The notes under the pieces: model-generated
What the model was told of the DNA's origin: nothing
Database searches by the model: none
The model's input: the letters and a program-made list of their open reading frames with translations, nothing else
Position numbers and translations under genes: made by a program
Shown here: in pieces, positions 1-62,624 of the stretch
Numbering within the stretch: the first letter of the stretch is position 1
Layout of the letters: each line of letters begins with the position of its first letter
From: Petrotoga sp. 9PWA.NaAc.5.4
GTDB taxonomy: Bacteria > Thermotogota > Thermotogae > Petrotogales > Petrotogaceae
Direction of reading: 5' to 3'
Assembly (NCBI RefSeq): GCF_002895485.1
Contig: NZ_AZRK01000002.1
Location: 231,780 to 294,403 of the forward strand
Length of the DNA stretch: 62,624 nt

Positions 1-133
1 CCCCTCTTCTTCGTTAGATGTGGCGAAAAAGTAAAAAAAATCATATTCTACGAGGATTAGAGTTGAGGAGGTATTTTTGAAAAAACTAAGATTCAAGATA
101 TTTATAGAATCTGAGTTTTATAATTTCTAAAGT
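1..133 (+). repeat. 5'-leader repeat element, copy A (left end cut by window)
   Basis: This is the right part of an interspersed element found nine times in the window. It ends with the terminal sequence ATTTCTAAAGT at 123-133, just before the phosphorylase ribosome binding site. It holds GAGGAGG, then a TTG at 77 that opens a 17-codon frame ending with TAA at 128-130. The left half, including most of the hairpin module, lies outside the window. Confidence 0.85.
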
Positions 134-164
134 GACTATAATTATAATATAAGGAGGAAAATAA

Positions 165-1475
165 TTGAGACCTTATGACATAATAGATAAGAAAAAGAAT
201 GGTTTTGCCAATACAAAAGAAGAAATAGAATTTATGATCAATGGTTATTTGAATGAAGAAGTTCCTGATTATCAAGTGGCAGCCTGGTTAATGGCAATTT
301 ATTTTAAGCATATGAATGAAGAAGAAAGTTACAATCTTACGGAAATTATGCTAAAAAGTGGGGATAATATAGATCTTTCCAAAATTAACGGGAAAAAAAT
401 AGATAAACATTCTACCGGAGGAGTTGGAGACAAAACCACTATAGCAATCGCTCCTATGGTAGCAACTCTTGGAGTTAAAGTTGCAAAATTGTCTGGAAGA
501 TCCTTAGGTCATACAGGTGGAACAATTGATAAATTAGAGGCCATCCCTGGATTTAAAACCAATTTAAATGTTGATGATTTTTACAAAATAGCAAATAAAG
601 TTGGATTAGTAATAGCTGGACAAACTGCTAATATAGCCCCTGCAGATAAAAAGCTTTATTCCTTACGAGATGCTACTGCTACTGTAGATGAACTTTCACT
701 AATTGCTTCGAGTATAATGAGCAAAAAACTTGCTGTTTTAAGTGATGGTATAGTATTGGATATAAAGGTTGGCTCAGGTGCTTTTATGAAAGATTTAGAA
801 GAAGCAAGAAACCTTGCAAAAATCATGATGAGTATTGCAAAAAAGCATAATAGAAAAGCAGTATCAGTTTTAACGAATATGGATCAACCATTAGGTGAAA
901 CTGTAGGGAATTCTTTGGAAGTCTTAGAAGCAATAAATACAGTTAAAGGAAAAGGTCCTGATGATTTTAGTGAGATTTGTATAGAAATTGCTGCTTATAT
1001 GGCTGAGTTATCTGATATAATATCTTATAATAAGGCAAAAGAGAAATTGCTGTTTAATATTGAAAAAGGAATAGTTGCAGATAAAATGAAAGAATGGATA
1101 AAAGCTCAAGGGGGAGACGAGAACGTTGTAGATTTTCCCGAAGAAATATTGAATATTTCTTCAAAAACTTTAGACTTTAAAGCAACAAAATCAGGATATA
1201 TATCGAAAATAGACACAGAAAAAGTTGGATTAGCTTCAATGTCTTTAGGTGCGGGCAGAAAAACAAAAGAAGATTCCATAGATCTTTCTGTTGGTATAAA
1301 GATATTGAAGAAACTTGGTGATAAAGTTGAAAAAGGCGATGCGATAGCTAAGCTATACATTTCAGACAAAAGTGATGTTGATAAGACCTTTTCACTTTTA
1401 AGTTCAGCATATTCAATTCATCCAGAAATTTCTGATAAACTTAACAAAAAGATAATATATGATGTAATTTTCTAA
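165..1475 (+). CDS. pdp: Pyrimidine-nucleoside (thymidine) phosphorylase
   Basis: This cytosolic enzyme of nucleoside salvage cleaves thymidine, uridine or deoxyuridine with phosphate to give the base and (deoxy)ribose 1-phosphate. The 436 residues match the usual length of the class II nucleoside phosphorylase family. The phosphate- and nucleoside-binding signatures are present: KHSTGGVGD near residue 80 and SGRSLGHTGGTIDKLE near residue 110. Translation starts at TTG, 4 bases after AAGGAGGAAA; no better start lies nearby. The gene stands alone behind repeat copy A, so its leader contains that element. The family assignment is firm. The preferred nucleoside cannot be read from the sequence. 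Confidence 0.93.
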   Translation: MRPYDIIDKKKNGFANTKEEIEFMINGYLNEEVPDYQVAAWLMAIYFKHMNEEESYNLTEIMLKSGDNIDLSKINGKKIDKHSTGGVGDKTTIAIAPMVATLGVKVAKLSGRSLGHTGGTIDKLEAIPGFKTNLNVDDFYKIANKVGLVIAGQTANIAPADKKLYSLRDATATVDELSLIASSIMSKKLAVLSDGIVLDIKVGSGAFMKDLEEARNLAKIMMSIAKKHNRKAVSVLTNMDQPLGETVGNSLEVLEAINTVKGKGPDDFSEICIEIAAYMAELSDIISYNKAKEKLLFNIEKGIVADKMKEWIKAQGGDENVVDFPEEILNISSKTLDFKATKSGYISKIDTEKVGLASMSLGAGRKTKEDSIDLSVGIKILKKLGDKVEKGDAIAKLYISDKSDVDKTFSLLSSAYSIHPEISDKLNKKIIYDVIF

Positions 1476-1480
1476 TAGAT

Positions 1481-1684
1481 ACTTTAGAAATTAAGAACTT
1501 TGAAGAATAGGTTTTGAATTTAAAGTGAGTTCGGAGCGAAGTCCCAATCTCATCTTCTTTGATATAAGTACCGAAAAAGTTAGAAAAACAGATAATTAAT
1601 GAGCTTTAAAAATATGGAAGTATTTTTGGAAAAGTTGAGATTGAAAACAATTGTAGAATCTGGGTTTCAAAATCTCTAAAAAGA
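1481..1684 (+). repeat. 5'-leader repeat element, copy B
   Basis: A full-length copy of about 204 bp begins with ACTTTAGAAAT at 1481 and ends near ATCTCTAAAAAG. It fills the gap between the phosphorylase and the next gene. The hairpin module (GGAGC-GAA-GTCCC) is degenerate. The 17-codon frame from TTG 1626 to TAA 1677-1679 is intact although many bases differ from copy A. Confidence 0.82.
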
Positions 1685-1718
1685 GTATCTTTTTCTAAAG
1701 CATGGAGGATTAGTTTGA

Positions 1719-3401
1719 ATGAAAAAAACTTTTTTAGTTAGTGTTTTATTTTTATTATTAACTTCTATTCTTTCAGCAGACGCAATTTTTCTTTTTCAAA
1801 ACAAATTACCTGTTCATGTTGAAACAATAAAAAATCAAGGTAGTTTTTATATCAATGTGGAAGAACTAACGAAATACGATTCTATGATCATAAATAAAAC
1901 TTCAAGAGTAATTTACATTATTTACAAAAAAGATGTTTTGGAAATTAGTTTGAATGATTTTTATTCGAAGATAAATTTTATTAATAAATATGATAATTCT
2001 GTAATATTAATAAATAACAAAACATATATAAGAGAAGATGTTTTATCATATTTTTTGAATTTAGATTATTTTAAAAGTTTGGAAGATATATTTTTTTATT
2101 CTGATTTGCCTAAAATAGTAGATTTAAAGGTAAGTACCAATGAAATAAGTGCCGTATTTGATACGTATTTAGATCACAGTTCTATAACTTTTACACAAAT
2201 ATCAAATACAAATGAGTATTTGTTGACTATGAAACCTATGTCTCAATTATTAATTGCTCCATCAAATGTAAATTATTCTTATTCAAACAACACAGTATAT
2301 TTAAAGTTTAAGAGTGATTTTCTTTATGATGTTAATATACAAGGTAAAAACCTAAAAGTAACTGTTAAAAACGAACCAATTTCTCGAAGTGATGGACTCT
2401 TTGCAAATATTTCACAAAAAAAGGATTTTCAATATTCAGAAAAAGTTGAAGAAATAAACGGTGAAAAAATAAAAATTTATCAATTAGTTGTTGATCCTAA
2501 AAAATATGATATAAAGGTTGATTTAAACAATTTAGGAGTCTCTTACGATGTTAATAAATTTTTAAAGGAAAAAAATCCGCTTTTTTCTATAAATGCTTCT
2601 TTTTTTGATACACAAACATTACAGCCAATTGGAAATATCATGTCAGACGGAGAGTTGTTACATCTTAGTTCTTATTCAAGGCCTGCTCTTATAATTACTG
2701 AAGATAATAGGATCGACATAGATTACGTAAAATTAGAATTCTTAATAAGTATAGAAGATTTACTCTTTTGGGTTAAATCTATAAATTCAAATTGGAAAGG
2801 TGATGTAAAGCTATATACTCACCATTACAAAGGTAATATTTTAGAGACAGAGAAAGATTATTTATTTTTTTTGTTTAACTCAGATAATGAATTAATAGCT
2901 AAAAGGAAAGCTTATCCTGCAGAAAATGAAAAATTGCTTTTAATAGATAAAAAGTATGAAAAGTACGTAACAAATATTTCTTTAGGCTCTAAAATGGAGT
3001 TAACTTTGAATAAGAGTGAAAATTTGATAGAAAACCCTATTCTACTTTTAGAAGGCGGCCCTATTTTAATAAATGATGAATATAGCCAAGAGTTTTTAGA
3101 CGCCGAAAAAAGAAGTTATTCCAACGGAATTATATATAGTAAAAGTCCAAGAACAGTTGTGGCAATAGATGATAAAAACATGTTAGTTCTTATGGTCATT
3201 GAAGGTTACGATAACCCTGAAATAGGGTTGACTTATGATGAAACGAAAAATTTATTGCTTAAACTTGGTAATTACAAGAAAGCTATGTTATTAGATGGAG
3301 GAAGTTCTTCCATAGTATATTACAACGGAGAAATTCAAAATTATAAAAATGGAAAAACAAGAACTAACATACCTGTCCTTTTGAGTGTTTACGAAAAATA
3401 G
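1719..3401 (+). CDS. Secreted phosphodiester glycosidase (NAGPA/DUF2233) domain protein
   Basis: The 560-residue protein has a clear signal peptide (MKK, then a hydrophobic stretch to about residue 20), so it acts outside the cytoplasm. The N-terminal 230 residues look like a beta-rich, copper-amine-oxidase-N-like wall module. The C-terminal half carries the phosphodiester glycosidase (NAGPA, formerly DUF2233) signatures: SINASFF, LEGGPILI, SPRTVVAID and LLDGGSSS. Family members uncover or cleave sugar-phosphodiesters; the bacterial substrate is usually unknown and probably lies in the envelope. The ATG at 1719 follows GGAGG with normal spacing. It is followed 21 bases later by an EF-G paralogue and may be co-transcribed with it. 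Confidence 0.8.
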   Translation: MKKTFLVSVLFLLLTSILSADAIFLFQNKLPVHVETIKNQGSFYINVEELTKYDSMIINKTSRVIYIIYKKDVLEISLNDFYSKINFINKYDNSVILINNKTYIREDVLSYFLNLDYFKSLEDIFFYSDLPKIVDLKVSTNEISAVFDTYLDHSSITFTQISNTNEYLLTMKPMSQLLIAPSNVNYSYSNNTVYLKFKSDFLYDVNIQGKNLKVTVKNEPISRSDGLFANISQKKDFQYSEKVEEINGEKIKIYQLVVDPKKYDIKVDLNNLGVSYDVNKFLKEKNPLFSINASFFDTQTLQPIGNIMSDGELLHLSSYSRPALIITEDNRIDIDYVKLEFLISIEDLLFWVKSINSNWKGDVKLYTHHYKGNILETEKDYLFFLFNSDNELIAKRKAYPAENEKLLLIDKKYEKYVTNISLGSKMELTLNKSENLIENPILLLEGGPILINDEYSQEFLDAEKRSYSNGIIYSKSPRTVVAIDDKNMLVLMVIEGYDNPEIGLTYDETKNLLLKLGNYKKAMLLDGGSSSIVYYNGEIQNYKNGKTRTNIPVLLSVYEK

Positions 3402-3422
3402 ACTTATAAATGGAGGGATACT

Positions 3423-5489
3423 ATGAGCAGTTATAATTCGCAAAACAAAAGAATCATAGGTTTTTTTGGTCATCATGGCTGTGGAAAAACCACCTTGATG
3501 GACGCCATTTTTTTAAATTATGCAAGTGCAGATCGAATAGGTCAAAGATATTTGGATACAGATCCGATTGAAAAAGAAAAAGGAGCAACTTTTTCTAATC
3601 ATATAGTTTCTGTTGACCTCGAAGACTCGCGGCTTTATTTTTTTGATACTCCTGGTTCACTTGATTTTATAGGAGATATCCAAGTAGCTTTAAATGCTGT
3701 TGATAATGTAGTAATCGTTATCAATGCATCCTCAGGTGTAGAAGTTACTACCGAAAGAATTTGGAATATGGCAAAAGAATTGAATAAACCAATTACCTTC
3801 TTTATAAACCAAATGGACAAAGAAGGAGTTAACTTTCAAAAGGTCGTTCAAAATATAAGAGACAGGTTTGCTGATGGTGTAAAAATAGTACCTATTCAAG
3901 TTCCTATTGGAGAAGGTTCGAATTTTAAGGGGATTACAAGCCTTTTAACAAAAGAAGCATTTGTCTATGATTCTGCCTCTGGAAAAGTAAATCAACAAAA
4001 CGATTTGCCTGAAGAAGCCAAAAAATATTTTGAAATGTATCATTCTGAACTAATAGAAGATGTCGTTGAAAACAACGAAGAACTTATGGAAAAATATTTT
4101 GAAGAAGGCGAAGAGAGCTTAAAAAATGAAGAAATATTTGAAACTCTTCATCAGTCTTACAGAATAGGAGAAATAGTACCCATTACTATAGGATCTTCTA
4201 TAAAGAACATTGGAATTGATAGATTATTAAAAGCAATGATAAATTTTGGTTTAAATCCTTCTGAAAGGATATTCGAAACTGTTGATAATAAAGAAATTTC
4301 TTCTAATGATTTAGACTTTTTGTTAGGTTTCATAGTTAAAAATGAAGTGGATCCGTTTGTTGGCAAACTCACCTACATAAGAATTATCAGTGGATCTTTG
4401 AAAGGTGGATCAAACATTGTTATAGTAGAAGAATCAAGTAAAGAAAAAATTTCTCACATTAACATTCCAAGATTTCAAAAAAGTGAAGAAATTGAGGAAG
4501 CTACTGTAGGAGATATCGTAGTTATACCAAAATTAAGATCAAGTAAAATAAACGAAACTATTTCCGACAAAGAAGAAATACCTTATAAAATCAAACTTCC
4601 AGAATTTCCAGAACCCATGATTTCAAAATCTATAAATCCAAAATCACAAAATGAAATTGATAAAATAACTGATTCTTTAGCAAAGTTATCCGAATCTGAT
4701 CCTACTTTTAAGTGGGAATTTGATTCGGAAACGGGAGAAACAGTTATTAGTGGAATGGGATCTATACATTTAGAAATTATGATAGAAAAATTAAAAAAGA
4801 ATTTCGGAATAGATTTTCAAGTTGGTAAACCTAAAATTGCCTATAAAGAAACAATAAGGAGCAAGTCTCAAGCGGAATATAAACACAAAAAGCAAACCGG
4901 TGGTCATGGTCAGTATGGACATGTTAAAATAGAAATAGAACCTCTTGAGAGAGGTGCAGGATATGAATTTGTAGACAAAATTTTTGGAGGAGTGATTCCA
5001 AAAAATTTCATTCCTTCTGTTGACAAAGGTATAAGAGAAGCCATGAAAAAAGGAGTTTTAGCTGGTTTCCCTGTAGTAGATATCAGAGTAATTTTAGTTG
5101 ATGGGTCCTATCATGAAGTAGATTCTTCAGATATTTCATTCCAAATAGCAGCGAGGAATGCTTTTAAAATTGCTATGGAAAGTGATAATCCTGTGATTTT
5201 AGAACCTATGATGAACGTAGAATTTTTTGTACCAACAGAATATACAGGTGATGTAATGGGTGAAATTACCGCAAAAAGAGGAAGACCTATGGGTATGGAA
5301 TCAATGGGAAAAGGATACGATAAGATTTTAGCTCAAATTCCTCTTTCCGAGATGTTGGATTTTTCGCCTAAATTAAGTTCCATAACATCTGGGAAAGCTT
5401 ATTTTAATATGAAATTTTCTCACTATTCAGAAGTCCCTCCAGAAACACAAAATAAAATAATTGAAGAAAGAAAAAGAGAAGAAGCGTAA
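3423..5489 (+). CDS. EF-G-like translational GTPase (second EF-G type)
   Basis: The 688-residue GTPase has the EF-G domain order. The G domain carries a P-loop GHHGCGKT at 16-23, DTPG near 76 and NQMD near 129. It is followed by the beta-barrel domain II, domain III and the EF-G domain IV/V core (GQYGHVKIEIEP, then AKRGRPMGME). The usual NKMD/NKxD guanine-specificity motif reads NQMD, and the P-loop GHVDHGKT of canonical EF-G reads GHHGCGKT. Both fit an EF-G-like paralogue rather than the housekeeping translocase, which normally sits with tufA and the ribosomal proteins. Its role (recycling, a special condition, or backup translocation) is unknown. A strong terminator follows. Confidence 0.85.
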   Translation: MSSYNSQNKRIIGFFGHHGCGKTTLMDAIFLNYASADRIGQRYLDTDPIEKEKGATFSNHIVSVDLEDSRLYFFDTPGSLDFIGDIQVALNAVDNVVIVINASSGVEVTTERIWNMAKELNKPITFFINQMDKEGVNFQKVVQNIRDRFADGVKIVPIQVPIGEGSNFKGITSLLTKEAFVYDSASGKVNQQNDLPEEAKKYFEMYHSELIEDVVENNEELMEKYFEEGEESLKNEEIFETLHQSYRIGEIVPITIGSSIKNIGIDRLLKAMINFGLNPSERIFETVDNKEISSNDLDFLLGFIVKNEVDPFVGKLTYIRIISGSLKGGSNIVIVEESSKEKISHINIPRFQKSEEIEEATVGDIVVIPKLRSSKINETISDKEEIPYKIKLPEFPEPMISKSINPKSQNEIDKITDSLAKLSESDPTFKWEFDSETGETVISGMGSIHLEIMIEKLKKNFGIDFQVGKPKIAYKETIRSKSQAEYKHKKQTGGHGQYGHVKIEIEPLERGAGYEFVDKIFGGVIPKNFIPSVDKGIREAMKKGVLAGFPVVDIRVILVDGSYHEVDSSDISFQIAARNAFKIAMESDNPVILEPMMNVEFFVPTEYTGDVMGEITAKRGRPMGMESMGKGYDKILAQIPLSEMLDFSPKLSSITSGKAYFNMKFSHYSEVPPETQNKIIEERKREEA

Positions 5490-5498
5490 AAGAAATAA

Positions 5499-5525
5499 AA
5501 AAGGGGCTGTTGCCCCTTTTGTTTT
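5499..5525 (+). terminator. Rho-independent terminator after the EF-G-like gene
   Basis: A perfect 9-bp stem AAAAGGGGC / GCCCCTTTT with loop TGTT runs into a T-rich tail, 10 bases after the stop codon. Confidence 0.9.
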
Positions 5526-5730
5526 AGGTATTTCAGAAAAGAGGATTTTTGGAAAATAAATTTTTGAATTTATAATGGGTTCAGGGCGGAGCTCTCCCCT
5601 CTTTCATTAGCTATACGTGGCGAAAAAGTAAAAAAATTCATAGTTAGTAAGGGTTAGAGTTGAAGAGGTATTTTTGAAAAAACTAAGATTAAAAACATTT
5701 ATAGAATCGGAGTTTTATAATTTTTAAACT
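5524..5730 (+). repeat. 5'-leader repeat element, copy C
   Basis: A copy of about 207 bp begins right behind the terminator. Its left terminal repeat is eroded. The hairpin AGGGC-GGA-GCTCT at 5583-5595 is well formed. The 17-codon frame (TTG 5674 to TAA 5725-5727) differs from copy A partly at third codon positions. The right end reads ATTTTTAAACT. Confidence 0.85.
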
Positions 5731-5764
5731 GAGTAAACTGAATATTTAAAAGGAGGTTAATTTA

Positions 5765-6292
5765 ATGTCTATTTCAACAAAAGCTGGAGATAAAGGTGAA
5801 ACTTCTCTTTGGAGTGGCGAAAGAGTTCCTAAGGATAATATAAGGGTAGAAGCATATGGAACTATAGATGAATTGAATGCTTTTTTATCAGATGCAAAAC
5901 ATTATGTTAAATCTCAAAAAGTTCAACAAATATTAAAGGAAGTACAAAATGATTTATTTAAAATAGCAGGAGAATTGGCATCCAAATCCAAATCATATGT
6001 ACATCCTATAGAAGAAATCGATGTAGAAAGAATAACTAACTATGTTTACGGATTTGAAGGGGAATTAAATTTAAAAGGATTCGTAATTCCTGGTAATACA
6101 TTACAATCATCTAAATTAGATATTTGTAGAACAATTGCGAGAAGAGCCGAGCGCAGAATAATAACGTTGGATAGGAATGAAAAAGTATCTGAAACTTTAA
6201 AAAAGTATATAAATAGGCTTTCTGATTTGTTATTTATAATGGCAAGATTTGAAGAAAATTTAGAAGGTAAAGTAGAATATAAAAAATGGTGA
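5765..6292 (+). CDS. cobO: PduO-type cob(I)alamin adenosyltransferase
   Basis: The enzyme transfers the adenosyl group of ATP to cob(I)alamin to make coenzyme B12 in the cytoplasm. The 175-residue protein shows all PduO-type (MMAB/EutT-like) signatures: TKAGDKGETSLW near the start, RVEAYGTIDELNAFL, the RTIARRAERR helix and YINRLSDLLFIMAR. This type is unrelated to classical CobA; the symbol is used loosely for the function. Translation starts at ATG 5765 behind AAGGAGG. No other cobalamin gene is in the window, so it probably serves salvaged corrinoids. A DUF503 gene follows after 6 bases, so the two are likely one transcript, driven through repeat copy C. Confidence 0.93.
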   Translation: MSISTKAGDKGETSLWSGERVPKDNIRVEAYGTIDELNAFLSDAKHYVKSQKVQQILKEVQNDLFKIAGELASKSKSYVHPIEEIDVERITNYVYGFEGELNLKGFVIPGNTLQSSKLDICRTIARRAERRIITLDRNEKVSETLKKYINRLSDLLFIMARFEENLEGKVEYKKW

Positions 6293-6298
6293 AAAAAT

Positions 6299-6580
6299 AT
6301 GTTTTGTTTAAAATTAGAATTGAAAATTAGACTTTTTTCAGTGAATTCTCTTAAAGAAAAAAGAACTATAGTGAAGTCATTGACAAATAATCTAAGGAAA
6401 AAATATAACATTTCTGTATTAGAAGGTAATCATAATGATTCTAAAAATTATTTAGGAATATTTGTTGCCTCTCTAAGTCAAAGTAGAGATTATTTGCTTA
6501 ATTTAATAGAACAAATAGAAGAAGAGATAGAAATGTTACCGGGATTAGAAATTGAAGATGAGAATTATTTGATATTTTAA
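6299..6580 (+). CDS. DUF503 (YlxP-like) protein
   Basis: This 93-residue protein matches the DUF503 family of small ferredoxin-like-fold proteins. The signature is the SLKEKR motif near residue 18 followed by a basic helix (RTIVKSLTNNLRKKY) and SVLEGNHND. In Bacillus the family member YlxP lies in the nusA-infB-rbfA region, which suggests an RNA- or ribosome-linked role, but no activity is established. It is tightly coupled to the adenosyltransferase gene (6-base gap) with no obvious Shine-Dalgarno sequence, so translation is probably coupled. Confidence 0.8.
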   Translation: MFCLKLELKIRLFSVNSLKEKRTIVKSLTNNLRKKYNISVLEGNHNDSKNYLGIFVASLSQSRDYLLNLIEQIEEEIEMLPGLEIEDENYLIF

Positions 6581-6670
6581 TTCATCAAAGCAAGTAAAGT
6601 CCCTGCATTTAAAAAATATGGTTTTTTAAGAAATAATATTTGAATTTGTAATAAATTTAATAAATTAGGT

Positions 6671-6940
6671 ACTTTAGAAATGATAATTTTTCAGAAAATA
6701 AGCTTTTGAATTTAAAACAGGTCCAGGGCGAAGCTTCGCTTGTGGTTGATTTTTCAAAAGTGTTTGACGATTTTGAATTTAAAACGGGTCTAGGGCAGAG
6801 CCCTCTCCCTCTTTCTTCGATACAAGTACCGAAAAAGTTAAAAAAATTCAGAGTTATTGAGGCTTAGAACTGAAGAGGTATTTTTGAAAAAATTTAAAAC
6901 TAAAATATTGACAAAACTTAATTTTTAAAATTTCTAAAGT
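6671..6940 (+). repeat. 5'-leader repeat element, copy D with duplicated hairpin module
   Basis: The copy runs from ACTTTAGAAAT to ATTTCTAAAGT and is longer (270 bp) because the GAATTTAAAA-GGGTC-hairpin module occurs twice. The first hairpin holds GCGAAGCTTCGC and the second is the perfect AGGGC-AGA-GCCCT at 6792-6804. The mini-frame from TTG 6884 keeps its length register to 6937 but has an early TAA at codon 15. The 90 bases before the element contain only a faint, decayed fragment (TTTGAATTTGTAAT). Confidence 0.83.
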
Positions 6941-6971
6941 GTATATTAATAAATTATAAGGAGGGTAACCT

Positions 6972-7547
6972 TTGCAAATTCGAAAAATCGTAGATGATTT
7001 AGAAAGATATTTAATAATAATGATAAAATCAGAGAAAAGATTAAAACATATATATAACGTTCTTGAATTCTCCAATACGTTAGCTGAAATACATAGTATT
7101 TCAAATGAAAAAGTCAAAATTGCAGCTCTTTCCCATGATTTATTTCGTGAAGTAAAAGCTTTTAAATTACTAAAAATTGCAGAAGTCTATGAAATACCTA
7201 TCACAGAATTTGAAAGAAATAGGCCGATTCTCTTACATGGGATGATTAGCGCAGAATTTTTGAGAAGAAAATACAAAATAGATGATGAAATTTATGAAGC
7301 TGTGTATTACCATACAAGTGGTTATGAATTTATGGGAAAAATAGGTAAAGTACTTGTTATTTCTGATTCAGCCTCTGATGACAGAGATTTTAAAGGAGTG
7401 GAAGAACTAAGAAAAATCTCATTAAACTCTTTGGATGATGGGTATAAATTTGTTATAAAAAACAAAATCAGTTACTCTTTATTAAAGGATCGCTATATAT
7501 TAGAACATACTTGCAAAACTTGGAATCGTATTTGTGGATTAATATAG
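6972..7547 (+). CDS. HD-domain phosphohydrolase, YqeK-like
   Basis: The 191-residue protein is an HD-superfamily metal-dependent phosphohydrolase. The metal ligands are visible as H in RLKHIYNV, HD in AALSHDLFRE, then LLHG and a paired YYHTSG. This pattern fits the YqeK group, some members of which hydrolyse diadenosine tetraphosphate symmetrically and often neighbour nadD. Here nadD is not adjacent. Translation starts at TTG 6972 after GGAGGG; an ATG does not occur until far inside. The gene converges on the M23 peptidase gene with only 4 bases between the stop codons and no visible terminator. Confidence 0.75.
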   Translation: MQIRKIVDDLERYLIIMIKSEKRLKHIYNVLEFSNTLAEIHSISNEKVKIAALSHDLFREVKAFKLLKIAEVYEIPITEFERNRPILLHGMISAEFLRRKYKIDDEIYEAVYYHTSGYEFMGKIGKVLVISDSASDDRDFKGVEELRKISLNSLDDGYKFVIKNKISYSLLKDRYILEHTCKTWNRICGLI

Positions 7548-7551
7548 TTTT

Positions 7552-8391
7552 CTATTTTCCACCTATACCATAAATATTTTCTCTGTTATCCAAAACGTAG
7601 ATTCTGTTGCTTGAAGGAAGGAATACAAGAGGATCATAAAGTTTGTCTGCTTTTTTTACTTCAAAATGCAAATGGGGACCCGTGCTTAATCCTGTATTAC
7701 CTACTCTTGCTATCAGCTGACCTTTTCGAACATATTGTCCCTCATAAACGCTTATTTTTGAGAGATGACCGTATATATAATTAGTGTCACCTGATTCTAT
7801 CTCTATCATTAAACCGTATCCACCATTTTCACCCGTAAATACAACCTTACCAGATTCAGCTGCGAATACCGGTGCTCCTTGAGGAGAAGAAAGATCAACT
7901 CCTTTATGCAAAGAATATTCGCCAGTTATAGGATGGACTCTCCATCCATAGGAAGAAGAAATAGTACCATACACAGGCCATATAATATCTTTTTCTTTGT
8001 TAAAACCTTTTCCTATTATACTTGTAGGTATGAACAATTTTTGGCCAACATAAACATTGGTATTAGAAAGTTTGTTAGACTTCATTATGTCTTCTACACT
8101 TGTAAAGAAGAGTTTTGCTATATAAGTAAGAGTATCACCCTTTTCAACTTCATAAACAAAACCATCTGGTTGAGGAATCTTTAAAATCTGCCCTACTTTT
8201 AAATTTTTTGGAGAAATATTGGAATTCCAATCTAAGATAGTAGAGATAGAAACATCATATTTGCTTGAAATACTGTATAAAGTATCATTGGGTTGAACAA
8301 CATGATCAACAATCGAATAATAAGAAAAAAGTGAAACATAAAAAATAAAAAGCAGGGATACCACTAACTGCCTTTTGTGAAAAGAATTCAA
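7552..8391 (-). CDS. Secreted LysM / M23 peptidoglycan endopeptidase
   Basis: The 279-residue protein begins with an uncleaved signal anchor (hydrophobic 10-25). Two LysM repeats follow (VVQPNDTLYSISSKYDVS near 31 and YEVEKGDTLTYIAKLF near 80), then a C-terminal M23 LytM-type metallopeptidase. The zinc ligands are present: HKGVD, and HLHFE in the GPHLHFEVKK segment. It should bind and cut peptide cross-links of peptidoglycan under the toga. The start follows an AGGGGGAGA ribosome binding site. In the upstream gap a TATAAT is seen at about 8438-8443 (minus strand) with only a weak -35. Confidence 0.9.
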   Translation of the reverse strand: MNSFHKRQLVVSLLFIFYVSLFSYYSIVDHVVQPNDTLYSISSKYDVSISTILDWNSNISPKNLKVGQILKIPQPDGFVYEVEKGDTLTYIAKLFFTSVEDIMKSNKLSNTNVYVGQKLFIPTSIIGKGFNKEKDIIWPVYGTISSSYGWRVHPITGEYSLHKGVDLSSPQGAPVFAAESGKVVFTGENGGYGLMIEIESGDTNYIYGHLSKISVYEGQYVRKGQLIARVGNTGLSTGPHLHFEVKKADKLYDPLVFLPSSNRIYVLDNRENIYGIGGK

Positions 8392-8508
8392 AGAAGTCTC
8401 CCCCTCTACATAAGATAATAAGAAAGAAGTTAACTATTAGATTATATCATATAAATTATTTTTTTAGTAAAATATTAACGAAAAAAAGGTAAATAAATTA
8501 TATCGATT

Positions 8509-9216
8509 TTATTTTTTTAATCCTACAATTATTGTTTTATAGTGGAGTTCTATAAAGAATAGCAGTTTATCTAAATCTTTTTCCTTTAGAGCTTTAAATA
8601 TATTTTTATGGTTTTCTAAAGTTTTTTTATTATAGGTATTAGTAAATAAATAATCTTCTTTCAAAACTTTCCAATATTTCTCATGCATAAAATTTGTTAA
8701 ATAATTCAAAAAATTTTCTATAACTGAATTTTTTGAATATTGTGCATAGATTTGATGAAAATTGTAATCTTGTTCTAAAACACTGTTTAAATCTTTAGAT
8801 TGTATAGATCTCTTAAACTCAAAAAGGATCTCTTCTATTTTATCTATTAATAACTGATCTGAGTTCTTAATAACCAAAGAAGCAATAGCTTTTTCTATTA
8901 TTTTCCTGCTTTCTATTAAATCATCAATATCATAATTTGGCAACGTTATTTCAAAAGAAGAATTTTTTGGATAATTTCGCACAAAATTACCGCTTCCCTG
9001 GATACTTTCAACCACATTTATTGCCTTTAAATAACTTACAACTTCTCTGATAACTATTCGAGAAACATTGTATTGTTTTGCTAAGATTCTTTCCGAAGGA
9101 AGTTTATCTCCTATTTTTATTTTTGATTCTTCTATTTGTTTTAAAAGGTCTTCTATAATTTCTTTACTTTTACCATCCTTTTTAAAACCTTTTATTTCAT
9201 CTATATTCACAATCAC
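8509..9216 (-). CDS. GntR-family (FadR subfamily) transcriptional regulator
   Basis: This 235-residue protein has an N-terminal winged helix (GDKLPSERILAKQYNVSRIVIREVVSYL, residues ~35-65, then QGSGNFV) and a C-terminal all-helical FCD ligand domain. Putative metal-binding residues D and H lie in LEQDYNFHQIY, with further histidines in the last helices. FCD ligands are usually sugar acids or organic acids. It starts at GTG behind GAGGTG. It is the last gene of the minus-strand transport operon, 48 bases after the GPH symporter. The FadR-type palindrome TGGTATTACCA at the divergent promoters (13.8-13.96 kb) is its obvious candidate operator. The effector could be a sulfonated sugar intermediate; that is inference. 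Confidence 0.88.
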   Translation of the reverse strand: MIVNIDEIKGFKKDGKSKEIIEDLLKQIEESKIKIGDKLPSERILAKQYNVSRIVIREVVSYLKAINVVESIQGSGNFVRNYPKNSSFEITLPNYDIDDLIESRKIIEKAIASLVIKNSDQLLIDKIEEILFEFKRSIQSKDLNSVLEQDYNFHQIYAQYSKNSVIENFLNYLTNFMHEKYWKVLKEDYLFTNTYNKKTLENHKNIFKALKEKDLDKLLFFIELHYKTIIVGLKK

Positions 9217-9264
9217 TTTCGCACCTCTTCTGACAGCTATAAAACTATTAATATTTAAAAATCC

Positions 9265-10683
9265 TTATATCAATTCTTTCTTTAACTCTACTATTTCCTT
9301 ATCCAAATCAGGATCAACAGGCAAATTTTTCCTTTTTTCTTCAAGATATTTTATCAATTTTTTGTGCTTTTTCGAATCAAGTGGATACTTAATGGCAGCT
9401 ATGATTCCAAAAATTAATAAAATCACCGGAACAAACGCGATAATAAATCGTAGAGCAAAAATGAAAGATTCTGGTTGAAGTTGTTCGACTCCGTCTATTG
9501 GGTTCACAAATCCCGCTACCCCCAATACAAAAGTTACTCCCGCAACCGCTAATCCGGACGCAACTTTTCTAATAAAAGTCATAAGGCCACTCAAACTTCC
9601 CTCTTCTCTTTTACCGAATCTTAGTTCTGCTACATCTGTAACATCTCCAAACATCGTATGTGGCATAACTGCAACACCAGAAACGCCCGCGCCTATTATT
9701 GCTGCCATTAGAATTACTTGAAAAGTACTCACATTGCGAGAAAAACTAAATAATATGACGCTCGCTATGCACCATACTATTGCTCCCAATATATAAGAAA
9801 TATTTTTAGAAGTTTTTTTGGCGACAAATGCGTAAAAAGGGATAAATAGTATTTCTGAGATAAAAAGTGCCCCTAAAGCAATTGGTAACAATCCTTCATT
9901 TCCTAAATAATATTTAGTATAATAAGCGAAGATGGTAGATACAACATCTATGGATAAATATGCTAAAAGATATAAAGTTATCAAAAGTCTAAAGGTTTTT
10001 ATCTTAAAAGGTTCAAAAAACATACTTAAAAAGTTGAAAGAGCTTCTTTCATGCTCAAATTCTTTTCTTTCTCTTGTAAATAAAAAGACGCCGATCCATG
10101 GAAGAGAAAAAATAAGTCCAAAAGTAATAGCCATTGCAATGTATCCTTTTCTTACATCATCGAAAGCATTAACAATCAACATAGGTAAAACAGCACAAGC
10201 TAAACCAGAACCGATCGAAAAAGCTAATCTATAAGAATTAAGAGAAGTTCTTTCATTGTAGTCAAGGGTTAGTTCTGCACCTAAAGCGGTATAAGGTGTC
10301 ATAACCATCGTAATAACTGTAGTAAAAATTAAATAAGCCGAAAGAGCATACAAAAATTTTCCCAATTGATTTGGAAAGTTCACTGGATACCAAAGCATGA
10401 AAAAAGAAATGAATATCAAAAAAATCCCCGCTAAAAAGTATGGTCTTCTCCTTCCAAATTTTGTTCTTGTATTATCAGAAATATAACCCATCATAGGATC
10501 AGTTAGGGCATCCCATATCTTACCAATCAATAAGATAGGCGCAATATACTGCATTTTCAATCCGACAACATCGGTTAAAAATATTGCGTAAAAAAAATTG
10601 ATAATGTTGAACGCTCCGCCCCCGTATATATCCCCTGAAGCATAAAAAAGCTTAGTTTTTAAAGATAGCTTTTCACTCTCCAT
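9265..10683 (-). CDS. GPH-family sugar:cation symporter (YihO/YihP type)
   Basis: The 472-residue integral membrane protein has about 12 hydrophobic segments and the signatures of the glycoside-pentoside-hexuronide (GPH) family of MFS carriers: GKIWDALTDPMMGYISDNTRTKFGRRRPY near residues 48-77. GPH members import glycosides by cation symport; E. coli YihO and YihP in the sulfoquinovose cluster belong to this family. It lies 79 bases downstream of the ABC permease gene and directly before the GntR gene, so it probably shares their operon. Given two ABC importers nearby, it could import sulfoquinovose or export an end product such as sulfolactate. Direction cannot be read from the sequence. Confidence 0.85.
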   Translation of the reverse strand: MESEKLSLKTKLFYASGDIYGGGAFNIINFFYAIFLTDVVGLKMQYIAPILLIGKIWDALTDPMMGYISDNTRTKFGRRRPYFLAGIFLIFISFFMLWYPVNFPNQLGKFLYALSAYLIFTTVITMVMTPYTALGAELTLDYNERTSLNSYRLAFSIGSGLACAVLPMLIVNAFDDVRKGYIAMAITFGLIFSLPWIGVFLFTRERKEFEHERSSFNFLSMFFEPFKIKTFRLLITLYLLAYLSIDVVSTIFAYYTKYYLGNEGLLPIALGALFISEILFIPFYAFVAKKTSKNISYILGAIVWCIASVILFSFSRNVSTFQVILMAAIIGAGVSGVAVMPHTMFGDVTDVAELRFGKREEGSLSGLMTFIRKVASGLAVAGVTFVLGVAGFVNPIDGVEQLQPESFIFALRFIIAFVPVILLIFGIIAAIKYPLDSKKHKKLIKYLEEKRKNLPVDPDLDKEIVELKKELI

Positions 10684-10761
10684 TATTTTCTCCCCTTATG
10701 TAATATTTCTTGGATATATTTTACCACTATTTTATAGTTTTAACACATTTATTATTAAAAG

Positions 10762-11580
10762 CTACCCTTTTATTCCACCGCTCAGTCCTTCAATCAAATA
10801 CTTCTGAAAAGTTAAAGTAATTATAAAAATGGGAATCAACATCAATGTTCCTGCTGCAGCCAACTGTCCCCATTGAGGAGCATATTGACCCATAAACCCG
10901 TTTATTACAACAGGCGCTGTTTTAGCTTGAGTACTTGTTAAAACTAAAGCATATAAAAATTCGTTCCATGACATCATAAAAGTAAAAACTCCTGCAACAA
11001 CTAATCCTGGACCAACGAGAGGCAAAAAAATTTTCCAAAAGATTTTTCTTTTGTCACATCCATCTACCAAAGCTGCTTCTTCATATTCTATCGGGACACC
11101 TGAGAAAAAGGGAAGAAGCACCCATATAACATAAGGAATATTAAAACTCATATGAGCAAAAATTAAAGCCGTTAAAGTATCCGTTAATCCTAAAGATCTA
11201 AACATCATAAAAAGTGGAATAGCCAAAGAAATTTGGGGTATCATTCTTGAAATAAGAAAAGAATATGATAGAACCTTTCTGTACCTAAACCTGAATCTTG
11301 CTATTGCATACGAAGCCATTGCTCCCACTAATAATGAAATAGTAGTAGATAATGTACTTACGATAAGACTATTCTTAATACCTAAAAGAATGTCTTTCCT
11401 CTGGAATATTTTTTTATAACTATCTAAGCTAGGTCTAAAACTAAAAGGATTTGCTGACCATATATCTATATCTTTTTTAAATCCGTTTATAATTATAATT
11501 GCTATTGGAAATAATTCTATAATTAAAATTATAATACTCAACAATATAAGAAAATTTTTTTTAATTTGTTTTTTCTTCAT
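10762..11580 (-). CDS. Carbohydrate ABC transporter permease (MalG type)
   Basis: The 272-residue membrane protein has six hydrophobic segments and the EAA loop typical of MalG/UgpE-type permeases (EYEEAALVDGCDKRKIFWKI, about residues 167-186), which docks on the ATPase. It pairs with the MalF-type permease 19 bases upstream and the binding protein before that. No ATPase gene is present in the operon, so a shared MsmX/UgpC-like subunit encoded elsewhere is needed. The neighbouring sulfo-sugar genes suggest sulfoquinovose or a sulfoquinovosyl glycoside as cargo (inference). Confidence 0.9.
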   Translation of the reverse strand: MKKKQIKKNFLILLSIIILIIELFPIAIIIINGFKKDIDIWSANPFSFRPSLDSYKKIFQRKDILLGIKNSLIVSTLSTTISLLVGAMASYAIARFRFRYRKVLSYSFLISRMIPQISLAIPLFMMFRSLGLTDTLTALIFAHMSFNIPYVIWVLLPFFSGVPIEYEEAALVDGCDKRKIFWKIFLPLVGPGLVVAGVFTFMMSWNEFLYALVLTSTQAKTAPVVINGFMGQYAPQWGQLAAAGTLMLIPIFIITLTFQKYLIEGLSGGIKG

Positions 11581-11599
11581 GTCATCATCCCCCTATAAG

Positions 11600-12481
11600 T
11601 TAATCTATGTCTATGTTTCTTCTAACTAGTAATATGGCTATTATTAAACTTATTATTATCAAAATAACTCCCATAGCAGAAGCATATCCTATATTAAAGT
11701 ATCTAAAGGCTTGTTTATAAATATACAAAGACAATAATGTTGTTGCGTTTCCTGGACCACCTTCAGTCATAACAAAAACTTCTGAAAAAATACGTAAAGC
11801 ATCAATAAGCCTTAATAATAGAGCTGTAGTTATAGTTGGTCTTAATAAAGGAACTATTATTTTTAATGTTTTATTCCAAAATCTTGCCCCATCTAAATCT
11901 GCAGCTTCTAATAAGGAAGTTGGTATATTAATAAGACCTGAATATAGAAACATGAACATAAAAGGCCACATTCTCCAAATATCTTGAATAATCACAAAAG
12001 CATAAGCACTTCCCGGTTTTGCAAGCCAAGCGGTTTGTGGCAAACCCAATTTAGTTAATATAAAGCTTATCGCTCCATACTCCGGTTGAAGCATTAAACG
12101 CCACGTTAATCCAGATAAAACTGGTAAAACAAAAACAGGTAAAAGCAAAAGGCTCCTTATCCATTTAACACCTTTAAACTCTCTGTTTAAAAGGATTGCA
12201 ACAAAGAAACCTATTATCAGTTCTAAAGGTATAGCTATAAATATAAATCCTAATTGCAGTAAAAGGGCATGCCAAAATTCTTTATCTTGGAATATTCTTA
12301 TATAATTAGATATTCCTATAAAACCCCTGGAGGTTTCATCCACAAGAGGCCAATTAAAAAAAGATATTCCTACGGCATATAGAATTGGATAAATCAAAAC
12401 AACTCCAACTAAGATTAAAGCAGGTAATATAAAATAGAGTACAGGGGACTTTTCCCCTGTACCCTTTCTTTTAATAACCAT
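11600..12481 (-). CDS. Carbohydrate ABC transporter permease (MalF/UgpA type)
   Basis: The 293-residue permease has six transmembrane segments and the EAA motif (LLEAADLDGARFWNKTLKI) in its fourth cytoplasmic loop. Its start overlaps the end of the solute-binding-protein gene by 11 bases, so translation is coupled. The length and motif match the MalF/UgpA branch of CUT1 importers without the large periplasmic insert of enteric MalF. It forms the membrane channel with the MalG-type subunit that follows. Confidence 0.9.
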   Translation of the reverse strand: MVIKRKGTGEKSPVLYFILPALILVGVVLIYPILYAVGISFFNWPLVDETSRGFIGISNYIRIFQDKEFWHALLLQLGFIFIAIPLELIIGFFVAILLNREFKGVKWIRSLLLLPVFVLPVLSGLTWRLMLQPEYGAISFILTKLGLPQTAWLAKPGSAYAFVIIQDIWRMWPFMFMFLYSGLINIPTSLLEAADLDGARFWNKTLKIIVPLLRPTITTALLLRLIDALRIFSEVFVMTEGGPGNATTLLSLYIYKQAFRYFNIGYASAMGVILIIISLIIAILLVRRNIDID

Positions 12482-13763
12482 ATCTTACAAGCACCTCGTT
12501 GACTCCTTTTATAATATTATCTATAGCTACTTCCGGTGTAAGTCTGCCAGTTACTCCTGCTAACCAATTAACTTTTATAACATCAGATATTTCTGCATAA
12601 TGTTCGAATCTTGGCCTTGAAACAGAATAATTCATTGACTCAAAAATTCCCAAGAAATAAGGTTTCTCAGAAACAAATTCTGGAGCCAATAAAAGATCTC
12701 TTCTTGCAGGAGTCATTCCAGCTTTTACTAAATCTTTTCCAGCTTCATAAGAAGACCACCAATAAGCGAATTCTGCAGCAGCAGCTTGATTTTTAGATGC
12801 TTTTGGTATTCCTAACATCCATGTTCCTCTTATGGCTGCTTTTTTTGCTGGTCCGGCAGGAGGCGCACTATAATGTATTTTTCCCGCAGCAACAGATTTT
12901 TCAAAATCTTCGTGATCTGGAATCATAGCAGGCCATTGGAACATAGAAAAAACTTTTCCTTGATTAAAGTAAGCTATCCTTTCTGAATGTCCCATGTCTT
13001 GCCAACCAGGAGGTGCATATTTACAAAGCTCTTTGTACATATTCATTGCTTGAATAGCTTTTTCTTTGTCTAAAACAACCTTGTAACTGTCACCATTTTT
13101 TTCTAATACATTCGTGCCGTATGCTTCGAACATAAAAATTGCTTCGCATGTAGCTCCTTCAGCGTTTTTCGTGAAGGGAGCAAAACCATATATCCCTTTA
13201 CTTGATAAGAATTTACTAATATCTAATAACTGGTCAAAGGTTTTGGGTATATCTAATTCATATCCATATTGTTTGTGAAATTCTTCTTTATATTTGTAAT
13301 TATTTACAATATCCTTTCTTGTCATCCAAACGTACACATTGCCATTTATCGGAAGTCCTCTATATTCACCATTCCAATATGAGCCTTCTGCGACTCCCGA
13401 AATCAAATCTGTTTCAAGATCTATTTTTTCGAAAACCTTACCTTCTGGCCAGTCTGAATAGGGTATAAAAAGATTTCCAAACTGTGGTATAAAAGGTTCG
13501 TCTACAGCAACTAAATCGTAATCAGTTTTATTCATAGAGACAGATAAGGCAGTTTTTTCAAGCATCGAACCACTTGGTAATCTTTCCAAAATTACTTTTA
13601 TCCCTGTCTTATTCTCAAAGTCTTTAATCATTGAATCAACGGCTATGGTTAATGCATCGTCCCAAACTAATACTTTTATTGTAGTTCCTTTGTAAGGCTG
13701 AGAAAATAAAGACGTTCCAAACAATAAAAAAACTACCAACAAAAAAGATAATACCTTTTTCAT
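12471..13763 (-). CDS. Sugar ABC transporter solute-binding protein (family 1)
   Basis: The 430-residue protein has an N-terminal signal peptide (MKKVLSFLLVVFLLFGTSLF) without a lipobox cysteine. A family 1 extracellular solute-binding fold follows (KVLVWDDALTIAVDSMIKDFENKTGI, then tryptophan-rich segments such as MFQWPAMIP and FAYWWSSYEAGK). It captures the substrate for the two permeases behind it. It is the first gene of the minus-strand operon, with AAAGGAGG in front and the operator-bearing promoter at 13.80-13.83 kb. The cargo is inferred from context to be sulfoquinovose or its glycerol glycoside. Confidence 0.88.
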   Translation of the reverse strand: MKKVLSFLLVVFLLFGTSLFSQPYKGTTIKVLVWDDALTIAVDSMIKDFENKTGIKVILERLPSGSMLEKTALSVSMNKTDYDLVAVDEPFIPQFGNLFIPYSDWPEGKVFEKIDLETDLISGVAEGSYWNGEYRGLPINGNVYVWMTRKDIVNNYKYKEEFHKQYGYELDIPKTFDQLLDISKFLSSKGIYGFAPFTKNAEGATCEAIFMFEAYGTNVLEKNGDSYKVVLDKEKAIQAMNMYKELCKYAPPGWQDMGHSERIAYFNQGKVFSMFQWPAMIPDHEDFEKSVAAGKIHYSAPPAGPAKKAAIRGTWMLGIPKASKNQAAAAEFAYWWSSYEAGKDLVKAGMTPARRDLLLAPEFVSEKPYFLGIFESMNYSVSRPRFEHYAEISDVIKVNWLAGVTGRLTPEVAIDNIIKGVNEVLVRYGY

Positions 13764-13801
13764 AAAAATTACCTCCTTTCAAGATGGAATGCTACATTTT
13801 T

Positions 13802-13830
13802 ATTTTATCACTGGTAATACCTTTATGCAA
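13802..13830 (-). promoter_or_regulatory. Promoter with GntR operator for the transport operon
   Basis: On the minus strand TTGCAT (13825-13830), a 17-base spacer and TAAAAT (13802-13807) form a sigma-A-type promoter. The spacer holds the near-palindrome TGGTAATACCT (plus strand 13812-13822), matching the perfect TGGTATTACCA at the divergent promoter in 10 of 11 positions. Its position between -35 and -10 fits repression. Confidence 0.75.
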
Positions 13831-13926
13831 CTGTAAAAATTTTTAATTAGCTGTAATAAGAAACAATTATCGCTTTTTATATCTAATTATTCAACAGTTT
13901 CTTATATAATCTTCTTTTTTCTAAAT

Positions 13927-13964
13927 TTGACAAAAAAATTTAAAGTGATATAATGGTATTACCA
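13927..13964 (+). promoter_or_regulatory. Promoter with GntR operator for the catabolic operon
   Basis: TTGACA (13927-13932), a 16-base spacer and TATAAT (13949-13954) form a near-consensus promoter pointing at the transaldolase operon. The perfect palindrome TGGTATTACCA (13954-13964) overlaps the end of the -10 box and the expected start of transcription. This is the FadR-subfamily TNGTNNNACNA pattern. The leader of the transcript would be about 360 bases and contains two repeat elements. Confidence 0.8.
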
Positions 13965-13997
13965 GTAATTTATGATGAGAACAGTAACAAAGTCTAC

Positions 13998-14073
13998 ACT
14001 TTAGAAATATTAATTTTTCAGAAAGTAAGCATTTGAGTTTATGGCGGTTCATAGCGTTTTAGAATTTCTAAAG
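13998..14073 (+). repeat. Miniature, internally deleted copy of the leader repeat
   Basis: This 76-bp unit has both ends of the family (ACTTTAGAAAT left, AATTTCTAAAG right) and the left segment (TTTTTCAGAAAGTAAGC), but lacks the hairpin and mini-frame region. It is directly followed by full copy E. Internal deletion with both ends kept is typical of non-autonomous mobile elements. Confidence 0.75.
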
Positions 14074-14092
14074 GCAGTATAAAAAAACAGCG

Positions 14093-14292
14093 ACTTTAGA
14101 AATGAGAATTTTCTAAGAATAAAATTTTGAATTTAAAATGGGTCCAGGGTGGAGTCCTTCCCCCCCTTTGGTTACAGGTAGCAAAGAAGTTAAAGAAATT
14201 CATAGTTAGTAAGTATTAGAGTTATAGAGGTATTTTTAAAAAAATTTAAAACTAAAAGCTTGGTAAAACTTAAGTTTTGGGATTTCTAAAGT
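14093..14292 (+). repeat. 5'-leader repeat element, copy E
   Basis: A 200-bp copy with ACTTTAGAAAT at the left and ATTTCTAAAGT at the right end. The hairpin is AGGGT-GGA-GTCCT. The 17-codon frame is open to TAA at 14287-14289 but its start codon is TTA instead of TTG. It lies in the leader between the operator-bearing promoter and the transaldolase gene, which shows that such an element can be part of the transcript. Confidence 0.83.
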
Positions 14293-14326
14293 AGGTATAA
14301 AAAAGAAAAAAGGAGGAGGTTGATTA

Positions 14327-15001
14327 ATGAAGTTATTCCTTGATAGCGCTAAAATAGAAGAGATAACCTATGCTATTGAAAAATGGGGAATAGAAGGAGT
14401 AACAAGTAATCCAAAGCACATAAAAAATTCAGGAAAAACTATGGAATATTTCATGAATGAAGTTAAAAACATTGTAGAAGGAACAGATATTACAGTAAGT
14501 GTAGAAATAAATCCACACCTAAATAATGCCGAAGAAATGCTAAAAGAAGCAGAAAAAATTGCGGGCATTTCAAAAAACTTTGTTATTAAAATACCTGCTA
14601 CCGAAGAAGGGCTTTATGCTTTGAAAAAGTTGAGCGGAACCGAAATTAAAGTAAATGCTACTTTAGTTTTTAATTCGTTTCAGGCTTTACAAGCCGCTCG
14701 AATGGGAGCTTACTATATAAGTCCATTTTTAGGTTGGAGAGAAGAAAGAGGAGAAACAAATATAAACTATATTTCTGATATAGTTAACGCTGTTCACAAT
14801 TATGGTTTTAAATCTCAAGTGTTAGTCGCAGCAATAAGGAATGCCAAACAGATAACGGAAGCTATCAATGCTAAAGCTGATATTTTAACCGCGGGATTTG
14901 AGGTATATAAAAATGCTTTCGGGACGCCTTACACTAAAATGGGATTAGAAATATTTAGTGAAGCTTGGGATGCAATAAAAAAACAGGGGGAATTAAAATG
15001 A
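14327..15001 (+). CDS. Transaldolase, probable 6-deoxy-6-sulfofructose transaldolase (SftT-like)
   Basis: The 224-residue protein is a short transaldolase/fructose-6-phosphate aldolase family member. The Schiff-base lysine is K88 in FVIKIPAT, and the strand-1 motif GVTSNPKHI (residues 24-32) is present. A glutamate (E60) sits where fructose-6-phosphate aldolase has its characteristic glutamine, which favours transaldolase activity. In the sulfo-TAL pathway of Bacillota an enzyme of this family splits 6-deoxy-6-sulfofructose, giving sulfolactaldehyde and passing the C3 unit to glyceraldehyde 3-phosphate. It is the first gene of the operon, starts at ATG after GGAGGAGG, and overlaps the next gene as ATGA. 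The family is certain; the sulfonated substrate is inferred from the neighbours. Confidence 0.85.
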   Translation: MKLFLDSAKIEEITYAIEKWGIEGVTSNPKHIKNSGKTMEYFMNEVKNIVEGTDITVSVEINPHLNNAEEMLKEAEKIAGISKNFVIKIPATEEGLYALKKLSGTEIKVNATLVFNSFQALQAARMGAYYISPFLGWREERGETNINYISDIVNAVHNYGFKSQVLVAAIRNAKQITEAINAKADILTAGFEVYKNAFGTPYTKMGLEIFSEAWDAIKKQGELK

Positions 15002-15300
15002 AAGAATATAGATTTTTAGTTCATGAAGAGGGAGATAGTGTTGGTGTAGTAACTAGTGATTTAAAAGCTGGTGAAACAATAATAGGAAAAAATTTAGAAA
15101 AAGATATAGAATATGAGATAAAAGTTTTAGAAGAAATTCCCTTAGGTAATAAAGTTGCGTTAAAAGATATAAAAGAGGGAGAAGAAATAATAGAATACGG
15201 TGAAAAAATTGGAGTAGCAACCAAACCAATTAAAAAAGGCGAAAGAGTTCATGTGCACAATATAAAAAGTATTAGGTGGGGAGGTAAAGTTAATGAATAA
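14998..15300 (+). CDS. suyA: Sulfolactate sulfo-lyase small subunit-like SAF protein (SuyA-like)
   Basis: The 100-residue protein is a lone SAF domain of the UxaA superfamily. It begins FLVHEEGDSVGVV and ends VHVHNIKSIRW, which resembles SuyA, the small subunit of (R)-3-sulfolactate sulfo-lyase, more than the N-terminal domain of altronate dehydratase. The ATG at 14998 overlaps the transaldolase stop; an upstream TTG at 14965 is inside that gene and lacks a ribosome binding site, while AGGGGG precedes 14998. It overlaps the large-subunit gene by 8 bases. With that subunit it should cleave sulfolactate to pyruvate and sulfite. Altronate/galactarate-type dehydration remains possible on sequence alone. 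Confidence 0.75.
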   Translation: MKEYRFLVHEEGDSVGVVTSDLKAGETIIGKNLEKDIEYEIKVLEEIPLGNKVALKDIKEGEEIIEYGEKIGVATKPIKKGERVHVHNIKSIRWGGKVNE

Positions 15301-16447
15301 TAAAATTTTGGGATACATTAGAGAAAATGGTAAAGTCGGTGTAAGAAATCATGTATTAATAATTCCTGTTGATGACATTTCTAATTCTGCAGCAATAGCA
15401 GTAGAAAATATAATACATGGAACAATAGCAATTCCTCATCATTACGGGAGACTTCAATTTGGAAGAGATTTAGATTTGTTCTTTAAAACTATGATTGGAA
15501 CAGGAAGTAACCCAAATGTGGCAGCGGTGATAGTAGTAGGAATAGAACCAAATTGGACAAATAGAATTGCTCAAGGTATTGCTGAAACTGGCAAGCCGGT
15601 GGAAGCTTTTTATATAGAGAAAAATGGTGAATTAAAAACAATAGAAAAAATGGCAAGGTCAGCTTTGAAATTAGTAGAGTACGCAACAGGTTTAAAAAAA
15701 GAATGGGTTGATTTTTCTGAACTCACAATAAGTTTAAAATGTGGAGAATCTGACACAACCTCAGGCTTAGCTTCAAACAGAACTGTTGGTAGATTTGTTG
15801 AAAGATTTTTAGAAGCTAATGGAACAGTGCTTTTCGGAGAAACAACAGAATTAACAGGTGCTGAGCATATCATCGCCCAGCGTTTTAAAAAAGAAGAAGA
15901 TAGAAATAAGTTCTTAAAAATGTTCAATGATTACCAAGAATTAATAAAAGAACAAGGTGTCGACTTATTAGGCTCACAACCTACCGAAGGTAATATTGCC
16001 GGTGGTTTAAGTACAATTGAAGAAAAAGCTCTCGGAAACATTCAAAAGATTGGAAATGCAAGAATTGATAGTGCTTTGGATTATTGTGAACAACCAGTTG
16101 GAAAAGGTTTGCATTTTATGAACACTTCTTCAGCCGCTGCTGAAGCTGTTACTTTATTTGCAGCTACAGGTGCGGTCATACATCTGTTTCCCACTGGCCA
16201 AGGAAACATTATTGGTAACCCTATTGAACCTGTTTTGAAAATAACAGCTAACCCTAAAACAGTAAATTATATGTCAGAACATATAGATTTGGATGTTTCT
16301 GGATTACTGAAGTTAGATGGTACTTTAGATGATTATGCCGATAAATTGTGGAATAAAATAGTTGAAACAGCAAATGGGAAGTTTGTAAAAGCTGAGATAC
16401 TAAAACATAGAGAATTTGTTTTAACAAAATTATTTCCAAGTGCGTGA
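15293..16447 (+). CDS. suyB: Sulfolactate sulfo-lyase large subunit-like protein (SuyB-like, UxaA family)
   Basis: The 384-residue protein is the C-terminal-type subunit of the UxaA/GarD/SuyB superfamily of iron-dependent lyases. It opens GYIRENGKVGVRNHVLIIP, a family hallmark, and has the conserved KCGESDTTSGLASN and ETTELTGAEHI segments. SuyB members remove bisulfite from (R)-sulfolactate; UxaA and GarD members remove water from sugar acids. The split two-gene arrangement and the sulfo-sugar neighbours favour SuyB. No uronate isomerase or oxidoreductase of the altronate route is nearby. The start is ATG 15293 behind GGGGAGG inside the SuyA-like gene. Confidence 0.75.
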   Translation: MNNKILGYIRENGKVGVRNHVLIIPVDDISNSAAIAVENIIHGTIAIPHHYGRLQFGRDLDLFFKTMIGTGSNPNVAAVIVVGIEPNWTNRIAQGIAETGKPVEAFYIEKNGELKTIEKMARSALKLVEYATGLKKEWVDFSELTISLKCGESDTTSGLASNRTVGRFVERFLEANGTVLFGETTELTGAEHIIAQRFKKEEDRNKFLKMFNDYQELIKEQGVDLLGSQPTEGNIAGGLSTIEEKALGNIQKIGNARIDSALDYCEQPVGKGLHFMNTSSAAAEAVTLFAATGAVIHLFPTGQGNIIGNPIEPVLKITANPKTVNYMSEHIDLDVSGLLKLDGTLDDYADKLWNKIVETANGKFVKAEILKHREFVLTKLFPSA

Positions 16448-16454
16448 ATGAAAT

Positions 16455-17693
16455 ATGAGACAAATAAAAATTCCGTATGGCAAAAGTGAGATAGCATTGA
16501 AGATCAAAAATGAAATAGTTGATATAATAGAAAAAAAAGAAAAAAGAAACAAAAAATTAAGCCAAAAAGAAATAAAAGACAAAATAAAAGAATTTATAAA
16601 AATTCTCTCGTTAGAAGAAAAAAAGAATATAGCAATTGCTATACCTGATATTACAAGGCCAAAAATTCCCGAAGAATTTTTAAGGCTTATCTTAGAAAAT
16701 TTGTTAAACAATTTCCAGGGGAACATAAAAATTTTTGTAGGGACAGGTTTACACAGTTTTAAAACGTCTGATATAAATTTACTTATACCAAAAGAGTTTA
16801 AAAATAATCAAAGGCTTAAAGTGTATTTCCATAATGCAAAATCTGAAAATAATGTCTATATTGGAAAAACAAAAAGAGATACTCCAGTATTTATAGAAAA
16901 AGAGTACTATACAAGTGATTTAAAAATTGTAATAGGGGTAGTTGAACCTCATCAATTTGCAGGATTTTCAGGAGGAGCTAAAGGAGCGGTTATAGGGTTA
17001 GGTGGAGAGCAAACTATATCAAAAAATCATTCTCTAATTCTCGATTTTAATTCTAAAATAGGTAAAATAGTAGATAATCCTTTGCGAGAAGATATTGACG
17101 AAGCAGGAAAAATTATAGGAGTAGATTTTTTAATAAATATAATTATGAATAATAACAATGAAATCATGGAATTATTTTGTGGTCAGCATCCCTATTCACA
17201 TAGAGAAGCTGTAAAATATATTGAAAATTTTATAGGAGTACCTATAGAGAAAAAATATGACTTGGTTATCGCTTCTCCGGGAGGATTTCCAAGAGATATA
17301 GATCTTTACCAAGCTCAGAAGGCTTTGACTACAGCTCATTTTTTTTGTAAAAACAAAGGTTCAATATTACTCGTTGCAGAATGCAGCAGGGGAATAGGAG
17401 AGAAAAGCTTTTTAGATCTTATCAAAAGATTTAAATCTCCAGAGTTACTTGTAAAAAACTTTGATTTTGATAACTTTAAAGTTGGTCCTCACAAAGCTTT
17501 AATATTTGCTAAGTTAGCTTTAAATAATGAATTGTTTCTATATTCAGAAAATGTAAGAGATGAACTTAAAGGTACCTTTATAACTCCAATAAAAGATTTA
17601 AAAAGATTTATTGAAGATTTTGGCGAAGATAAAGAAATCTGTATTTTGCCCAAAGCGATTCAGATATTACCTTTGGAAGGAGGAAGTAATTGA
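16455..17693 (+). CDS. LarA-type nickel-dependent 2-hydroxyacid racemase
   Basis: The 412-residue protein is a LarA homologue. Every key residue of Lactobacillus plantarum LarA can be placed at constant offset: D65 and R68 in DITRP, H100 in GTGLH, H166 in VEPHQFAGFSGG, the cofactor-binding K176, and the nickel ligand H192. It therefore should carry the nickel-pincer nucleotide and racemise a 2-hydroxyacid. LarB, LarC and LarE genes needed for cofactor synthesis are not in the window. It starts 7 bases after the SuyB-like stop without a clear Shine-Dalgarno sequence, so translation is coupled. The position between a sulfolactate lyase and an aldehyde dehydrogenase suggests a sulfolactate racemase; that is inference. 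Confidence 0.85.
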   Translation: MRQIKIPYGKSEIALKIKNEIVDIIEKKEKRNKKLSQKEIKDKIKEFIKILSLEEKKNIAIAIPDITRPKIPEEFLRLILENLLNNFQGNIKIFVGTGLHSFKTSDINLLIPKEFKNNQRLKVYFHNAKSENNVYIGKTKRDTPVFIEKEYYTSDLKIVIGVVEPHQFAGFSGGAKGAVIGLGGEQTISKNHSLILDFNSKIGKIVDNPLREDIDEAGKIIGVDFLINIIMNNNNEIMELFCGQHPYSHREAVKYIENFIGVPIEKKYDLVIASPGGFPRDIDLYQAQKALTTAHFFCKNKGSILLVAECSRGIGEKSFLDLIKRFKSPELLVKNFDFDNFKVGPHKALIFAKLALNNELFLYSENVRDELKGTFITPIKDLKRFIEDFGEDKEICILPKAIQILPLEGGSN

Positions 17694-17694
17694 A

Positions 17695-19113
17695 ATGGAA
17701 ATGATTGTTGGTGGAAAAAAAGTAAGCAAAGCAAAAACCTTAAAAGTTTACAATCCATATAGTGGAGAAATAGTTGATGATGTCCCTGATGGTGACATTA
17801 ACGATGTAGAAAATGCAATTAATTCAGCCATAGAGGGTAAAAAGATAATGAAAGATCTTCCTTTGCATAAGAGAGTAGAAATTTTAGAAAACGTATCTAC
17901 TTTGCTTTTAGAAAGAGAAAAAGAATTATCGGAAACAATAGTAAAAGAAGTTGGAAAAACAATAAAAGAAGCTAAAAATGAAGTTATAAGAACTTCTGAA
18001 TTGTTTAGGTACGCTGCAGAAGAGGCAAAAAGAATTCATGGAGAAACACTTCCCTTTTCTTCTTTAAAAGGCTCGGAACATAAAAGAGGATACTATGTGT
18101 TGGAGCCTATTGGCATAGTAGGTGCAATAACTCCCTTCAATGTTCCACTTTCTTTAGCCGCGCACAAAGTTGCTCCAGCGATAGCTGCTGGTAACGCTGT
18201 AATCTTAAAACCGGCTACTCAAACACCTCTTAACGCCCTAATATTAGGAGAATTACTATTAGAAGCAGGAATGCCAGAAAAAGCTTTAAGTGTTCTAACA
18301 GGTAGAGGTAGTATTGTTGGGAATGCAATAGTAAAAGATCCACGGATAAGATTTTTAAGTTTTACAGGAAGTGTCGAAACGGGAGAATACATATGTCAAA
18401 ATGCTGGAATGAAAAAGATAGGACTGGAATTAGGTTCTAATTCTGCTTTAATTGTTATGGATTCTGCAGACTTAGACAAGGCTACTCAAGCAACTGTAGA
18501 TGGGGGTTTTTCTCTTGCGGGACAAGTGTGCATCTCAGTTCAAAGAGTTTTTATACAAGAAAAAGTATACGAAGAGTTTATAAACAAACTTGTTGAAAAA
18601 ACAAAAAGGATCATATTAGGAGATCCTATGGATGAAAAAACAACAATGGGACCTGTAATAGATGAACAAAATGCTCAAAGAATTGTGGAATGGATTCAAG
18701 AAGCAGAAGTCAAAGGTGGGAAAATTGTAACTGGTGGTAAAAGAAATTATACTTTGATAGAACCAACAATAGTTATAGATACACCTTTAGAAACAAAAAT
18801 TATGCAAAATGAACTTTTTGGACCAGCTGTTGCTCTTCGAAAAATTAAATCATTACAAGAAGCAATAGACCTAACAAATCGAAGTATTTATGGACTCCAA
18901 GCAGGTGTATTTACAGAGAAAATAAGTGAAGCTTTCAAAGCTGCAGAAGAAATTGAAGCAGGTGGAGTTATGATAAATGAAGGGCCAAGATATAGAGCTG
19001 ATTTTATGCCTTACGGAGGATACAAAAAGAGTGGAATTGGAAGAGAAGGAATAAAATTTGCTATTGAAGAAATGTCTGAAATGAAAGTAATTTGTTTTGA
19101 TCTAAAGGAGTGA
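17695..19113 (+). CDS. Aldehyde dehydrogenase, probable sulfolactaldehyde dehydrogenase (SlaB-like)
   Basis: The 472-residue protein is a complete NAD(P)-dependent aldehyde dehydrogenase. It shows N149 in TPFNVP, the nucleotide-binding FTGSVETG near 224-230, E245 in KIGLELG and the catalytic C279 in GQVCISVQR. The ATG at 17695 follows GGAAGGAGGA; a reading frame continues 84 bases upstream into the LarA-like gene but has no ribosome binding site. In sulfo-ED and sulfo-TAL clusters an enzyme of this group oxidises (S)-sulfolactaldehyde to (S)-sulfolactate. Lactaldehyde or succinate semialdehyde dehydrogenase are family alternatives; the cluster favours the sulfonated substrate. Confidence 0.83.
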   Translation: MEMIVGGKKVSKAKTLKVYNPYSGEIVDDVPDGDINDVENAINSAIEGKKIMKDLPLHKRVEILENVSTLLLEREKELSETIVKEVGKTIKEAKNEVIRTSELFRYAAEEAKRIHGETLPFSSLKGSEHKRGYYVLEPIGIVGAITPFNVPLSLAAHKVAPAIAAGNAVILKPATQTPLNALILGELLLEAGMPEKALSVLTGRGSIVGNAIVKDPRIRFLSFTGSVETGEYICQNAGMKKIGLELGSNSALIVMDSADLDKATQATVDGGFSLAGQVCISVQRVFIQEKVYEEFINKLVEKTKRIILGDPMDEKTTMGPVIDEQNAQRIVEWIQEAEVKGGKIVTGGKRNYTLIEPTIVIDTPLETKIMQNELFGPAVALRKIKSLQEAIDLTNRSIYGLQAGVFTEKISEAFKAAEEIEAGGVMINEGPRYRADFMPYGGYKKSGIGREGIKFAIEEMSEMKVICFDLKE

Positions 19114-19118
19114 AATAT

Positions 19119-20459
19119 GTGAAAGAAAATATAAATTTGGGAATGATCGGTTTTGTAAGAAACACTTACGATGTTTCAAAAGGTCAAGAAATTTACGATG
19201 AAGAATTGGGTAAACTTAAAAATCGGATCGAGAACATAAACCTTTTTGGTTGGAATAAAGTTGTTGAGTATCCTCAAGAGTTAGACGAAGCCATTAAATA
19301 CTTTAAAAAAAGTGATTTAGATGCAATTATCTTAATGAGCTCTACCTTTCATTTAGGGCAATTAGCTATTATGACAGCAAAAAGTTTAAACATTCCGATG
19401 TTAATTTGGGCGCTACCAGAACCACCGTATGATGGAGGAAGGGTTAGACTTAATTCTTTAGTAGGAGCACATTTAGATTGTTCTAATCTTTATAAATCAG
19501 GTTTTGATAACTTCGAATTTTTATATGGACAAATGTCTGACAATAATTTTTATAATAAAATAAACGTCTGGATAGATACTGTTAGAATAGTTAAAAAGTT
19601 GAAAAATATTAAAATAGGTTTAATAGGGAATCATGCTCAAGGTTTTTATAACATTGATGTATACGAACCTGAAATAGTAAAAGAATTTGGTGCAGAAATA
19701 GAATATGTACCTTTAAACACTGTATTTTCAATTAAAGCAAAAAGTGAAGACATTAAAAATGAAATGGATGAAATCAAACGTATCTATAATTTTGGAGAAA
19801 ATATGACAGAAGATAGATTAGAAAAAGTTGCAAATCTTTCTTTGTCTTTAAAAAATTTAGAAAATCAAAATAAATTCAATGTCATGGCTATAAGATGTTG
19901 GCCAGAATTTGGTAATACTTATGGAATTTCTCCTTGTGCTTCTATGTCTTACTTTATGGGTGAACATATTCCCGTTGCATGTGAAGGTGATATAGAGGGA
20001 GCTTTAGGAATGTCGGCATACAAAGCAATTGGTTGTGATCAAATATTTTTAGCAGATATTAGTCAAATCTTTGAGGAAGAAAGCAGCTTATTATTATGGC
20101 ATTGTGGTGTTGCACCATATAATTTATGGGATGAAAAATCAGAAAAAACTTTGGATAAATATTTTGCAGGAGGGCGTGGAGTTACTGCAGGCTTTGTATT
20201 AAAACCAGGACCAGTAACTATTTCAAGAATAGACTATGCAAGAGGGAAATTTAGATTATTAGTTGTAGAAGGAGAAGCGATACCTACAAGGAAAAACTTA
20301 AAAGGTACTTTCGTGAAAGTAAAAATTCCTAATGCAAAAATTTTTACTGAAAACATTATTTCCAAAGGTTTTTCACATCATGTAGTATTAGGATATGGAA
20401 ACTATGTACAGATTTTAAAAAACTTTGCAAAAATTAAACATTGGGAAGTTTTCGAATAA
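19119..20459 (+). CDS. L-fucose/D-arabinose isomerase-fold protein, probable sulfoquinovose isomerase
   Basis: The 446-residue protein matches the L-fucose isomerase-like fold. Candidate metal and catalytic residues are E289 and D291 in CEGDIEGAL, D313 in ADIS and H328 in LWHCG; RCWPEF near residue 259 is also family-typical. It likely interconverts an aldose and a ketose. In a transaldolase-type sulfoquinovose route the missing step is sulfoquinovose to 6-deoxy-6-sulfofructose, and this is the only isomerase in the cluster. The start is taken as GTG 19119 because AAAGGAG ends 8 bases before it; GTG 19110 would lie inside that site. It follows the dehydrogenase by 5 bases. Confidence 0.75.
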   Translation: MKENINLGMIGFVRNTYDVSKGQEIYDEELGKLKNRIENINLFGWNKVVEYPQELDEAIKYFKKSDLDAIILMSSTFHLGQLAIMTAKSLNIPMLIWALPEPPYDGGRVRLNSLVGAHLDCSNLYKSGFDNFEFLYGQMSDNNFYNKINVWIDTVRIVKKLKNIKIGLIGNHAQGFYNIDVYEPEIVKEFGAEIEYVPLNTVFSIKAKSEDIKNEMDEIKRIYNFGENMTEDRLEKVANLSLSLKNLENQNKFNVMAIRCWPEFGNTYGISPCASMSYFMGEHIPVACEGDIEGALGMSAYKAIGCDQIFLADISQIFEEESSLLLWHCGVAPYNLWDEKSEKTLDKYFAGGRGVTAGFVLKPGPVTISRIDYARGKFRLLVVEGEAIPTRKNLKGTFVKVKIPNAKIFTENIISKGFSHHVVLGYGNYVQILKNFAKIKHWEVFE

Positions 20460-20495
20460 TTTGCTTTTAAAATCTATATAAGGATAGTGTTATTG

Positions 20496-22448
20496 ATGAA
20501 CATAATATCAGAAAGGGGTTCTTTCAAAATTTTTATTAAAGATTTTGAATTATTTAATTCAAACCAAATTTTTTATGGTAGCGGATACCCTAAAATAAGA
20601 GAAAACCATGGACACTTCAAAATACACGAGAAAAAGGTTATAAAAGAGACTGAAAGTACGAACATAAAAATATTAAATTCAGAAGAATCTTCAGTCGCAA
20701 TAAAAATAGAAATTCCTCAAAAATTCAACAGAATAATGATCAAAATTAATGCTTTTGAGTTAGAGCAAATTTTTGGAGGAGGAGAGCAATATACCCATGT
20801 CAATTTGAAAGGGAAAAAATTCCCTATTTGGGTTCAAGAACAAGGTGTCGGAAGAGGTCATGATTTAATTTCATTGGCAACTAAAATAAAGGGTATTAGT
20901 GGAAGTTGGTATAGTACTTATTTCCCTTCACCTATTTTTCTATCGACTATGGGGTATGCCTTAATCTTTGAAACATATTCTCCCCTAATAGTAGACTTAA
21001 AAAGAAAAATATCACTCTTTGAAATTTGGGACAATCAAGTAAAGATCATAATAATGCAGGGAGAAAGTATTAGGGAATTACGCCAAAAAATAAAATCTCA
21101 TTTCAATTTGTTACATACATTACCTGATTGGATTCATGGAACAATTATCGCTTCTCAAGGAGGTACAGAAATTTTATCAAAGAAAGTTGACTTACTGACA
21201 CAAAAAGAAGTTCCACTTAGTGCTGTTTGGTGTCAAGATTGGTCAGGAACTAATAGAACATCTTTTGGGAGACAAGTTTATTGGAATTGGGAATATGACA
21301 ATAACTCTTATAAAAACTTACCTCAAAAAATTCAAGAATTAAATACTCAAGGTATTAAGTTTCTTTCTTACATAAATCCTTTTCTCATCGAGGGAAGTAG
21401 ATTATTTAACATTGCGAAAGAAAAAAACTACTTTGTAAAAAATTCTCAAGGGGAGATTTATAAGATTTATGTTACAACTTTTCCTGCCGGACTTATAGAT
21501 TTAACTAACAAAGATGCTTATAATTGGTACAAAGAAATCATTAAAAACAATATGATAAACATAGGTACCTCAGGGTGGATGGCTGATTTTGGTGAATATT
21601 TACCAATCGATGCAGTTTTATTTTCTAAAGGAGATTCTATTAAATACCATAATAAATATTCCGTTGATTGGGCTAAACTAAATTATGAAGCCATTGTAGA
21701 ATCTAAAAAAGAGGATATTATTTTCTTTATGAGATCTGGATATTTAGATTCAGTCTCATATTGTCCAGTGTATTGGGCAGGAGATCAAAACGTTAATTGG
21801 AGTAAAAGTGATGGAATCGCTTCTATTATTCCAGCAGGTTTAAGCTCTGGGCTTGGAGGTGTAGATTTTTTTCATTGGGATGCTGGAGGATATACCTCTT
21901 TATTGTGGATGAAAAGAACACCCGAACTATTTATGCGTTGGATAGAATTAAGTGCATTTTCTTTAATTATGCGAACACACGAAAGTAATAGACCAGATAG
22001 AAATATTCAGTTCGATTCCAACGAAAAAATTTTTAAACATTTTATTTGGATGTCAAAAGTTCATTATTCTTTAAAAAATTATTTAAAATACCAAATTAAA
22101 GAAAGTTTAGAGCAAAAATTGCCTGTTATGAGGCCTCTATCTCTCAATTATCCAGAAGATATAAAAAGCTATACGCAACTTTATCAATACATGTTAGGTA
22201 GAGACTTATTAATAGCGCCTATTTTATCTAAGAAGAAAAATGAGCGACAAGTTTACTTACCACCTGATAACTGGGTGTATCTGTGGAACCATAAAAAATA
22301 TTCAGGCAATAAATATATTAAAGTAAAAGCTACTATAGGATACATTCCAGTTTTTATCAAAGAAAGTTCTCCTTATGTTGATCAGATAATTTTTGAAATT
22401 GAACAATTAAGAGAAAAACTTAATATAGATACCGAAATTTTTTGTTAA
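20496..22448 (+). CDS. GH31 alpha-sulfoquinovosidase (YihQ-like)
   Basis: The 650-residue glycoside hydrolase family 31 enzyme follows E. coli YihQ closely. The nucleophile is D364 in GWMADFGEYLP and the acid/base is D430 in WAGDQNV; MRTHESNRP is also shared. Placing the YihQ substrate residues by constant offset gives Q221 (Q262), Q247 (Q288), W263 (W304) and Y466 (Y508), but Q260 instead of R301. It should release sulfoquinovose from sulfoquinovosyl glycerol or plant sulfolipid. It lacks a signal peptide, so it acts in the cytosol after import. The ATG at 20496 is chosen over GTG 20487 and TTG 20493 because AGGA at 20481 is best spaced. It is the last gene of the operon. Confidence 0.85.
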   Translation: MNIISERGSFKIFIKDFELFNSNQIFYGSGYPKIRENHGHFKIHEKKVIKETESTNIKILNSEESSVAIKIEIPQKFNRIMIKINAFELEQIFGGGEQYTHVNLKGKKFPIWVQEQGVGRGHDLISLATKIKGISGSWYSTYFPSPIFLSTMGYALIFETYSPLIVDLKRKISLFEIWDNQVKIIIMQGESIRELRQKIKSHFNLLHTLPDWIHGTIIASQGGTEILSKKVDLLTQKEVPLSAVWCQDWSGTNRTSFGRQVYWNWEYDNNSYKNLPQKIQELNTQGIKFLSYINPFLIEGSRLFNIAKEKNYFVKNSQGEIYKIYVTTFPAGLIDLTNKDAYNWYKEIIKNNMINIGTSGWMADFGEYLPIDAVLFSKGDSIKYHNKYSVDWAKLNYEAIVESKKEDIIFFMRSGYLDSVSYCPVYWAGDQNVNWSKSDGIASIIPAGLSSGLGGVDFFHWDAGGYTSLLWMKRTPELFMRWIELSAFSLIMRTHESNRPDRNIQFDSNEKIFKHFIWMSKVHYSLKNYLKYQIKESLEQKLPVMRPLSLNYPEDIKSYTQLYQYMLGRDLLIAPILSKKKNERQVYLPPDNWVYLWNHKKYSGNKYIKVKATIGYIPVFIKESSPYVDQIIFEIEQLREKLNIDTEIFC

Positions 22449-22531
22449 TAGTTTTATTAAGAAATTTCACAATTATATTTTATATTCTTAATTATTTGGC
22501 TTTAACCTGCCATAATCCATTATAAAAGAGT

Positions 22532-22560
22532 TTGACTATATTTTTTATAAATGTTAAAAT
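22532..22560 (+). promoter_or_regulatory. Orphan promoter before a hairpin RNA
   Basis: TTGACT (22532-22537), 17 bases, TAAAAT (22555-22560). No open reading frame follows; the transcript would run straight into the long hairpin at 22582-22637. Confidence 0.6.
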
Positions 22561-22566
22561 AATAAA

Positions 22567-22645
22567 AGGCTGGATAAGAATATAGAAAAGCCTAATAGTA
22601 TCGGTTTCATTATTCTGATATTATTGGGCTTTTCTATTTTTATGA
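22567..22645 (+). ncRNA. Candidate small RNA / long hairpin terminator
   Basis: The predicted transcript of about 80 bases consists mostly of one hairpin. The arms at 22582-22602 and 22617-22637 pair over 21 positions with two wobble pairs, the loop is 14 bases, and a T-rich tail follows. Together with the promoter just upstream this looks like a self-contained small RNA gene. The same hairpin could instead simply be the terminator of the catabolic operon, or both. No family was recognised. Confidence 0.45.
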
Positions 22646-22756
22646 AAATACCAATTTAACAAAACTTAATTTGATTTTATTTAGCTTTAATAAGAATATT
22701 ATATATTTAGAAAGACGTGCAACTTGCGCTGATATGTTAAATCAATCAAATTAGGA

Positions 22757-23210
22757 ACTTTAGAAATTATATTTTTCAGAAAATAAGCATTTGAATTTAA
22801 AATGATTAAATTACTCCATCTGATGCCACACCCTGGCTGAAACAAAAAGTGTCGCATCCAACCCTTTGGTGAGAGGAATTTCTATTACATTTACCCCTTG
22901 GTAGAATGGGAGCGGCGGAGCCCTTTCCCTATCCTTATAGATATACGTACCTAAGAACTTAAAAAAATAGGTAAATTGTCAAAATTAGAATTGCATAAGC
23001 ATTTTATAAATAAAGATTTTTAGAAAATAAGCTTTTGAATTTAAAGTGGGTTCAGAGCGAAGCCCTTACCCCTCTCCTTAGATATACGTAACAAAAAAGT
23101 TAAAGAAATTCATATTCTGTAAGGATTATAGTTGAGGAGGTATTTTTGAAAAAATTAAGATTCAAAACATTTATAGAATAATAGAATAAGAGTTTTATAG
23201 TTTTTAAAGT
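22757..23210 (+). repeat. 5'-leader repeat element, composite copy F
   Basis: The 454-bp region starts with ACTTTAGAAAT and ends TTTTTAAAGT. It contains two left segments (22770s and 23010s), two hairpin modules (GGC-GGA-GCC near 22920; AGAGC-GAA-GCCCT near 23060), and an insertion of about 110 bp with higher GC content. The insertion carries an inverted repeat (GATGCCACAC / GTGTCGCATC, 22822-22858). The mini-frame behind GAGGAGG is broken by an 8-bp duplication (TAATAGAA). The binding-protein gene follows. Confidence 0.8.
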
Positions 23211-23240
23211 AAGTATAAAAATTTTAAGGAGGTGTTTTAA

Positions 23241-24557
23241 ATGAAAAAGTTGGCAGTTTTAAGTTTTGTATTTGTTTTTTTAGCGGGATTGATTTTTCCT
23301 GTTACCACGATTGAATTTTGGCATGCTATGAGTGGGGACAGAATTCCTTTAATTCAAAGTATGGTTGATGATTTTGAAAAAGCAAACCCTGATATTAAAG
23401 TTAACGTGCAGTATACAGGAAGTTACCCTGAAACTTTGAACAAATTAAGTGCAGCTGTGCAGTCAAGAAATGCCCCTCATATAGTTCAAATATATGAAAT
23501 AGGAACAAGAATGATGATTGATAGCGGTATAATTGTTCCAGTTCAAGATTTACTTGATCAAGATAAGTCATATGATCCTGGTGTTTTACTTGAGCCTATT
23601 TTAAACTATTACACAGTTGATGGCAAACTATATTCAATGCCGTTCAATTCTTCCACTGCTATACTTTACTATAACAAGACTCTTTTTGAACAGGCGGGAC
23701 TCGATCCAAATAGACCACCTCAAACATATGAAGAATTTTTAGAATATGCAAGAATTCTTACAAAAAAAGATGCAAGGGGAAATACAATTCAATATGGTTT
23801 TACTTGGCCTACTCATTCTTGGGTATTTGAACAATTATTAGCTGCTGCAGACGCACCTTTTGTTAACAATGACAACGGAAGAACAAATCGAGCGACAGAA
23901 GCTGTTTTCAACAATGAAGCTGGAGTTAAGATATTTGAATTATTTAATCAATTGAATAAGGAAGGCTTAATCCTTAACACTCCCAGAGAAGATTGGGCAG
24001 CAGCGAGACAAAATTTCATTCCTGGAAAAGCTGCGATGTTAATCACTTCTACATCAGATGTCGCGATGTTTGAAGCAGGACTTGCGCAAAATGGTTATGA
24101 ATTGGGAACTGCTTTTTTACCGGTACCAGATAAAAATACAAGTGGAGGGCCTGTAATTGGTGGTGCAAGTTTATGGTTAATAGCCGGACATCCAGATAAT
24201 GAAACAAAAGCAGCTTGGGAATTTATGAAATTTGTAAACCGTGAAGATCAACAAATAAAATGGCATAAAGGGACCGGATATTTTCCAGTAAGAAAAGATG
24301 CGATACAAACACTTCACTATGAAGGATTTTATGCAGAAAACCCTAATTATTTTACGTCACTTTTGCAGTTACTATTGGCTAAAAGAAATTATAATACGAG
24401 TGGTGCGGTTATTGGTGTATTTCCTGAAGCACGGGATATTATCGAAACTGCCTATGAAAGAATGGTAGCTGGTCGAATGACACCAGAATCAGCGTTAGCT
24501 TGGGCAGAAAATGAGGTCACAAAATTGATTAAAGAATATAATCAATTTTATAAATAG
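23241..24557 (+). CDS. Sugar ABC transporter solute-binding protein (UgpB-like)
   Basis: The 438-residue protein has a signal peptide (about 20 residues) and a family 1 solute-binding fold most like UgpB. Features are TTIEFWHAMSGDR at the mature N-terminus, SMVDDFEKANPDIKV, then GGASLWLIAG and AWEFMKFVNR. UgpB-type proteins bind glycerol 3-phosphate or related glycosides. Because it follows the sulfoquinovosidase gene, sulfoquinovosyl glycerol is worth considering, but the intervening 790 bases with a terminator-like hairpin make it a separate transcription unit. The start follows AAGGAGG. A terminator lies between it and its permease genes. Confidence 0.87.
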   Translation: MKKLAVLSFVFVFLAGLIFPVTTIEFWHAMSGDRIPLIQSMVDDFEKANPDIKVNVQYTGSYPETLNKLSAAVQSRNAPHIVQIYEIGTRMMIDSGIIVPVQDLLDQDKSYDPGVLLEPILNYYTVDGKLYSMPFNSSTAILYYNKTLFEQAGLDPNRPPQTYEEFLEYARILTKKDARGNTIQYGFTWPTHSWVFEQLLAAADAPFVNNDNGRTNRATEAVFNNEAGVKIFELFNQLNKEGLILNTPREDWAAARQNFIPGKAAMLITSTSDVAMFEAGLAQNGYELGTAFLPVPDKNTSGGPVIGGASLWLIAGHPDNETKAAWEFMKFVNREDQQIKWHKGTGYFPVRKDAIQTLHYEGFYAENPNYFTSLLQLLLAKRNYNTSGAVIGVFPEARDIIETAYERMVAGRMTPESALAWAENEVTKLIKEYNQFYK

Positions 24558-24591
24558 CCTCTTTTCAAAATTAATCATAAATAATAAAGAT

Positions 24592-24627
24592 ATCCAAGGA
24601 AGAACCTATTTTCTTCCTTGGATTTTT
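24592..24627 (+). terminator. Intra-operon terminator/attenuator after the binding protein
   Basis: A perfect 13-bp stem (ATCCAAGGAAGAA / TTCTTCCTTGGAT) with a 6-base loop is followed by TTTTT. It separates the binding-protein gene from the permeases, whose ribosome binding site AGGAGG begins right after it. Partial read-through would give more binding protein than permease. Confidence 0.88.
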
Positions 24628-24642
24628 TAGGAGGAATTAACT

Positions 24643-25515
24643 ATGAAATGGGGAAAATATACTCCTTATCTTTTATTAATACCTACTTTTTTAATAATAG
24701 GAATTTTTATTTATTGGCCGGCTGTAAATTCTTTTTCATTGAGTTTTTTTAAAACTGCCCCTTTTGGTCAAAAGAAAATCTTTGTAGGCTTGCAAAATTA
24801 CATAGATCTTTTTACAAATCAAACTTATTGGAATGCCGCGAAAGTAACTTTAATATATGTAGCTTCAACTGTTGTAAGTGTAATTATATTGGGATATTTA
24901 ATAGCCCAACTGTTAGATAACAAAATATTTGGTGTAAAGATTTATCGGACAATCATATTTGTTCCTTATGCTATTTCTTTCGCTATTGGAGGAGCTTTAT
25001 GGGTTTTTATGTTAAATCCAGTAGCAGGTCATATTAATTATTTTTTATCTCAAATTACCGGAAAAAACATTAATTGGTTAAATCAAACGCCGTATGCCCT
25101 GATTTCAATAATAGTTGCTAGTATATGGAAAATGCTCCCTTTTTCGATTATATTTTATCTTGCTGGTCTTCAATCTATATCAGAGTCAATAATAGATAGC
25201 TCTATAATAGATGGAGCAAATACCTGGCAACGTATGTGGAGAATAAAATTTCCCATTCTTTCACCAATTACGTTTTATCTTGTTATTATGAATATAACTC
25301 ACTCGATGTTCGAATCTTTTGGAATCATTGATATAATGACAAAAGGAGGACCTCTTGGAAGTACAACTACTCTTATATATAAACTTTATCAAGATGCCTT
25401 CTTTTTTCAGAAAACAAGTATGGCAGCAACCGAAAGTGTCATACTTTTCATAATAATGTCTTTTATAACTTTTCTCTATTTTAGATTTGGAGAAAAAAAG
25501 GTTCACTATCAATAA
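24643..25515 (+). CDS. Carbohydrate ABC transporter permease (UgpA/MalF type)
   Basis: The 290-residue membrane protein has six hydrophobic segments. The EAA loop is atypical: it reads SISESIIDSSIIDGANTWQRMWRI, with SS where EAA is usual, but the DGA...W.R.W core is kept. It starts at ATG behind AGGAGG and sits 85 bases after the binding-protein gene across a terminator. It forms the transport channel with the next gene product. Confidence 0.9.
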   Translation: MKWGKYTPYLLLIPTFLIIGIFIYWPAVNSFSLSFFKTAPFGQKKIFVGLQNYIDLFTNQTYWNAAKVTLIYVASTVVSVIILGYLIAQLLDNKIFGVKIYRTIIFVPYAISFAIGGALWVFMLNPVAGHINYFLSQITGKNINWLNQTPYALISIIVASIWKMLPFSIIFYLAGLQSISESIIDSSIIDGANTWQRMWRIKFPILSPITFYLVIMNITHSMFESFGIIDIMTKGGPLGSTTTLIYKLYQDAFFFQKTSMAATESVILFIIMSFITFLYFRFGEKKVHYQ

Positions 25516-25529
25516 AGGAGTAGATAATA

Positions 25530-26369
25530 ATGAAGATAAGCTCAAGAAAAAGACTAAATTATTTTTTGATAGAAATATGTTTAATAGCGGTATCATTAGC
25601 AATGTTTTTACCCTTTATTCTCGCAATTTCCATGAGCTTTATGGGTCCTACAGAAGTCTATTCTTATCCGCCAAAATTTTTACCTTCAAGCTTAAATTTT
25701 CAAAATTATTTAGATGCTTTAAAACTAGTTCCTCTTGGAAAAATGTTATGGAATTCTTTGATTGTAGCTACTTTTATTACATTGGGAAAGTTAATTACCG
25801 GTACTTTGGCAGCTTTCGCCTTTTCTTCCTTTAGATTTAAAGGGAAAAACATTCTTTTTTCTACTTTGTTTATAACTCTATTTTTACCTGCAGAAACCGT
25901 TATGATATTACCTCTTTTTATGATAATGTCAAAATTTGGGTGGGTAAATACATATTGGGCTTTAATAATACCTTTTACTGCTTCAGCGACAAACACTTTT
26001 TTATTTAGACAACATTTTATGTCTATACCTCAAACTTTAGAAGATGCTGCGAAGATTGATGGTGCTACTCCTATGCAATATTTTTTCAGAATACTCATTC
26101 CTTTATCAGGGCCAATGATTGCAGGGGCGTCTATAATTAATTTTGTTTATGCTTGGAATATGTATCTTTGGCCGTTAATAGTAACAATGGATGACAGGAT
26201 GAAAACAGCACAAATTGGTGTAAAAATGCTTATTTCCGCAGAATCCACAAATAATTGGGGTGTAATAATGGCTGGTACTCTAATGGTAGCTATTCCAACA
26301 TTAATAATATTTTTCTTACTTCAAGATTTATTTGTTAAAAGTTTGGTAAGTAGTGGATTAAAAGAATAG
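25530..26369 (+). CDS. Carbohydrate ABC transporter permease (UgpE/MalG type)
   Basis: The 279-residue protein has six transmembrane segments and a good EAA motif (TLEDAAKIDGATPMQYFFRI, about residues 169-188). It lies 14 bases after its partner permease and closes the importer. As in the first importer, no ATPase gene follows, so both probably use one ATPase encoded elsewhere. The 216-base gap after it holds an 8-bp inverted repeat (GTTATATT / AATATAAC) near 26381-26408 but no U-tract, and a possible -10 box (TATAAT) at about 26440. Confidence 0.9.
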   Translation: MKISSRKRLNYFLIEICLIAVSLAMFLPFILAISMSFMGPTEVYSYPPKFLPSSLNFQNYLDALKLVPLGKMLWNSLIVATFITLGKLITGTLAAFAFSSFRFKGKNILFSTLFITLFLPAETVMILPLFMIMSKFGWVNTYWALIIPFTASATNTFLFRQHFMSIPQTLEDAAKIDGATPMQYFFRILIPLSGPMIAGASIINFVYAWNMYLWPLIVTMDDRMKTAQIGVKMLISAESTNNWGVIMAGTLMVAIPTLIIFFLLQDLFVKSLVSSGLKE

Positions 26370-26585
26370 TGAAAAGTATTGTTATATTTTTTGAGATGGA
26401 ATATAACCCCCAACGGTAAGCATAGAAGTTTTAGACGTTATGATATAATTAAATGGAAGAATAAATAGTTAAAATAGGTAATCTAAAGAAATTTTAAATT
26501 TAAGTAGATTGCAAAGTAAACCAAGATAAAATGGGAATTTTATGAATGCTAAAGCGAATATACTCAATCAAATTGGGGGAAATAA

Positions 26586-27890
26586 ATGTATAAACTTACA
26601 AAAAACAGGAATTTTAAGTATGTAAACACTAAATTTAATAAACAGTTGTATGTAACACCACTTGTAACAGATACCCATTTACATATGTTAGGTTTAGGCG
26701 AAAAATTATCTCAACCAACTTTAGAAGAGAAAAACCTTTTTGATATCAAAAAAATTTTAGAAGGACTTTTAAGCCGAACTCCAGATAAAATAATATTAAG
26801 GGGTTGGACGGAAGAATTTTCAAAACCAACTAAGTCTTTTTTGGATGAAATAACCAAAGATATTCCTATTTTATTGATAAGAAGATGTGGACATATTGCT
26901 GTCGCAAATTCTAAAGTTTTTGAAATAATTGATTTTATAGGATTAGAAAGTTATATAAATTTTGAAAAAGGTATAATTAAAGAAAAGGCAATAGATAAAT
27001 TTTATGAAATATTTGGAGCTTTCAATAATATAAAAAATAATTATGAGATTGCAAAAAAATTTTTGAAAAGTAAAGGGTATGGTTTTGTTCATTCAGATGA
27101 TTTACATGGTTTAAGTAAAGAAGATTTACCATATAAAGAAGATAAAGATTTTAATGTATACGAAAAAGTTGCTATAAAAAATTTTGAGGAACTTTTAAAG
27201 TATTATAAAGAAGGTTATTTTGATGAATTTAATTCAGTAAAAGTATATTTAGATGGCTCTTTAGGTGGTAGAACTGCTTATTTGCTCAAAAAATATAACG
27301 ATGCAGATACTTTTGGTGAAAAATTATGGAGTGATGAGGAACTAACGGAAGTTGTTAAATTTTGTGAAGATAAAAGTTTGCATTTGGCCGCTCATGCTAT
27401 AGGAGATGGAGCGATTGATCAGATTTTAAATATTTTTAAAAGATTGAAACCAAAACTGATACATAGAATTATTCATGCAGAAATTTTAAACGAAGTTCAA
27501 ATAAAAGACTTGAAAAGTTTTAATATAATTGTTGATGTACAGCCCCAGTTTATAGAATCTGATAAAGTTTTTATTAATGAGAGGTTAGGAGAAAGAATAG
27601 TGAATGCCTTTAAATTTTTTGATTTGTTTAAAAATAATATACCCCTGTTTTTTTCTTCAGATGCTCCAGTAGAAGAACCTGATTGGATTAGAGACATTGT
27701 AACGTTAAAAAATATGGGAATACCCTATGAATACTCTTTGCATCAAATTATATACGCTCCTGAATTAGTCGATAAAATAGATAGAGAATTAAGTATGGAA
27801 AATAAAGCTTTAATATTCAATGAAAATCCTTTTATAAAGATATTTAAACCAGAAATATTTAACGAAAGAGAAAAGGGTGAGGATTTTTGA
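26586..27890 (+). CDS. YtcJ-like metal-dependent amidohydrolase
   Basis: The 434-residue protein is an amidohydrolase-3/YtcJ family enzyme. Metal-site residues are visible as HxH in DTHLHMLG near residue 30, a conserved YLDGSLGGRTA, histidines in LAAHAIGDGAID and RIIHAEIL, and the aspartate in SSDAPVEEPDW. Family members hydrolyse C-N bonds of cyclic amides, formamides or N-acyl compounds; the substrate is unknown. Its end overlaps the start of an ECF vitamin-transporter S component by 4 bases, so the two are translationally coupled and probably handle the same compound. The start follows a TTGGGGG-type ribosome binding site. Confidence 0.82.
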   Translation: MYKLTKNRNFKYVNTKFNKQLYVTPLVTDTHLHMLGLGEKLSQPTLEEKNLFDIKKILEGLLSRTPDKIILRGWTEEFSKPTKSFLDEITKDIPILLIRRCGHIAVANSKVFEIIDFIGLESYINFEKGIIKEKAIDKFYEIFGAFNNIKNNYEIAKKFLKSKGYGFVHSDDLHGLSKEDLPYKEDKDFNVYEKVAIKNFEELLKYYKEGYFDEFNSVKVYLDGSLGGRTAYLLKKYNDADTFGEKLWSDEELTEVVKFCEDKSLHLAAHAIGDGAIDQILNIFKRLKPKLIHRIIHAEILNEVQIKDLKSFNIIVDVQPQFIESDKVFINERLGERIVNAFKFFDLFKNNIPLFFSSDAPVEEPDWIRDIVTLKNMGIPYEYSLHQIIYAPELVDKIDRELSMENKALIFNENPFIKIFKPEIFNEREKGEDF

Positions 27891-28654
27891 AAACAAGAAA
27901 CATAGTTATTACGGGTATATTGATTGCTTTAACTTTTGTTTTGACTTTTGCTATTAAAGTTCCCGTACCTTTCACGAGAGGATATGTACATTTGGGAGAC
28001 AGTATAATATTTATTGCGTCGATTCTATTTGGGTGGAAAGTTGGAGCGTTAGTAGGAGGATTAGGTTCTGCTCTTGCCGATTTAGTTGGGGGTTATGCTT
28101 TTTGGGCAATTCCTACTCTTATAATAAAATCAATTATGGGAGCTCTTGTTGGTTTAATTTCATATAATTATAGAAAAAAATATTCTTTGAAAAATGAGAT
28201 TTTTATTTTTTCTATAAGTGTGAGTGTGTGGATAGTGTCTATGCTTAGTATTTCATTATTTTTAAAAAATTTAGTAGCAAATTTAGCCAATACTTCTTTA
28301 GCTCAAACTTTAATTGAAGAATTAGGGTATGAAAATATAGAAGAACTATCATCTTTTTTATTGCAAGTTAGAAGTTCAATCAATATAGTTTTGATTGTTA
28401 TTCCGCTTGCCTTAACTATATTCTCTTTAACTCTGAGAAAAAGGGATTTAAAATTATTTAATTTGGGTAACATGATGGGAAGTGTTATAGCTGGTTTATG
28501 GATGGTAGTAGGTTATTTTTTGGTGGGAAGATTAATTTTAGGGAATTGGGTTATACCTATTTTTGAAATTCCATGGAATGTGATGCAGTTTTCTTTAGGA
28601 ATGATAGTAGCCTATCTTGTTTTATTAGGTATTCAAAAAACAAATATTAAATGA
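27887..28654 (+). CDS. ECF transporter substrate-binding S component
   Basis: The 255-residue membrane protein resembles ECF S components. It has about six hydrophobic segments, the N-terminal ...ALTFVLTFAIKVPVP, a loop with GYVHLGDSIIFIASILFG, and GALVGGLGSALADLVGGY, which is typical of the HmpT/riboflavin-like group. S components bind a vitamin or precursor and work with a shared EcfA/EcfT module, not present here. A hydrophobic insert between segments 4 and 5 makes it longer than the usual 180-200 residues. Translation starts at TTG 27887 behind GGTGAGG, overlapping the amidohydrolase stop codon. Confidence 0.8.
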   Translation: MKTRNIVITGILIALTFVLTFAIKVPVPFTRGYVHLGDSIIFIASILFGWKVGALVGGLGSALADLVGGYAFWAIPTLIIKSIMGALVGLISYNYRKKYSLKNEIFIFSISVSVWIVSMLSISLFLKNLVANLANTSLAQTLIEELGYENIEELSSFLLQVRSSINIVLIVIPLALTIFSLTLRKRDLKLFNLGNMMGSVIAGLWMVVGYFLVGRLILGNWVIPIFEIPWNVMQFSLGMIVAYLVLLGIQKTNIK

Positions 28655-28655
28655 A

Positions 28656-28692
28656 AAAGCCGGTTGCTTGAGGCGACCGACTTTGTTTTTTT
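28656..28692. terminator. Bidirectional terminator between ECF S component and SOD
   Basis: A 12-bp stem with one C-A mismatch (AAAGCCGGTTGC / GGCGACCGACTTT) and a short loop is flanked by A- and T-runs on both sides. It can end both convergent transcripts. Confidence 0.82.
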
Positions 28693-29302
28693 ATGCTAAT
28701 TTTTCAAAACGGTTTTCTACTTCTTTCCAATTTACCACATTCCACCATGCTTCTATGTATTCTATCCTTCTATTTTGATATTTTAAATAATATGCATGCT
28801 CCCAAACATCTAAACCTAAAATAGGTTTTAAGCCAAAAAAAATAGGATTATCTTGATTAGGTGTTGAAATTATAGACATATTGCCAAAATCATCCGTTAC
28901 TAACCAAGCCCAACCACTTCCAAATCTTGAAACTGCAGCTTTGGAGAATTCTTCTTTGAAATTCTTAAAACTTCCAAATGTTTTATCGATTTTTTCTGCT
29001 AATTTTCCAAAAGGTTTTTCTTCAACTTTTGGTCCCATGATTGTCCAAAATATTGAATGATTATAATGCCCTCCTCCGTTGTTTCTTACAGAAGTTCTTA
29101 TATCGTTAGGAATGTTGTCTAAATCTTTTAATAAGTCTTCTACATTCTTGTTTTTTAACTCAGGATGTTTTTCTAAAGCCGAATTTAAATTGTTAACATA
29201 ACCGGCATGATGCTTGCTGTAATGAATTTCCATAGTTCTTGCATCTATATAAGGTTCTAATGCATCATAGGAATAAGGTAATTTAGGTAGTTCAAATGCC
29301 AT
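28691..29302 (-). CDS. sodA: Superoxide dismutase (Fe/Mn)
   Basis: The 203-residue protein is a complete iron/manganese superoxide dismutase, converting superoxide to oxygen and hydrogen peroxide in the cytosol. The metal ligands are present: H in [10 protein letters not shown] in GHYNHSIFW, and D and H in [15 protein letters not shown]. The GGGHYN segment is closest to the Mn or cambialistic type, but metal use cannot be decided here. It stands alone with its own promoter and a perfect palindrome at the expected transcription start. Most Thermotogota are strict anaerobes that rely on superoxide reductase and lack this enzyme, which makes horizontal acquisition plausible. Confidence 0.95.
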
Positions 29303-29329
29303 ATTGACACCTCCACTTGAAATTAATTC

Positions 29330-29380
29330 CGATAAAATTTATCGTATTTAAATTATAGCATATTTTTATTCTAAAAGCAA
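29330..29380 (-). promoter_or_regulatory. Promoter and palindromic operator of superoxide dismutase
   Basis: Minus-strand TTGCTT (29375-29380), 17 bases, TATAAT (29352-29357). The perfect palindrome CGATAAAATTTATCG (29330-29344) covers the expected transcription start. A half-site with the same flank (TTTATCGTATTTT) recurs near 29496-29508, towards the divergent gene. The regulator is unknown; a PerR/Fur-like or redox repressor would fit. Confidence 0.7.
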
Positions 29381-29463
29381 CACTTTTTGAAAAAATATTT
29401 GATAACTTCAATTAGTCTTAAAAAAACTTTTAAATCTACCAAAAATAATATGTTATAATAATC

Positions 29464-29493
29464 TTTGATAATATTTTAAAGTAATTTATCAAA
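29464..29493. promoter_or_regulatory. Inverted repeat before the metallophosphoesterase gene
   Basis: TTTGATAA and TTATCAAA form perfect 8-bp arms 14 bases apart in the divergent region between the SOD and metallophosphoesterase genes. It follows a TATAAT at about 29452-29457 with a weak -35. It may be an operator; nothing else is recognised in the rest of this gap. Confidence 0.35.
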
Positions 29494-29589
29494 TGTTTAT
29501 CGTATTTTAGGAATAAGTATTTTTAAAAAAGATAGAATTTTGATTTTGAGTATACGTTTAACCTAAATATTTAAAAAGGCGAGGTATTT

Positions 29590-30759
29590 ATGAAAGTTTA
29601 TTTAAGTGATCTTCATATAGGTCTAGGTAACGAATCGGACGATTTTATATATGACGATCGATTAATAAAATTACTTGACGAATTGCAAAAAGAAAAGACT
29701 GAAATGTATATAGTGGGAGATTTTTTAGAGTTAACTAATCTAATTAACGATGGTTATATGGCAAACACAGCGAATGAATATGCTAATAACTTCGACGTTT
29801 CTTTGATAGACGAAATATTTAAAAGCCATGAAAAATTAATAAATACTTTTAAAAATTTTTCAAAAAAAAATAGAGTTTATTATATTGTTGGAAATCATGA
29901 TTATTATGTTCTTTTGAACCATAAAATAAAAGAAAAAATAAAAGAGAATTTTGAAAATTGTGAAATTTTGCCTTTTTATTATGATGAAGAATTGAAACTT
30001 TTTGTAATTCATGGTAATCAATTTGATCCTGTAAATAGATTAAATCAAGATGAAGAAGGGAGTTTAATTCCTTCTTTTAGTGAGTATATGAACAAGTATA
30101 TTAATTATAATTTTGCAAATATAGCTATTAAAATCCTTCCTAAAGAGCTTTTCTCGGATTATCAAAATATATATCCACAGTTGGATGTTTTTAAATGGTT
30201 AGATTATATAAAAAACAAATATGAATTAAGTTATGATTTAAAGAATCAATGGATTGAAACATTTACTCAAATGATTAAGACGGACCAGGTGAAAAAATGG
30301 ATGAAAATTAATTATCCTGGAATCAATGTATTGTCAAATATTTTTGTAAACAGAGTAGGTGGCATTAAATTAGGAGAATCGATTGTAAGAATAGGGATGT
30401 TTTTCAGAAGTTTAAGAAATTCTAATTCTTTATTGATGAAGGCACAAAAACTTTTAGATGAAAATTTTTTTATCCCGAAAAATTATTTACTTGGCTTTTA
30501 TGATAAAGACATATCTTTTTCAGAGGGAGATATTAATTCGATGGTGATGGGACATAATCATAGAGCTTCTTTTAATATAATATCCAACGGAGCAGGGAAA
30601 AAATTTTATGCTAACACAGGGACTTGGAAGTTTATGGTGAATAGAAACTTTGGCATTAATAAGAATGAATTTGTTAAAAGAAAGCTAATTTCTTATTTAG
30701 TAATAACTGAAAAAAATAAAAAAATCATTGCTAAATTAATTAAAGAAGAAGCTTATTAA
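29590..30759 (+). CDS. Calcineurin-like metallophosphoesterase
   Basis: The 389-residue protein carries all metallophosphoesterase blocks: DLHIG (residues 6-10), GDFLEL, GNHDYY, HGNQFDP and the late GHNHRA. It is a two-metal phosphohydrolase. The arrangement resembles UDP-2,3-diacylglucosamine hydrolase-like and YkuE-like proteins, but it is longer, with a helical insert of about 130 residues between the fourth and last blocks. The substrate is unknown. It starts at ATG after GGCGAGG and stands alone, divergent from superoxide dismutase. Confidence 0.85.
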   Translation: MKVYLSDLHIGLGNESDDFIYDDRLIKLLDELQKEKTEMYIVGDFLELTNLINDGYMANTANEYANNFDVSLIDEIFKSHEKLINTFKNFSKKNRVYYIVGNHDYYVLLNHKIKEKIKENFENCEILPFYYDEELKLFVIHGNQFDPVNRLNQDEEGSLIPSFSEYMNKYINYNFANIAIKILPKELFSDYQNIYPQLDVFKWLDYIKNKYELSYDLKNQWIETFTQMIKTDQVKKWMKINYPGINVLSNIFVNRVGGIKLGESIVRIGMFFRSLRNSNSLLMKAQKLLDENFFIPKNYLLGFYDKDISFSEGDINSMVMGHNHRASFNIISNGAGKKFYANTGTWKFMVNRNFGINKNEFVKRKLISYLVITEKNKKIIAKLIKEEAY

Positions 30760-30874
30760 AAAAATTTATAAGTAAAATTGTTTGTTAAATTTTACATAAA
30801 TGAGAATGATTAAAAAAGTTAATATAATATAATTTGTTAGATAAAATTAAAAACTGGTCAGAGGAGGTAGAAGC

Positions 30875-33538
30875 ATGTCTAAAAAATATGTATATGTTTG
30901 GAATAAAAACAAAGTAGAAGGAAATGCGAAGATGAAAGATATTTTAGGCGGAAAAGGTGCTAATTTAGCAGAAATGGCATCGTTGGGTTTACCGGTTCCT
31001 CCAGGATTTACAATCTCAACAGAGGTTTGTAAATATTATTGGGAAAACGGTAAGAAGTTTCCGGAAGGTTTGAAAGACGATGTAGAAAAAGCAATGAAAG
31101 AATTGGAAGAAGTTACAGGCAAAAAATTTGGGGATCCTAATAATCCTTTGTTAGTATCCGTAAGATCTGGAGCGGCAGTTTCAATGCCAGGTATGATGGA
31201 TACTATATTGAATTTAGGGCTTAATGACGATTCTGTAGAAGGTTTGGCAAAACAGACTAACAACGAAAGATTTGCATGGGATTCTTATAGGAGATTCATC
31301 CAAATGTTTGGAGATGTTGCGTTAGGAATCGCCCACGAAAAGTTTGAAGAAAATTTAAATAAGGTAAAAACTCAAAAAGGTGTAAAACAAGACATAGAAT
31401 TGGATGCAAACGACCTTAAAAAGGTCGTGGAGTTGTATAAAAAATTATATGAAGAAGAAGGTAAAGAATTTCCTCAAGATCCTATGGAACAACTTTGGAT
31501 CTCTATAGAAGCTGTTTTTGGAAGTTGGAACAATCCGCGTGCAATTAAATATAGGCAAATCAATAATTTGGATAATCGAGGATTGCTTGGAACAGCGGTA
31601 AATGTTGTTGCAATGGTTTTCGGAAATATGGGTGAAGATAGCGGTACAGGTGTTGCTTTTACAAGAGATCCTAACACTGGGGAGAAAAAGTATTATGGTG
31701 AATTTCTTACAAATGCTCAAGGAGAAGATGTTGTTGCTGGAATTAGAACTCCAGAGAGTTTAGAAGAACTTAAAAATATTAATCCAGGTGTTTATAATCA
31801 ACTAATAGAAGTTATGAATAATTTAGAAAAACATTTTAGAGATATGCAGGATGTAGAATTTACAATCGAAAAAGGCAAACTTTATATTCTTCAAACAAGA
31901 AGCGGTAAGAGAACTGCTGCGGCTGCAGTTAAAATTGCTGTAGATATGGTAAAGGAAGGGTTAATAAATAAAGAAGAAGCTGTTATGAGAGTAAGGCCAG
32001 AAGATATCGAAAAGCTTTTGCATCCGGTTTTTGATCCCGAGGAATTAAAAAAGGCACAATATATTGGTAAAGGCCTTCCTGCATCTCCTGGTGCTGCTAC
32101 AGGTAAGGTTGTTTTTAGTGCTGAAGATGCTGAGAAAAAAGTAAAAGAAGGTGAAAAAGTAATCCTTGCAAGACCAGAAACATCTCCTGAAGACGTTGGT
32201 GGTATGAACGTTGCAGAAGGGATTTTAACATCTCGTGGTGGAATGACTTCACATGCTGCAGTTGTTGCAAGAGGTATGGGTAAAACAGCCGTTGTTGGTG
32301 CTGAAGACATAGCAATAGACTTAAAAAATAAAGTTATAAGATCTAATGGTGTAGTAATTAAAGAAGGTGAATGGATTTCAATAGATGGTAACGAAGGGAA
32401 AGTATACGCTGGGAAAATAAAAACTGTAAGACCTCAAGGATTGTCTGGCGCAATTTCTGAATTACTTAGTTATGCTGACGAAGTTTCCGATTTGGGAGTA
32501 CGTGCTAATGCTGACGTTCCAAGAGATGCGAAAGTCGCCAGAGAATTTGGAGCGCAAGGAATAGGGTTGTGTAGAACCGAACATATGTTCTTTGGCCCCG
32601 AAAGAATTAACAAAATGAGAAGAATGATTGTTTCAAAAACTGAAGAACAAAGAAGAGCGGCTTTGGAAGAATTACTTCCTTTCCAAAGATCGGATTTCAA
32701 AGGTTTATTTGAAGAGATGGAAGGATTTTCTGTTACGATAAGACTTTTAGATCCTCCACTTCATGAGTTTGTTCCAGAAACCGACGAACAGATTAAAGAA
32801 GTAGCAAAAAGCTTAGGGATTAGCGAAGAAGAGTTAAGACAAACTGTGAAGGAATTGGAAGAATTTAACCCAATGATGGGACACAGAGGTGTAAGGTTAG
32901 CAATAACTTACCCAGAAATAGCAGAGATGCAAACTAAAGCTATTATTTTAGCTGCAATAGATATAGTAAAAGAAGGGAAAAAAGTTCAGCCAGAAATAAT
33001 GATTCCAGTTGTTGGAAGCGTTAAAGAACTTACTATCTTAAAAGAGTCTATTAAACAAATAGCAGATCAATTAATAAAAGAAAATAACGTGGATTTAGAA
33101 TATAAGGTTGGAACAATGATAGAAGTTCCAAGAGCTTGCGTAGTAGCAGATCAAATTGGTGCAGAAGCAGATTTCTTTAGCTTTGGAACAAATGATTTAA
33201 CGCAATTGAGTTTAGGATTTTCAAGGGATGACTATGGTAAATTTATAGGAGATTATTTGGCAAAGGGAATATACGAAAAGGATCCTTTCCAACAAATAGA
33301 TAGAGAAGGTGTAGGTAAGTTAATAAAACTTGCTTTAGACGGAGGAAGAGCTGCAAATCCAAAATTAAAAGTTGGAATATGTGGGGAACATGGAGGAGAT
33401 CCAGAATCTATTGAATTCGCTCATTTAGTAGGATTAGATTATGTAAGCTGTTCGCCTTACAGGGTTCCGGTAGCAAGGTTAGCTGCGGCTCAAGCAGCTG
33501 TAAAATACAAAAGAGGAAAGAAAGTAAATTATCAATAA
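30875..33538 (+). CDS. ppdK: Pyruvate, phosphate dikinase
   Basis: This 887-residue enzyme interconverts pyruvate, ATP and phosphate with phosphoenolpyruvate, AMP and diphosphate, linking glycolysis and gluconeogenesis in the cytosol. The domain order is an N-terminal nucleotide-binding domain (GGKGANLAEMASLGLPVPPGF near residue 30), the phosphohistidine domain (GGMTSHAAVVARGMGK, catalytic histidine near 460) and the PEP/pyruvate TIM barrel, ending with FGTNDLTQ and CGEHGGDP. Length and motifs match the clostridial enzyme. It starts at ATG behind GAGGAGG and ends in a strong terminator. It would use pyruvate made by the proposed sulfolactate lyase, but is also central in these fermenters anyway. 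Confidence 0.97.
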   Translation: MSKKYVYVWNKNKVEGNAKMKDILGGKGANLAEMASLGLPVPPGFTISTEVCKYYWENGKKFPEGLKDDVEKAMKELEEVTGKKFGDPNNPLLVSVRSGAAVSMPGMMDTILNLGLNDDSVEGLAKQTNNERFAWDSYRRFIQMFGDVALGIAHEKFEENLNKVKTQKGVKQDIELDANDLKKVVELYKKLYEEEGKEFPQDPMEQLWISIEAVFGSWNNPRAIKYRQINNLDNRGLLGTAVNVVAMVFGNMGEDSGTGVAFTRDPNTGEKKYYGEFLTNAQGEDVVAGIRTPESLEELKNINPGVYNQLIEVMNNLEKHFRDMQDVEFTIEKGKLYILQTRSGKRTAAAAVKIAVDMVKEGLINKEEAVMRVRPEDIEKLLHPVFDPEELKKAQYIGKGLPASPGAATGKVVFSAEDAEKKVKEGEKVILARPETSPEDVGGMNVAEGILTSRGGMTSHAAVVARGMGKTAVVGAEDIAIDLKNKVIRSNGVVIKEGEWISIDGNEGKVYAGKIKTVRPQGLSGAISELLSYADEVSDLGVRANADVPRDAKVAREFGAQGIGLCRTEHMFFGPERINKMRRMIVSKTEEQRRAALEELLPFQRSDFKGLFEEMEGFSVTIRLLDPPLHEFVPETDEQIKEVAKSLGISEEELRQTVKELEEFNPMMGHRGVRLAITYPEIAEMQTKAIILAAIDIVKEGKKVQPEIMIPVVGSVKELTILKESIKQIADQLIKENNVDLEYKVGTMIEVPRACVVADQIGAEADFFSFGTNDLTQLSLGFSRDDYGKFIGDYLAKGIYEKDPFQQIDREGVGKLIKLALDGGRAANPKLKVGICGEHGGDPESIEFAHLVGLDYVSCSPYRVPVARLAAAQAAVKYKRGKKVNYQ

Positions 33539-33567
33539 TAAACATTATTTAATATAATTGAAGAGGA

Positions 33568-33594
33568 ACGGGGAGACTTCTCCCCGTTTTTTTG
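33568..33594 (+). terminator. Rho-independent terminator of ppdK
   Basis: ACGGGGAGA / TCTCCCCGT form a compact GC-rich stem followed by seven Ts. Confidence 0.93.
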
Positions 33595-33617
33595 ATTTAG
33601 TGCATTTTTAGATTTGA

Positions 33618-33646
33618 TTGACAACTTTTCTTTAATATGTTAAAAT
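33618..33646 (+). promoter_or_regulatory. Promoter of metF
   Basis: Consensus TTGACA (33618-33623), 17-base spacer, TAAAAT (33641-33646), about 30 bases before the metF start codon. Confidence 0.85.
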
Positions 33647-33679
33647 TGAAAAAACATTTACATTTTTAGGAGTAAAAAA

Positions 33680-34627
33680 ATGAAAGTGGTGGAAGCTATT
33701 AAACAATCAAAAAATCCGATACTTTCCTTTGAAGTAATTCCGCCAAAAGTTGGTGGAAATATTAACAATATCTTCGAAGTTTTAGATGATTTAATAGAAT
33801 TTTCTCCACGATTTATAAATGTAACTAAGCATGCAAATGAAATAGAATTTATGGAAAAAGAAGGAAAGATTGAAAAAATCATCAGGAATAAACGGCCAGG
33901 AACGGTCGGTATAAGTGCCGCCATAAAAAACAGGTATAAAATAGAGGTAGTTCCTCATCTTTTATGTGTAGGTTACAACAAATATCAACTTGAAGATATA
34001 TTGATAGACCTTAATTATCTTGAATTCGAAAATGTTTTCGTGATACGGGGAGATAAAAACAGATATACATGGAAAGTTGAAGGTGAATATGAACATGCTT
34101 CTGATTTAGTTAGGCAAATTAGTGAGCTTAATCAGGGGAATTATACTTGTCCTTTAAAAAAGGCTTTTCCTACCAATTTTTGTATAGGTGTGGCTGGTTA
34201 TCCTGAAAAACACGTTGAATCACCCAACTTGAGAAAAGATTTAGAATACTTAAAATTAAAAGTAGAGCTGGGAGCTGAATTCATAATAACTCAAATGTTT
34301 TTTGATGTGGAGTATTATAAAAATTTTGTTAAAAGAGTTAGAGAAATTGGTATAGATATTCCTATAATTGCATGGATAAAACCTATAGAAAGCAAAAAAT
34401 CTCTTTATACTATTCCTAAAAATTTTTTTGTGAATATTCCTCAAAAAGTAATTCAAGATTTTGATGAAGCTCGAAGCGAACAAGATGAATATAAGTTAGG
34501 TATTAAATATACGATAAATTTAATTAAAGATCTGTTGGAAATAAAAGTACCGGGAGTTCATATTTTTACTATGGGAAGAGGAAAGGCTGTAAAGGAAATT
34601 TTAAGAGAATTAAAAGGTGTTTTTTAA
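33680..34627 (+). CDS. metF: Methylenetetrahydrofolate reductase
   Basis: The 315-residue flavoprotein reduces 5,10-methylene- to 5-methyltetrahydrofolate for methionine synthesis or one-carbon flow. Family hallmarks are LSFEVIPPK at residues 15-23, the catalytic glutamate within it, the FVIRGDK strand, the CIGVAGYPEKH loop and ITQMFFD. The length is typical of the short bacterial form without a regulatory domain. A consensus promoter and AGGAG precede the ATG. No methionine synthase gene is adjacent. The stop codon abuts repeat copy G. Confidence 0.93.
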   Translation: MKVVEAIKQSKNPILSFEVIPPKVGGNINNIFEVLDDLIEFSPRFINVTKHANEIEFMEKEGKIEKIIRNKRPGTVGISAAIKNRYKIEVVPHLLCVGYNKYQLEDILIDLNYLEFENVFVIRGDKNRYTWKVEGEYEHASDLVRQISELNQGNYTCPLKKAFPTNFCIGVAGYPEKHVESPNLRKDLEYLKLKVELGAEFIITQMFFDVEYYKNFVKRVREIGIDIPIIAWIKPIESKKSLYTIPKNFFVNIPQKVIQDFDEARSEQDEYKLGIKYTINLIKDLLEIKVPGVHIFTMGRGKAVKEILRELKGVF

Positions 34628-34805
34628 AAACGATATTTTGAATTTAAATTGGGGTCAAGGCGTATCTTTCTTTACCTTTTATTTAGCTATAAGTATGAAG
34701 GAGTTAAAGGAATAGTTAATTTGTGCGTATTAGAATTATGAAGGTATTTTTGAAAAAACAAATTTTTAAAACAATTTTAAAATATGAGTTTCATAGTTTC
34801 TAAAG
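34628..34805 (+). repeat. 5'-leader repeat element, copy G (left end truncated)
   Basis: The copy begins directly at the metF stop codon without its left terminal repeat. The hairpin module is largely lost. The right part is retained with the 17-codon frame from TTG 34750 to TAA 34801-34803. The right end reads AGTTTCTAAAGC. The DUF1292 gene follows. Confidence 0.78.
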
Positions 34806-34838
34806 CGAGCATATAATTAAAAAATAGGAGGAATTACA

Positions 34839-35246
34839 GTGGAAAAGTTAGATTTTTTTACTTTGACTGATGAGGACGGAAATGAATCTGATTTTATGTT
34901 TGTAAAGGAAATAGAATTGGACGGCAATACTTATTGGATATGTCAAGAAGCTTTTAAAGATGACGAAAAACAAGAAATGGTTTTGGAAGAGATGGTGGCT
35001 TTTAAAGTGGAAAAAGAAGGCGAAAAAATATTTTTAAATAGTATAGATGATGAAAAAGAGTTTACAAAAGTTTCAGAATTGTGGGAAAAGATGGAAAAGG
35101 AAGAATTCCAAGAAGATTATGAAAATGAAGAAGATTTTGGAGAAGACGATATGGATGATGAATACGAAGATGACTGGTATATAGAAGAAGATGAAGATGG
35201 AGAAGACGAAGAAGACGAAGATTTTGAAAACAAAGATGAATACTAA
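34839..35246 (+). CDS. DUF1292 protein with long acidic tail
   Basis: The 135-residue protein matches the small DUF1292 family in its first 80 residues (FTLTDEDGNESDFMFV, then a two-stranded sheet pattern with YWICQEA). No function is known. The last 50 residues are almost entirely Asp, Glu and aromatic residues, more extended than in most relatives. Translation starts at GTG 34839 behind AGGAGG. In Bacillota the family member YrzB lies beside the ruvX/yrzL genes; here ruvX is 14 kb away. Confidence 0.8.
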   Translation: MEKLDFFTLTDEDGNESDFMFVKEIELDGNTYWICQEAFKDDEKQEMVLEEMVAFKVEKEGEKIFLNSIDDEKEFTKVSELWEKMEKEEFQEDYENEEDFGEDDMDDEYEDDWYIEEDEDGEDEEDEDFENKDEY

Positions 35247-35259
35247 ATAAAAATATAAA

Positions 35260-35286
35260 AAAGCCGACAACAAAGTCGGCTTTAAA
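35260..35286. terminator. Terminator between DUF1292 gene and tRNA-Trp
   Basis: AAAGCCGAC / GTCGGCTTT form a 9-bp stem with loop AACAAA, preceded by an A-run and followed by AAATTTATTT. It serves the plus strand and, read from the other side, the tRNA-Trp transcript. Confidence 0.85.
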
Positions 35287-35292
35287 TTTATT

Positions 35293-35368
35293 TGGCACGC
35301 CCGGAGGGAATCGAACCCCCAACCTGCGATTTTGGAGACCGCCGCTCTACCAGTTGAGCTACAGGCGT
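35293..35368 (-). tRNA. tRNA-Trp (anticodon CCA)
   Basis: The 76-base cloverleaf reads ACGCCTG at the acceptor 5' side, pairing with CGGGCGT. The D-stem is GCTC/GAGC, the anticodon stem GCGGT/ATCGC with loop CTCCAAA, and the T-loop TTCGATT. The 3' CCA is encoded. Confidence 0.95.
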
Positions 35369-35380
35369 AGTACTTCAATA

Positions 35381-35409
35381 ATTATAACATAAAAAACATA
35401 ATCAATCAA
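35381..35409 (-). promoter_or_regulatory. Promoter of tRNA-Trp
   Basis: Minus-strand TTGATT (35404-35409), 17 bases, TATAAT (35381-35386), ending 13 bases before the tRNA. The rest of the gap up to the ffh start (35410-35647) is AT-rich. I see only a possible -10 (TATACT near 35613) for ffh. Confidence 0.75.
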
Positions 35410-35647
35410 GAGGTTTCTTTTTTAAATTAAGGTGAATTCATTTTTTAACAATCATTGAATATGCTTATTAATATTGAGATAGATCAGACTGTTAAAATAA
35501 AAGAGAATTGTTTTTATGGTATAAAAAAATTAATTTAATAGTAACATTAATTTATCTACAGTGTTTTAGTGTTAGCAAACTTTTCACCAAAGTTAGCTCA
35601 TTTTATAGTATACTAAGTAGAGGTTGTTAGTGAGGTGATAAACAATT

Positions 35648-36964
35648 ATGTTTGAAAGTTTGCAAAAAAAACTTTCTGGAGTTTTTAAAAATCTTTCTGG
35701 TAAAGGGAAAATAACTGAAAAGAATATAAAAGATGCTGTCAGAGAAGTTAAAATGTCTCTGTTGGAAGCTGACGTGCATTATAAAGTGGTAAAAGAGTTT
35801 GTTGCAAAGGTTCTGGAAGAAGCCGTTGGTGAAAAGGTTCTTGAAAGTTTGACCCCTGATCAAGAATTTATAAGAATAGTTAGAGATAATTTGATAAAGT
35901 TAATGGGTAGTAAAGATAATAAGATAATTATTTCCAAAAATCCAGGTTTTATTATGTTAACAGGTCTACAAGGTAGTGGAAAAACTACTACTGCCGCGAA
36001 ATTAGCTTATATGTATAAAAAGAAAGGAAAGAATCCTTTACTTGTTGCAGCTGATACCTATAGACCGGCAGCTATAGATCAATTGATGCAGTTAGGAGAA
36101 GATATAGGTGTTCCTGTTTATACAGGAGATAAAGTAAATGCAATTAAAATTGTGGAAGAAAGTAAAAAATATGCGGAAAAACTTCTACATGATGTAGTAA
36201 TAGTTGATACGGCAGGAAGATTGCATATAGATGAAAATATGATGGAAGAGTTAGAGAAGATAAAATATATGATTAATCCTGATGAAATATTGATGGTTGT
36301 CGATTCAATGGTTGGCCAGGATGCTGTTAATTCAGCAAAAGAATTCAATGATAGGTTGGATATTTCAGGTTTTATAGTAACAAAACTGGATGGAGACTCT
36401 CGAGGTGGGGTTATAATTTCCATACGTTATATTACAGGTAAACCTATAAAATTAGTAGGTATAGGAGAAAAAATTGATGATTTAGAGGAGTTTTATCCAG
36501 AAAGGTATGCTGGAAGAATTTTAGGAATGGGAGATGTCCTTTCTTTTATAGAAAAAGTAGAGAAAGAAATAGACAAAAAGAAAGCCGAAGAAGATAGTGA
36601 AAGGTTTTTAGAAGGTAAATTTGATCTTGAAGATTTTCTTGATCAAATAAAGCAGATAAGAAAATTAGGTCCATTATCGAGTCTGTTAGAAATGATTCCG
36701 GGAGTTCCTAAGGAACAGGTAGATACATCTAAGGGTGAACAAGAATTAAAAAAATTTGAAGCAATAATTAACTCTATGACGCCACAGGAAAGAAAAAATC
36801 CAAGAATAATATCTTATTCAAGGAAGCAAAGAATTGCAAAGGGTAGTGGGACTACTCTTCAAGATATTAATAAACTTTTAAAATCGTATGAGCAATTGAA
36901 GAAAACAATGAAACAAATGAAAAATTTTAAGGGAAGAAAATTAATGAAAAATCTTCCTTTTTAA
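35648..36964 (+). CDS. ffh: Signal recognition particle GTPase
   Basis: The 438-residue protein binds the signal-recognition RNA and nascent signal peptides and delivers ribosomes to the membrane through FtsY. It has an N-terminal helical domain, the G domain (GLQGSGKTTTAAKLA near residue 105, DTAGRLH, TKLDGDSRGG) and a C-terminal methionine-rich M domain (MTPQERKNP, SRKQRIAKGSG). Start ATG 35648 follows GAGGTGAT. It opens the block ffh, rpsP, KH, rimM, trmD, SPOUT, rplS, lepB, which is conserved in Thermotoga. Confidence 0.97.
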   Translation: MFESLQKKLSGVFKNLSGKGKITEKNIKDAVREVKMSLLEADVHYKVVKEFVAKVLEEAVGEKVLESLTPDQEFIRIVRDNLIKLMGSKDNKIIISKNPGFIMLTGLQGSGKTTTAAKLAYMYKKKGKNPLLVAADTYRPAAIDQLMQLGEDIGVPVYTGDKVNAIKIVEESKKYAEKLLHDVVIVDTAGRLHIDENMMEELEKIKYMINPDEILMVVDSMVGQDAVNSAKEFNDRLDISGFIVTKLDGDSRGGVIISIRYITGKPIKLVGIGEKIDDLEEFYPERYAGRILGMGDVLSFIEKVEKEIDKKKAEEDSERFLEGKFDLEDFLDQIKQIRKLGPLSSLLEMIPGVPKEQVDTSKGEQELKKFEAIINSMTPQERKNPRIISYSRKQRIAKGSGTTLQDINKLLKSYEQLKKTMKQMKNFKGRKLMKNLPF

Positions 36965-37008
36965 TATAAATAAGGAAATAATATATAAAAATATATGGAG
37001 GTGCTTTA

Positions 37009-37341
37009 ATGGTAAAAATTAGGTTAAGTAGAATGGGAAGGAGACATCAACCTTTTTATAGGATTGTTGTTGTTGATTCAAGAAACAAAAGAAGCGGAAA
37101 ATATTTGGAATCTATAGGTTATTACGATCCTCTCAATGAGTCTAATCAATATAAAGTAGATGAAGATAAAGCTTTGGAATGGCTTTTAAAAGGTGCACAA
37201 CCTACAGATACGGCAAGAAGAATTCTCAGAAAAATGGGGGTTATGAAAAGGTTTGACCAAATAAAGTATGAGGCAAGAAAAAATAAAGAAAATAAAGTGA
37301 ATGAAAATGTCGCTGTGGAACAAGGTGAAATTAATCAATGA
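37009..37341 (+). CDS. rpsP: 30S ribosomal protein S16
   Basis: This small-subunit protein begins [23 protein letters not shown], the S16 signature, and is 110 residues long with a lysine- and asparagine-rich tail beyond the core. A GGAGGTG site precedes the ATG. Its stop overlaps the KH-domain gene start (ATGA), so the genes are translationally coupled. Confidence 0.97.
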
Positions 37342-37568
37342 AAGAGTTGCTTAACGATATATTAACGAGAATTGTAAAACATCCAAATGAAGTGAAAATA
37401 AAAGAAAGTGACGAAGGAGAAAATATTGTTTTTGAAATTTATGTGAATTCTGAAGATGTGGGACAAATTATAGGAAAAGATGGTAGGACCATTAAATCCA
37501 TAAACATTTTGTTAAATGCTGCAAAGAAGGATCAAGACAAAAAGTTTATTTTAAAAGTTGTTAGGTGA
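37338..37568 (+). CDS. khpA: KH-domain RNA-binding protein
   Basis: The 76-residue protein is essentially one type II KH domain with the GxxG loop in [12 protein letters not shown] (about residues 45-56). KhpA proteins bind RNA, often with KhpB/Jag, and influence cell division and ribosome assembly. It sits in its conserved place between rpsP and rimM and overlaps both by 4 bases. Confidence 0.9.
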
Positions 37569-38114
37569 TTACTTTGGAAACAATTGAAAGTTTGTTGAGT
37601 AATAAAATCTCGGTAGGGAAGATTGTGAATAGCCATGGAGTAAGAGGAGAAGTTAAGTTTTTACCTTTTACAAATATAGAGGAAATGGTAAAAAACTTGA
37701 ATGAAGTTTTTTTATATAATCCTGTTACTAAAAAATATTTATATAGTAAAGTATTGAATATAAAAAATTTGAATAGATTCTTTGTTCTTTCTTTAAGGGG
37801 AGTAAAAGGGTTAGATGAAGCTAAAAAAATGATTGGTTTTCAAATCTTTGTTGAAAAAGATGAGCTTCCCAGGCTTGAAGAAGATGAATATTACTGGTAT
37901 GAAATTTTAGATGCAGAAGTTTACTATGAAGATGGTGAATATGCGGGTAAAGTTGTGGAGGTTATTCAAACTGGTGCTAATGATGTTATTTCTATAGAAA
38001 AAAATGATGGGTATAAAAAAGAAGAAACCCTCATACCTATGACAGATTATTATATAATAGAAATCAATAAGAAAGAAAAGATAATAAAAGTTCGAAAAAT
38101 TGAGTGGTATGAAA

Positions 38115-38134
<20 letters not shown>
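37565..38134 (+). CDS. rimM: 16S rRNA processing protein RimM
   Basis: RimM helps the 30S head mature and binds S19. The 189-residue protein has the N-terminal RimM barrel (GKIVNSHGVRGEVKFLPFT near residue 20) and the C-terminal PRC-like barrel (YYWYEILDAEVY... and ETLIPMTDYYIIEIN). GTG 37565 overlaps the KH stop codon; TTG 37574, nine bases later, is an equally possible start given AGGTGA at 37563. Its end overlaps trmD. Confidence 0.93.
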
Positions 38135-39477
<1,343 letters not shown>

Positions 39478-39541
39478 ATATATTTGGATCCATGGAGATA
39501 GACTAAATAATAAATAATTAAGGATTTAGGAGGTTTTGAAA

Positions 39542-39901
39542 ATGGACAGATTGATAAATTCAGTTGAAACAAATTATAAGAAGGAAAATATTCCAGAGAT
39601 TAGACCAGGAGATACGGTGAGAGTTAATGTAAAAGTAGTAGAAGGAGAAGGATCAAAGCAAAGAGAAAGGATACAACCTTTTGAAGGGATTGTTATTAAA
39701 ATTAAAGGAGCCGGAATAGGAAAAACTTTTACGGTGAGAAAAATAGGAGCAGATAGAATAGGTGTTGAGAGAATATTTCCGTTTCATTCTCCAACTATAA
39801 ATAGTGTTGAGGTTATTAAGAAAGGAAAAGTAAGAAGAGCAAAACTTTATTATTTAAGGGACGTTAAAGGTAAGATTCGAATCAAAGAGAGGAAGGATTG
39901 A
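39542..39901 (+). CDS. rplS: 50S ribosomal protein L19
   Basis: The 119-residue protein has the L19 signatures: FRPGD-type [24 protein letters not shown] and FTVRKI...[11 protein letters not shown]. It lies at the subunit interface. The start is ATG 39542 behind TTAGGAGG; an in-frame TTG 6 bases upstream is less well placed. It overlaps the lepB reading frame at its stop. Confidence 0.97.
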
Positions 39902-39906
39902 GCCTT

Positions 39907-40872
39907 TTGAAAGAGGCTACTAAGAAAAAAATAAAAGATGAAACACTTGATTGGATTTACGCAATAATATATGCATTAATATTTGGTACTATCATTAGGT
40001 TATATGTCTTTGAGACTATGATGGTACCTACTCCTTCTATGGTGCCAACTATTCAAGTTTATGATAGATTATTTGTAGAAAAAGTTACTTATGAATTTAC
40101 AGAACCAAAAAGAGGCGAAATAGTTGTATTTTGGACTCCTTTTGTTGATATAAGAGCTCAACAGCAATTGAGAGCATTTGATAGGTTTATGGATTTTTTC
40201 GCGCCTTCTGAATTTGAGGGGCATGTGAAATATGTAAAAAGATTAGTTGGTAAGCCAGGAGATACTCTTAGGTTAGTACCCGTTGGGAGTGAATTTTGGG
40301 AAAATATTAAAAGTGGAAAGATTGCCGATATTCCCGAATGGTTAGATTTTATAATAACATATTATGAAAGTGTAGATTACATTCCATCTCAAATAAAAAA
40401 TAAAGTATCTTTATTAGAAATAAATGGTGAAATTAGGCCTGAATTCGAGAATATTTATTATTTACGTGACGCCATCTTTGAAGATCCAAACTTTTTTGAA
40501 TATATAGCGTATCCAGAAAAAAATAGCTATGAAATATCTACTTCCAATATATTTTTTATGTACAAGGATAATTTTACAAGTAGATTAATTTTAGGAAAGC
40601 CTACATTAATGTGGTATCAAGAAATGAGAGATACGTTATTATTTACAGATTTCTATGAAAAAGAGCTTGCTAAGTTAAATTTGAAGAGTTTAATTTTTAA
40701 AGATGAGGAAGGATTAGTAAACGTTAAAGTCCCAGACGGCTATTATTTCTTTATGGGCGATAATACGTTAGAAAGTCAAGATAGTAGATTTTTTGGATTT
40801 GTACCCGTAGAAAATGTCATTGGTACTACTTTTTTAAGGATTTACCCTTTTGAAAGGTTTGGAAAGATTTAA
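39907..40872 (+). CDS. lepB: Signal peptidase I
   Basis: The membrane-bound serine protease removes signal peptides from secreted proteins. It has one N-terminal transmembrane helix (WIYAIIYALIFGTIIRLYVF), the catalytic serine in MVPTPSMVPTI, the catalytic lysine in VKYVKRLVGKPGD and the final GDNTLESQDSRFFG box. At 321 residues it is larger than minimal enzymes because of an insert of about 120 residues between the lysine box and the last box. TTG 39907 is chosen because GGAAGG lies 10 bases upstream; the TTG at 39898 is too close. A terminator follows. Confidence 0.92.
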   Translation: MKEATKKKIKDETLDWIYAIIYALIFGTIIRLYVFETMMVPTPSMVPTIQVYDRLFVEKVTYEFTEPKRGEIVVFWTPFVDIRAQQQLRAFDRFMDFFAPSEFEGHVKYVKRLVGKPGDTLRLVPVGSEFWENIKSGKIADIPEWLDFIITYYESVDYIPSQIKNKVSLLEINGEIRPEFENIYYLRDAIFEDPNFFEYIAYPEKNSYEISTSNIFFMYKDNFTSRLILGKPTLMWYQEMRDTLLFTDFYEKELAKLNLKSLIFKDEEGLVNVKVPDGYYFFMGDNTLESQDSRFFGFVPVENVIGTTFLRIYPFERFGKI

Positions 40873-40910
40873 AAAATCAAGCATCTATTAATTTTAGCAT
40901 AATAAAATTA

Positions 40911-40933
40911 AAACCGCCTATGGGCGGTTTTTT
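40911..40933 (+). terminator. Terminator of the ffh-lepB block
   Basis: AAACCGCC / GGCGGTTT with loop TATG, followed by TTTT. Confidence 0.9.
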
Positions 40934-40960
40934 AGATTTCAAAATTATAGAAGATATATT

Positions 40961-41048
40961 TGGCGGAGACGGTGGGACTCGAACCCACAAGGGGAGTTAC
41001 CCCATCGGTTTTCAAGACCGACGCCTTAGCCAATTAGGCTACGTCTCC
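40961..41048 (-). tRNA. tRNA-Ser (anticodon TGA)
   Basis: The 88-base class II tRNA has acceptor GGAGACG/CGTCTCC, anticodon stem TCGGT/ACCGA with loop CTTGAAA, a long variable arm (GGGG-TAACT-CCCC type) and T-loop TTCGAGT. The 3' CCA is encoded. It lies antisense to the flanking plus-strand genes. Confidence 0.95.
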
Positions 41049-41108
41049 ATCACAAATTTTAGACTATTAGACTATAAAAAATTTTATCATAAAAGAAGGG
41101 AATTGTCA

Positions 41109-41795
41109 ATGGAATTGTCTCCTAAAGAACTGGAAAATCTAAATAATTATATAAAAATGCTCATAAACTATCCCATAAATTTGACATCTTACAAAGATGA
41201 AAAAAAGGCTTTTGAAAATCTTATTTTAGATAGTTTAATTCCTGTCATGAAAGATGAAAGATTTTTAAACTCTCAAAATGTTGTAGATGTGGGTACAGGT
41301 GGAGGAATACCTGGTATAGTGTGGGCAATATGTTTCCCAAACAAAAAATTTTATCTTGTTGACAGTACAAGAAAAAAAATACAAGCTGTACGCTTGTTTA
41401 TCAAAAAATTAAATTTGAAAAATGTCGAAGTATTTGATGAACGTGTTGAAGTTTTTGCTAAAAAATATAAAGAATTTTTTGATTATGCAACTTGTAAAGC
41501 TTTATCAAGAAGCGATATTGCTTTGGAGTATTTATCTCCCTTAGTTAAAATTGGTGGAACAATAGCTCTTTTTAAAGGGCCTTCTTATTTCTCGGAAGAA
41601 ATAATATATGTTGAAAGAGTTGAAAAAATTTTAAAGGTTAAAAAAGAGTATGAAATTGAATATGAAGTAGGAAACGGAGAAATAAAAAAACGTTATTTAG
41701 TAATTTTTAAAAAAGTTGGAAAGATACCTCAGAAATTTCCCAGAGAAATCGGGTTTGCAAAGAAATATCCTTTGGGGGAGTCAACAAATGATTAA
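41109..41795 (+). CDS. rsmG: 16S rRNA (guanine-N7)-methyltransferase RsmG
   Basis: RsmG (GidB) methylates G527 of 16S rRNA. The 228-residue protein has the Rossmann methyltransferase motif VVDVGTGGGIPGIVWAI near residue 60, LVDSTRKK, and CKALS/FKG motifs of the family. The ATG at 41109 is taken as start; the frame is open further upstream but that part runs through the antisense tRNA-Ser and cannot be coding. It overlaps the lipoate-ligase-like gene by 8 bases. Confidence 0.93.
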   Translation: MELSPKELENLNNYIKMLINYPINLTSYKDEKKAFENLILDSLIPVMKDERFLNSQNVVDVGTGGGIPGIVWAICFPNKKFYLVDSTRKKIQAVRLFIKKLNLKNVEVFDERVEVFAKKYKEFFDYATCKALSRSDIALEYLSPLVKIGGTIALFKGPSYFSEEIIYVERVEKILKVKKEYEIEYEVGNGEIKKRYLVIFKKVGKIPQKFPREIGFAKKYPLGESTND

Positions 41796-42558
41796 AATAA
41801 TAGTTGATGATTCTTACGAAGGGGCTATGAATATGGCATTGGATATGGTTTTGGCTGAACGTTGCTTACAACAAAAGATTTCTATACTTCGTATATACGA
41901 ATGGAAGGTTCCAACTCTTTCTGTTGGGAAACATCAAAAAGTAGATAATATAGATTGGGAATTTCTTAGTAAAGAAGGCATAGATATTGTTAGAAGGCCA
42001 ACAGGGGGAAGAGCTGTTTTACATAAGAACGAATTTACCTATTCATTTTCGACATTTTCAAGTAATAAAAATTTGCCTTCAGATATTTTAGGAAGCTACA
42101 AAAAGATATCTCATGCGTTGATAGAATCTCTTAAAAATTTAAATATTTATGCAACCCTTGAAACTTCAAAAAATCAGTGTTTGACGAAAGATATATGTTA
42201 TGATGCATCGTCTTTATATGAAATAAAAGTCAACGGTAAAAAATTTATAGGCAGCGCACAATATCGAACAAAGGATTTTATTATACAGCATGGTTCTATT
42301 CCTTTGAAAATTGATTATGATAGATATATTAGATGTTTTAAATATTCACACCCAGATTTAATAAAAGAAAAAATCAAAAAAACGGTTATTGACTTATGTA
42401 CAATAAAAAACACAATAATTTCTAAAAAAGAGTTGGCAGAATCTTTTAAAATTGGGTTTGGATTAATTTTTAATGAGCAAATTATATTTTCATCACTCGA
42501 AATAGATGAAATAGAAAAAGCTAACAATATTAAAGAAACATTTGAAATTCATCTCTGA
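41788..42558 (+). CDS. Lipoate-protein ligase A family protein (LplA/LipM type)
   Basis: The 256-residue protein belongs to the biotin/lipoate ligase fold. The lipoyl-binding signatures are RRPTGGRAVLH near residue 74 and the lysine in KKFIGSAQ...; NMALDMVLAE is the N-terminal helix motif. It either attaches lipoate using ATP or transfers octanoate; length (256) and lack of the LplA C-terminal domain favour the LipM/transferase or short-ligase types. No lipoyl-dependent enzyme is in the window. The start ATG 41788 follows GGGGGAG. Confidence 0.87.
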   Translation: MIKIIVDDSYEGAMNMALDMVLAERCLQQKISILRIYEWKVPTLSVGKHQKVDNIDWEFLSKEGIDIVRRPTGGRAVLHKNEFTYSFSTFSSNKNLPSDILGSYKKISHALIESLKNLNIYATLETSKNQCLTKDICYDASSLYEIKVNGKKFIGSAQYRTKDFIIQHGSIPLKIDYDRYIRCFKYSHPDLIKEKIKKTVIDLCTIKNTIISKKELAESFKIGFGLIFNEQIIFSSLEIDEIEKANNIKETFEIHL

Positions 42559-42827
42559 GGAGGAAAAGATTTAACGATTTGGTCTACAAAAGGTGTGAGA
42601 CTTTGTTTAGTTATCAAAGTAGCATATTCAATATTAATCCATTCTTTCATCCATTTTTCAGCGTTAGATTCTGGAATAAGTTTGTTTTCTTTAAAAAGTT
42701 CTGTATTTTGAGCAGAGTTTAAAATTTTAGCGAAAATATCTGAAACAAAAACTTCAGAAGCCTCTCTAATGTTTGTATTTGAAGTATTAATTCCTGTTAA
42801 ATTAAAGGCGGGACCTATTCCTTGCAT
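42549..42827 (-). CDS. flgJ: FlgJ-like rod-binding protein
   Basis: The 92-residue protein corresponds to the N-terminal rod-scaffold domain of FlgJ, without the muramidase domain: EASEVFVSDIFAKILNSA... is the recognisable helix. It should cap or scaffold the growing flagellar rod in the periplasm. It follows flgI without a gap, as in other flagellar operons. Similarity is limited because the protein is short, so the name rests largely on position. Confidence 0.7.
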   Translation of the reverse strand: MQGIGPAFNLTGINTSNTNIREASEVFVSDIFAKILNSAQNTELFKENKLIPESNAEKWMKEWINIEYATLITKQSLTPFVDQIVKSFPPQR

Positions 42828-43823
42828 TTACATCACCACCAAATCCGCATATATATAAGGGCTTGCTGCTTGTATAATAGCTATTATGTCTTGAGGGGTT
42901 GCCCCACTTGTTTTCAATGCTGTTATTAAATTAGCAACTGTCGCGGGTTTACCACTTATTTGGCCTTTTTCTACGCTTACACTAAAATTTCCGTAGCTGA
43001 CAGTAAAATTGTCTATAACAACTTCTCCTCCGAGGATAATTGTTCCTGTTTTTTCATTAATAACTATTTTAGCCTTTACATCAGGAGTTACTTCTATTTC
43101 TTCTATAAGGGCTAAAAAAGAGATAATATCGTCTTCAAAATAATCTGGTACAGTGATCCTTATGGACGAAGGATCTACTGCTTGAGAAATTTTAAATGAA
43201 AATGCAGTATTTATAGCTGTTGCGACTCTTGCGGCTGTGGTAATATCGGGCTGTTTTAAGTTGATGGTTACTGTATTATCTTTAACTATATTTGCTGGTA
43301 TCTCTCTTTCAATTATTGCTCCTTGAGGAACATACCCAACGACTTTATACCTATTTTGTAAATTAGAGGTAGTTCTTACATTGGTTCCACCTGTTAAGAC
43401 ATTTCCTTGGGCTACTGCATAGACCTTATTGTCGGCACCATAAAGAGGTGTTTGCATCAATACACCATTTTCGAGAGATCTGGAATCACCTATTGCAGCC
43501 ACAGTTACATCTAACCTCATTCCTTCCTTATAAAAAGAGGGAATATCGGCAAAAACCATAACAAGGGCAGTATTTTTTGTTTCAATGTAAGAGTCTAAAT
43601 AGATGTTGAAATTAACAAGCATGTTGTTCAACATTTCTGAAGGGACGTCTCCCGAGTCTCCTGTTCCACTTAAGCCTGTAACCAAACCTATTCCAAATAG
43701 TTGGTTATCTCTGGCCCCTCTAAAGTTAGAAATATCTTTTATTCTAACAGCTGAAAAAGAGTAACTACTTAAAATTAAAAAAATAATCATAAAAAGACTT
43801 GAAAAAATATATAATTTTTTCAT
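42828..43823 (-). CDS. flgI: Flagellar P-ring protein FlgI
   Basis: The 331-residue protein has a signal peptide (about 24 residues) and the FlgI core: RIKDISNFRGARDNQLFGIGLVTGLSGTGD at the mature N-terminus and TNVRTTSNLQNRYKVVGYVPQGAIIE in the middle. It forms the P ring around the rod. It is shorter than enteric FlgI (about 345 mature residues). The gene follows flgH by 12 bases. Confidence 0.95.
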   Translation of the reverse strand: MKKLYIFSSLFMIIFLILSSYSFSAVRIKDISNFRGARDNQLFGIGLVTGLSGTGDSGDVPSEMLNNMLVNFNIYLDSYIETKNTALVMVFADIPSFYKEGMRLDVTVAAIGDSRSLENGVLMQTPLYGADNKVYAVAQGNVLTGGTNVRTTSNLQNRYKVVGYVPQGAIIEREIPANIVKDNTVTINLKQPDITTAARVATAINTAFSFKISQAVDPSSIRITVPDYFEDDIISFLALIEEIEVTPDVKAKIVINEKTGTIILGGEVVIDNFTVSYGNFSVSVEKGQISGKPATVANLITALKTSGATPQDIIAIIQAASPYIYADLVVM

Positions 43824-43835
43824 CTTTATACACCT

Positions 43836-44462
43836 CTAAAAGAATATATTAGCTATTCCTGATAATATAGATGAAATCCAAGAAGGTTCATTAGGATCTT
43901 GCTGAAAAACTATATCTCCATCATACCAAATTTTTGCATTTACCAAACTGGAAGAAAAAACTGTTCCATCTTGGGCAATACTTTTAGGAGATACGTATCC
44001 CTCTACTATCATTGTATTTCTATTTTTACCGACTTTTATTTCTTTTTCACCTCTAACTTTTAATAATCCATTTTCATCTTTCTCTTGTATTACAGAAGAT
44101 ATGAACAATTGAACTTTTGCACTCGATGAAGCACTTTTTTGATTGTTTTGTACAGATATTTGAGTAGGATCAGATGCCCCTATTGGCAAGAAGTTTCTGA
44201 GATCAACTCCTCCTATGTTGTTAACGACTGAGCTGATTGAGTTAACAGAAGCTCCTTTGTAATTGGGAAAACTTTCAGTTAATGAAAGTGAAGGACTTTC
44301 GGAAACTACAATAGTGACAACGTCGCCAACATTGAAAACTTTATTGTAATTAAACATAGAATTAGCTTCTTCATCTTTTTTATTCCATAAAGATTCTGCA
44401 AAATAGATAGAAGAAAAAATGAAAGACATTAATAGAAAAAAGTAAATCTTAGTTTTTTTCAT
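43836..44462 (-). CDS. flgH: Flagellar L-ring protein FlgH
   Basis: The 208-residue protein has the FlgH pattern: NVGDVVTIVVSESPSLS, then KVGKNRNTMIVEGYVSPKSIAQDGTVFSS and ...VNAKIWYDGDIVF. It begins with a signal peptide but has no lipobox cysteine, although FlgH in Proteobacteria is a lipoprotein. This may reflect the different outer envelope (toga). Its start overlaps flgA by 14 bases. Confidence 0.93.
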   Translation of the reverse strand: MKKTKIYFFLLMSFIFSSIYFAESLWNKKDEEANSMFNYNKVFNVGDVVTIVVSESPSLSLTESFPNYKGASVNSISSVVNNIGGVDLRNFLPIGASDPTQISVQNNQKSASSSAKVQLFISSVIQEKDENGLLKVRGEKEIKVGKNRNTMIVEGYVSPKSIAQDGTVFSSSLVNAKIWYDGDIVFQQDPNEPSWISSILSGIANIFF

Positions 44463-45399
44463 ATTCTTGGCCTCCTAACTTAATAATCAAAGCGGGACCT
44501 TCTACTAATTGACCAGAAATAATAATCCCTGTTTCTGTATTTCGTGCACTGATAATTTCTCCAAAATTACCATTGGTCATAGACCTTGCAAAAGTTGTAA
44601 CTTTTATACCATCAGCTTCAATTATTACAGATAAAATGTCCCCTGCTTTTATATCAGGTATCTTTTTTAGGTAAAGAGCATTTACTACTTCTCCTTTTTT
44701 AACATCTTTAGTTAATTCATATTTTCCAGAATTTAGTAAATTAACATCTACAGGCTTATAATTTATGTTTAGAATGTTATTTGTAGCTTGTTGGGTTAAA
44801 GATTCGTTTATTAAAGTTCCTCTTTTTAAATCTTGTGAATAAACAGGTATCTTTTGATATTTTGCTACTTCTACGATCGCAGACACATACCTAATTTTTT
44901 CGTTGTTTTCATTAATAGAAATATTTAAATAAATTTTATCGTTACTTTGAGATATTCTTGTGACATCTGCACTCACAATATTATTAGGTACATTTGTTAT
45001 ATTTATATTGTTTATGATAAGTTCTTTGTCGTATTCCTTAATAGTATCTCTTATAAAACTTTCTAAATTTATATATTCTAAATTATTTGTCGAATCTTTT
45101 TTATATATAATTTCAATAACTTCTGAGTCAAAAACTATTTCGTATTCTTCATAATAGCTATTTAATAAACCAAATAAAATTTTGAAAAGATCTTCTTTTT
45201 TATAAACGAGTTTATCGTTAACAATATAAGATATTGTTCTGTCAACCTTTATGTCTTCAAAGATATCTTTCAAGCTGAAAACTCGGTCTTCTGAAACAAT
45301 TAAAGAAGGTACATGAAAAATTGTTTTAGAAAAAACGGATGAAAATAACTGGAAAAATAATAAAATAGTCAAAAATTTTAGTTTCAGAGTAACCACCAC
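44449..45399 (-). CDS. flgA: Flagellar P-ring chaperone FlgA
   Basis: The 316-residue secreted protein ends with the SAF/FlgA domain (VYSQDLKRGTLINESL..., GKYELTKDVKKGEVVNALYLKKIPDIKAGD, GPALIIKLGGQ). FlgA assists assembly of FlgI in the periplasm. It is longer than enteric FlgA through a poorly conserved N-terminal region of about 170 residues. The exact start is uncertain: GTG codons at 45399 and 45396 overlap the GAGGTGG motif, and a non-ATG start slightly further in is possible. Confidence 0.88.
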   Translation of the reverse strand: MVVTLKLKFLTILLFFQLFSSVFSKTIFHVPSLIVSEDRVFSLKDIFEDIKVDRTISYIVNDKLVYKKEDLFKILFGLLNSYYEEYEIVFDSEVIEIIYKKDSTNNLEYINLESFIRDTIKEYDKELIINNINITNVPNNIVSADVTRISQSNDKIYLNISINENNEKIRYVSAIVEVAKYQKIPVYSQDLKRGTLINESLTQQATNNILNINYKPVDVNLLNSGKYELTKDVKKGEVVNALYLKKIPDIKAGDILSVIIEADGIKVTTFARSMTNGNFGEIISARNTETGIIISGQLVEGPALIIKLGGQEYEKN

Positions 45400-45453
45400 C
45401 TCAGTTGTACTGTTAGCTTATACTTGTATTAAAAAATTCTATCTTGCTAACAA

Positions 45454-46239
45454 TTACCTCTTGATGTTTGAAACTGTTCTTAACATTTCATCAGCAGTGG
45501 TGATAGTTTTTGAATTTATATCGTATGCTCTTTGAGCAATTATCATATCCACCATTTCTTTAACTACATCCACGTTAGATTTTTCTAAATAACCTTGTTG
45601 TAATGAACCAAAACCATCTTGACCTGGTATACCTTCTGTAGGATTACCTGAGGCAGGTGTTTCTAAATAAAGATTATTACCCATCGGTTTTAATCCGGAA
45701 GGATTTAAAAATCTAACAGTTGTTATGTTTCCTACATTTTGTATAGATCCATCCCCTAAGGCAACGCTAACTATTCCATCAGGAGATATATTTATTCCTA
45801 CAGCATTTTCTGGAATAACAATATTCGGAATTAACATAAGTCCATCACTTGTTGTAAGCCTTCCGTTAGCATCCATTTTGAAAGAACCGTCTCGAGTATA
45901 AGCAATTCTTCCATCTTGCATTTGTACTTGGAAGAAGCCGTCTCCCATTATTGCTAAATCTGTGGAGTTATCTGTTGGTTCAATATTTCCTAATGTAAAA
46001 ATTCTTGTAGTTGCAGCTAATCTGGTTCCATGTCCAACGTATAATCCAGTCGGAAGAATAGAGCCTTGCGCAGTTGGAGTTCCCGCTTCTTTGACCGGTG
46101 AATAAAGTAAATCTTGAAATTCGGCTCTTTGTTTTTTATATCCTGTGGTATCTACGTTAGAAAGATTATTGGAAATAATGTCTAATTTTCTTTGTTCTGC
46201 ATTCATACCTGTTGCCGCACTGTATAGCGAGACTAACAT
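45454..46239 (-). CDS. flgG: Flagellar distal rod protein FlgG
   Basis: The 261-residue protein has both flagellar rod/hook motifs: SLYSAATGMNAEQRKLDIISNNLSNVDTTGYKK at the N-terminus and GYLEKSNVDVVKEMVDMIIAQRAYDINSK at the C-terminus. These coiled ends form the D0/D1 core of the rod. It follows flgF by 49 bases and precedes flgA by 54. Confidence 0.96.
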   Translation of the reverse strand: MLVSLYSAATGMNAEQRKLDIISNNLSNVDTTGYKKQRAEFQDLLYSPVKEAGTPTAQGSILPTGLYVGHGTRLAATTRIFTLGNIEPTDNSTDLAIMGDGFFQVQMQDGRIAYTRDGSFKMDANGRLTTSDGLMLIPNIVIPENAVGINISPDGIVSVALGDGSIQNVGNITTVRFLNPSGLKPMGNNLYLETPASGNPTEGIPGQDGFGSLQQGYLEKSNVDVVKEMVDMIIAQRAYDINSKTITTADEMLRTVSNIKR

Positions 46240-46288
46240 CTTTTCCCCTCCTATCTCAATAAGTTTTATCTTTTATTTAAAGTAAGTG

Positions 46289-47011
46289 TTAACTGCTCGA
46301 TGCTATTTGAATAATTTTTTCATTCAAAGAATCTTCGCTCGTAATAGCTCTTTGCAATATATCAAATTTTCTGTTTGCTTCAATCATTTTTATCATTTCA
46401 TTTAAAACATTTACATTAGAACTTTCTATATATCCTTGTTTTACTTCAAATAAGTTTGTGTCAGCTGCTTCTTCTCCTATATAATAGTTGTCACCATATT
46501 TTATCGGATTATTTAGGTTTACTATATTCAGCCTTATATTAGTACCAGAAATACTGCCATCTGAAAGTACAAAGAAATCAGCTGGATTTACTAATATACG
46601 ATTGTTCTGGTTATCTAAAATATAATCACCGTTTTTATTTACAAGAAAACCATCTTGGTTTAACGTAAATTCTCCATTACGAGTATAATAATAATTGCCA
46701 TTTCTTTCTACTTTAAAAAGACCTTCGCCATAGATAGCAAAATCAAAGTTGTTTTTCGTTTCTATCAAAGTCCCTTGTTCCATATTTGGAACAACCTCAT
46801 CTAAAACTACAGAACTGTAAAGATTTCCAATCAAAATTCCTCTGTCATTTTCATCATGAAACACACTAATTTCTCTTTCATAAACACTTTTAAAGAGGTT
46901 GTAATCCTTTTTGTATCCTATGGTATCTGCATTAGCTAAATTATTTGAGATAGTGTTTAATTCGGCAAAAGAATTCAACATACCTGCAGTTGCAGAATAT
47001 ATTCCTCTCAT
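46289..47011 (-). CDS. flgF: Flagellar basal-body rod protein FlgF-like
   Basis: The 240-residue protein has the rod N-terminal (MRGIYSATAGMLNSFAELNTISNNLANADTIGYKK) and C-terminal (GYIESSNVNVLNEMIKMIEANRKFD) motifs and is a paralogue of flgG. The ATG at 47011 follows GGGAGA; an upstream in-frame start would overlap mreB and lacks a ribosome binding site. mreB is 26 bases upstream, so rod protein and cell-shape gene are co-transcribed, similar to mbl-flhO-flhP in Bacillus. Confidence 0.92.
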   Translation of the reverse strand: MRGIYSATAGMLNSFAELNTISNNLANADTIGYKKDYNLFKSVYEREISVFHDENDRGILIGNLYSSVVLDEVVPNMEQGTLIETKNNFDFAIYGEGLFKVERNGNYYYTRNGEFTLNQDGFLVNKNGDYILDNQNNRILVNPADFFVLSDGSISGTNIRLNIVNLNNPIKYGDNYYIGEEAADTNLFEVKQGYIESSNVNVLNEMIKMIEANRKFDILQRAITSEDSLNEKIIQIASSS

Positions 47012-47037
47012 TTTAATCTCCCTCTGTACTAATAAAA

Positions 47038-48042
47038 TTAATTTACTTGGACCTTGTTTAATAATTCTACATTTTCTAACAAAATTCCTGTACCTTTTGC
47101 ACAAGTTAAATGTGGATCTTCTGGAATATAGGTTCTAACGCCCGTTTGTTCGCTAATTAATTTACCTAATCCCCGAAGTCTTGCTATTCCACCAACAACT
47201 ATAATACCGTTTTTCATAATATCTGCTGCCAATTCTGGAGGAGTTTTTTCTAATATATTTTTTATTTTGTTTATAATTTCATTTAAAACAGGTCTTATTG
47301 CATTAAAGATATCTTCAGAAGTTAATACCAACGAAGCAGGCAAACCTGTTTTTAAATTTTGCCCCTTTACCTCCATCTCAAGATTTTCTTCACTTGGATG
47401 TGCTTTACCTATATCAATTTTTAGTTTTTCTGCAGTTGCCTCACCTATATTAAACTTGTAGCGCCTTTTAATATATTTTACAATCTCCATATCCATAGCT
47501 TCTCCCGCTGTTTTTATAGTTTCACTTATCACACATCCTCCAAGACTTAAAACAGCGATGTCTGTTGTACCTCCACCTATATCAATTACAATATTTCCAT
47601 TAGGTTCTGTTATATCAATTCCGCTTCCAATAGCTGCTGCTAAAGGTTCACTTATTAGATAAACTTTTGAAGCTCCAACTCTTGAACCTGCTTCTTTGAC
47701 AGCTCTTCTTTCTACATCTGTTGTTAGAGCTGGAATACCAATTATTAATCTTGGCTTATACATACCGAGTCCCTGAGATTTAGCTTTTTTTATAAAAAAT
47801 CTTAGTATTTCTTCGATAATATTAGGATCAGTTATCACCCCATCTTGAACAGGCCTTACAATTTGTATCTGCTGAGGAGTTTTTCCCATCATTTCTTTAG
47901 CTTCTCTTCCAATAGCTATCATATTTTTTTTGTTTTTGTCAATTGCAACAACAGATGGTTCTTCAATAATTATTCCTTTTCCTCTTTGGTAAACAACGAA
48001 TGTTGCTGTCCCTAAATCTATACCCAGATCAGATTTTGCCAT
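47038..48042 (-). CDS. mreB: Rod-shape-determining actin homologue MreB/Mbl
   Basis: The 334-residue actin-like ATPase polymerises on the inner membrane and guides wall synthesis. It carries the actin phosphate motifs DLGTATFVVY near residue 7 and DIGGGTTDIAVLSLGG near 155, the adenosine motif GGIARLRGL near 285 and the PLAAAIGSGI segment. It starts behind TAGGAGG and heads the flagellar operon. The upstream leader contains a minus-strand copy of the repeat element (copy H). Confidence 0.95.
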   Translation of the reverse strand: MAKSDLGIDLGTATFVVYQRGKGIIIEEPSVVAIDKNKKNMIAIGREAKEMMGKTPQQIQIVRPVQDGVITDPNIIEEILRFFIKKAKSQGLGMYKPRLIIGIPALTTDVERRAVKEAGSRVGASKVYLISEPLAAAIGSGIDITEPNGNIVIDIGGGTTDIAVLSLGGCVISETIKTAGEAMDMEIVKYIKRRYKFNIGEATAEKLKIDIGKAHPSEENLEMEVKGQNLKTGLPASLVLTSEDIFNAIRPVLNEIINKIKNILEKTPPELAADIMKNGIIVVGGIARLRGLGKLISEQTGVRTYIPEDPHLTCAKGTGILLENVELLNKVQVN

Positions 48043-48073
48043 ATTTAACCTCCTAAGTTAGTTAAAGTTAACC

Positions 48074-48215
48074 ACTTTAGAAATTGTAAAACTTACATTT
48101 TATAAATTTTTTGAATTTCAATTTTTTCAAAAATACCTCTATAACCCTGATACTCACTAACTGTCTATTTTTTTAACTTCTCTGTATAAATCAAAATCTT
48201 ATTTTATAAGCTGAT
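48074..48215 (-). repeat. 5'-leader repeat element, copy H (minus strand)
   Basis: This is the only copy on the minus strand, and it lies upstream of the minus-strand mreB gene in the same relative orientation as all others. The gene-proximal end is ATTTCTAAAGT (read on the minus strand). The 17-codon frame runs from TTG at 48130 to TAA at 48079-48077. The gene-distal half has diverged and its border is approximate. Confidence 0.8.
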
Positions 48216-48407
48216 TCCCAATTGTGTAATCGGGTTTAAGTGGTTTATATATACAAGATTTCAATTTTATTTTATTAAAGACGCTCGTATAGACCATTTA
48301 ATTGGGACGCCGTTATTGAAGATTTTAAGGACCAATTACCACTGCTCGTACAAGTACCCAGAAAGGGAGAAGATTTCCTCTCTGATTTCAAATTAAAAGT
48401 CAATAAA
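48216..48407. other. Unassigned intergenic sequence between repeat H and tRNA-Arg
   Basis: About 190 bases without an open frame. Visible elements are a direct repeat GCTCGTA (48283-48289 and 48344-48350) and an inverted repeat TAATTGG / CCAATTA (48299-48305, 48332-48338). The sequence could hold the processing region of the tRNA and the mreB promoter; no known RNA family is recognised. Confidence 0.3.
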
Positions 48408-48479
48408 TGTGCCTGGCGGGAGTCGAACCCGCATCTTTGGATCCGGAGTCCAATGCTTTATCCGTTAGGCTACAGGCAC
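48408..48479 (-). tRNA. tRNA-Arg (anticodon CCG), no encoded CCA
   Basis: Acceptor GTGCCTG pairs with CAGGCAC, the anticodon stem is TTGGA/TCCAA with loop CTCCGGA, and the T-arm is CGGG-TTCGACT-CCCG. After discriminator A the genome reads TTT, so CCA must be added by nucleotidyltransferase, unlike the other two tRNAs here. Its first 10 bases overlap the end of the ruvX reading frame. Confidence 0.93.
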
Positions 48480-49150
48480 ATTATTTTTGAAAAGTTTATT
48501 ATTTGATTGAATTCATCTTTTTTATTGTTTTCTAAAATCACTAAGTCATAATAATTTTTCAAATCAGAAATTAAAGAAGTGCTTTTTATGTTTTTTGTAC
48601 AATAAAACCAAAATATCCACGGATCCCTTGCAAATATGGAGATATTTTCTTTTTCCAAAGATAGATTCAAAGCTGTATCATATATCAAAATATCTTTATA
48701 ATTTGAAAAATCTTCAGGCAATTCAAAGATTCGTTTTTCTTCTAATTCTATAGCGTTTTTAGTATTTGATAAAAAGATTGATAAAATTAATACGCTACTA
48801 TTTTGGTCTTTGGATAATTTAATCTTTTTGGAAGATACTTTCCCTTTAAATTCGTTGTATAAGGACGAAGTAGTCAATCTTTCATCCACAAAGAAAATTT
48901 TACATTCAACAGTTTTTTTTAGTTTTATTGCTGCGTCTATAGTCAAACAAGTTTGCTTTGAATATCTTCCAGATAAAGAAATAGGAAGTCCAAATACCAC
49001 TATAGAATTTTTTTTTAGCTCAAGTTTTTGAAAATAACTTTGTAAATCAACTGTTTTGACTGTATCTTTTGGCACAGCAATTTTTATATTATCATCAGAA
49101 ACAGCTATTCCACAATGTTGTTCTCCATAGTCAACAGCGTAAATTTTCAT
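48470..49150 (-). CDS. ruvX: Holliday junction resolvase-like RuvX/YqgF with C-terminal extension
   Basis: The first 130 residues are a RuvX/YqgF RNase-H-fold domain: DYGEQHCGIAVSDD at the start, VFGLPISLSGRYSKQT, and FFVDERLTTSS with a catalytic aspartate. Family members process 16S rRNA ends or Holliday junctions. The protein is 226 residues rather than about 140; the extra C-terminal 95 residues match nothing I recognise. ATG 49150 is chosen as the conserved N-terminus. The stop codon TAG is formed inside tRNA-Arg. It is the third gene after recJ and a DUF3343 gene, which it overlaps by 4 bases. Confidence 0.8.
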   Translation of the reverse strand: MKIYAVDYGEQHCGIAVSDDNIKIAVPKDTVKTVDLQSYFQKLELKKNSIVVFGLPISLSGRYSKQTCLTIDAAIKLKKTVECKIFFVDERLTTSSLYNEFKGKVSSKKIKLSKDQNSSVLILSIFLSNTKNAIELEEKRIFELPEDFSNYKDILIYDTALNLSLEKENISIFARDPWIFWFYCTKNIKSTSLISDLKNYYDLVILENNKKDEFNQIINFSKIMCL

Positions 49151-49419
49151 CTTTTTAAAAGCTCCCATATTATGTTTTTTTCAATGATTAATGTTTTATA
49201 AAATATTCCATTATTCTCAAAAACTTTTAAAACTTTTTTTTCGTCTTTGTTAGAAATCATCAACACAGGAGAACATGCCTCTAAAACTGTTTTGGGGGCG
49301 GGGAATATTTTACTGAATATTTTTTCTTTTTCTAAAAGTTTTTTTGCTTCAATTAATTCATAATTCGTAATTATTATAACTTCATTTAAATCTAAAGTAG
49401 TTCTTAAATTTTCACTCAA
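49147..49419 (-). CDS. DUF3343-like small protein
   Basis: The 90-residue protein resembles the DUF3343 family (putative Se/S carrier-like) with an N-terminal strand IIITNYELIEAKKLLEK, then KIFPAPKTVLEACSPVLMIS in which the family cysteine is kept. The function is unknown. Translation begins at TTG 49419 behind GAGGTG, directly after the recJ stop codon. Confidence 0.6.
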   Translation of the reverse strand: MSENLRTTLDLNEVIIITNYELIEAKKLLEKEKIFSKIFPAPKTVLEACSPVLMISNKDEKKVLKVFENNGIFYKTLIIEKNIIWELLKR

Positions 49420-52400
49420 TTATACACCTCGTATGCCCACTTTAGAATTACTTCCCTTTAAAAAGTTTATCAATTTTCTTGTATCTAAATTTTCGTAAAA
49501 ATCTATTGCATTTTTCAAAATCCAACTGTCTAAAATCCTATCTTTAAAATTTGAAGTTTCTTGAAGTTTTTTTATATCAAAAGAATCTATTAATTCTATT
49601 GAACTGTTGGATCTCTTTATTAATTCACCTTCTTCAAGAATATTTAAAACTGTATTTGTTAGTTCCTCATCATTCTTAAATAAATTTTCTGAAATTTCTT
49701 GAAAATTATTGGCACTTTTAAATTTTATAAAGTCATAAGTTTTTTTGAGTACTTTTAAAGAAGGATACCTTCTTGAATGCTCATACAACATTCTAATTTT
49801 GAACCTTTTATCATATCCAAAAATAATTGTAATTTTCTGATTTCTTGCAATGGGATTTGAAGTTAAATCTAACAATTCCACAACTGTTTTAGGTACATCA
49901 AAGATTAACAAAGTGGGTGGAAAGTTCTTTGTTTCCCATGCTATACCGTTATTTGAAAAAGAGGTAATATAAAAATATGCTAAATCTCTTTTAAATTTTT
50001 CTCTGGCAATAGTTTTTTCTCTAAAATTCATAGAATGATTGAAAACTTTTATACTGTTTTCATCTATGCTTAACTTTTTATCAAGCAACTTAATCAAAGA
50101 CCTTTGCCTTTTTGGATCGTTCAAAATTAAAACTCTGCTGCTTTTTTCAGGGACAAATTCTTTAAGTAATTCAATTACATTATTATTTTCCTTTATTATT
50201 TCAAAGTTATTGTTGTTCGAAGAAGAAATTAGTATTTTATATCCATATCTTTTTAAGAGTTCTTTTAGGTTTTCATTGTAAAGTGAACTAAAAACACTAA
50301 TGTTTTTTCTTTGAAGAACATATTTTCTGAATTCTACATATTCTTTCAATTTTTTTGTTATAGGATGATATAAAGAATAAAAAGGCTCATCTAAAATAAT
50401 TTCGGAAGTTATAGATTCAAAAAAAGTTTGATTTTTTATGAATTGTGAGACTGTTAGAAAAAATATTTCGTATTTTAATAATAAATCTTCATCTTTAAAA
50501 TTTTCTTTGTTATAAAAGATGATATTTTCTGGGAAATATGTGGATACTATTTTGTAAGAATGGTCCAACAAGCTCTTAGTTCCGCTGATTATTATAACTT
50601 TCTTTTTATTTGACAAACTTATATAAATTTTTTTTAAGATGGAATCATTTTTGATTTTACTTGGAAGAAACATAGCTACATTATCTTTGCTTAAATTATC
50701 ATCTATAACTTCTATTTGAGATATTTTATTTAACTCTTCTCTTAATATTTTCGTAACTAGTAGTGTTTCATTTATTTTTTCATCTACAGTTTCTCCTTTT
50801 ATTTTTAAATCATGAAAATAAAATTTCACATAACTATTCTTTAAGTTGTAAGAATTCTCTATTCTTAAGGTACCGATCCCGTCTAAAAAAAATTCTTTTT
50901 TCTCGTCATGATTTAATTCGAGTAACTTTTGTCCTAAATCATATCCTAATACATCTATAACTAAGGAATTATCCTTTTTTAGTATACCAGAAAAGTTTTG
51001 AGAGCCATTTCCAAAGAGTCTCAAATTTTCAAGCTTTGCGTCTTTTATTAAAAAAACAGGTTCTGGATTCATATATCCGAATGGTTCCAATCTTTCGACA
51101 TCTTCAAACATTGAAGGAAAAATTTTGTCTATTTCCATATCTACGTCTATTGAATAAGAAAGGTGTTTATCACCATATAATTCTTTATAAGCGTTATTAG
51201 CGGTTTTTCTCAAATTATCTATATCTTTTGAAAAGAGTGAAAAACCGGCGGCAAGTTTATGTCCTCCAAAATCTTGAAGTATATTATTCTCATCGATTTT
51301 TTGTAATAGTTCTATAAGGTCTATTCCTTGAGGGCTTCTTGCAGAACCTTTACATATTTCTTTATTCTTGGATATCATTAATACTGGTTTGTTGTATTGA
51401 TCAGTTAGCTTAGATGCGACTATTCCTAAGACTCCAAGATGCCAATTTTCTCCACTTAACACTAAAACGGGATCACCATGAAATTCTGGATTTAAGTCAA
51501 TTTGGCTCAAAGCATACAGATAAATCTCTTTTTCAGTATTTTGCCTTTTTGAGTTGAGTTTGAGAAGATCAGACACAGCTTTTTTAATTTTTTCATCTTC
51601 CTCTATTGTTAACAATTTAAAAGCTGCGTAAGCATTTGCCATTCTTCCTGCGGCATTTATTTTTGGTGCTACTTTATAAGCGATAGTCCTCGAATTTATT
51701 TCAGAATCAACTATTTTCAATTCGTTTAGCAGCATTGAGACACCTTTGGAAGGGTTTTCTTTAATCTTTTCTAAGCCTTTTTTTACAAAATATCTGTTTT
51801 CTGATAATATAGGAACAATGTCTGCAATGGTTCCTATAGCTACCAAGTCTATGTATTCGAAAGGATTTAAAGATTTATCATTAGTCATAAATAGCGCTTG
51901 AAGTAATTTGAAAGCAACTCCTACACCTGCTAAATCTTTAAAAGGATATTTGTTATCTTCTCTTTTTGGATTTAAAATAGCATCGGACTTTGGTAATTTA
52001 TCCTTTGGTAAGTGATGGTCTGTAACTATCACTTTCATGCCTAAAGATTTAGCATGTTCTATTTCCTTGATAGAAGTAGTACCACAATCAACAGTTACCA
52101 AAATGTTGTATCCTTTGTTTTTCAACTCAGAAATAGCTTTTTCATTCAAACTATAGCCTTCTTCAATTCTAGAAGGAATATAAGTAATAACGTCAAAGCC
52201 TAATTTTTTCATTCCTAAATAAAGAATAGAAGAAGATGTTACACCGTCCACATCATAATCACCAAAAATAGCTACTTTTTCTTTTTTTCTTTTTGCTTCC
52301 ATTAAAATATTTATTGCTTTATCCATGTCGTTCATAAGGAAAGGATCGTACGTTTCCTTTTCAGGATGATTTAAAAAAATATCAGCTTTTTCGGGGATCT

Positions 52401-52536
52401 CTATATTTCTTGAAACTAAAAGTTTAGCTAAGAAATCAGAAATTCCCAAAACATTTTTTAGGTTTTTTGCAACTTGCTCTTTTTCTTTATAATAAGAAGC
52501 ATTGAGGTTCCAAAAAACCTTCCATTGGTTATCCAT
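49420..52536 (-). CDS. recJ: Single-strand-specific exonuclease RecJ with degenerate helicase-like C-terminus
   Basis: RecJ degrades single-stranded DNA 5' to 3' in recombination and mismatch repair. The first 560 residues contain the DHH phosphoesterase motifs (IFGDYDVDG, VTVDCGTTS, VTDHHLPK), DHHA1 (GGHKLAAGFS) and the OB-fold domain. The total is 1038 residues. The last 450 residues look like a worn superfamily 2 helicase, with VIIISGTKSLLDHS, ILDEPFYSLYHP in place of a DExH box, and LLIFDVPKTVVELLDL. It lacks a Walker A motif. Similar tails occur in some Bacillota RecJ proteins. Start ATG follows AAGGGAGA; a promoter is visible upstream. Confidence 0.92.
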   Translation of the reverse strand: MDNQWKVFWNLNASYYKEKEQVAKNLKNVLGISDFLAKLLVSRNIEIPEKADIFLNHPEKETYDPFLMNDMDKAINILMEAKRKKEKVAIFGDYDVDGVTSSSILYLGMKKLGFDVITYIPSRIEEGYSLNEKAISELKNKGYNILVTVDCGTTSIKEIEHAKSLGMKVIVTDHHLPKDKLPKSDAILNPKREDNKYPFKDLAGVGVAFKLLQALFMTNDKSLNPFEYIDLVAIGTIADIVPILSENRYFVKKGLEKIKENPSKGVSMLLNELKIVDSEINSRTIAYKVAPKINAAGRMANAYAAFKLLTIEEDEKIKKAVSDLLKLNSKRQNTEKEIYLYALSQIDLNPEFHGDPVLVLSGENWHLGVLGIVASKLTDQYNKPVLMISKNKEICKGSARSPQGIDLIELLQKIDENNILQDFGGHKLAAGFSLFSKDIDNLRKTANNAYKELYGDKHLSYSIDVDMEIDKIFPSMFEDVERLEPFGYMNPEPVFLIKDAKLENLRLFGNGSQNFSGILKKDNSLVIDVLGYDLGQKLLELNHDEKKEFFLDGIGTLRIENSYNLKNSYVKFYFHDLKIKGETVDEKINETLLVTKILREELNKISQIEVIDDNLSKDNVAMFLPSKIKNDSILKKIYISLSNKKKVIIISGTKSLLDHSYKIVSTYFPENIIFYNKENFKDEDLLLKYEIFFLTVSQFIKNQTFFESITSEIILDEPFYSLYHPITKKLKEYVEFRKYVLQRKNISVFSSLYNENLKELLKRYGYKILISSSNNNNFEIIKENNNVIELLKEFVPEKSSRVLILNDPKRQRSLIKLLDKKLSIDENSIKVFNHSMNFREKTIAREKFKRDLAYFYITSFSNNGIAWETKNFPPTLLIFDVPKTVVELLDLTSNPIARNQKITIIFGYDKRFKIRMLYEHSRRYPSLKVLKKTYDFIKFKSANNFQEISENLFKNDEELTNTVLNILEEGELIKRSNSSIELIDSFDIKKLQETSNFKDRILDSWILKNAIDFYENLDTRKLINFLKGSNSKVGIRGV

Positions 52537-52576
52537 ATTAAATTCTCCCTTCTTTTTATTTTTTTCTTTATAATAT

Positions 52577-52604
52577 ATTATACATTACATTGTTTAAATC
52601 TCAA
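52577..52604 (-). promoter_or_regulatory. Promoter of recJ
   Basis: Minus-strand TTGAGA (52599-52604), 16 bases, TATAAT (52577-52582), about 40 bases before the recJ start. Nearby at 52636-52649 lies a short hairpin GGAGAA-GG-TTCTCC of unknown role. Confidence 0.7.
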
Positions 52605-52781
52605 AAATTTAGTTTTTCAAAGTAACTTTTCCTCGGAGAAGGTTCTCCCCATGACAATATTTATATTTATTAAAAAATTTTTTATGTAGTGTATAATTAA
52701 ATAGATTATAATAAAATAGATATTTTAAAAAATAAAACTTTCTAAATATAATTTTTAAAAAAGACAGAGGAGCGTTTATTA

Positions 52782-54164
52782 ATGAAAAAAAAATTAATAT
52801 TATTAATTTTCATAATGAACACTATAATATACTTTGCAATAGATATTCAAAGCATAGTAAATTTATCAAAAAATCCCGCTACTTTAGATATCTCGTGGGA
52901 ATACTTTTTGAAATATATTCAAGAAAATCCTGAAGATGAAAAAATAACTTCTGTAGGGGAACTGATTTCGGCAAAATTATATTTTTACAATAAATATCGA
53001 AATTATAATTTTGTAAATTCCATTATTTCAGAAAATCTAAAGGATTTTTGTACCAATCTTGGAGTTTTGAGTTCGACTTTTAGAATACCTGCCGAAGATA
53101 CTAAAAAGATAGTTTTTATTTTCCCACAACTACCTAAGGTTATTGAAAATATAATTAATACAGGAGAGTTTTCAGATAATTCGTATAAATATCTTTACAA
53201 ATTAGAAGGGTTAAAAGACTATATAAACGTAAATAATTATGAAGTCTTCATTAAAAATGTTATTGAGAGTTCTATAAGGTCACCTGTATTTTTTGACGAA
53301 GATATGAAAGGATTTGTCGAGGCTTTTGTACCTAAGAATAATCTGTCTTTATTCGAACAGTTCATTTCTGAGTCAAGATACATGGTTTATGAAGAAAATT
53401 ATTTGGGAGTTTACAAACTTTTGACGTTTTTAAAAGATAATAATTCTTTAAATAGGTCAATAATTATATATAATGAATTAGATAGATATTTTTCCATAAA
53501 GCAGAAACTAACTGAATTAAATAACAGGGTTTATTTTGTTGAAAAGCAAGAATTATCTTCTTTCATTACAGATATTTATAAAGTCGGAGAAGAACTTAAA
53601 AATTTGACAATAGAAAAAGGGCTTCTTTTTAACTTGTATTATTCATTATTAAAAAGTTTGAATGTTAAATTAGAAAATATTGAAGAGAAAGTACCTGTAT
53701 ATAACAATTTTGAAACTTTGTCCAAAGGTTTTAGTGATCAAATAAATTCAGAGATATTAAAGTTGCAAATGAACATAGTTCAAGTAAACGATTTAGGAAT
53801 ATCTCAGAATACAAAAAATTTGGCATACGTTGCGAATGATAACGATAAAAATGTTGATGATAACAAAGAAGTAGGCATATTTTTTTACCTTTTTACATCA
53901 ATCTTTATTATCATTTTGTTTTTATTTATATATTTTGAAATGTTCCCTTCTTATTCAAAGATTAATTTCTTATGTAACGTAAGATTTGGAAAGTATGCGG
54001 TACATTTATCTGAAAAGTTAATATTAAAAAATCCAGAAGATTACAAAGCATTTTTAATTTTAGCTAAATCTTATGAAATTGCTGGAAATTATAATGCATC
54101 TGTAAATGCATACAAAACAGCTATGAATTTGAAAAGTAAATATGTAAAAGATTCAAATTTATAA
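52782..54164 (+). CDS. Unknown exported membrane protein with C-terminal TPR
   Basis: I do not recognise this 460-residue protein. It has an N-terminal signal sequence (MKKKLILLIFIMNTIIYFA) and about 345 residues of helical, mostly extracytoplasmic sequence. One strong transmembrane helix at about 365-385 is followed by a short tail with a single TPR-like unit (LKNPEDYKAFLILAKSYEIAGNYNASVNAY). The topology suggests a periplasmic sensor or assembly factor tethered to the membrane with a cytoplasmic TPR. It precedes tsaB by 37 bases on the same strand. Confidence 0.7.
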   Translation: MKKKLILLIFIMNTIIYFAIDIQSIVNLSKNPATLDISWEYFLKYIQENPEDEKITSVGELISAKLYFYNKYRNYNFVNSIISENLKDFCTNLGVLSSTFRIPAEDTKKIVFIFPQLPKVIENIINTGEFSDNSYKYLYKLEGLKDYINVNNYEVFIKNVIESSIRSPVFFDEDMKGFVEAFVPKNNLSLFEQFISESRYMVYEENYLGVYKLLTFLKDNNSLNRSIIIYNELDRYFSIKQKLTELNNRVYFVEKQELSSFITDIYKVGEELKNLTIEKGLLFNLYYSLLKSLNVKLENIEEKVPVYNNFETLSKGFSDQINSEILKLQMNIVQVNDLGISQNTKNLAYVANDNDKNVDDNKEVGIFFYLFTSIFIIILFLFIYFEMFPSYSKINFLCNVRFGKYAVHLSEKLILKNPEDYKAFLILAKSYEIAGNYNASVNAYKTAMNLKSKYVKDSNL

Positions 54165-54201
54165 GAATTAAATGGAATTGAGGTGGTTTTAACTGAATAC
54201 T

Positions 54202-54855
54202 TTGATCATATCAACTACTTTAAAAGATATTGTTGTGATTTTGCATAATAGCAAAAATGAAATTTATAAAAAATTTATAACTGGTAAAAATTCTGGGAAT
54301 TACTTACCAAAGGCTATACAAGAGATTTTAATAGAATCGGAAGTAAGTTTAAATGGGATAGAAAATTTTTGTATAGATATCGGACCAGGATCTTTTACAG
54401 GTATAAGAATTGCTATCTCTACCTTGCAAGGGATATTAATAAATTTTCCTAAAAAAGAAGTTTATACCTTTTTCTCTTCAGATGTTGTTAATCTATCAGC
54501 TCAAAAAAAATATGCAAATTATTTAAAAAATAAAAAAACGGCAGTTTTAAAAAGAGCGCGTGAGAATGCCGCATATATAAGTATATATCGAGGTATAAGA
54601 AGAATATTCGGACCTCAAATGGTATTTGAACAAAAATTCGAAGAATTGCTTAATAATTGTATATTATTGAACGAAGAGTCAAGTTATTTTAAAGAAAAAA
54701 ATTGCTTGAAAAACGATATATTATATACGAATATCGATGAACAAGCAATTATAAAGGTTGCTTTGGGAAACGGAAAAGTAAAAATTAAAAATCTTTCTCC
54801 ATTGTATCTTCAAAAACCTATAGCTGTTGAAAATTATGAAAAAAACAAACTTTGA
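54202..54855 (+). CDS. tsaB: tRNA threonylcarbamoyladenosine protein TsaB
   Basis: TsaB is the inactive ASKHA partner of TsaD in making t6A37 in tRNAs. The 217-residue protein has the hallmark GPGSFTGIRIAISTLQGI near residue 70 and the expected first strand. The first-strand aspartate of IDTS-type TsaB reads S (IISTT). The TTG at 54202 lies 15 bases from GAGGTGG. A CTG at 54193, in frame and 6 bases from that site, would give the more usual N-terminus and may be the real start. It converges on the hydrolase gene. Confidence 0.85.
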   Translation: MIISTTLKDIVVILHNSKNEIYKKFITGKNSGNYLPKAIQEILIESEVSLNGIENFCIDIGPGSFTGIRIAISTLQGILINFPKKEVYTFFSSDVVNLSAQKKYANYLKNKKTAVLKRARENAAYISIYRGIRRIFGPQMVFEQKFEELLNNCILLNEESSYFKEKNCLKNDILYTNIDEQAIIKVALGNGKVKIKNLSPLYLQKPIAVENYEKNKL

Positions 54856-54875
54856 AAAATTAATCGAGTTTTTTG

Positions 54876-55661
54876 TTAAGAGAAAAATCCTTCGACTAAC
54901 ATACAAAATTCATCAAATTTTTCAAAAAATAAAGCGTGTCCGGTTTCTTCTACGTTTACCAGTAAAGAATTTTTAACTTTATTGTGCATCTCTATGATAT
55001 GATTTTTAGGAGTGATTATATCCTCTTCTCCCGATATGAAAAGTGTTGTGGCTTTTATATATTTTAATTCGTTTCTTATATCAAAAGTTTCATTTGAAGA
55101 TGCCAATCTAATAAAGCCATCAAACCAGTCTTTAGTAAGTGTTTTTTTAAAAATTTCACGCCTATTCATAAGCCAACTGTAATTACTGTTATAAAAAGTT
55201 CGAGAGTAAATATAAGGAAGAGAAATATCAAAAAATTTTTCTCCGTCATAAAGGGTTGCAGCAACTTTCCATGCCTGTCCTATAGATTTAAGATAGTTGT
55301 CCACATGATCGGTTGCGTTAGATAAAACCATTTTATCAACTAAGTTAGGAAATTTTAAAACAAATAATTCAGCAATTTGAGCTCCGTAAGATACGCCCAT
55401 AAGATTGACTTTTTTTAGTTCTAAATGATCTATCAATTTTTTTAAATCATCTACATGGACATCTATTGTATAAGGTTTATCCGTGATTCTCGAGGATTTC
55501 CCTTGATCACGTGTATCATAAGTTATAATTTGAAATTTTTTCTCCCATCTTTGGATATGCTCTTTCCAACTGGCTGTGCTCATCATGATACCATTTAATA
55601 TTATTACAGGTTCTCCCGTTCCATGAATTTCGTAATAAAGTCCAGGTTCATTCAAATACAT
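54876..55661 (-). CDS. Alpha/beta hydrolase
   Basis: The 261-residue protein is a complete alpha/beta hydrolase: the nucleophile S91 in GVSYGAQ, an aspartate in ISGEEDIITP and the histidine in EETGHALFFE. The HG oxyanion motif is replaced by NG in LNGIMMST. It could be an esterase, lactonase or C-C hydrolase. It lies 15 bases after the double TetR gene and so belongs to the same unit as the ABC importer, which itself carries a second hydrolase domain. Confidence 0.87.
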   Translation of the reverse strand: MYLNEPGLYYEIHGTGEPVIILNGIMMSTASWKEHIQRWEKKFQIITYDTRDQGKSSRITDKPYTIDVHVDDLKKLIDHLELKKVNLMGVSYGAQIAELFVLKFPNLVDKMVLSNATDHVDNYLKSIGQAWKVAATLYDGEKFFDISLPYIYSRTFYNSNYSWLMNRREIFKKTLTKDWFDGFIRLASSNETFDIRNELKYIKATTLFISGEEDIITPKNHIIEMHNKVKNSLLVNVEETGHALFFEKFDEFCMLVEGFFS

Positions 55662-55676
55662 TTTAAAACCTCCTAT

Positions 55677-56807
55677 TTATATCGATATTCCGTTATTAAG
55701 ATAATGAGAAAGTTCTTTAAGTATTGTTTTTTCATTATTCATCCTCTTTAGAAATATTTTTTCTATACCTGTATAATGACTTATTCCCATTAAGCTATTT
55801 GCTACCAATTTCTTATCTCTTAATTTTACGTTTTTAAGGTTATTTATATATCCTCGTTCAAAAGCATTGTAATATTCATTCGCGGTTTTTCGTATTACAA
55901 ATTCGGATTCTCTAACTATTTCATAAAACTCTGAGTTTTCTTCAAAGTACTTTAAAAATAAATAGATTCCTCTTATTTCATTTTCTGCTCTGTTAAGATC
56001 CTTGTTTAAATTAATGGATAAAAATCTTCTTGTCCGCTTTCCTATAAGTTCGACAATTTCCGATAAAAAAGTTTCTTTACTATTAAAATAAATATAAAAA
56101 GTGCCTACTGAATATCCCGCATTCTTTGAAATATCGTGAATATCTGTTTTGTGAAAACCTTTCTCTCCAAATAATTTAATTCCAGAGTTAATAAGTTTCG
56201 ATTTCGTTGAATCATCATCATAAAATTCTGGATAAACGATATTTTTATTATCAAAAATTGAGTTGAAATCTTTAATATCTTCTTCAAATATGCCTTCTAC
56301 AATAAGTTTTTTTAAATCTTCCTTGTTATATGCCAAACTATTAAATATATATCTTATAGTTACAAATCTCACTATTCCCGATACAAACAGTTGCTCTGCT
56401 TGAGTTGTTTCTCTTTTAAAAACATTAGATATTCCCATTGCGTATAAGTCTCTAAGGTGATGTTCATATTTAGGGAAACGATATTGTCCTTCTCTATATA
56501 TTAAGATATCTTTTTTGTAATCTCCAACACCTGTGCTTACAACTATATTTAAAAACTTATCTAACCTCTCGTCAAAAGTTCTACCTGTAATTGAAGAAAA
56601 GCTTTTTTCATAGTATGTAACTATTTCATTCAATAATTTTAGGAAAAGTTCTTTTTTATTCTTAAAATATCTATAAAAAATTCCATTGGACAAGCCAGCA
56701 TTCCTACAAATTTCGGCGACAGAGACAGTTTCGTACCATTTTGTTGAAAATAAATTTCTTGCTGATTCAATAAGTTTAAAATAAGATTTAGGTTTTGTAA
56801 TGTACAT
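55677..56807 (-). CDS. Tandem (double-headed) TetR-family regulator
   Basis: The 376-residue protein contains two TetR N-terminal DNA-binding domains in one chain. The first is at about residues 10-57 (VSVAEICRNAGLSNGIFYRYFKNKKELF) and the second at about 201-248 (IHDISKNAGYSVGTFYIYFNSKETFL). Each is followed by a helical ligand-type domain. TetR proteins normally have one HTH and dimerise, so this chain could act as an intramolecular pseudo-dimer or bridge two sites. ATG 56807 follows AAGGGGC; an open frame extends 40 codons upstream without a ribosome binding site. It sits between the importer and a hydrolase gene and likely regulates them. Confidence 0.85.
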   Translation of the reverse strand: MYITKPKSYFKLIESARNLFSTKWYETVSVAEICRNAGLSNGIFYRYFKNKKELFLKLLNEIVTYYEKSFSSITGRTFDERLDKFLNIVVSTGVGDYKKDILIYREGQYRFPKYEHHLRDLYAMGISNVFKRETTQAEQLFVSGIVRFVTIRYIFNSLAYNKEDLKKLIVEGIFEEDIKDFNSIFDNKNIVYPEFYDDDSTKSKLINSGIKLFGEKGFHKTDIHDISKNAGYSVGTFYIYFNSKETFLSEIVELIGKRTRRFLSINLNKDLNRAENEIRGIYLFLKYFEENSEFYEIVRESEFVIRKTANEYYNAFERGYINNLKNVKLRDKKLVANSLMGISHYTGIEKIFLKRMNNEKTILKELSHYLNNGISI

Positions 56808-56913
56808 AGTATGCCCCTTTATAGTTTTAGTGAATATACTGAAATATATGATACCACTAAAAGATAGATAAAAAGATAGATAAATTTTAAAGATACTGAT
56901 AATTAACAATTCA

Positions 56914-58623
56914 TTAATTATGAACAAATTCCAAAAAAATTTTTATAAATAATTGGGGATCTTCAACTATTATGGAATGTCCAACATGGGAGAATATTTT
57001 TAATTCACCTTTCACAGATTCAACAACATTTAATGCCATGCTTTTAGTTACCAAAATATCTTTTTTTCCAAGGATAAACAAAGTCTTACCTTTAAAATTT
57101 TTCGCTATCTCTTCATAATTATAATTTTCTAAAGCTCTTGCATTCTCTGTAAAACATTTTGGATTCATTAAAAGTCCATCGTTAGTTATTTGATTTAAAA
57201 ATTTTCTATCTTTTGAAGCGGGCATCATCGCTCTTAAAGAATTTTTTAATAGAGTTCTATTACGTTTTAATAAGTTTAACGCATAATAATTTTCTTCTGG
57301 AGTTTTCAGACCTTTCAAAGAAGGAGAATCTATTAAAATTAGTCTATTAACTTTTTCAGGATATCTGAAAGCTAAAGACATTGCTACTGCTCCACCTAAT
57401 GAATGACCTACTATAATGACGTTATTTAAATTTAATTTCTCTAAAAATAGATTCATGTAATCTGCGTAAATATCTATGTTAGCATTTTCTAACCATTCTG
57501 AAAATCCAAAGTTTGGTAAATCTGGTGTATAAATTTTAAAACCAGGAATATTCTTCACTTTTTCAAACCATCGATGAGAAGCGTAATTACCATGTATCAT
57601 TAAAACTGGGGTTCCTTTCCCGTTTACTTCATAATATATTTTTTTACCGTTTATATCAGCAAATTGTCCATTTTTTCTTCTCTTTCTCCACATTTTTTTA
57701 ATTAACCATACAATGGGTACTTCAAAGTAATTTAGATACAAAATATTTAATCCAAATGAAAGTCCGCGTGGGAAAAATAAAACAAACACTATTAGCAAAC
57801 TACCCACTATTATCGTCATGGGGAAATTTATTCTTGAAAACAAAAAAGGCATGCCGGTAATTATAATTGATCCGATCAAACCTCCATTAAGTGTTGCAAA
57901 GCCTCCAATAACAACCATTGCTAATAAATTTAAAGAAACATTTAAGCCAAAATCTGCTGGTGCTATATATCCTATTGTATGAGCATATAAAAATCCAGCA
58001 ATTCCTCCATATATAGCACTAATAATAAAAGCTTGTAATTTTACTTTAGGGATATTGACTCCAAAAGCACTTGCGGCTGTTTCACTATCTCTTACCATAT
58101 TATATTTCTTGCCAACAGGTGATTTTGTTATTATACTTGTAATATATACAAGTAAACAATAAATTATTAAGTTAATAAAAAACTTTCCAAATTCTGAATC
58201 AATTATTGGAGGAATATTTCTCATGCCAGTTCTTCCTCCAAGAATGGATAATGAAGCAATTATTTCTTGTATAGCTATACCAAATGCCATAGTTGCGATA
58301 GCTAAATAAAACCCTTTCAACCTTAAGGAAGGTAAAGCGATAATCATTCCAAAAATTGCAGAAAGTACCATGGCTAAGATAAAGTTTAATAATATTGGTA
58401 TATTAAAGTTTGATGTTAAAAAAGCTGAAGTATAAGCACCTATAGCCATAAAAGCAGCATGACCTATGGATATTTGACCGGTATACCCGAAGATCACGTT
58501 CAATCCCAAAGCTGCAATAGCCATAATTATAATATTAGAAAATACTAAAAGCATAAAAGACTGAGGCATAAAGATTAATCCTAAAATTATTCCGATTATT
58601 AATGTATAAATTGCAGTTTTCAT
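56914..58623 (-). CDS. LivM-type ABC permease fused to an alpha/beta hydrolase
   Basis: The 569-residue protein is a natural fusion. Residues 1-300 are a LivM-type permease with about nine transmembrane segments and GFYLAIATMAFGIAIQEI plus GGIAGFLYAHTIGYIAPADFG motifs. After a basic linker (WRKRRKN near 310-317), residues 320-569 form a full alpha/beta hydrolase with HGN near 344, nucleophile S408 in VGHSLGGA, D522 and H549. By the positive-inside rule the linker is cytoplasmic, so the hydrolase would face the cytosol. The frame is unbroken and the permease starts 3 bases after livH. I know of no described example of this fusion. Confidence 0.88.
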   Translation of the reverse strand: MKTAIYTLIIGIILGLIFMPQSFMLLVFSNIIIMAIAALGLNVIFGYTGQISIGHAAFMAIGAYTSAFLTSNFNIPILLNFILAMVLSAIFGMIIALPSLRLKGFYLAIATMAFGIAIQEIIASLSILGGRTGMRNIPPIIDSEFGKFFINLIIYCLLVYITSIITKSPVGKKYNMVRDSETAASAFGVNIPKVKLQAFIISAIYGGIAGFLYAHTIGYIAPADFGLNVSLNLLAMVVIGGFATLNGGLIGSIIITGMPFLFSRINFPMTIIVGSLLIVFVLFFPRGLSFGLNILYLNYFEVPIVWLIKKMWRKRRKNGQFADINGKKIYYEVNGKGTPVLMIHGNYASHRWFEKVKNIPGFKIYTPDLPNFGFSEWLENANIDIYADYMNLFLEKLNLNNVIIVGHSLGGAVAMSLAFRYPEKVNRLILIDSPSLKGLKTPEENYYALNLLKRNRTLLKNSLRAMMPASKDRKFLNQITNDGLLMNPKCFTENARALENYNYEEIAKNFKGKTLFILGKKDILVTKSMALNVVESVKGELKIFSHVGHSIIVEDPQLFIKIFLEFVHN

Positions 58624-58625
58624 TC

Positions 58626-59507
58626 TTACACTCTCCCCTTATCTTCGCTGCCAAAAATTCCTGAAGGTTTAACTATTAAAACTACTATTATTAGAATTAG
58701 TATAAGAGATAACTGATAATCAGGAGAAATATAAACACCAACAAGCTTTTCAATTATTCCTAATAAGAGCCCACCAATTATGGCTCCAAATAAACTTGAG
58801 AATCCTCCAAGAACACCTGCAGTTACTCCATATAATTGCATATTTATCATCATATTTGGATGAATATAAGTTTTAGGGGCCGCTAAAAGGCCTACTAAAC
58901 TTACGGTAGCTATTCCTATTCCCCAAACTATTGCATCCACTTTGTTTATATCAACACCAGTTGTTAAAGATCCTACTTCATCTTGCGATCGAGCTCTGAT
59001 AGCAATGCCTAATTTTGTATATTTCAAGAAAATGGCTAAAAATAGCATTATTGAAATTGCAATAATAGTTATAAATATATCGTTTTTTGGAAGTACTATA
59101 ATTCCGTTTTCAAAAAAGAAAATAAAAGGTGTTCCTGATGCAATTTCTGGAAAGGTAAAATAATCAGTTCCCCAAATAAGCATTACAAGGCCTTCAATTA
59201 CCATTAAAAGTCCTAAAGTAACCATTAACATGGCACCGTGAGATAATTGTTTTAAAGGTCTCATAAGAAATCTTTCTATGGCTAATCCTACAAAAAAACC
59301 ACAAATTACACCTATTATTAAAGATAAAATGAAATTGTTAGTAGTTAAATAAAAAGTCAAGCCAATGTAGGTACCAAGCATACCAGAATTACCATGAGCA
59401 AAGTTTAAAACACCGACGGTTCTAAAAATCAATACGATGCCAAACGCTGTAAGACCATATAGTGCACCCTGAGGAATGCCTGAAATAATACTTTGTAGTA
59501 TTTGCAA
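58626..59507 (-). CDS. livH: Branched-chain amino acid-type ABC permease LivH
   Basis: The 293-residue permease has LivH features: GIPQGALYGLTAFGIVLIFRTVGVLNFAHG at the N-terminus and LPLKQLSHGAMLMVTLGL-like and LGGFSSLFGAIIGGLLLGI segments. The TTG at 59507 is chosen because AAGGAGG lies just upstream; an in-frame GTG at 59525 would sit before that site and overlap livF. It pairs with the LivM fusion protein. Confidence 0.92.
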   Translation of the reverse strand: MQILQSIISGIPQGALYGLTAFGIVLIFRTVGVLNFAHGNSGMLGTYIGLTFYLTTNNFILSLIIGVICGFFVGLAIERFLMRPLKQLSHGAMLMVTLGLLMVIEGLVMLIWGTDYFTFPEIASGTPFIFFFENGIIVLPKNDIFITIIAISIMLFLAIFLKYTKLGIAIRARSQDEVGSLTTGVDINKVDAIVWGIGIATVSLVGLLAAPKTYIHPNMMINMQLYGVTAGVLGGFSSLFGAIIGGLLLGIIEKLVGVYISPDYQLSLILILIIVVLIVKPSGIFGSEDKGRV

Positions 59508-59521
59508 CTTAATCCTCCTTT

Positions 59522-60214
59522 TCACATACCCAAATAGGCTTTTTTCACTTTTTCGTCTTTTAACATCTCTTTTGCATTGCCTTCATGGGCAATTTTACCA
59601 TTTTCAAGAATATAAGCTCTGTCACTTATTTTTAAAGATTTCATAGCATTTTGCTCTACTAATAATATCGGAATACCGTTTTCTTTTAAAGTTAATAACA
59701 CTTTATAAATCTGATCTATAATTATTGGTGCTAATCCTAAAGAAGGCTCATCTAACATAAGAATCTCCGGATCTGCCATTAAAGCTCTTCCAACAGCTAA
59801 CATTTGTTGTTCACCACCCGAAAGAGAGCCTGCTTTTTGTTTAATTCTCTCTTTTAGAATAGGGAAAAGTTCAAATACTAACTGAGAATTTTTATCATAA
59901 TTTCCCCTTATATAAGATCCCATTTTCAAATTTTCTTCCACAGTAAGTCCAGGAAAAATACGTCTGTTTTCGGGACAAAGAATCATGCCTTTTTTTACTT
60001 TGTAAACAGGATTTTTATTAGTGACATTTTCATCATTAAAAACAATTCTTCCTTTTGATTTGACTATTCCTAAAATTCCAAATAAAGTTGAAGTTTTACC
60101 AGCACCATTGGAACCTAAAATTGAAACTATTTCGCCTTTATTTACGTTAAAGGAAATTCCTTTAACTGCTTTAACATGTCCGTAGTTGACTTCAAGATTT
60201 TCAATTTCAAGCAT
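59522..60214 (-). CDS. livF: ABC transporter ATPase LivF
   Basis: The 230-residue ATPase has Walker A GSNGAGKTST, signature LSGGEQQ and Walker B ILMLDEPSLGLAPI. Length and motifs fit LivF. It overlaps the end of livG by 8 bases and precedes livH by 14. Confidence 0.95.
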   Translation of the reverse strand: MLEIENLEVNYGHVKAVKGISFNVNKGEIVSILGSNGAGKTSTLFGILGIVKSKGRIVFNDENVTNKNPVYKVKKGMILCPENRRIFPGLTVEENLKMGSYIRGNYDKNSQLVFELFPILKERIKQKAGSLSGGEQQMLAVGRALMADPEILMLDEPSLGLAPIIIDQIYKVLLTLKENGIPILLVEQNAMKSLKISDRAYILENGKIAHEGNAKEMLKDEKVKKAYLGM

Positions 60215-60962
60215 TTTCTTCTTCCCCCAAATATACTTTTATTACTTCTTCATTTTTTGAGATTTCTTTTGGAACACCCTCTGCGATTTTTTTACCAAAA
60301 TTCATAACGGTTATAATATTCGAAACATTCATCACAACATTCATATCATGTTCAACTAACAATATTGTTTTGCCTCTTTCGTTAACCATTTTTATGATAT
60401 CTTTTATTTCTTCAGTTTCATAATTGTTTAATCCTGCGGCGGGTTCATCTAATAATAACAATTCTGGATCAGAAGCTATAGCGCGAGCCAATTCGACTCT
60501 TTTAAGTATTCCGTAAGGAAGTTGTGCCGGGAATGAGGCTAACCGATTTTTTATTTCAAAAATTTCCGCTATTTCTAATACCCGCTCCCTTGCTTCCTCT
60601 TCATAATTCTTGCTAAACTTCGAAAGTATAGAAAATATAGATTTATTATATAGATAGATTATTCCAGAATAAATGTTATCAAAAACGTTCATTGCTTGAA
60701 ACAATTGTAAGTTCTGAAAAGTTCTAGATATACCTTTATAAATAACATCGTTTGTTTTCAAATTCAAAAGATTTTCACCCTTGAATTCAATCTTCCCATT
60801 CTGAGGTTCAACAATTCTTGTTATCGTGTTAAACAAAGTTGTCTTTCCAGCACCGTTAGGCCCTATCAAAGCATGAATTTCTCCTTTTTTAACTTGCATA
60901 GAAAAATCATTAACGGCTTTTAATCCACCAAAAGAAACAGTAACGTTGTTTATCTCGAGCAT
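60207..60962 (-). CDS. livG: ABC transporter ATPase LivG
   Basis: The 251-residue ATPase has Walker A GPNGAGKTTL, the LivG-typical GISRTFQNLQLF segment, a signature region reading LPYGILKRVE where LSYGQQR/LPYGQQR is usual, and Walker B LLLLDEPAAGLN. The changed signature (GIL for GQQ) is notable but ATPase function seems likely. ATG 60962 follows GAGAGGTGA; the frame is open 8 codons upstream without a site. Confidence 0.93.
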   Translation of the reverse strand: MLEINNVTVSFGGLKAVNDFSMQVKKGEIHALIGPNGAGKTTLFNTITRIVEPQNGKIEFKGENLLNLKTNDVIYKGISRTFQNLQLFQAMNVFDNIYSGIIYLYNKSIFSILSKFSKNYEEEARERVLEIAEIFEIKNRLASFPAQLPYGILKRVELARAIASDPELLLLDEPAAGLNNYETEEIKDIIKMVNERGKTILLVEHDMNVVMNVSNIITVMNFGKKIAEGVPKEISKNEEVIKVYLGEEENA

Positions 60963-61035
60963 AAATTCACCTCTCAATACTTTCAATGCATTTTAATAAA
61001 CAGGGGAGGATTTATCCTCCCCACATTTTAAAGTT

Positions 61036-62247
61036 TCATAGTACATCTAACAAAGTTTCAACAGAGTAATTAATCCAGTTACTTGCAAAATCCCAAACCA
61101 AGCCATATTCTGTTAGCACGGATTTCAAGACATACATAGAAGTCATACCCATTCGTGCGTCAAATCCTTTTGAAATAGGTTTGTAAGTTAAACCATGACT
61201 TTCATCACCAAGAGTTATATAATTTCCCTTCCAGTTATCCAGAGTCTCTAAAGCAGCAACTAACCCTTCTCTTGTTAAATCAGGACCAGCTCTTTTTACT
61301 CCTTCAACAAAAACCTCAGCCGCAATCATTCCTGCAATGGCATAAGCATTTGGAATTTGGTTATAGTATTTTTGATATATTTGAATAGCAGGTTCTTGAG
61401 GATTTGTAAAATCAACAGCTACCCATGCCATAACTTCTACACCATCTCCAGCATCTCCTGCTAATTGTAAATAAGTTTCATCCGCATTTGAATAAGTTAG
61501 AATATATCTCTGATTTGTCATGCCGTATTGTTTAGCTTGTCTAACAAAACCTACAGATTGTGGTAAGAAAAGCATTACGGCTACAGCATCCGGCTTAGCG
61601 GACAATAGTCTAGTAACTTCAGCAGTAAAATCGCTTTTAAAAGGGTCAACTGCTATATTTGCGACAGGTTCTATCCCTAAAGATTTCAAGGTTCCTACCG
61701 CAGATTTACTAAATTCTTGGCCATCCTCAGCATTTCTATACACTATCGCAATTCTTTTGTGACCTTGTTCAACAAGATAATTCATAACAATATTTCCTTC
61801 AACTATATAGTTTGGTTGAACTGGAAAAATATATTTCTTTGGAGGCAAGCTAAATTCAATGGACCCTCCACCTTGATAAACAAAAGGCACACCTGCATTG
61901 TTCAAGTAATCTTGAACAGCTAAAATACCAGGAGTACCTAAACCACCGACTATTGAAAAAACTTTGTCTTGTTCAACCATTCTTCTAACTTCTACAACAG
62001 TTTTTGCCGGATTAAATTGATCATCAGCGACTATAAGTTCGATTTTTCTACCGTATATTCCGCCATTATCGTTGATGTAGTTAAAATATGCCTGCATACC
62101 TTGAGCCATTGGCCTACCTATTCCTGCTACTGGACCAGACATAGCTTGAAAAGTTCCTACCAGAATTTTATCATCGGTGACACCTACTTCGGCAAAGATA
62201 AAAGTTATAAATAAGACCAAAAGAAACATGCCAAAAAACTTCTTCAT
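61036..62247 (-). CDS. livK: Branched-chain amino acid-type substrate-binding protein LivK-like
   Basis: The 403-residue secreted protein (signal peptide of about 20 residues) has the Peripla_BP_6 fold: DDKILVGTFQAMSGPVAGIGRPMAQGMQAYFNYIN at the mature N-terminus, IELIVADDQFNPAKTVVEVRRM and AIVYRNAEDGQEFS. Such proteins bind amino acids, amides, aromatic acids or other small acids. The coupled hydrolases argue against a plain amino acid. ATG 62247 follows GAGGTGAG. It opens the operon livK-G-F-H-M::hydrolase; upstream lies an 8-bp palindrome ATACGTAT (62277-62284) in the promoter region. Confidence 0.92.
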   Translation of the reverse strand: MKKFFGMFLLVLFITFIFAEVGVTDDKILVGTFQAMSGPVAGIGRPMAQGMQAYFNYINDNGGIYGRKIELIVADDQFNPAKTVVEVRRMVEQDKVFSIVGGLGTPGILAVQDYLNNAGVPFVYQGGGSIEFSLPPKKYIFPVQPNYIVEGNIVMNYLVEQGHKRIAIVYRNAEDGQEFSKSAVGTLKSLGIEPVANIAVDPFKSDFTAEVTRLLSAKPDAVAVMLFLPQSVGFVRQAKQYGMTNQRYILTYSNADETYLQLAGDAGDGVEVMAWVAVDFTNPQEPAIQIYQKYYNQIPNAYAIAGMIAAEVFVEGVKRAGPDLTREGLVAALETLDNWKGNYITLGDESHGLTYKPISKGFDARMGMTSMYVLKSVLTEYGLVWDFASNWINYSVETLLDVL

Positions 62248-62340
62248 AATTCTCACCTCTTTTATATAATATGTTTATACGTATGTCTTAAATCTTAAAA
62301 AATAGTTTTTATCAAAGTTTCATAAAGATTATTTAAAAAT

Positions 62341-62624
62341 TCACATCTTAAAGCTCTCAACTAACCCTTTCAACTCTGAAGATATCTCATTCAACTCTTT
62401 AGCATCTTCATTTATCCCTATAGCTTGTTCTACTTGGTTGTCTATTATCTTTCTCGACGTTTCTAACTGCTGACTTATTTCTGTTACCGCTTTTGCTACT
62501 CTGTCCATCGCCGAACTCATCTCTTGGGCACTTGCACTTTGTTCTTGAGCACTGGCTGTCATGTTTTCTATCCCTTGATTCCTCTTTTCTATTCTTTCTG
62601 TTATGTGTTTGAAACTTTCTAATA
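62341..62624 (-). CDS. Methyl-accepting chemotaxis protein (C-terminal part, cut by window)
   Basis: The last 94 residues of a chemoreceptor run into the window edge. The heptad pattern with QEQSASAQEMSSAMDRVAKAV and QVEQAIGINEDAKELNEISSELKGLVESFKM is the end of the cytoplasmic signalling/methylation helix bundle. The frame stays open to 62624, so the gene starts beyond the window. Together with the flagellar genes it shows a motile, chemotactic cell. Confidence 0.9.
   Translation of the reverse strand, partial: LESFKHITERIEKRNQGIENMTASAQEQSASAQEMSSAMDRVAKAVTEISQQLETSRKIIDNQVEQAIGINEDAKELNEISSELKGLVESFKM

What the first reader, a model, noticed from the sequence alone, without database searches (positions are those of the whole stretch)
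8509..22448. A complete candidate sulfoquinovose pathway of transaldolase type that ends in desulfonation
One divergent locus holds a GH31 sulfoquinovosidase, a fucose-isomerase-like protein, a short transaldolase, an aldehyde dehydrogenase, a SuyA/SuyB-like pair, a LarA racemase, an ABC importer, a GPH carrier and a GntR regulator. These cover every step from sulfoquinovoside import to pyruvate plus sulfite. Known sulfo-TAL clusters in Bacillota stop at sulfolactate or dihydroxypropanesulfonate, which is excreted. A cell-internal route that also cuts the C-S bond, in a Thermotogota-like organism, would be new to my knowledge. Only the enzyme families are seen directly; the substrates are inferred from their joint presence.
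Basis: partly seen in the sequence, partly recalled or inferred. Interest (0 to 1): 0.95.

Follow-up and report, generated by a model that had tools for sequence, protein, structure and literature searches.

The report
Sulfosugar breakdown operon with nickel-racemase-like gene
This bacterium carries a conserved gene set that looks able to break down sulfoquinovose, the plant and algal sulfosugar, all the way to pyruvate and sulfite; that route was already predicted in print for related bacteria, and the part I did not find in print is a nickel-racemase-like enzyme that would flip the handedness of the last intermediate.

Summary
In detail: all named genes lie at 8509-22448. The transaldolase groups with BmSF-TAL (100/100), apart from housekeeping ones. 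SuyB is of sulfolyase type. The cluster recurs in 14 of 103 phylum genomes. The novelty claim fails: a 2022 review (PMC9594981) states that sulfo-TAL clusters of Thermotogae and Chloroflexi contain SuyAB, suggesting complete SQ carbon use. What I did not find in print is the LarA step. Sulfo-TAL gives (S)-sulfolactate; SuyAB takes (R). LarA lies in the cluster of 7 genomes and within 8 kb of SuyB in 23 of 80 named loci; these 30 keep all nickel-pincer residues and share a Gln after the catalytic His. I predict a sulfolactate racemase, perhaps the true role of the LarAH5 'malate racemase' family. Against: seven Pseudothermotoga-group clusters lack it; in 400 Chloroflexota genomes this LarA and SuyB coincide only in the query's own genome, and 11 of 29 LarAs there have that Gln without SuyB; the window's genome lacks LarC and an over-cut-off LarE. 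Also odd: YihQ's Arg301, by recall sulfonate-binding, is Gln in 12 of 12 readable cluster GH31s. Nothing was tested biochemically.

The parts
8509..9216 (-). GntR/FCD regulator, probable repressor of the divergon
   Evidence: Pfam PF00392, PF07729; 62-68% beside the cluster in 3 close relatives
9265..10683 (-). GPH-family carrier (YihO/YihP family by recall), candidate SQ or SQ-glycerol importer
   Evidence: PF13347, TIGR00792 235 bits over cut-off 231; 81-83% in 3 close relatives
10762..11580 (-). ABC sugar permease 2
   Evidence: ORF and synteny; no family scan
11600..12481 (-). ABC sugar permease 1
   Evidence: ORF and synteny; no family scan
12471..13763 (-). ABC solute-binding protein
   Evidence: PF01547; best solved relative MalE3 102 bits, SmoF (SQ-glycerol binder) 43 bits; 55-81% in the clusters of relatives
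13927..13954 (+). sigma-70 promoter match TTGACA-16-TATAAT with TG before the -10, for the catabolic operon
   Evidence: 12 of 12 match; 4 promoter-like sites found against 3.2 expected in the stretch
13954..13964 (+). TGGTATTACCA palindrome at the end of the promoter, predicted GntR/FCD operator
   Evidence: 2 in the window, 0.49 expected, 8 of 100 shuffles reach 2; same element between binding-protein and TAL genes in L022 and L023 and at the mechanical TAL start in L024
14327..15001 (+). 6-deoxy-6-sulfofructose transaldolase (SftT/SqvA type)
   Evidence: BmSF-TAL 233 bits vs 150 for ordinary TAL; tree with BmSF-TAL 100/100
14998..15300 (+). SuyA, small subunit of sulfolactate sulfolyase
   Evidence: SAF domain; directly before SuyB in the 13 relatives
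15293..16447 (+). SuyB, large subunit of (R)-sulfolactate sulfolyase
   Evidence: GD_AH domains; 70-88% in 13 other genomes, next best 42%; 57-67% in the named loci other than Pseudothermotoga, some beside SlcC/ComC or HpsN types
16455..17693 (+). LarA-family protein, predicted nickel-pincer (S)/(R)-sulfolactate racemase
   Evidence: LarAH5 model 423 bits, cut-off 462; NPN and catalytic residues, HQF loop, GPHK; tree
17695..19113 (+). aldehyde dehydrogenase, inferred sulfolactaldehyde dehydrogenase
   Evidence: PF00171; best NCBIfam model lactaldehyde dehydrogenase 537 of 650 bits; FNV...H pattern in 12 of 12 readable cluster copies
19110..20459 (+). SqvD/SftI-like sulfoquinovose isomerase
   Evidence: NF048012 256 bits, cut-off 700; Fucose_iso_C
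20487..22448 (+). GH31 of the YihQ group, with Gln at the YihQ Arg301 position
   Evidence: PRK10426 model 732 bits, cut-off 553 (named alpha-glucosidase, the YihQ model by recall); YihQ structures 444-492 bits vs 143 for YicI

Best explanation
An inducible operon for complete use of sulfoquinovose (SQ) carbon by a Thermotogota-like bacterium. SQ or its glycoside enters by the ABC importer or the GPH carrier; GH31 frees SQ; the SqvD-like isomerase makes sulfofructose; the transaldolase passes the dihydroxyacetone unit to glyceraldehyde-3-phosphate, giving fructose-6-phosphate and (S)-sulfolactaldehyde; the aldehyde dehydrogenase gives (S)-sulfolactate; LarA inverts it to (R)-sulfolactate; SuyAB cuts it to pyruvate and sulfite, which is probably exported. 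GntR represses from the TGGTATTACCA site. Well supported by sequence: TAL and SuyAB identity and the conserved operon. Inferred: substrates of GH31, isomerase and dehydrogenase, the LarA reaction, sulfite export, regulation. The confidence below is for the whole chain with the LarA step; for the SQ-to-sulfite route leaving LarA open I would say about 0.82.
For: TAL groups with BmSF-TAL, with 12 positions fixed in 13 SF-type rows and absent in 17 other TALs; SuyB gap 70% vs 42%; cluster in 14 of 103 genomes; GH31 in the YihQ group; SftI model hit below cut-off; stereochemistry from review passages: sulfo-TAL gives (S)-sulfolactate, SuyAB is (R)-specific, SlcC/ComC proposed to racemise elsewhere; LarA in 7 clusters of two families of the phylum and within 8 kb of SuyB in 23 of 80 named loci, in 15 of these directly downstream; Gln after the catalytic His in 30 of 30 linked and 0 of 17 chosen unlinked LarAs of the phylum; 0 of 23 LarA loci hold the complete SlcC+ComC pair, against 9 of the other 57 (p 0.053); promoter and operator.
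Against: GH31 Arg301 is Gln in 12 of 12 readable copies. Seven f3 genomes carry the cluster without LarA, SlcC, ComC or HpsN in the stretches read. No LarC and no over-cut-off LarE in the own genome. In 400 Chloroflexota genomes, 16 have SuyB at 61% or more and 15 a LarA over 290 bits, and only the query's own genome has both; at most 4 first-look candidates per genome were scored, so some may be missed. 0 of 10 further SuyB neighbourhoods read hold LarA. Of 29 other Chloroflexota LarAs examined, none beside SuyB, 11 have the Gln and 8 of these also the HK motif. LarA occurs with ComC alone in 5 of 23 loci (p 0.78). 24 of 80 SuyB loci show none of LarA, SlcC, ComC or HpsN. The isomerase is far below the SftI cut-off.
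Confidence: 0.6

Rival explanations
1. The pathway is as described, but LarA is a malate (or other 2-hydroxyacid) racemase that happens to sit in the operon, or is a relic without cofactor; SuyAB of these bacteria accepts (S)-sulfolactate.
For: The family label is malate racemase; f3 clusters lack LarA; no LarC or over-cut-off LarE in the own family; Gln-type LarAs away from SuyB in Chloroflexota, 11 of 29.
Against: LarA kept between SuyB and ALDH in two families of the phylum and near SuyB in several other phyla; Gln loop not seen in Mar2, in malic-enzyme-linked LarAs or in 17 unlinked ones of the phylum; catalytic residues intact.
Confidence: 0.27
2. The locus handles a sulfonated sugar glycoside other than sulfoquinovoside, or another acidic alpha-glycoside, because GH31 lacks the arginine of YihQ.
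For: Gln at Arg301 in 12 of 12 readable cluster GH31s.
Against: The other recalled motif positions 262, 288, 304 and 508 are kept, except Phe at 508 in L060; YihQ structures and model are far ahead of YicI; TAL is of SF type.
Confidence: 0.09
3. An ordinary sugar-acid operon (galactarate/altronate type) with a fructose-6-phosphate aldolase, no sulfonate involved.
For: Pfam names alone.
Against: TAL tree and SuyB identity gap; the SuyAB-like/LarA pair beside malic enzyme in L064 is clearly distinct.
Confidence: 0.04

Closest known systems
Extended sulfo-TAL gene clusters of Thermotogae and Chloroflexi (PMC9594981 section 11, citing Liu et al. 2020 BBRC)
   Same: Sulfo-TAL genes plus SuyAB, complete use of SQ carbon proposed; the window falls with genomes titled Pseudothermotoga in the same phylum
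   Different: LarA and the GH31 Arg301 are not mentioned in the passages read; Figure 5A (legend seen only) and the 2020 paper could not be seen
Bacillus sulfo-TAL pathway (SqvA/BmSF-TAL, SqvD, SlaB; review passages)
   Same: Transaldolase clade, isomerase family, oxidation of sulfolactaldehyde
   Different: There sulfolactate is the end product; here SuyAB and LarA follow
SlcC/ComC two-dehydrogenase sulfolactate racemase with SuyAB (Chromohalobacter, Paracoccus; passages)
   Same: Inversion of sulfolactate before SuyAB
   Different: Here a single LarA-family gene in place of two dehydrogenases
LarAH5/Mar1 of Desulfitobacterium hafniense (PMC7583248 passages)
   Same: Seven of nine SuyAB-linked LarAs scanned pass the LarAH5 cut-off
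   Different: Mar1 was active on malate alone among the substrates tested (Km 55 mM; the authors say malate may not be native), and 'sulfo' does not occur in that paper; window LarA, 423 bits, is under the 462 cut-off

Membership tests
Sulfo-TAL pathway | SF-type transaldolase, by phylogeny | tested here: met
   window on the side of BmSF-TAL, 100/100, apart from 17 other TALs (16 of the phylum and 6ys0)
Sulfo-TAL pathway | SqvD/SftI isomerase | tested here: inconclusive
   NF048012 256 bits, cut-off 700
Sulfo-TAL pathway | SLA dehydrogenase or reductase | tested here: inconclusive
   Best NCBIfam model is lactaldehyde dehydrogenase, 537 of 650 bits. FNV and His as reported for B. megaterium SlaB (PMC10599462 passages), but Ser where SlaB has Asn, counted by spacing to the Cys, no alignment made
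Sulfolactate sulfolyase SuyAB | SuyB type rather than UxaA/GarD paralogues | tested here: met
   57-67% to SuyB of named loci outside Pseudothermotoga, some beside HpsN or SlcC/ComC types; paralogues at most 42%; no tree made
Sulfolactate sulfolyase SuyAB | cleaves (R)-sulfolactate to pyruvate and sulfite | not testable with these tools
   needs enzyme assay
GH31 sulfoquinovosidase | family score and catalytic Asp pair | tested here: met
   PRK10426 732 bits over 553; D405 and D472 kept
GH31 sulfoquinovosidase | QQRWY motif (recalled, not read in a call) | tested here: not met
   QQQWY: Arg301 is Gln in 12 of 12 readable; L060 also has Phe at 508
LarA nickel-pincer racemase | NPN-binding and catalytic residues | tested here: met
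   D72, R75, H108, H174, K184, H200, Q295, K298 all kept (residue list partly recalled)
LarA nickel-pincer racemase | LarC/LarE cofactor synthesis in the genome | tested here: not met
   LarC absent, LarE not over cut-off; the T. maritima control rings for LarC. LarB was not searched
LarAH5 equivalog (NF052595) | score over 462 bits | tested here: not met
   423 bits; the f10 orthologue in L055 passes with 483

The most novel reading that the evidence does not exclude
The LarAH5 family, founded on the poor 'malate racemase' Mar1, is in large part a nickel-pincer sulfolactate racemase: a third way, beside SlcC/ComC and HpsOPN, to feed (R)-sulfolactate to SuyAB, present in several phyla; and in the window's family it works although the genome lacks LarC and an over-cut-off LarE, so by salvaged cofactor or an unknown maturation route.
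Probability: 0.45. Interest if true: 0.72.

Novelty: new variant of a known kind. Interest (0 to 1): 0.55.

Why it matters
It adds a plausible missing step (inversion of sulfolactate) to a predicted single-organism route of SQ carbon to pyruvate and sulfite, offers a natural substrate for a racemase family whose reported one fits poorly, and gives a named gene to test. It also marks two weak points of the published prediction: the altered sulfonate site of the GH31 and the missing cofactor synthesis.

Tried and rejected
Considered and rejected: ordinary sugar-acid operon. The Gln loop as proof of SuyAB linkage: rejected, since 11 of 29 Chloroflexota LarAs not beside SuyB have it. The HK motif is not specific either: Mar2 and several unlinked LarAs have it. 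General LarA/SuyB co-occurrence in Chloroflexota: tested, not found. Mutual exclusion of LarA and ComC alone: not found (5 of 23, p 0.78). Sulfite reductase sought: none in 41 genomes. PF17656 was a wrong guess for LarC and says nothing.

Rows left out: the first TAL tree held only one ordinary TAL because my filter dropped the others; redone, where suy_L069 was dropped as a duplicate of L025. The split TAL of L024 is in no tree; the TAL of L063 is represented by L068, the same contig. L057 and L063 are short stretches, so GH31 and isomerase of those two were not read and ALDH of L057 neither. In one search long Chloroflexota ORFs were cut to their last 470 residues. The 17 control LarAs were chosen by me from the further matches, not all of them.

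Corrections to my notebook: '7/10' for LarAH5 is 7 of 9 SuyAB-linked plus one control; LarA is not the single commonest neighbour but ties with a regulator family; 8r56 and 6pnr are not named sulfoquinovosidase in the output; Bacteroidota is not among the LarA-bearing loci.

Papers: PMC9594981, section 11 read and passages seen; PMC11770544, section 4 read and passages seen; passages seen in PMC12890257, PMC10755693, PMC12421959, PMC7583248, PMC11796402, PMC6278857, PMC8873060, PMC10599462, PMC11489063, PMC13372026; all others only as search listings. Liu 2020 BBRC was not seen; Frommeyer 2020, the SF-TAL structure paper and the 2018 sulfoquinovosidase paper are not held. 'Not found in print' for a LarA sulfolactate racemase rests on searches (20 of 221 listed), 27, 59 and 60 and on 'sulfo' being absent from two LarA papers.
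Full report
Observation. Five genes on the minus strand (GntR, GPH carrier, two ABC permeases, binding protein) face seven on the plus strand (TAL, SuyA, SuyB, LarA, ALDH, isomerase, GH31). I saw no ABC ATPase ORF in the locus. Between the two arms lies a 12-of-12 sigma-70 promoter match, though the number of promoter-like sites is no more than chance gives, and at its end TGGTATTACCA, 13954-13964. The same palindrome type lies between the binding-protein and TAL genes in L022 and L023, and at the mechanical TAL start of L024. In the window the pattern is expected 0.49 times and found twice; 8 of 100 shuffles reach two. I read it as the operator of the GntR protein, by inference.

Conservation. 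A search of 103 genomes of the phylum found SuyB at 70% identity or more in 14, the window's included, then nothing until 42%. The 13 other neighbourhoods hold the same gene set: binding protein, two permeases, TAL, SuyA, SuyB, in some LarA, then ALDH, and isomerase and GH31 in either order; L057 and L063 are short stretches that show only part. In four f3 clusters the isomerase is only 24-26% identical to the window's (L025, L059, L061, L062). Two named records (L068, L069) have the contig lengths of two f3 genomes (for G062; for G038) and are titled Pseudothermotoga, so I take f3 for that group.

Transaldolase. The best solved relative is BmSF-TAL at 233 bits, against 150 for ordinary transaldolases. 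In a tree of 41 rows, rooted at the midpoint, a 100/100 split puts the window with BmSF-TAL, the other cluster TALs and six from Chloroflexota records on one side, and 17 housekeeping TALs (one set, 99/95) with four SuyB-linked TALs (L070, L099, L128, L131) on the other. Twelve positions are fixed in 13 SF-type rows and absent from the 17, among them H31, W137 and A169.

SuyAB. Some of the 80 carry HpsN-type genes (13 loci) or SlcC- with ComC-type genes (9 loci), the surroundings known from the literature. The paralogues in the window's phylum are at most 42% identical. Those read in L064 and L065 sit beside a LarA, and in L064 also beside a malic enzyme and TctABC transporter genes, so they are something else.

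GH31. The PRK10426 model is passed (732 over 553 bits; it is named alpha-glucosidase, and I recall it as the YihQ model). YihQ structures score 444-492 bits and two further GH31 entries 495 and 513, against 143 for YicI. But the Arg301 of YihQ, which I recall as the sulfonate-binding arginine, is Gln in 12 of 12 readable cluster GH31s, with Arg or Lys one place before it, where YihQ has Lys. One search for print on this residue found nothing. The first step is therefore the least secure of the catalytic ones.

Isomerase and dehydrogenase. The isomerase hits the SftI model at 256 of 700 bits and an arabinose isomerase model at 38, and no solved structure by sequence. The ALDH's best NCBIfam model is lactaldehyde dehydrogenase at 537 of 650 bits; sulfoacetaldehyde dehydrogenase SafD follows with 415 of 700. 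It shows FNV and a His eight residues after the Asn in 12 of 12 readable copies, the pattern given for B. megaterium SlaB in PMC10599462 (passages), yet Ser stands where SlaB has Asn by spacing to the Cys. Both functions are inferred from context.

LarA and handedness. The review passages say that sulfo-TAL yields (S)-sulfolactate while SuyAB is an (R)-sulfolactate sulfolyase, with SlcC/ComC proposed to racemise it elsewhere. Here LarA follows SuyB, in all four f1 and all three f10 genomes with the cluster (L057 is cut inside LarA). Among the 80 named SuyB loci a LarA lies within 8 kb in 23, in 15 of them directly downstream; with 23 loci it ties with a GntR-type regulator family as the commonest neighbour after SuyA, three antisense families that overlap SuyB set aside. 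All 30 LarAs keep the NPN and catalytic residues, all 30 have Gln after the catalytic His (LarA position 175), and 29 of 29 readable ones have His-Lys where Mar2 has its proposed malate-binding Lys351 (Mar2 residue roles from PMC7583248 passages). None of 17 LarAs of the phylum that I chose from the further matches has that Gln, though several have the His-Lys. In a tree of 80 rows, 27 of the 30 lie in one supported set of 39 rows (97/84) with 12 Chloroflexota LarAs not beside SuyB, while Mar2 and the malic-linked ones lie outside; L070, L071 and L072 lie apart. Seven of nine SuyAB-linked LarAs scanned pass the LarAH5 cut-off, L070 and L071 do not, and the malic-linked control L064 passes LarAH6 instead; the window's own scores 423 of 462. 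[quoted passage not shown] D. hafniense is listed with suyB (PMC6278857 passage) and as a sulfolactate user (PMC12890257 passage). I did not see the D. hafniense locus.

Against the LarA reading. (1) Seven f3 genomes have the cluster without LarA; no SlcC-, ComC- or HpsN-type gene was found in the stretches read. All seven have other LarA matches elsewhere. (2) LarC is in 15 of 103 genomes of the phylum and LarE over its cut-off in 16, none of them in the window's family, whose genome is 99.77% complete; LarB was not searched. The three f10 genomes with the cluster have both, LarC of G096 in pieces. Of the 23 genomes of the other SuyB-linked LarAs, 17 have LarC; their completeness is not told. 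(3) In 400 Chloroflexota genomes, 16 have SuyB at 61% or more and 15 a LarA over 290 bits (41-100% identity); only the query's own genome has both. At most four first-look candidates per genome were scored, so misses are possible. Of 10 further SuyB neighbourhoods read (of 15), none has LarA, seven have an SlcC-type gene (one of them weak, in L218) and four of these also a ComC-type gene. Of the 29 other Chloroflexota LarAs examined, none with SuyB in its flanks, 11 have the Gln and 8 of these also His-Lys. G136 has a LarA at 60% identity directly after a TAL (48% to the window's, type not tested) but no SuyB hit. (4) LarA occurs with ComC alone in 5 loci and with SlcC alone in 1; with the complete pair in 0 of 23, against 9 of 57 (p 0.053). 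Other Fisher tests: SlcC p 0.016, HpsN p 0.015, any of the three p 0.013, ComC p 0.78; with 3 kb or more on both sides (52 loci) 0.02, 0.09, 0.06 and 1.0. The loci are related, so these are descriptive. 24 of 80 loci show none of the four.

Sulfite. No NIR_SIR domain was found in 41 genomes including the own (11 of 14 control genomes ring). Sulfite is then exported or dealt with otherwise; no gene for this was identified.

Novelty. The route itself is in print as a genomic prediction: PMC9594981 section 11, read. A later review passage (PMC12890257) speaks of reduction to DHPS in many Thermotogae and Chloroflexi. Searches for a LarA-type sulfolactate racemase found none (in part, 27, 59, 60), but the 2020 paper and Figure 5A could not be seen. 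I therefore call it a new variant of a known kind, the variant being the LarA step, with the altered GH31 site as a second oddity.

Noticed in passing
G000:C7:5027-6280 (L148:4025-5323): A second LarA of another type (HFM loop, DQW) beside an aldehyde dehydrogenase in the own genome, which has no LarC and no over-cut-off LarE; several relatives likewise have LarA without LarC.
   Followed up: partly
L064:7958-15002 and L065:8176-10882: SuyAB-like paralogues (40%) with a LarA (LarAH6 type in L064); in L064 also malic enzyme and TctABC genes: a likely dicarboxylate or hydroxyacid module.
   Followed up: partly
L024:10211-10925: The transaldolase of this relative (G008) is split over two frames, real or a sequencing error.
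   Followed up: no
window 23241-25515: A second sugar ABC system (binding protein and permease by sequence look) follows GH31; its binding protein also follows the cluster in G008 at 84%.
   Followed up: no
L216, L217, L221 (Chloroflexota): SuyAB with ALDH, SlcC and ComC types opposite a SqvD-like isomerase and ABC transport genes, no TAL match in the stretch: perhaps another extended SQ route using the two-dehydrogenase racemase.
   Followed up: partly
G136:C566:4709-6606 (L205): Transaldolase directly followed by a Gln-loop LarA, no SuyB hit in the genome.
   Followed up: no

Follow-up and report, generated by a model that had tools for sequence, protein, structure and literature searches.

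A LarA-superfamily protein as the likely sulfolactate racemase of a Petrotoga sulfoquinovose cluster

Introduction

Sulfoquinovose (SQ) ranks among the most abundant organosulfur compounds. (S)-Sulfolactaldehyde (SLA) is the product of the sulfosugar aldolases, and the accepted route from (S)- to (R)-sulfolactate, ahead of the R-specific lyase SuyAB, is a two-enzyme racemase formed by SlcC and ComC (PMC12421959; PMC9594981). SuyAB has previously been reported in extended sulfo-TAL clusters of Thermotogae and Chloroflexi (PMC9594981), to which the cluster described here belongs; the text of that review is silent on the inversion step and on LarA, and the passage from (S)-sulfolactate to an R-specific lyase was previously undescribed for the clusters of Thermotogota and Anaerolineae. 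The nearest characterized groups of the LarA superfamily turn over malate, an isostere of sulfolactate (PMC7583248). Sulfonates do not occur in two surveys of this superfamily, and a LarA-type sulfolactate racemase is unnamed in the open literature, which was the range of the search and leaves priority uncertain. Here we describe a window of 62,624 nucleotides from Petrotoga sp. 9PWA.NaAc.5.4 (contig NZ_AZRK01000002.1, positions 231,780 to 294,403), one gene of which probably encodes a LarA-superfamily racemase with 3-sulfolactate as its physiological substrate. The substrate, the use of the nickel-pincer cofactor (NPN) and the direction of the reaction are what we infer from the genes, their linkage, their alternation with SlcC/ComC, and the residues and fold of the protein.

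Organization of the Petrotoga cluster

The host genome (2.22 Mb, 99.8% complete) has as its closest named relative in genome collections a Thermotogota metagenome-assembled genome with the same cluster. Seven genes on the forward strand of the window form a near-gapless run. It opens with a TalC/FSA-type transaldolase (TAL; 14327-15001; PF00923, 146 bits), a candidate sulfofructose transaldolase (sulfo-TAL) that is 82-86% identical to its counterparts in syntenic Petrotogaceae and 49-53% identical to those of Anaerolineae SQ clusters. The TAL stop is overlapped by 4 bp by the start of SuyA (14998-15300), the SAF-domain small subunit of sulfolactate sulfo-lyase (PF08666, 32 bits), which is followed by SuyB (15293-16447), the catalytic subunit of the predicted (R)-sulfolactate sulfo-lyase, with GD_AH domains. 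SuyB is 57.9% identical to its homologue from the hpsN-hpsO-suyA locus of Cupriavidus pinatubonensis and 55-61% identical to proteobacterial and actinobacterial SuyB proteins in known contexts, compared with 37-39% for other UxaA proteins; these identities lie in the true SuyB range and assign it to the SuyB group rather than the altronate/galactarate group.

The LarA gene (16455-17693) begins 8 bp past the end of SuyB (16447) and overlaps the start of the aldehyde dehydrogenase (ALDH) gene (17689) by 5 bp, and so lies between the lyase and dehydrogenase genes, as the initial annotation had stated. The ALDH (17689-19113; PF00171, 520 bits) is an NAD(P)-dependent enzyme and a candidate sulfolactaldehyde dehydrogenase, with lactaldehyde dehydrogenase as its top NCBIfam model (537 bits, under that model's cut-off). 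The run closes with an SftI-like sulfoquinovose isomerase (19110-20459; PF02952; NF048012, 256 bits, short of the cut-off of 700) and a GH31 sulfoquinovosidase of the YihQ type (20487-22448; PRK10426, 732 bits, above the cut-off of 553). Upstream, on the opposite strand, lie a GntR/FCD regulator of the cluster (8509-9216; PF00392, PF07729), syntenic in three relatives, an MFS_2 sugar/cation symporter (9265-10683; PF13347, 282 bits) that shares 80-83% identity with its counterparts in syntenic relatives, and an ABC sugar transporter with two permeases and a binding protein (10762-13763), syntenic and 75-87% identical in three relatives. The whole is an extended sulfo-TAL sulfoquinovose cluster with SuyAB.

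In the proposed pathway, GH31 would release sulfoquinovose, SftI would isomerize it, and the transaldolase would yield (S)-SLA, which the ALDH would convert to (S)-sulfolactate. LarA would then invert the configuration at C2, and the resulting (R)-sulfolactate would be cleaved by SuyAB to pyruvate and sulfite. If true, a one-protein, redox-neutral racemase would allow one anaerobe on its own to use sulfoquinovose completely.

Residues, fold and family of the LarA protein

The LarA open reading frame has an ATG start, is free of internal stops and encodes 412 amino acids with Lar_N (PF09861, 132 bits) and LarA_C (PF21113, 53 bits) domains. All the catalytic positions named in the initial annotation (D65, R68, H100, H166, K176 and H192) were found, and they are invariant across 18 diverse members; further C-domain residues, Y285, Q286 and K289, correspond to Y294, Q295 and K298, which bind the substrate in LarA. 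An AlphaFold2 model, with 18 related sequences as input, has a mean pLDDT of 90.8 and TM scores of 0.90 to NPN-bound LarA (5huq) and 0.89 to lactate racemase (2yjg). By domains, residues and fold, the protein is a member of the LarA superfamily, and residues and fold make its nickel dependence probable.

Assignment within the superfamily is less direct. The top family is LarAH5, named 'malate racemase' (NF052595), at 423 bits and below the cut-off of 462; two relatives score 391 and 386, also below the cut-off, and the SQ-linked LarAs of Anaerolineae pass it at 511-532 bits. The window protein is only ~32-36% identical to the above-cut-off LarAH5 members compared, and among solved structures Mar2 is nearest to it in sequence. 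In every SQ-linked LarA the second catalytic His is followed by PHQF and helix 14 contains GPHK, where Mar2 has LHYK and GAHK. The PHQF and GPHK motifs also occur together in other Anaerolineae LarAs with no SuyB nearby, and are therefore compatible with sulfolactate rather than proof of it. Placement in the superfamily tree, which the initial annotation had called for, set these proteins apart in one respect: in a careful tree, the SQ-linked LarAs of Petrotogaceae and Anaerolineae fall outside the LarAH6/Mar2 clade, but they form separate clades rather than one, with the Petrotogaceae clade on a long branch. A quick tree of 94 rows also stands behind this placement. On this phylogeny, either the sulfolactate role would have been adopted twice or the Petrotogaceae LarA line would have diverged fast.

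Conservation of the SuyB-LarA linkage

The order TAL-SuyA-SuyB-LarA-ALDH-SftI-GH31 is also found in three other Petrotogaceae genomes, with identities of 58-62% for LarA, 85-88% for SuyB and 75-79% for ALDH. LarA (16455-17693 in the window) changes much faster in this family than the adjoining SuyB (15293-16447). In Anaerolineae, TAL-SuyA-SuyB-LarA together with GH31 is present in six original loci (L051, L054, L056, L057, L071 and L084) and in a seventh, L189, recovered by an unbiased search. A PF03601 exporter lies between SuyB and LarA in four of the seven, and an SftI-like gene is present in six; L054 opens within the TAL gene, with the SftI region out of view. In place of the ALDH, the six original loci have an aldehyde:ferredoxin oxidoreductase (AFOR; Pfam-confirmed in L051), a candidate sulfolactaldehyde:ferredoxin oxidoreductase. 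It is encoded at L051:12317-14550 and at equivalent positions in the other five, in most with a ThiS/MoaD-like gene alongside, and a gene for an M24 peptidase-like protein lies between LarA and AFOR (L051:11260-12348 and equivalents) in the Anaerolineae SQ clusters examined.

Petrotogaceae and Anaerolineae yielded 11 SQ (SftI/TAL/GH31) plus SuyAB clusters, every one of them with LarA. Between the two groups, identity is 26-31% for SftI and 29-35% for LarA; for GH31 it is 22-25% in most comparisons and 31-35% for L054 and L189. Given such divergence of SftI and GH31, the clusters were put together largely from different parts, with LarA kept in both. SuyB was detected in 17 of 400 Chloroflexota genomes. 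Two of the 400 hold both an above-cut-off LarAH5 gene and SuyB, at spacings of 41 and 67 bp; together with the order kept in the three other Petrotogaceae, this spacing takes the SuyB-LarA linkage beyond chance. The notion that all LarAH5 proteins are sulfolactate racemases can be ruled out, as 12 of the 14 above-cut-off Chloroflexota members lie in genomes without SuyB, and the LarAH5 name alone is therefore uninformative on sulfolactate.

Elsewhere, L049 is an Acidimicrobiia contig on which SuyB adjoins LarA. In Candidatus Desulfopertinax, a sulfolactate-type locus (L050) has LarA ~2.5 kb from SuyB, with ComC-like and GntR genes between them and a tricarboxylate-transporter-like binding protein, assigned by eye, close by. 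Viral sequences scanned with SuyB gave a single trivial match of 24 residues. Several other LarA loci were set apart. Those with a SuyAB-like pair adjoining LarA (L035/L058 and L055) were rejected as sulfolactate loci: identity between the lyase and SuyB is only 38-40%, the LarA of L055 is LarAH6, and a malic enzyme is adjacent. The malic enzyme, SuyAB-like pair and LarA form one run in these other Thermotogota (L055:7203-11260; L035:6836-10882), which probably serves malate or tartrate and includes a paralogue of SuyAB. The LarA of a Rubrobacter plasmid was set aside as a sulfonate-linked candidate, with no sulfonate genes nearby. A LarAH5 gene beside a PLP enzyme and a PF03601-type exporter (L211:2255-6550), in a genome without SuyB, possibly marks another sulfonate pathway.

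Alternation with SlcC and ComC

Six complete SQ plus SuyAB clusters from other Chloroflexota (L191-L194, L196 and L199) have no LarA and carry an SlcC-like D-2-hydroxyacid dehydrogenase (2-Hacid_dh) and a ComC-like Ldh_2 protein beside SuyAB. Three further Chloroflexota clusters are cut by contig ends, with SlcC visible in two. Conversely, none of the 11 LarA clusters has an SlcC plus ComC pair. This absence of overlap (11 versus 6) gives p ~8e-5 against random assignment and 6e-4 within Chloroflexota, figures that serve as a guide only, the clusters not being independent by descent. The ComC family (PF02615; Ldh_2) is present in all three SlcC/ComC genomes tested and missing genome-wide in 10 of the 11 LarA genomes. 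The host is among these ten, and SlcC has no match in the window, which bears out the earlier claim that no such dehydrogenase pair exists here. The role of LarA is best supported by its position in the slot otherwise held by SlcC/ComC, and it is a well-supported reading of this gene content that LarA would replace the pair for inversion of (S)- to (R)-sulfolactate.

Supply of the nickel-pincer cofactor

Maturation genes were sought with profiles PF01969, TIGR00299, NF033503 and TIGR00268; such genes often accompany LarA but are no property of the protein as such. The initial annotation had looked to larB, larC and larE elsewhere in the genome and held that their absence would refute the proposal; the host genome has no LarC, its sole LarB relative is PurE, and no LarE scores above the family cut-off, the relatives being NAD synthase, GMP synthase and one orphan PP-loop protein. 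The latter (G000:C5:9271-10284; L229, P0001) has 337 amino acids with a CxxC motif and a later Cys; LarE is its top family, although the 37 bits fall well short of the cut-off of 150, and it is 29% identical over 154 residues to a true LarE, making it a candidate divergent sulfur transferase. An assembly gap is ruled out as the cause of the missing LarC, which is absent from all 37 other members of the family or order searched (G001-G037), several of them single-contig. LarA homologues are common in the Petrotogaceae among these genomes and occur in those of a second family of the order. LarC is also missing in 10 of the 11 genomes with SQ-linked LarA. Among Chloroflexota it accompanies other LarA-like genes in 68 of 79 genomes, LarAH5 in 7 of 14, and the SQ-linked LarA of Anaerolineae in one of seven. 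One genome with an SQ-linked LarA, G057, carries both LarB and LarC.

A second LarA of the host genome, of the lactate racemase type, is likewise without Lar maturation genes. It belongs to a rhamnose locus (G000:C7:3558-11705; L040) that encodes an AldA-type lactaldehyde dehydrogenase, LarA, EtfBA, a GlcD-like oxidase, an aldolase and rhamnulokinase, and that parallels the SQ cluster in pairing an aldehyde dehydrogenase with a racemase as the next step. Taken literally, the missing genes are the refuting outcome named in the initial annotation. Because this canonical-looking LarA and LarAs across the order share the absence, because 18 diverse members show no variation at the cofactor residues, and because G057 has LarB and LarC, we read them as a sign of cofactor supply by other means rather than as a refutation. 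The one-step nickel-pincer sulfolactate racemase of the initial annotation holds up as to its role, which is favored by linkage in two phyla, alternation with SlcC/ComC, the lack of ComC in 10 of 11 genomes, a pocket signature in common and a SuyB of true range; its nickel part draws on residues and fold, with no LarB, no LarC and no above-cut-off LarE alongside. SuyAB releases sulfite, which inhibits Lactiplantibacillus plantarum LarA reversibly and competitively (PMC11851776), a point against the sulfolactate racemase reading.

A broader proposal can be put forward tentatively, as somewhat less likely than not: sulfolactate racemases of the LarA superfamily may run without LarB, LarC or a recognizable LarE, taking NPN from the community like a vitamin or producing it through a pathway yet to be described, and some members of the 'malate racemase' family LarAH5, perhaps including Mar1, may really be sulfolactate racemases. 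With the cofactor genes absent, NPN sharing or a second NPN pathway becomes open to direct test. If LarA does racemize sulfolactate, nickel-pincer enzymes gain a sulfonate substrate, and the LarAH5 label 'malate racemase' is unsafe.

Alternative explanations

The window protein could be a racemase of malate, or of a tartrate-like acid, as the LarAH5 and LarAH6 models have it, its position in the cluster being incidental. Its top family, its nearest solved structure (Mar2) and its retained GxHK anion motif all agree with this; however, the 423 bits fall below the family cut-off, the window cluster has no malate enzyme where true LarAH6 loci such as L055 carry a malic enzyme, and LarA alternates with SlcC/ComC rather than with malate genes. 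For Mar1, the founding member, the reported KM for malate is 55 mM, in a paper that itself questions malate as the native substrate (PMC7583248). We therefore regard a malate racemase as improbable. Much the same low standing applies to direct cleavage of (S)-sulfolactate by SuyAB, with LarA salvaging external (R)- or racemic sulfolactate or acting on another hydroxy acid. The SuyAB of Desulfovibrio DF1 was indeed reconstituted after DHPS and SLA dehydrogenases with no racemase named (PMC6278857), but the SuyAB enzymes characterized so far are R-specific (PMC9594981; PMC12890257). Moreover, LarA is a firmly retained member of the operon, and LarA-free clusters carry SlcC plus ComC, a pattern that makes sense only if inversion is needed.

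A slightly stronger contender, though still an unlikely one, is that the LarA-like protein performs the sulfolactate or a related step without NPN, by means of another cofactor or metal, given that these genomes cannot make NPN. The lack of LarB, LarC and a recognizable LarE in the host, and the contrast between LarC in one of 11 SQ-linked LarA genomes and in 68 of 79 other LarA-like Chloroflexota genomes, speak for it. Set against this are the invariance of the six catalytic and cofactor positions in 18 diverse members, the same gene absence around the lactate racemase-type LarA of the rhamnose operon, and the LarB and LarC of G057. An NPN-using sulfolactate racemase remains our preferred account.

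Comparison with characterized LarA proteins and SlcC/ComC

Mar1 of Desulfitobacterium hafniense, a LarAH5 protein (NF052595), shares with the window LarA the GxHK motif, the LarA fold and a second catalytic His that is followed by Gln or His. Its tested activity is on malate, and the word 'sulfolactate' does not occur in the paper describing it (PMC7583248). In D. hafniense, sulfolactate serves as an electron acceptor (PMC12890257), and a SuyB candidate is on record (PMC6278857); Mar1 may itself be a sulfolactate racemase. Mar2 of Thermoanaerobacterium thermosaccharolyticum (6d6z; 7s91) shares the fold, the catalytic set, the Gln before the catalytic Lys and the helix-14 Lys, but differs at the LHYK and GAHK sites and falls in a separate clade with LarAH6. 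A functional counterpart is the SlcC/ComC pair of Chromohalobacter and Paracoccus, which occupies the same step as that proposed for LarA, between SLA dehydrogenase and SuyAB. In contrast to the single LarA protein, SlcC and ComC are two NAD(P)-dependent dehydrogenases that act via free sulfopyruvate and are non-homologous to LarA, and in the SQ clusters compared the two systems are mutually exclusive.

Follow-up and report, generated by a model that had tools for sequence, protein, structure and literature searches.

ABC transporters with a built-in hydrolase are known among the peptidase-containing ABC exporters (PCATs), which carry a C39 domain. LplT, an MFS protein, provides an example of a different kind, in which a transporter is joined to an enzyme that modifies its substrate on the cytosolic side. 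LplT has been described as a lysophospholipid flippase; in some bacteria the genes for this lysophospholipid transporter and the acyltransferase Aas are paired in an operon, and in others they form one ORF (PMC11416262). LivKHMGF (HAAT) importers, with E. coli LivM and UrtC as reference permeases, are encoded by five-gene operons that include a LivK-type binding protein. A full-text search of open-access papers found no description of a hydrolase on an ABC-importer permease, an absence that is weak evidence, and we know of no report of an enzyme joined to the permease subunit of such an importer.

The window analysed here, 62,624 nucleotides of the Petrotoga sp. 9PWA.NaAc.5.4 genome, encodes a LivM permease fused to an alpha/beta hydrolase, designated HydA. 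It shares with LivKHMGF importers the five-gene operon, the LivM fold, motifs and coupling loop and the LivK-type binding protein but, unlike E. coli LivM and UrtC, this LivM ends in an extra helix, a basic linker and a 254-residue hydrolase. As in PCATs, the hydrolase is part of an ABC transporter and is predicted to be on the cytosolic side; PCATs differ in being peptide exporters that hydrolyse before export, with the peptidase placed N-terminally in an exporter half. The arrangement also resembles LplT-Aas, although LplT is not an ABC permease and Aas acylates and does not hydrolyse.

The fusion gene and its importer operon

The fusion gene (56914..58623, stop codon 56914-56916) is a 569-codon ORF with an ATG start and no internal stops, located on the minus strand, a detail absent from the preliminary description. 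BPD_transp_2 (PF02653, residues 26-263, 135 bits against a cut-off of 26.8) and Abhydrolase_1 (PF00561, residues 339-556, 87.6 bits against 25.8) are encoded in one frame, and these Pfam domains and the catalytic triad confirm the earlier claim that LivM continues in frame through a basic linker into a hydrolase with Ser408-Asp522-His549. The LivM domain, residues 1-290 (57754..58623, minus strand), was delimited by PF02653, an AlphaFold2 model and topology; it has ten predicted transmembrane (TM) helices and a coupling loop, residues 168-190, on the ATPase side. The junction, residues 291-315 (57679..57753, minus strand), contains the bulk of an amphipathic helix (285-314) and a terminal basic cluster, KKMWRKRRK. 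HydA follows as residues 316-569 (56917..57678, minus strand), assigned by PF00561, with PhaZ (8ynv) the nearest solved structure. The minus-strand codons for Ser408, within GHSLGG, for Asp522 and for His549 are at 57400..57402, 57058..57060 and 56977..56979, respectively, and 16 divergent homologues, when aligned, show no variation at these residues (S93, D207 and H234 of the domain). HydA has both the Ser-Asp-His triad and the nucleophile elbow of a serine-type alpha/beta hydrolase.

The remaining importer genes are also on the minus strand. LivH (58626..59525, PF02653), the permease partner, is conserved beside the fusion; the LivF ATPase is at 59522..60214, the LivG ATPase is at 60207..60962, within a longest ORF that starts at 60986, and the substrate-binding protein, a LivK designated type A, is at 61036..62256 (PF13458). 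A LivM domain, a second permease, two ATPases and LivK are therefore all present in the operon, as in HAAT importers. The fusion LivM does, however, score far below the cut-offs of the LivM and UrtC models and, unlike the clusters of branched-chain importers, its gene cluster points away from amino acids. Given this gene content, a branched-chain amino acid is an unlikely substrate. Reading the ligand from relatives of the type A LivK fails, as the solved relatives are too distant.

Three further minus-strand genes lie close to the operon. A regulator with two TetR_N domains is encoded at 55677..56807, the likely start at 56807 being inside a longer ORF and consistent with a conserved 376-residue orthologue. 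Both of its TetR-type DNA-binding domains are complete and lie in tandem on a single polypeptide, and its presence in the cluster is conserved in Thermotogota and spirochaetes alike. A second alpha/beta hydrolase, HydB (54876..55661), has 3-oxoadipate enol-lactonase as its nearest model, with a score under the cut-off of that model. At the other end of the operon, 62344..62616 encodes the last 91 residues of a chemoreceptor. Elsewhere in the window, 49420-52536 encodes a 1038-residue protein with an N-terminal part that by eye resembles RecJ exonuclease and a very long C-terminal extension.

Conservation, probable origin and splitting of the fusion

The complete fusion is present in many of 61 relatives searched, at identities down to 41-42%, which rules out a sequencing artefact or frameshift. 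Based on a hydrolase-domain profile, 66 of 103 Thermotogota genomes carry HydA, fused in 51, standalone in 12 and ambiguous in 3. The fused genes, 49 in open frames of at least 500 codons and two with the frame cut by a contig end (G051 and G075), span eight family codes of the phylum, and the standalone genes belong to genus codes g11 and g25. The ambiguous cases are a gene with an insertion that splits the hydrolase half (G070), a decayed gene (G089) and one at a contig end (G094). The G070 insert, ~450 bases long (L174, about 7740-8240) with inverted ends TGTCAACTTAAG / CTTAAGTTGACA, resembles an IS remnant. Compared with the closest relative, G008, the permease has a dN/dS of 0.045 and the hydrolase one of 0.092, with synonymous sites near saturation in more distant pairs; both halves are under purifying selection. 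LivM and HydA distances are correlated across 31 fusions (Mantel r 0.81, 0 of 2000 permutations).

The search for this architecture in related genomes, proposed in the preliminary description, therefore found the fusion to be the majority state across Thermotogota. That description had also held that separate genes in relatives would point to a sequencing error or a strain-specific accident. Split genes do exist, in two genera and in spirochaetes, but an artefact is not what they indicate, as the fusion predominates. That an error in sequencing or assembly joined two genes draws on the rarity of such fusions and has no other support; with the same frame found in independent genomes, several of them complete single contigs, its probability is negligible.

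In a pattern-based scan with the hydrolase profile, which covered 84,980 species genomes, further close HydA homologues were located, among the matches listed, almost only in Spirochaetota and Trueperaceae. HydA is a free gene in these matches, with the single exception of a spirochaete (L100) whose fused gene lies within an operon ordered LivKGFH-M.Hyd, as in the Thermotogota. On the hydrolase tree the fused or free state requires five changes and is clustered far beyond chance. We favour one ancient fusion followed by at least three splits, although support for the deep branches is low: fused genes appear at several of these branches, and each free group (g25, g11 and the spirochaetes) adjoins or nests within fused ones. 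The L100 permease falls inside the window's own family on the permease tree, and its hydrolase groups with those of spirochaetes, which are sister to that family on the hydrolase tree; this is most simply read as transfer of a fused operon with splitting afterwards. In genus g11, where the type A importer lies outside the cluster, the genes of a different importer, type B, are followed by the free hydrolase; the enzyme can thus do without its permease. As splitting has occurred repeatedly in nature, the fusion is not obligatory.

Location and relatives of the hydrolase

The AlphaFold2 model of the fusion (pLDDT 89.2) has ten TM helices, the 285-314 helix and then the hydrolase, with a pTM of 0.58 that leaves the relative orientation of the domains unsure. 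Four TM helices, by model and topology, separate the coupling loop from the permease C-terminus and, with this even number, the hydrolase would be on the ATPase side. Were the junction helix to cross the membrane, the side would be reversed and HydA would be periplasmic, preparing the substrate before import. The junction is, however, weakly hydrophobic (mean Kyte-Doolittle value for residues 288-312 of 0.40 versus 0.95-2.49 for the TM helices), with 4.6 charged residues on average and a basic end; by these sequence measures it is not a TM helix. A junction helix and basic linker of this kind recur among the fusions. Free HydA orthologues have an ATG start at the hydrolase fold, preceded by a conserved AGGAGG-like site, and no signal peptide was found at this likely start, which also argues against a periplasmic HydA, a location that we regard as very improbable. 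Six genes of one genus (L063-L066, L068 and L069) have an open, hydrophobic, signal-peptide-like N-terminal extension upstream of the likely hydrolase start. A signal peptide was rejected for these, as all six have an AGGAGG-like site before the internal ATG and most of the upstream starts have none, and the extension is probably no part of the protein. A cytosolic location for HydA, where the substrate would be released, is well supported by the predicted ATPase-side end of the permease, the basic linker and the absence of a signal peptide from the free orthologues. Topology, hydrophobicity, structural model and orthologues thus agree, as predictions, with the orientation first proposed.

The best PDB matches to the hydrolase profile are the PHB depolymerase structures 8ynv and 8ynw (148 and 145 bits), with the next family at 111 bits, and the best NCBIfam model for the hydrolase half is that for intracellular short-chain PHA depolymerases (NF050089). 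As the score, 109.1 bits, is below the cut-off of 300, HydA is not filed as a member of that family. In a fold comparison of hydrolase chains (VIA-align), made with the hydrolase half only, the best match is to PhaZ from Bacillus thuringiensis (Z 34.1), followed by aryl esterases (Z 33.0), and C-C hydrolases and a lactone hydrolase are nearly as good. PhaZ (8ynv/8ynw) is the nearest solved structure by both profile and fold, and has the same type of triad; the two proteins are about 24% identical, HydA is some 45 residues shorter and, unlike PhaZ, is permease-fused and falls below the curated PHA-depolymerase cut-off. Ester-hydrolase activity is predicted for HydA with good support. PHA synthase (PhaC_N) is absent from all 31 genomes tested, the window's own included, so a PhaZ-like enzyme would need a substrate from outside, and action on the cell's own PHA granules is ruled out. 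A search of the same genomes for a secreted PHB depolymerase returned weak PF10503 matches only, none of them convincing, so that polymer breakdown would be left to others.

A catabolic cluster and a proposed function

In relatives, the operon has genes for a thiolase, a CoA-transferase, a FabG-like short-chain dehydrogenase (SDR) and a KAS III (PRK06840) beside the importer. In the window's genome these are on a separate contig, C6, in the order KAS III, SDR, CoA-transferase, thiolase and LivKHMGF, the last being a second importer of a different subtype (type B), followed at the contig end by the N-terminal 390 residues of a chemoreceptor. The chemoreceptor gene is split over two contigs (62344-62616 in the window, and L159 13947-15113). 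Since its halves are at both ends, and the entire block of cluster, chemoreceptor and fusion operon is contiguous in G012, the fusion operon most likely follows the C6 cluster directly. In L041, L073 and L076, a single catabolic cluster has the chemoreceptor flanked by two LivK-type importers, which suggests chemotaxis toward the same substrate. The CoA-transferase is present in all 41 hydrolase-bearing genomes among the 61 (Fisher p 2e-10, uncorrected for kinship), and the SDR is closer to FabG models than to 3-hydroxybutyrate dehydrogenase. Two distinct KAS III-like types, PRK06840 and a second, recur in the clusters (L159 4229-5242, L054 11153-12136, L085 75-1076); KAS III has no evident role in a degradative pathway, which counts against the proposal below.

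We propose, with about an even chance of being correct, that short hydroxyacyl esters are imported, cut by the LivM-tethered cytosolic esterase, and their products fed to acetyl-CoA. The LivKHMGF-family importer would bring in small ester-linked hydroxy-acids, most likely 3-hydroxybutyrate oligomers from PHB breakdown, and tethered HydA would cleave them at the inner face of the membrane, trapping the product and keeping the inward gradient steep. The free hydroxy-acid would then be oxidised by the SDR, activated by the CoA-transferase and split by the thiolase to acetyl-CoA. The two importers of the cluster could divide the work, with type B taking up the monomer and the fused type A the oligomer. 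Support for a substrate of the 3-hydroxybutyrate type is moderate; the NF050089 score under its cut-off, the near-equal fold match to aryl esterases and the FabG-like SDR all count against it. The same architecture and import-linked hydrolysis might instead act on a different short ester, on a lactone, or on a small acylated molecule that passes its acyl part to the thiolase and CoA-transferase. The alpha/beta hydrolase fold is promiscuous, and aryl esterases, C-C hydrolases and a lactone hydrolase are near-equal matches by fold; HydB is lactonase-like, and KAS III and the FabG-like SDR could point to chemistry on longer or branched keto-acyl chains. Such a substrate is possible but somewhat unlikely, given that the sequence profile and curated models prefer PHB depolymerase and that the remaining genes of the cluster are those for acetoacetate and 3-hydroxybutyrate use.

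What tethering gives is probably closeness of the two parts, a constant stoichiometry and trapping of the product, and not an obligatory tunnel. A substrate may be cut on leaving the channel, as first proposed, but since the enzyme of the split lineages works without an attached permease, tight coupling of import to hydrolysis is not obligatory. Hydrolytic group translocation, in which the ester would pass through the LivHM channel to the tethered hydrolase and never equilibrate intact with the cytosol, seems improbable. The fusion might also have no coupling function at all, if adjacent and co-transcribed genes had been joined by loss of a stop codon in the ancestor of the phylum, and the harmless product kept. 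The free enzymes of two Thermotogota genera, one with a different importer, and of the spirochaetes would accord with such a history; retention of the fused state across eight family codes under strong constraint, and of a junction helix and basic linker conserved in kind, makes it somewhat unlikely.

With a phylum-wide fusion and naturally split versions, one of them with another importer, the value of physically coupling uptake to metabolism is directly testable. From the proposed import and cleavage of hydroxyacyl esters there also emerges a possible way, so far unrecognised, for anaerobic thermophiles and spirochaetes to feed on pieces of PHB or of similar polyesters; its genes would form a defined cluster that encodes two importers, a chemoreceptor and a pathway to acetyl-CoA.
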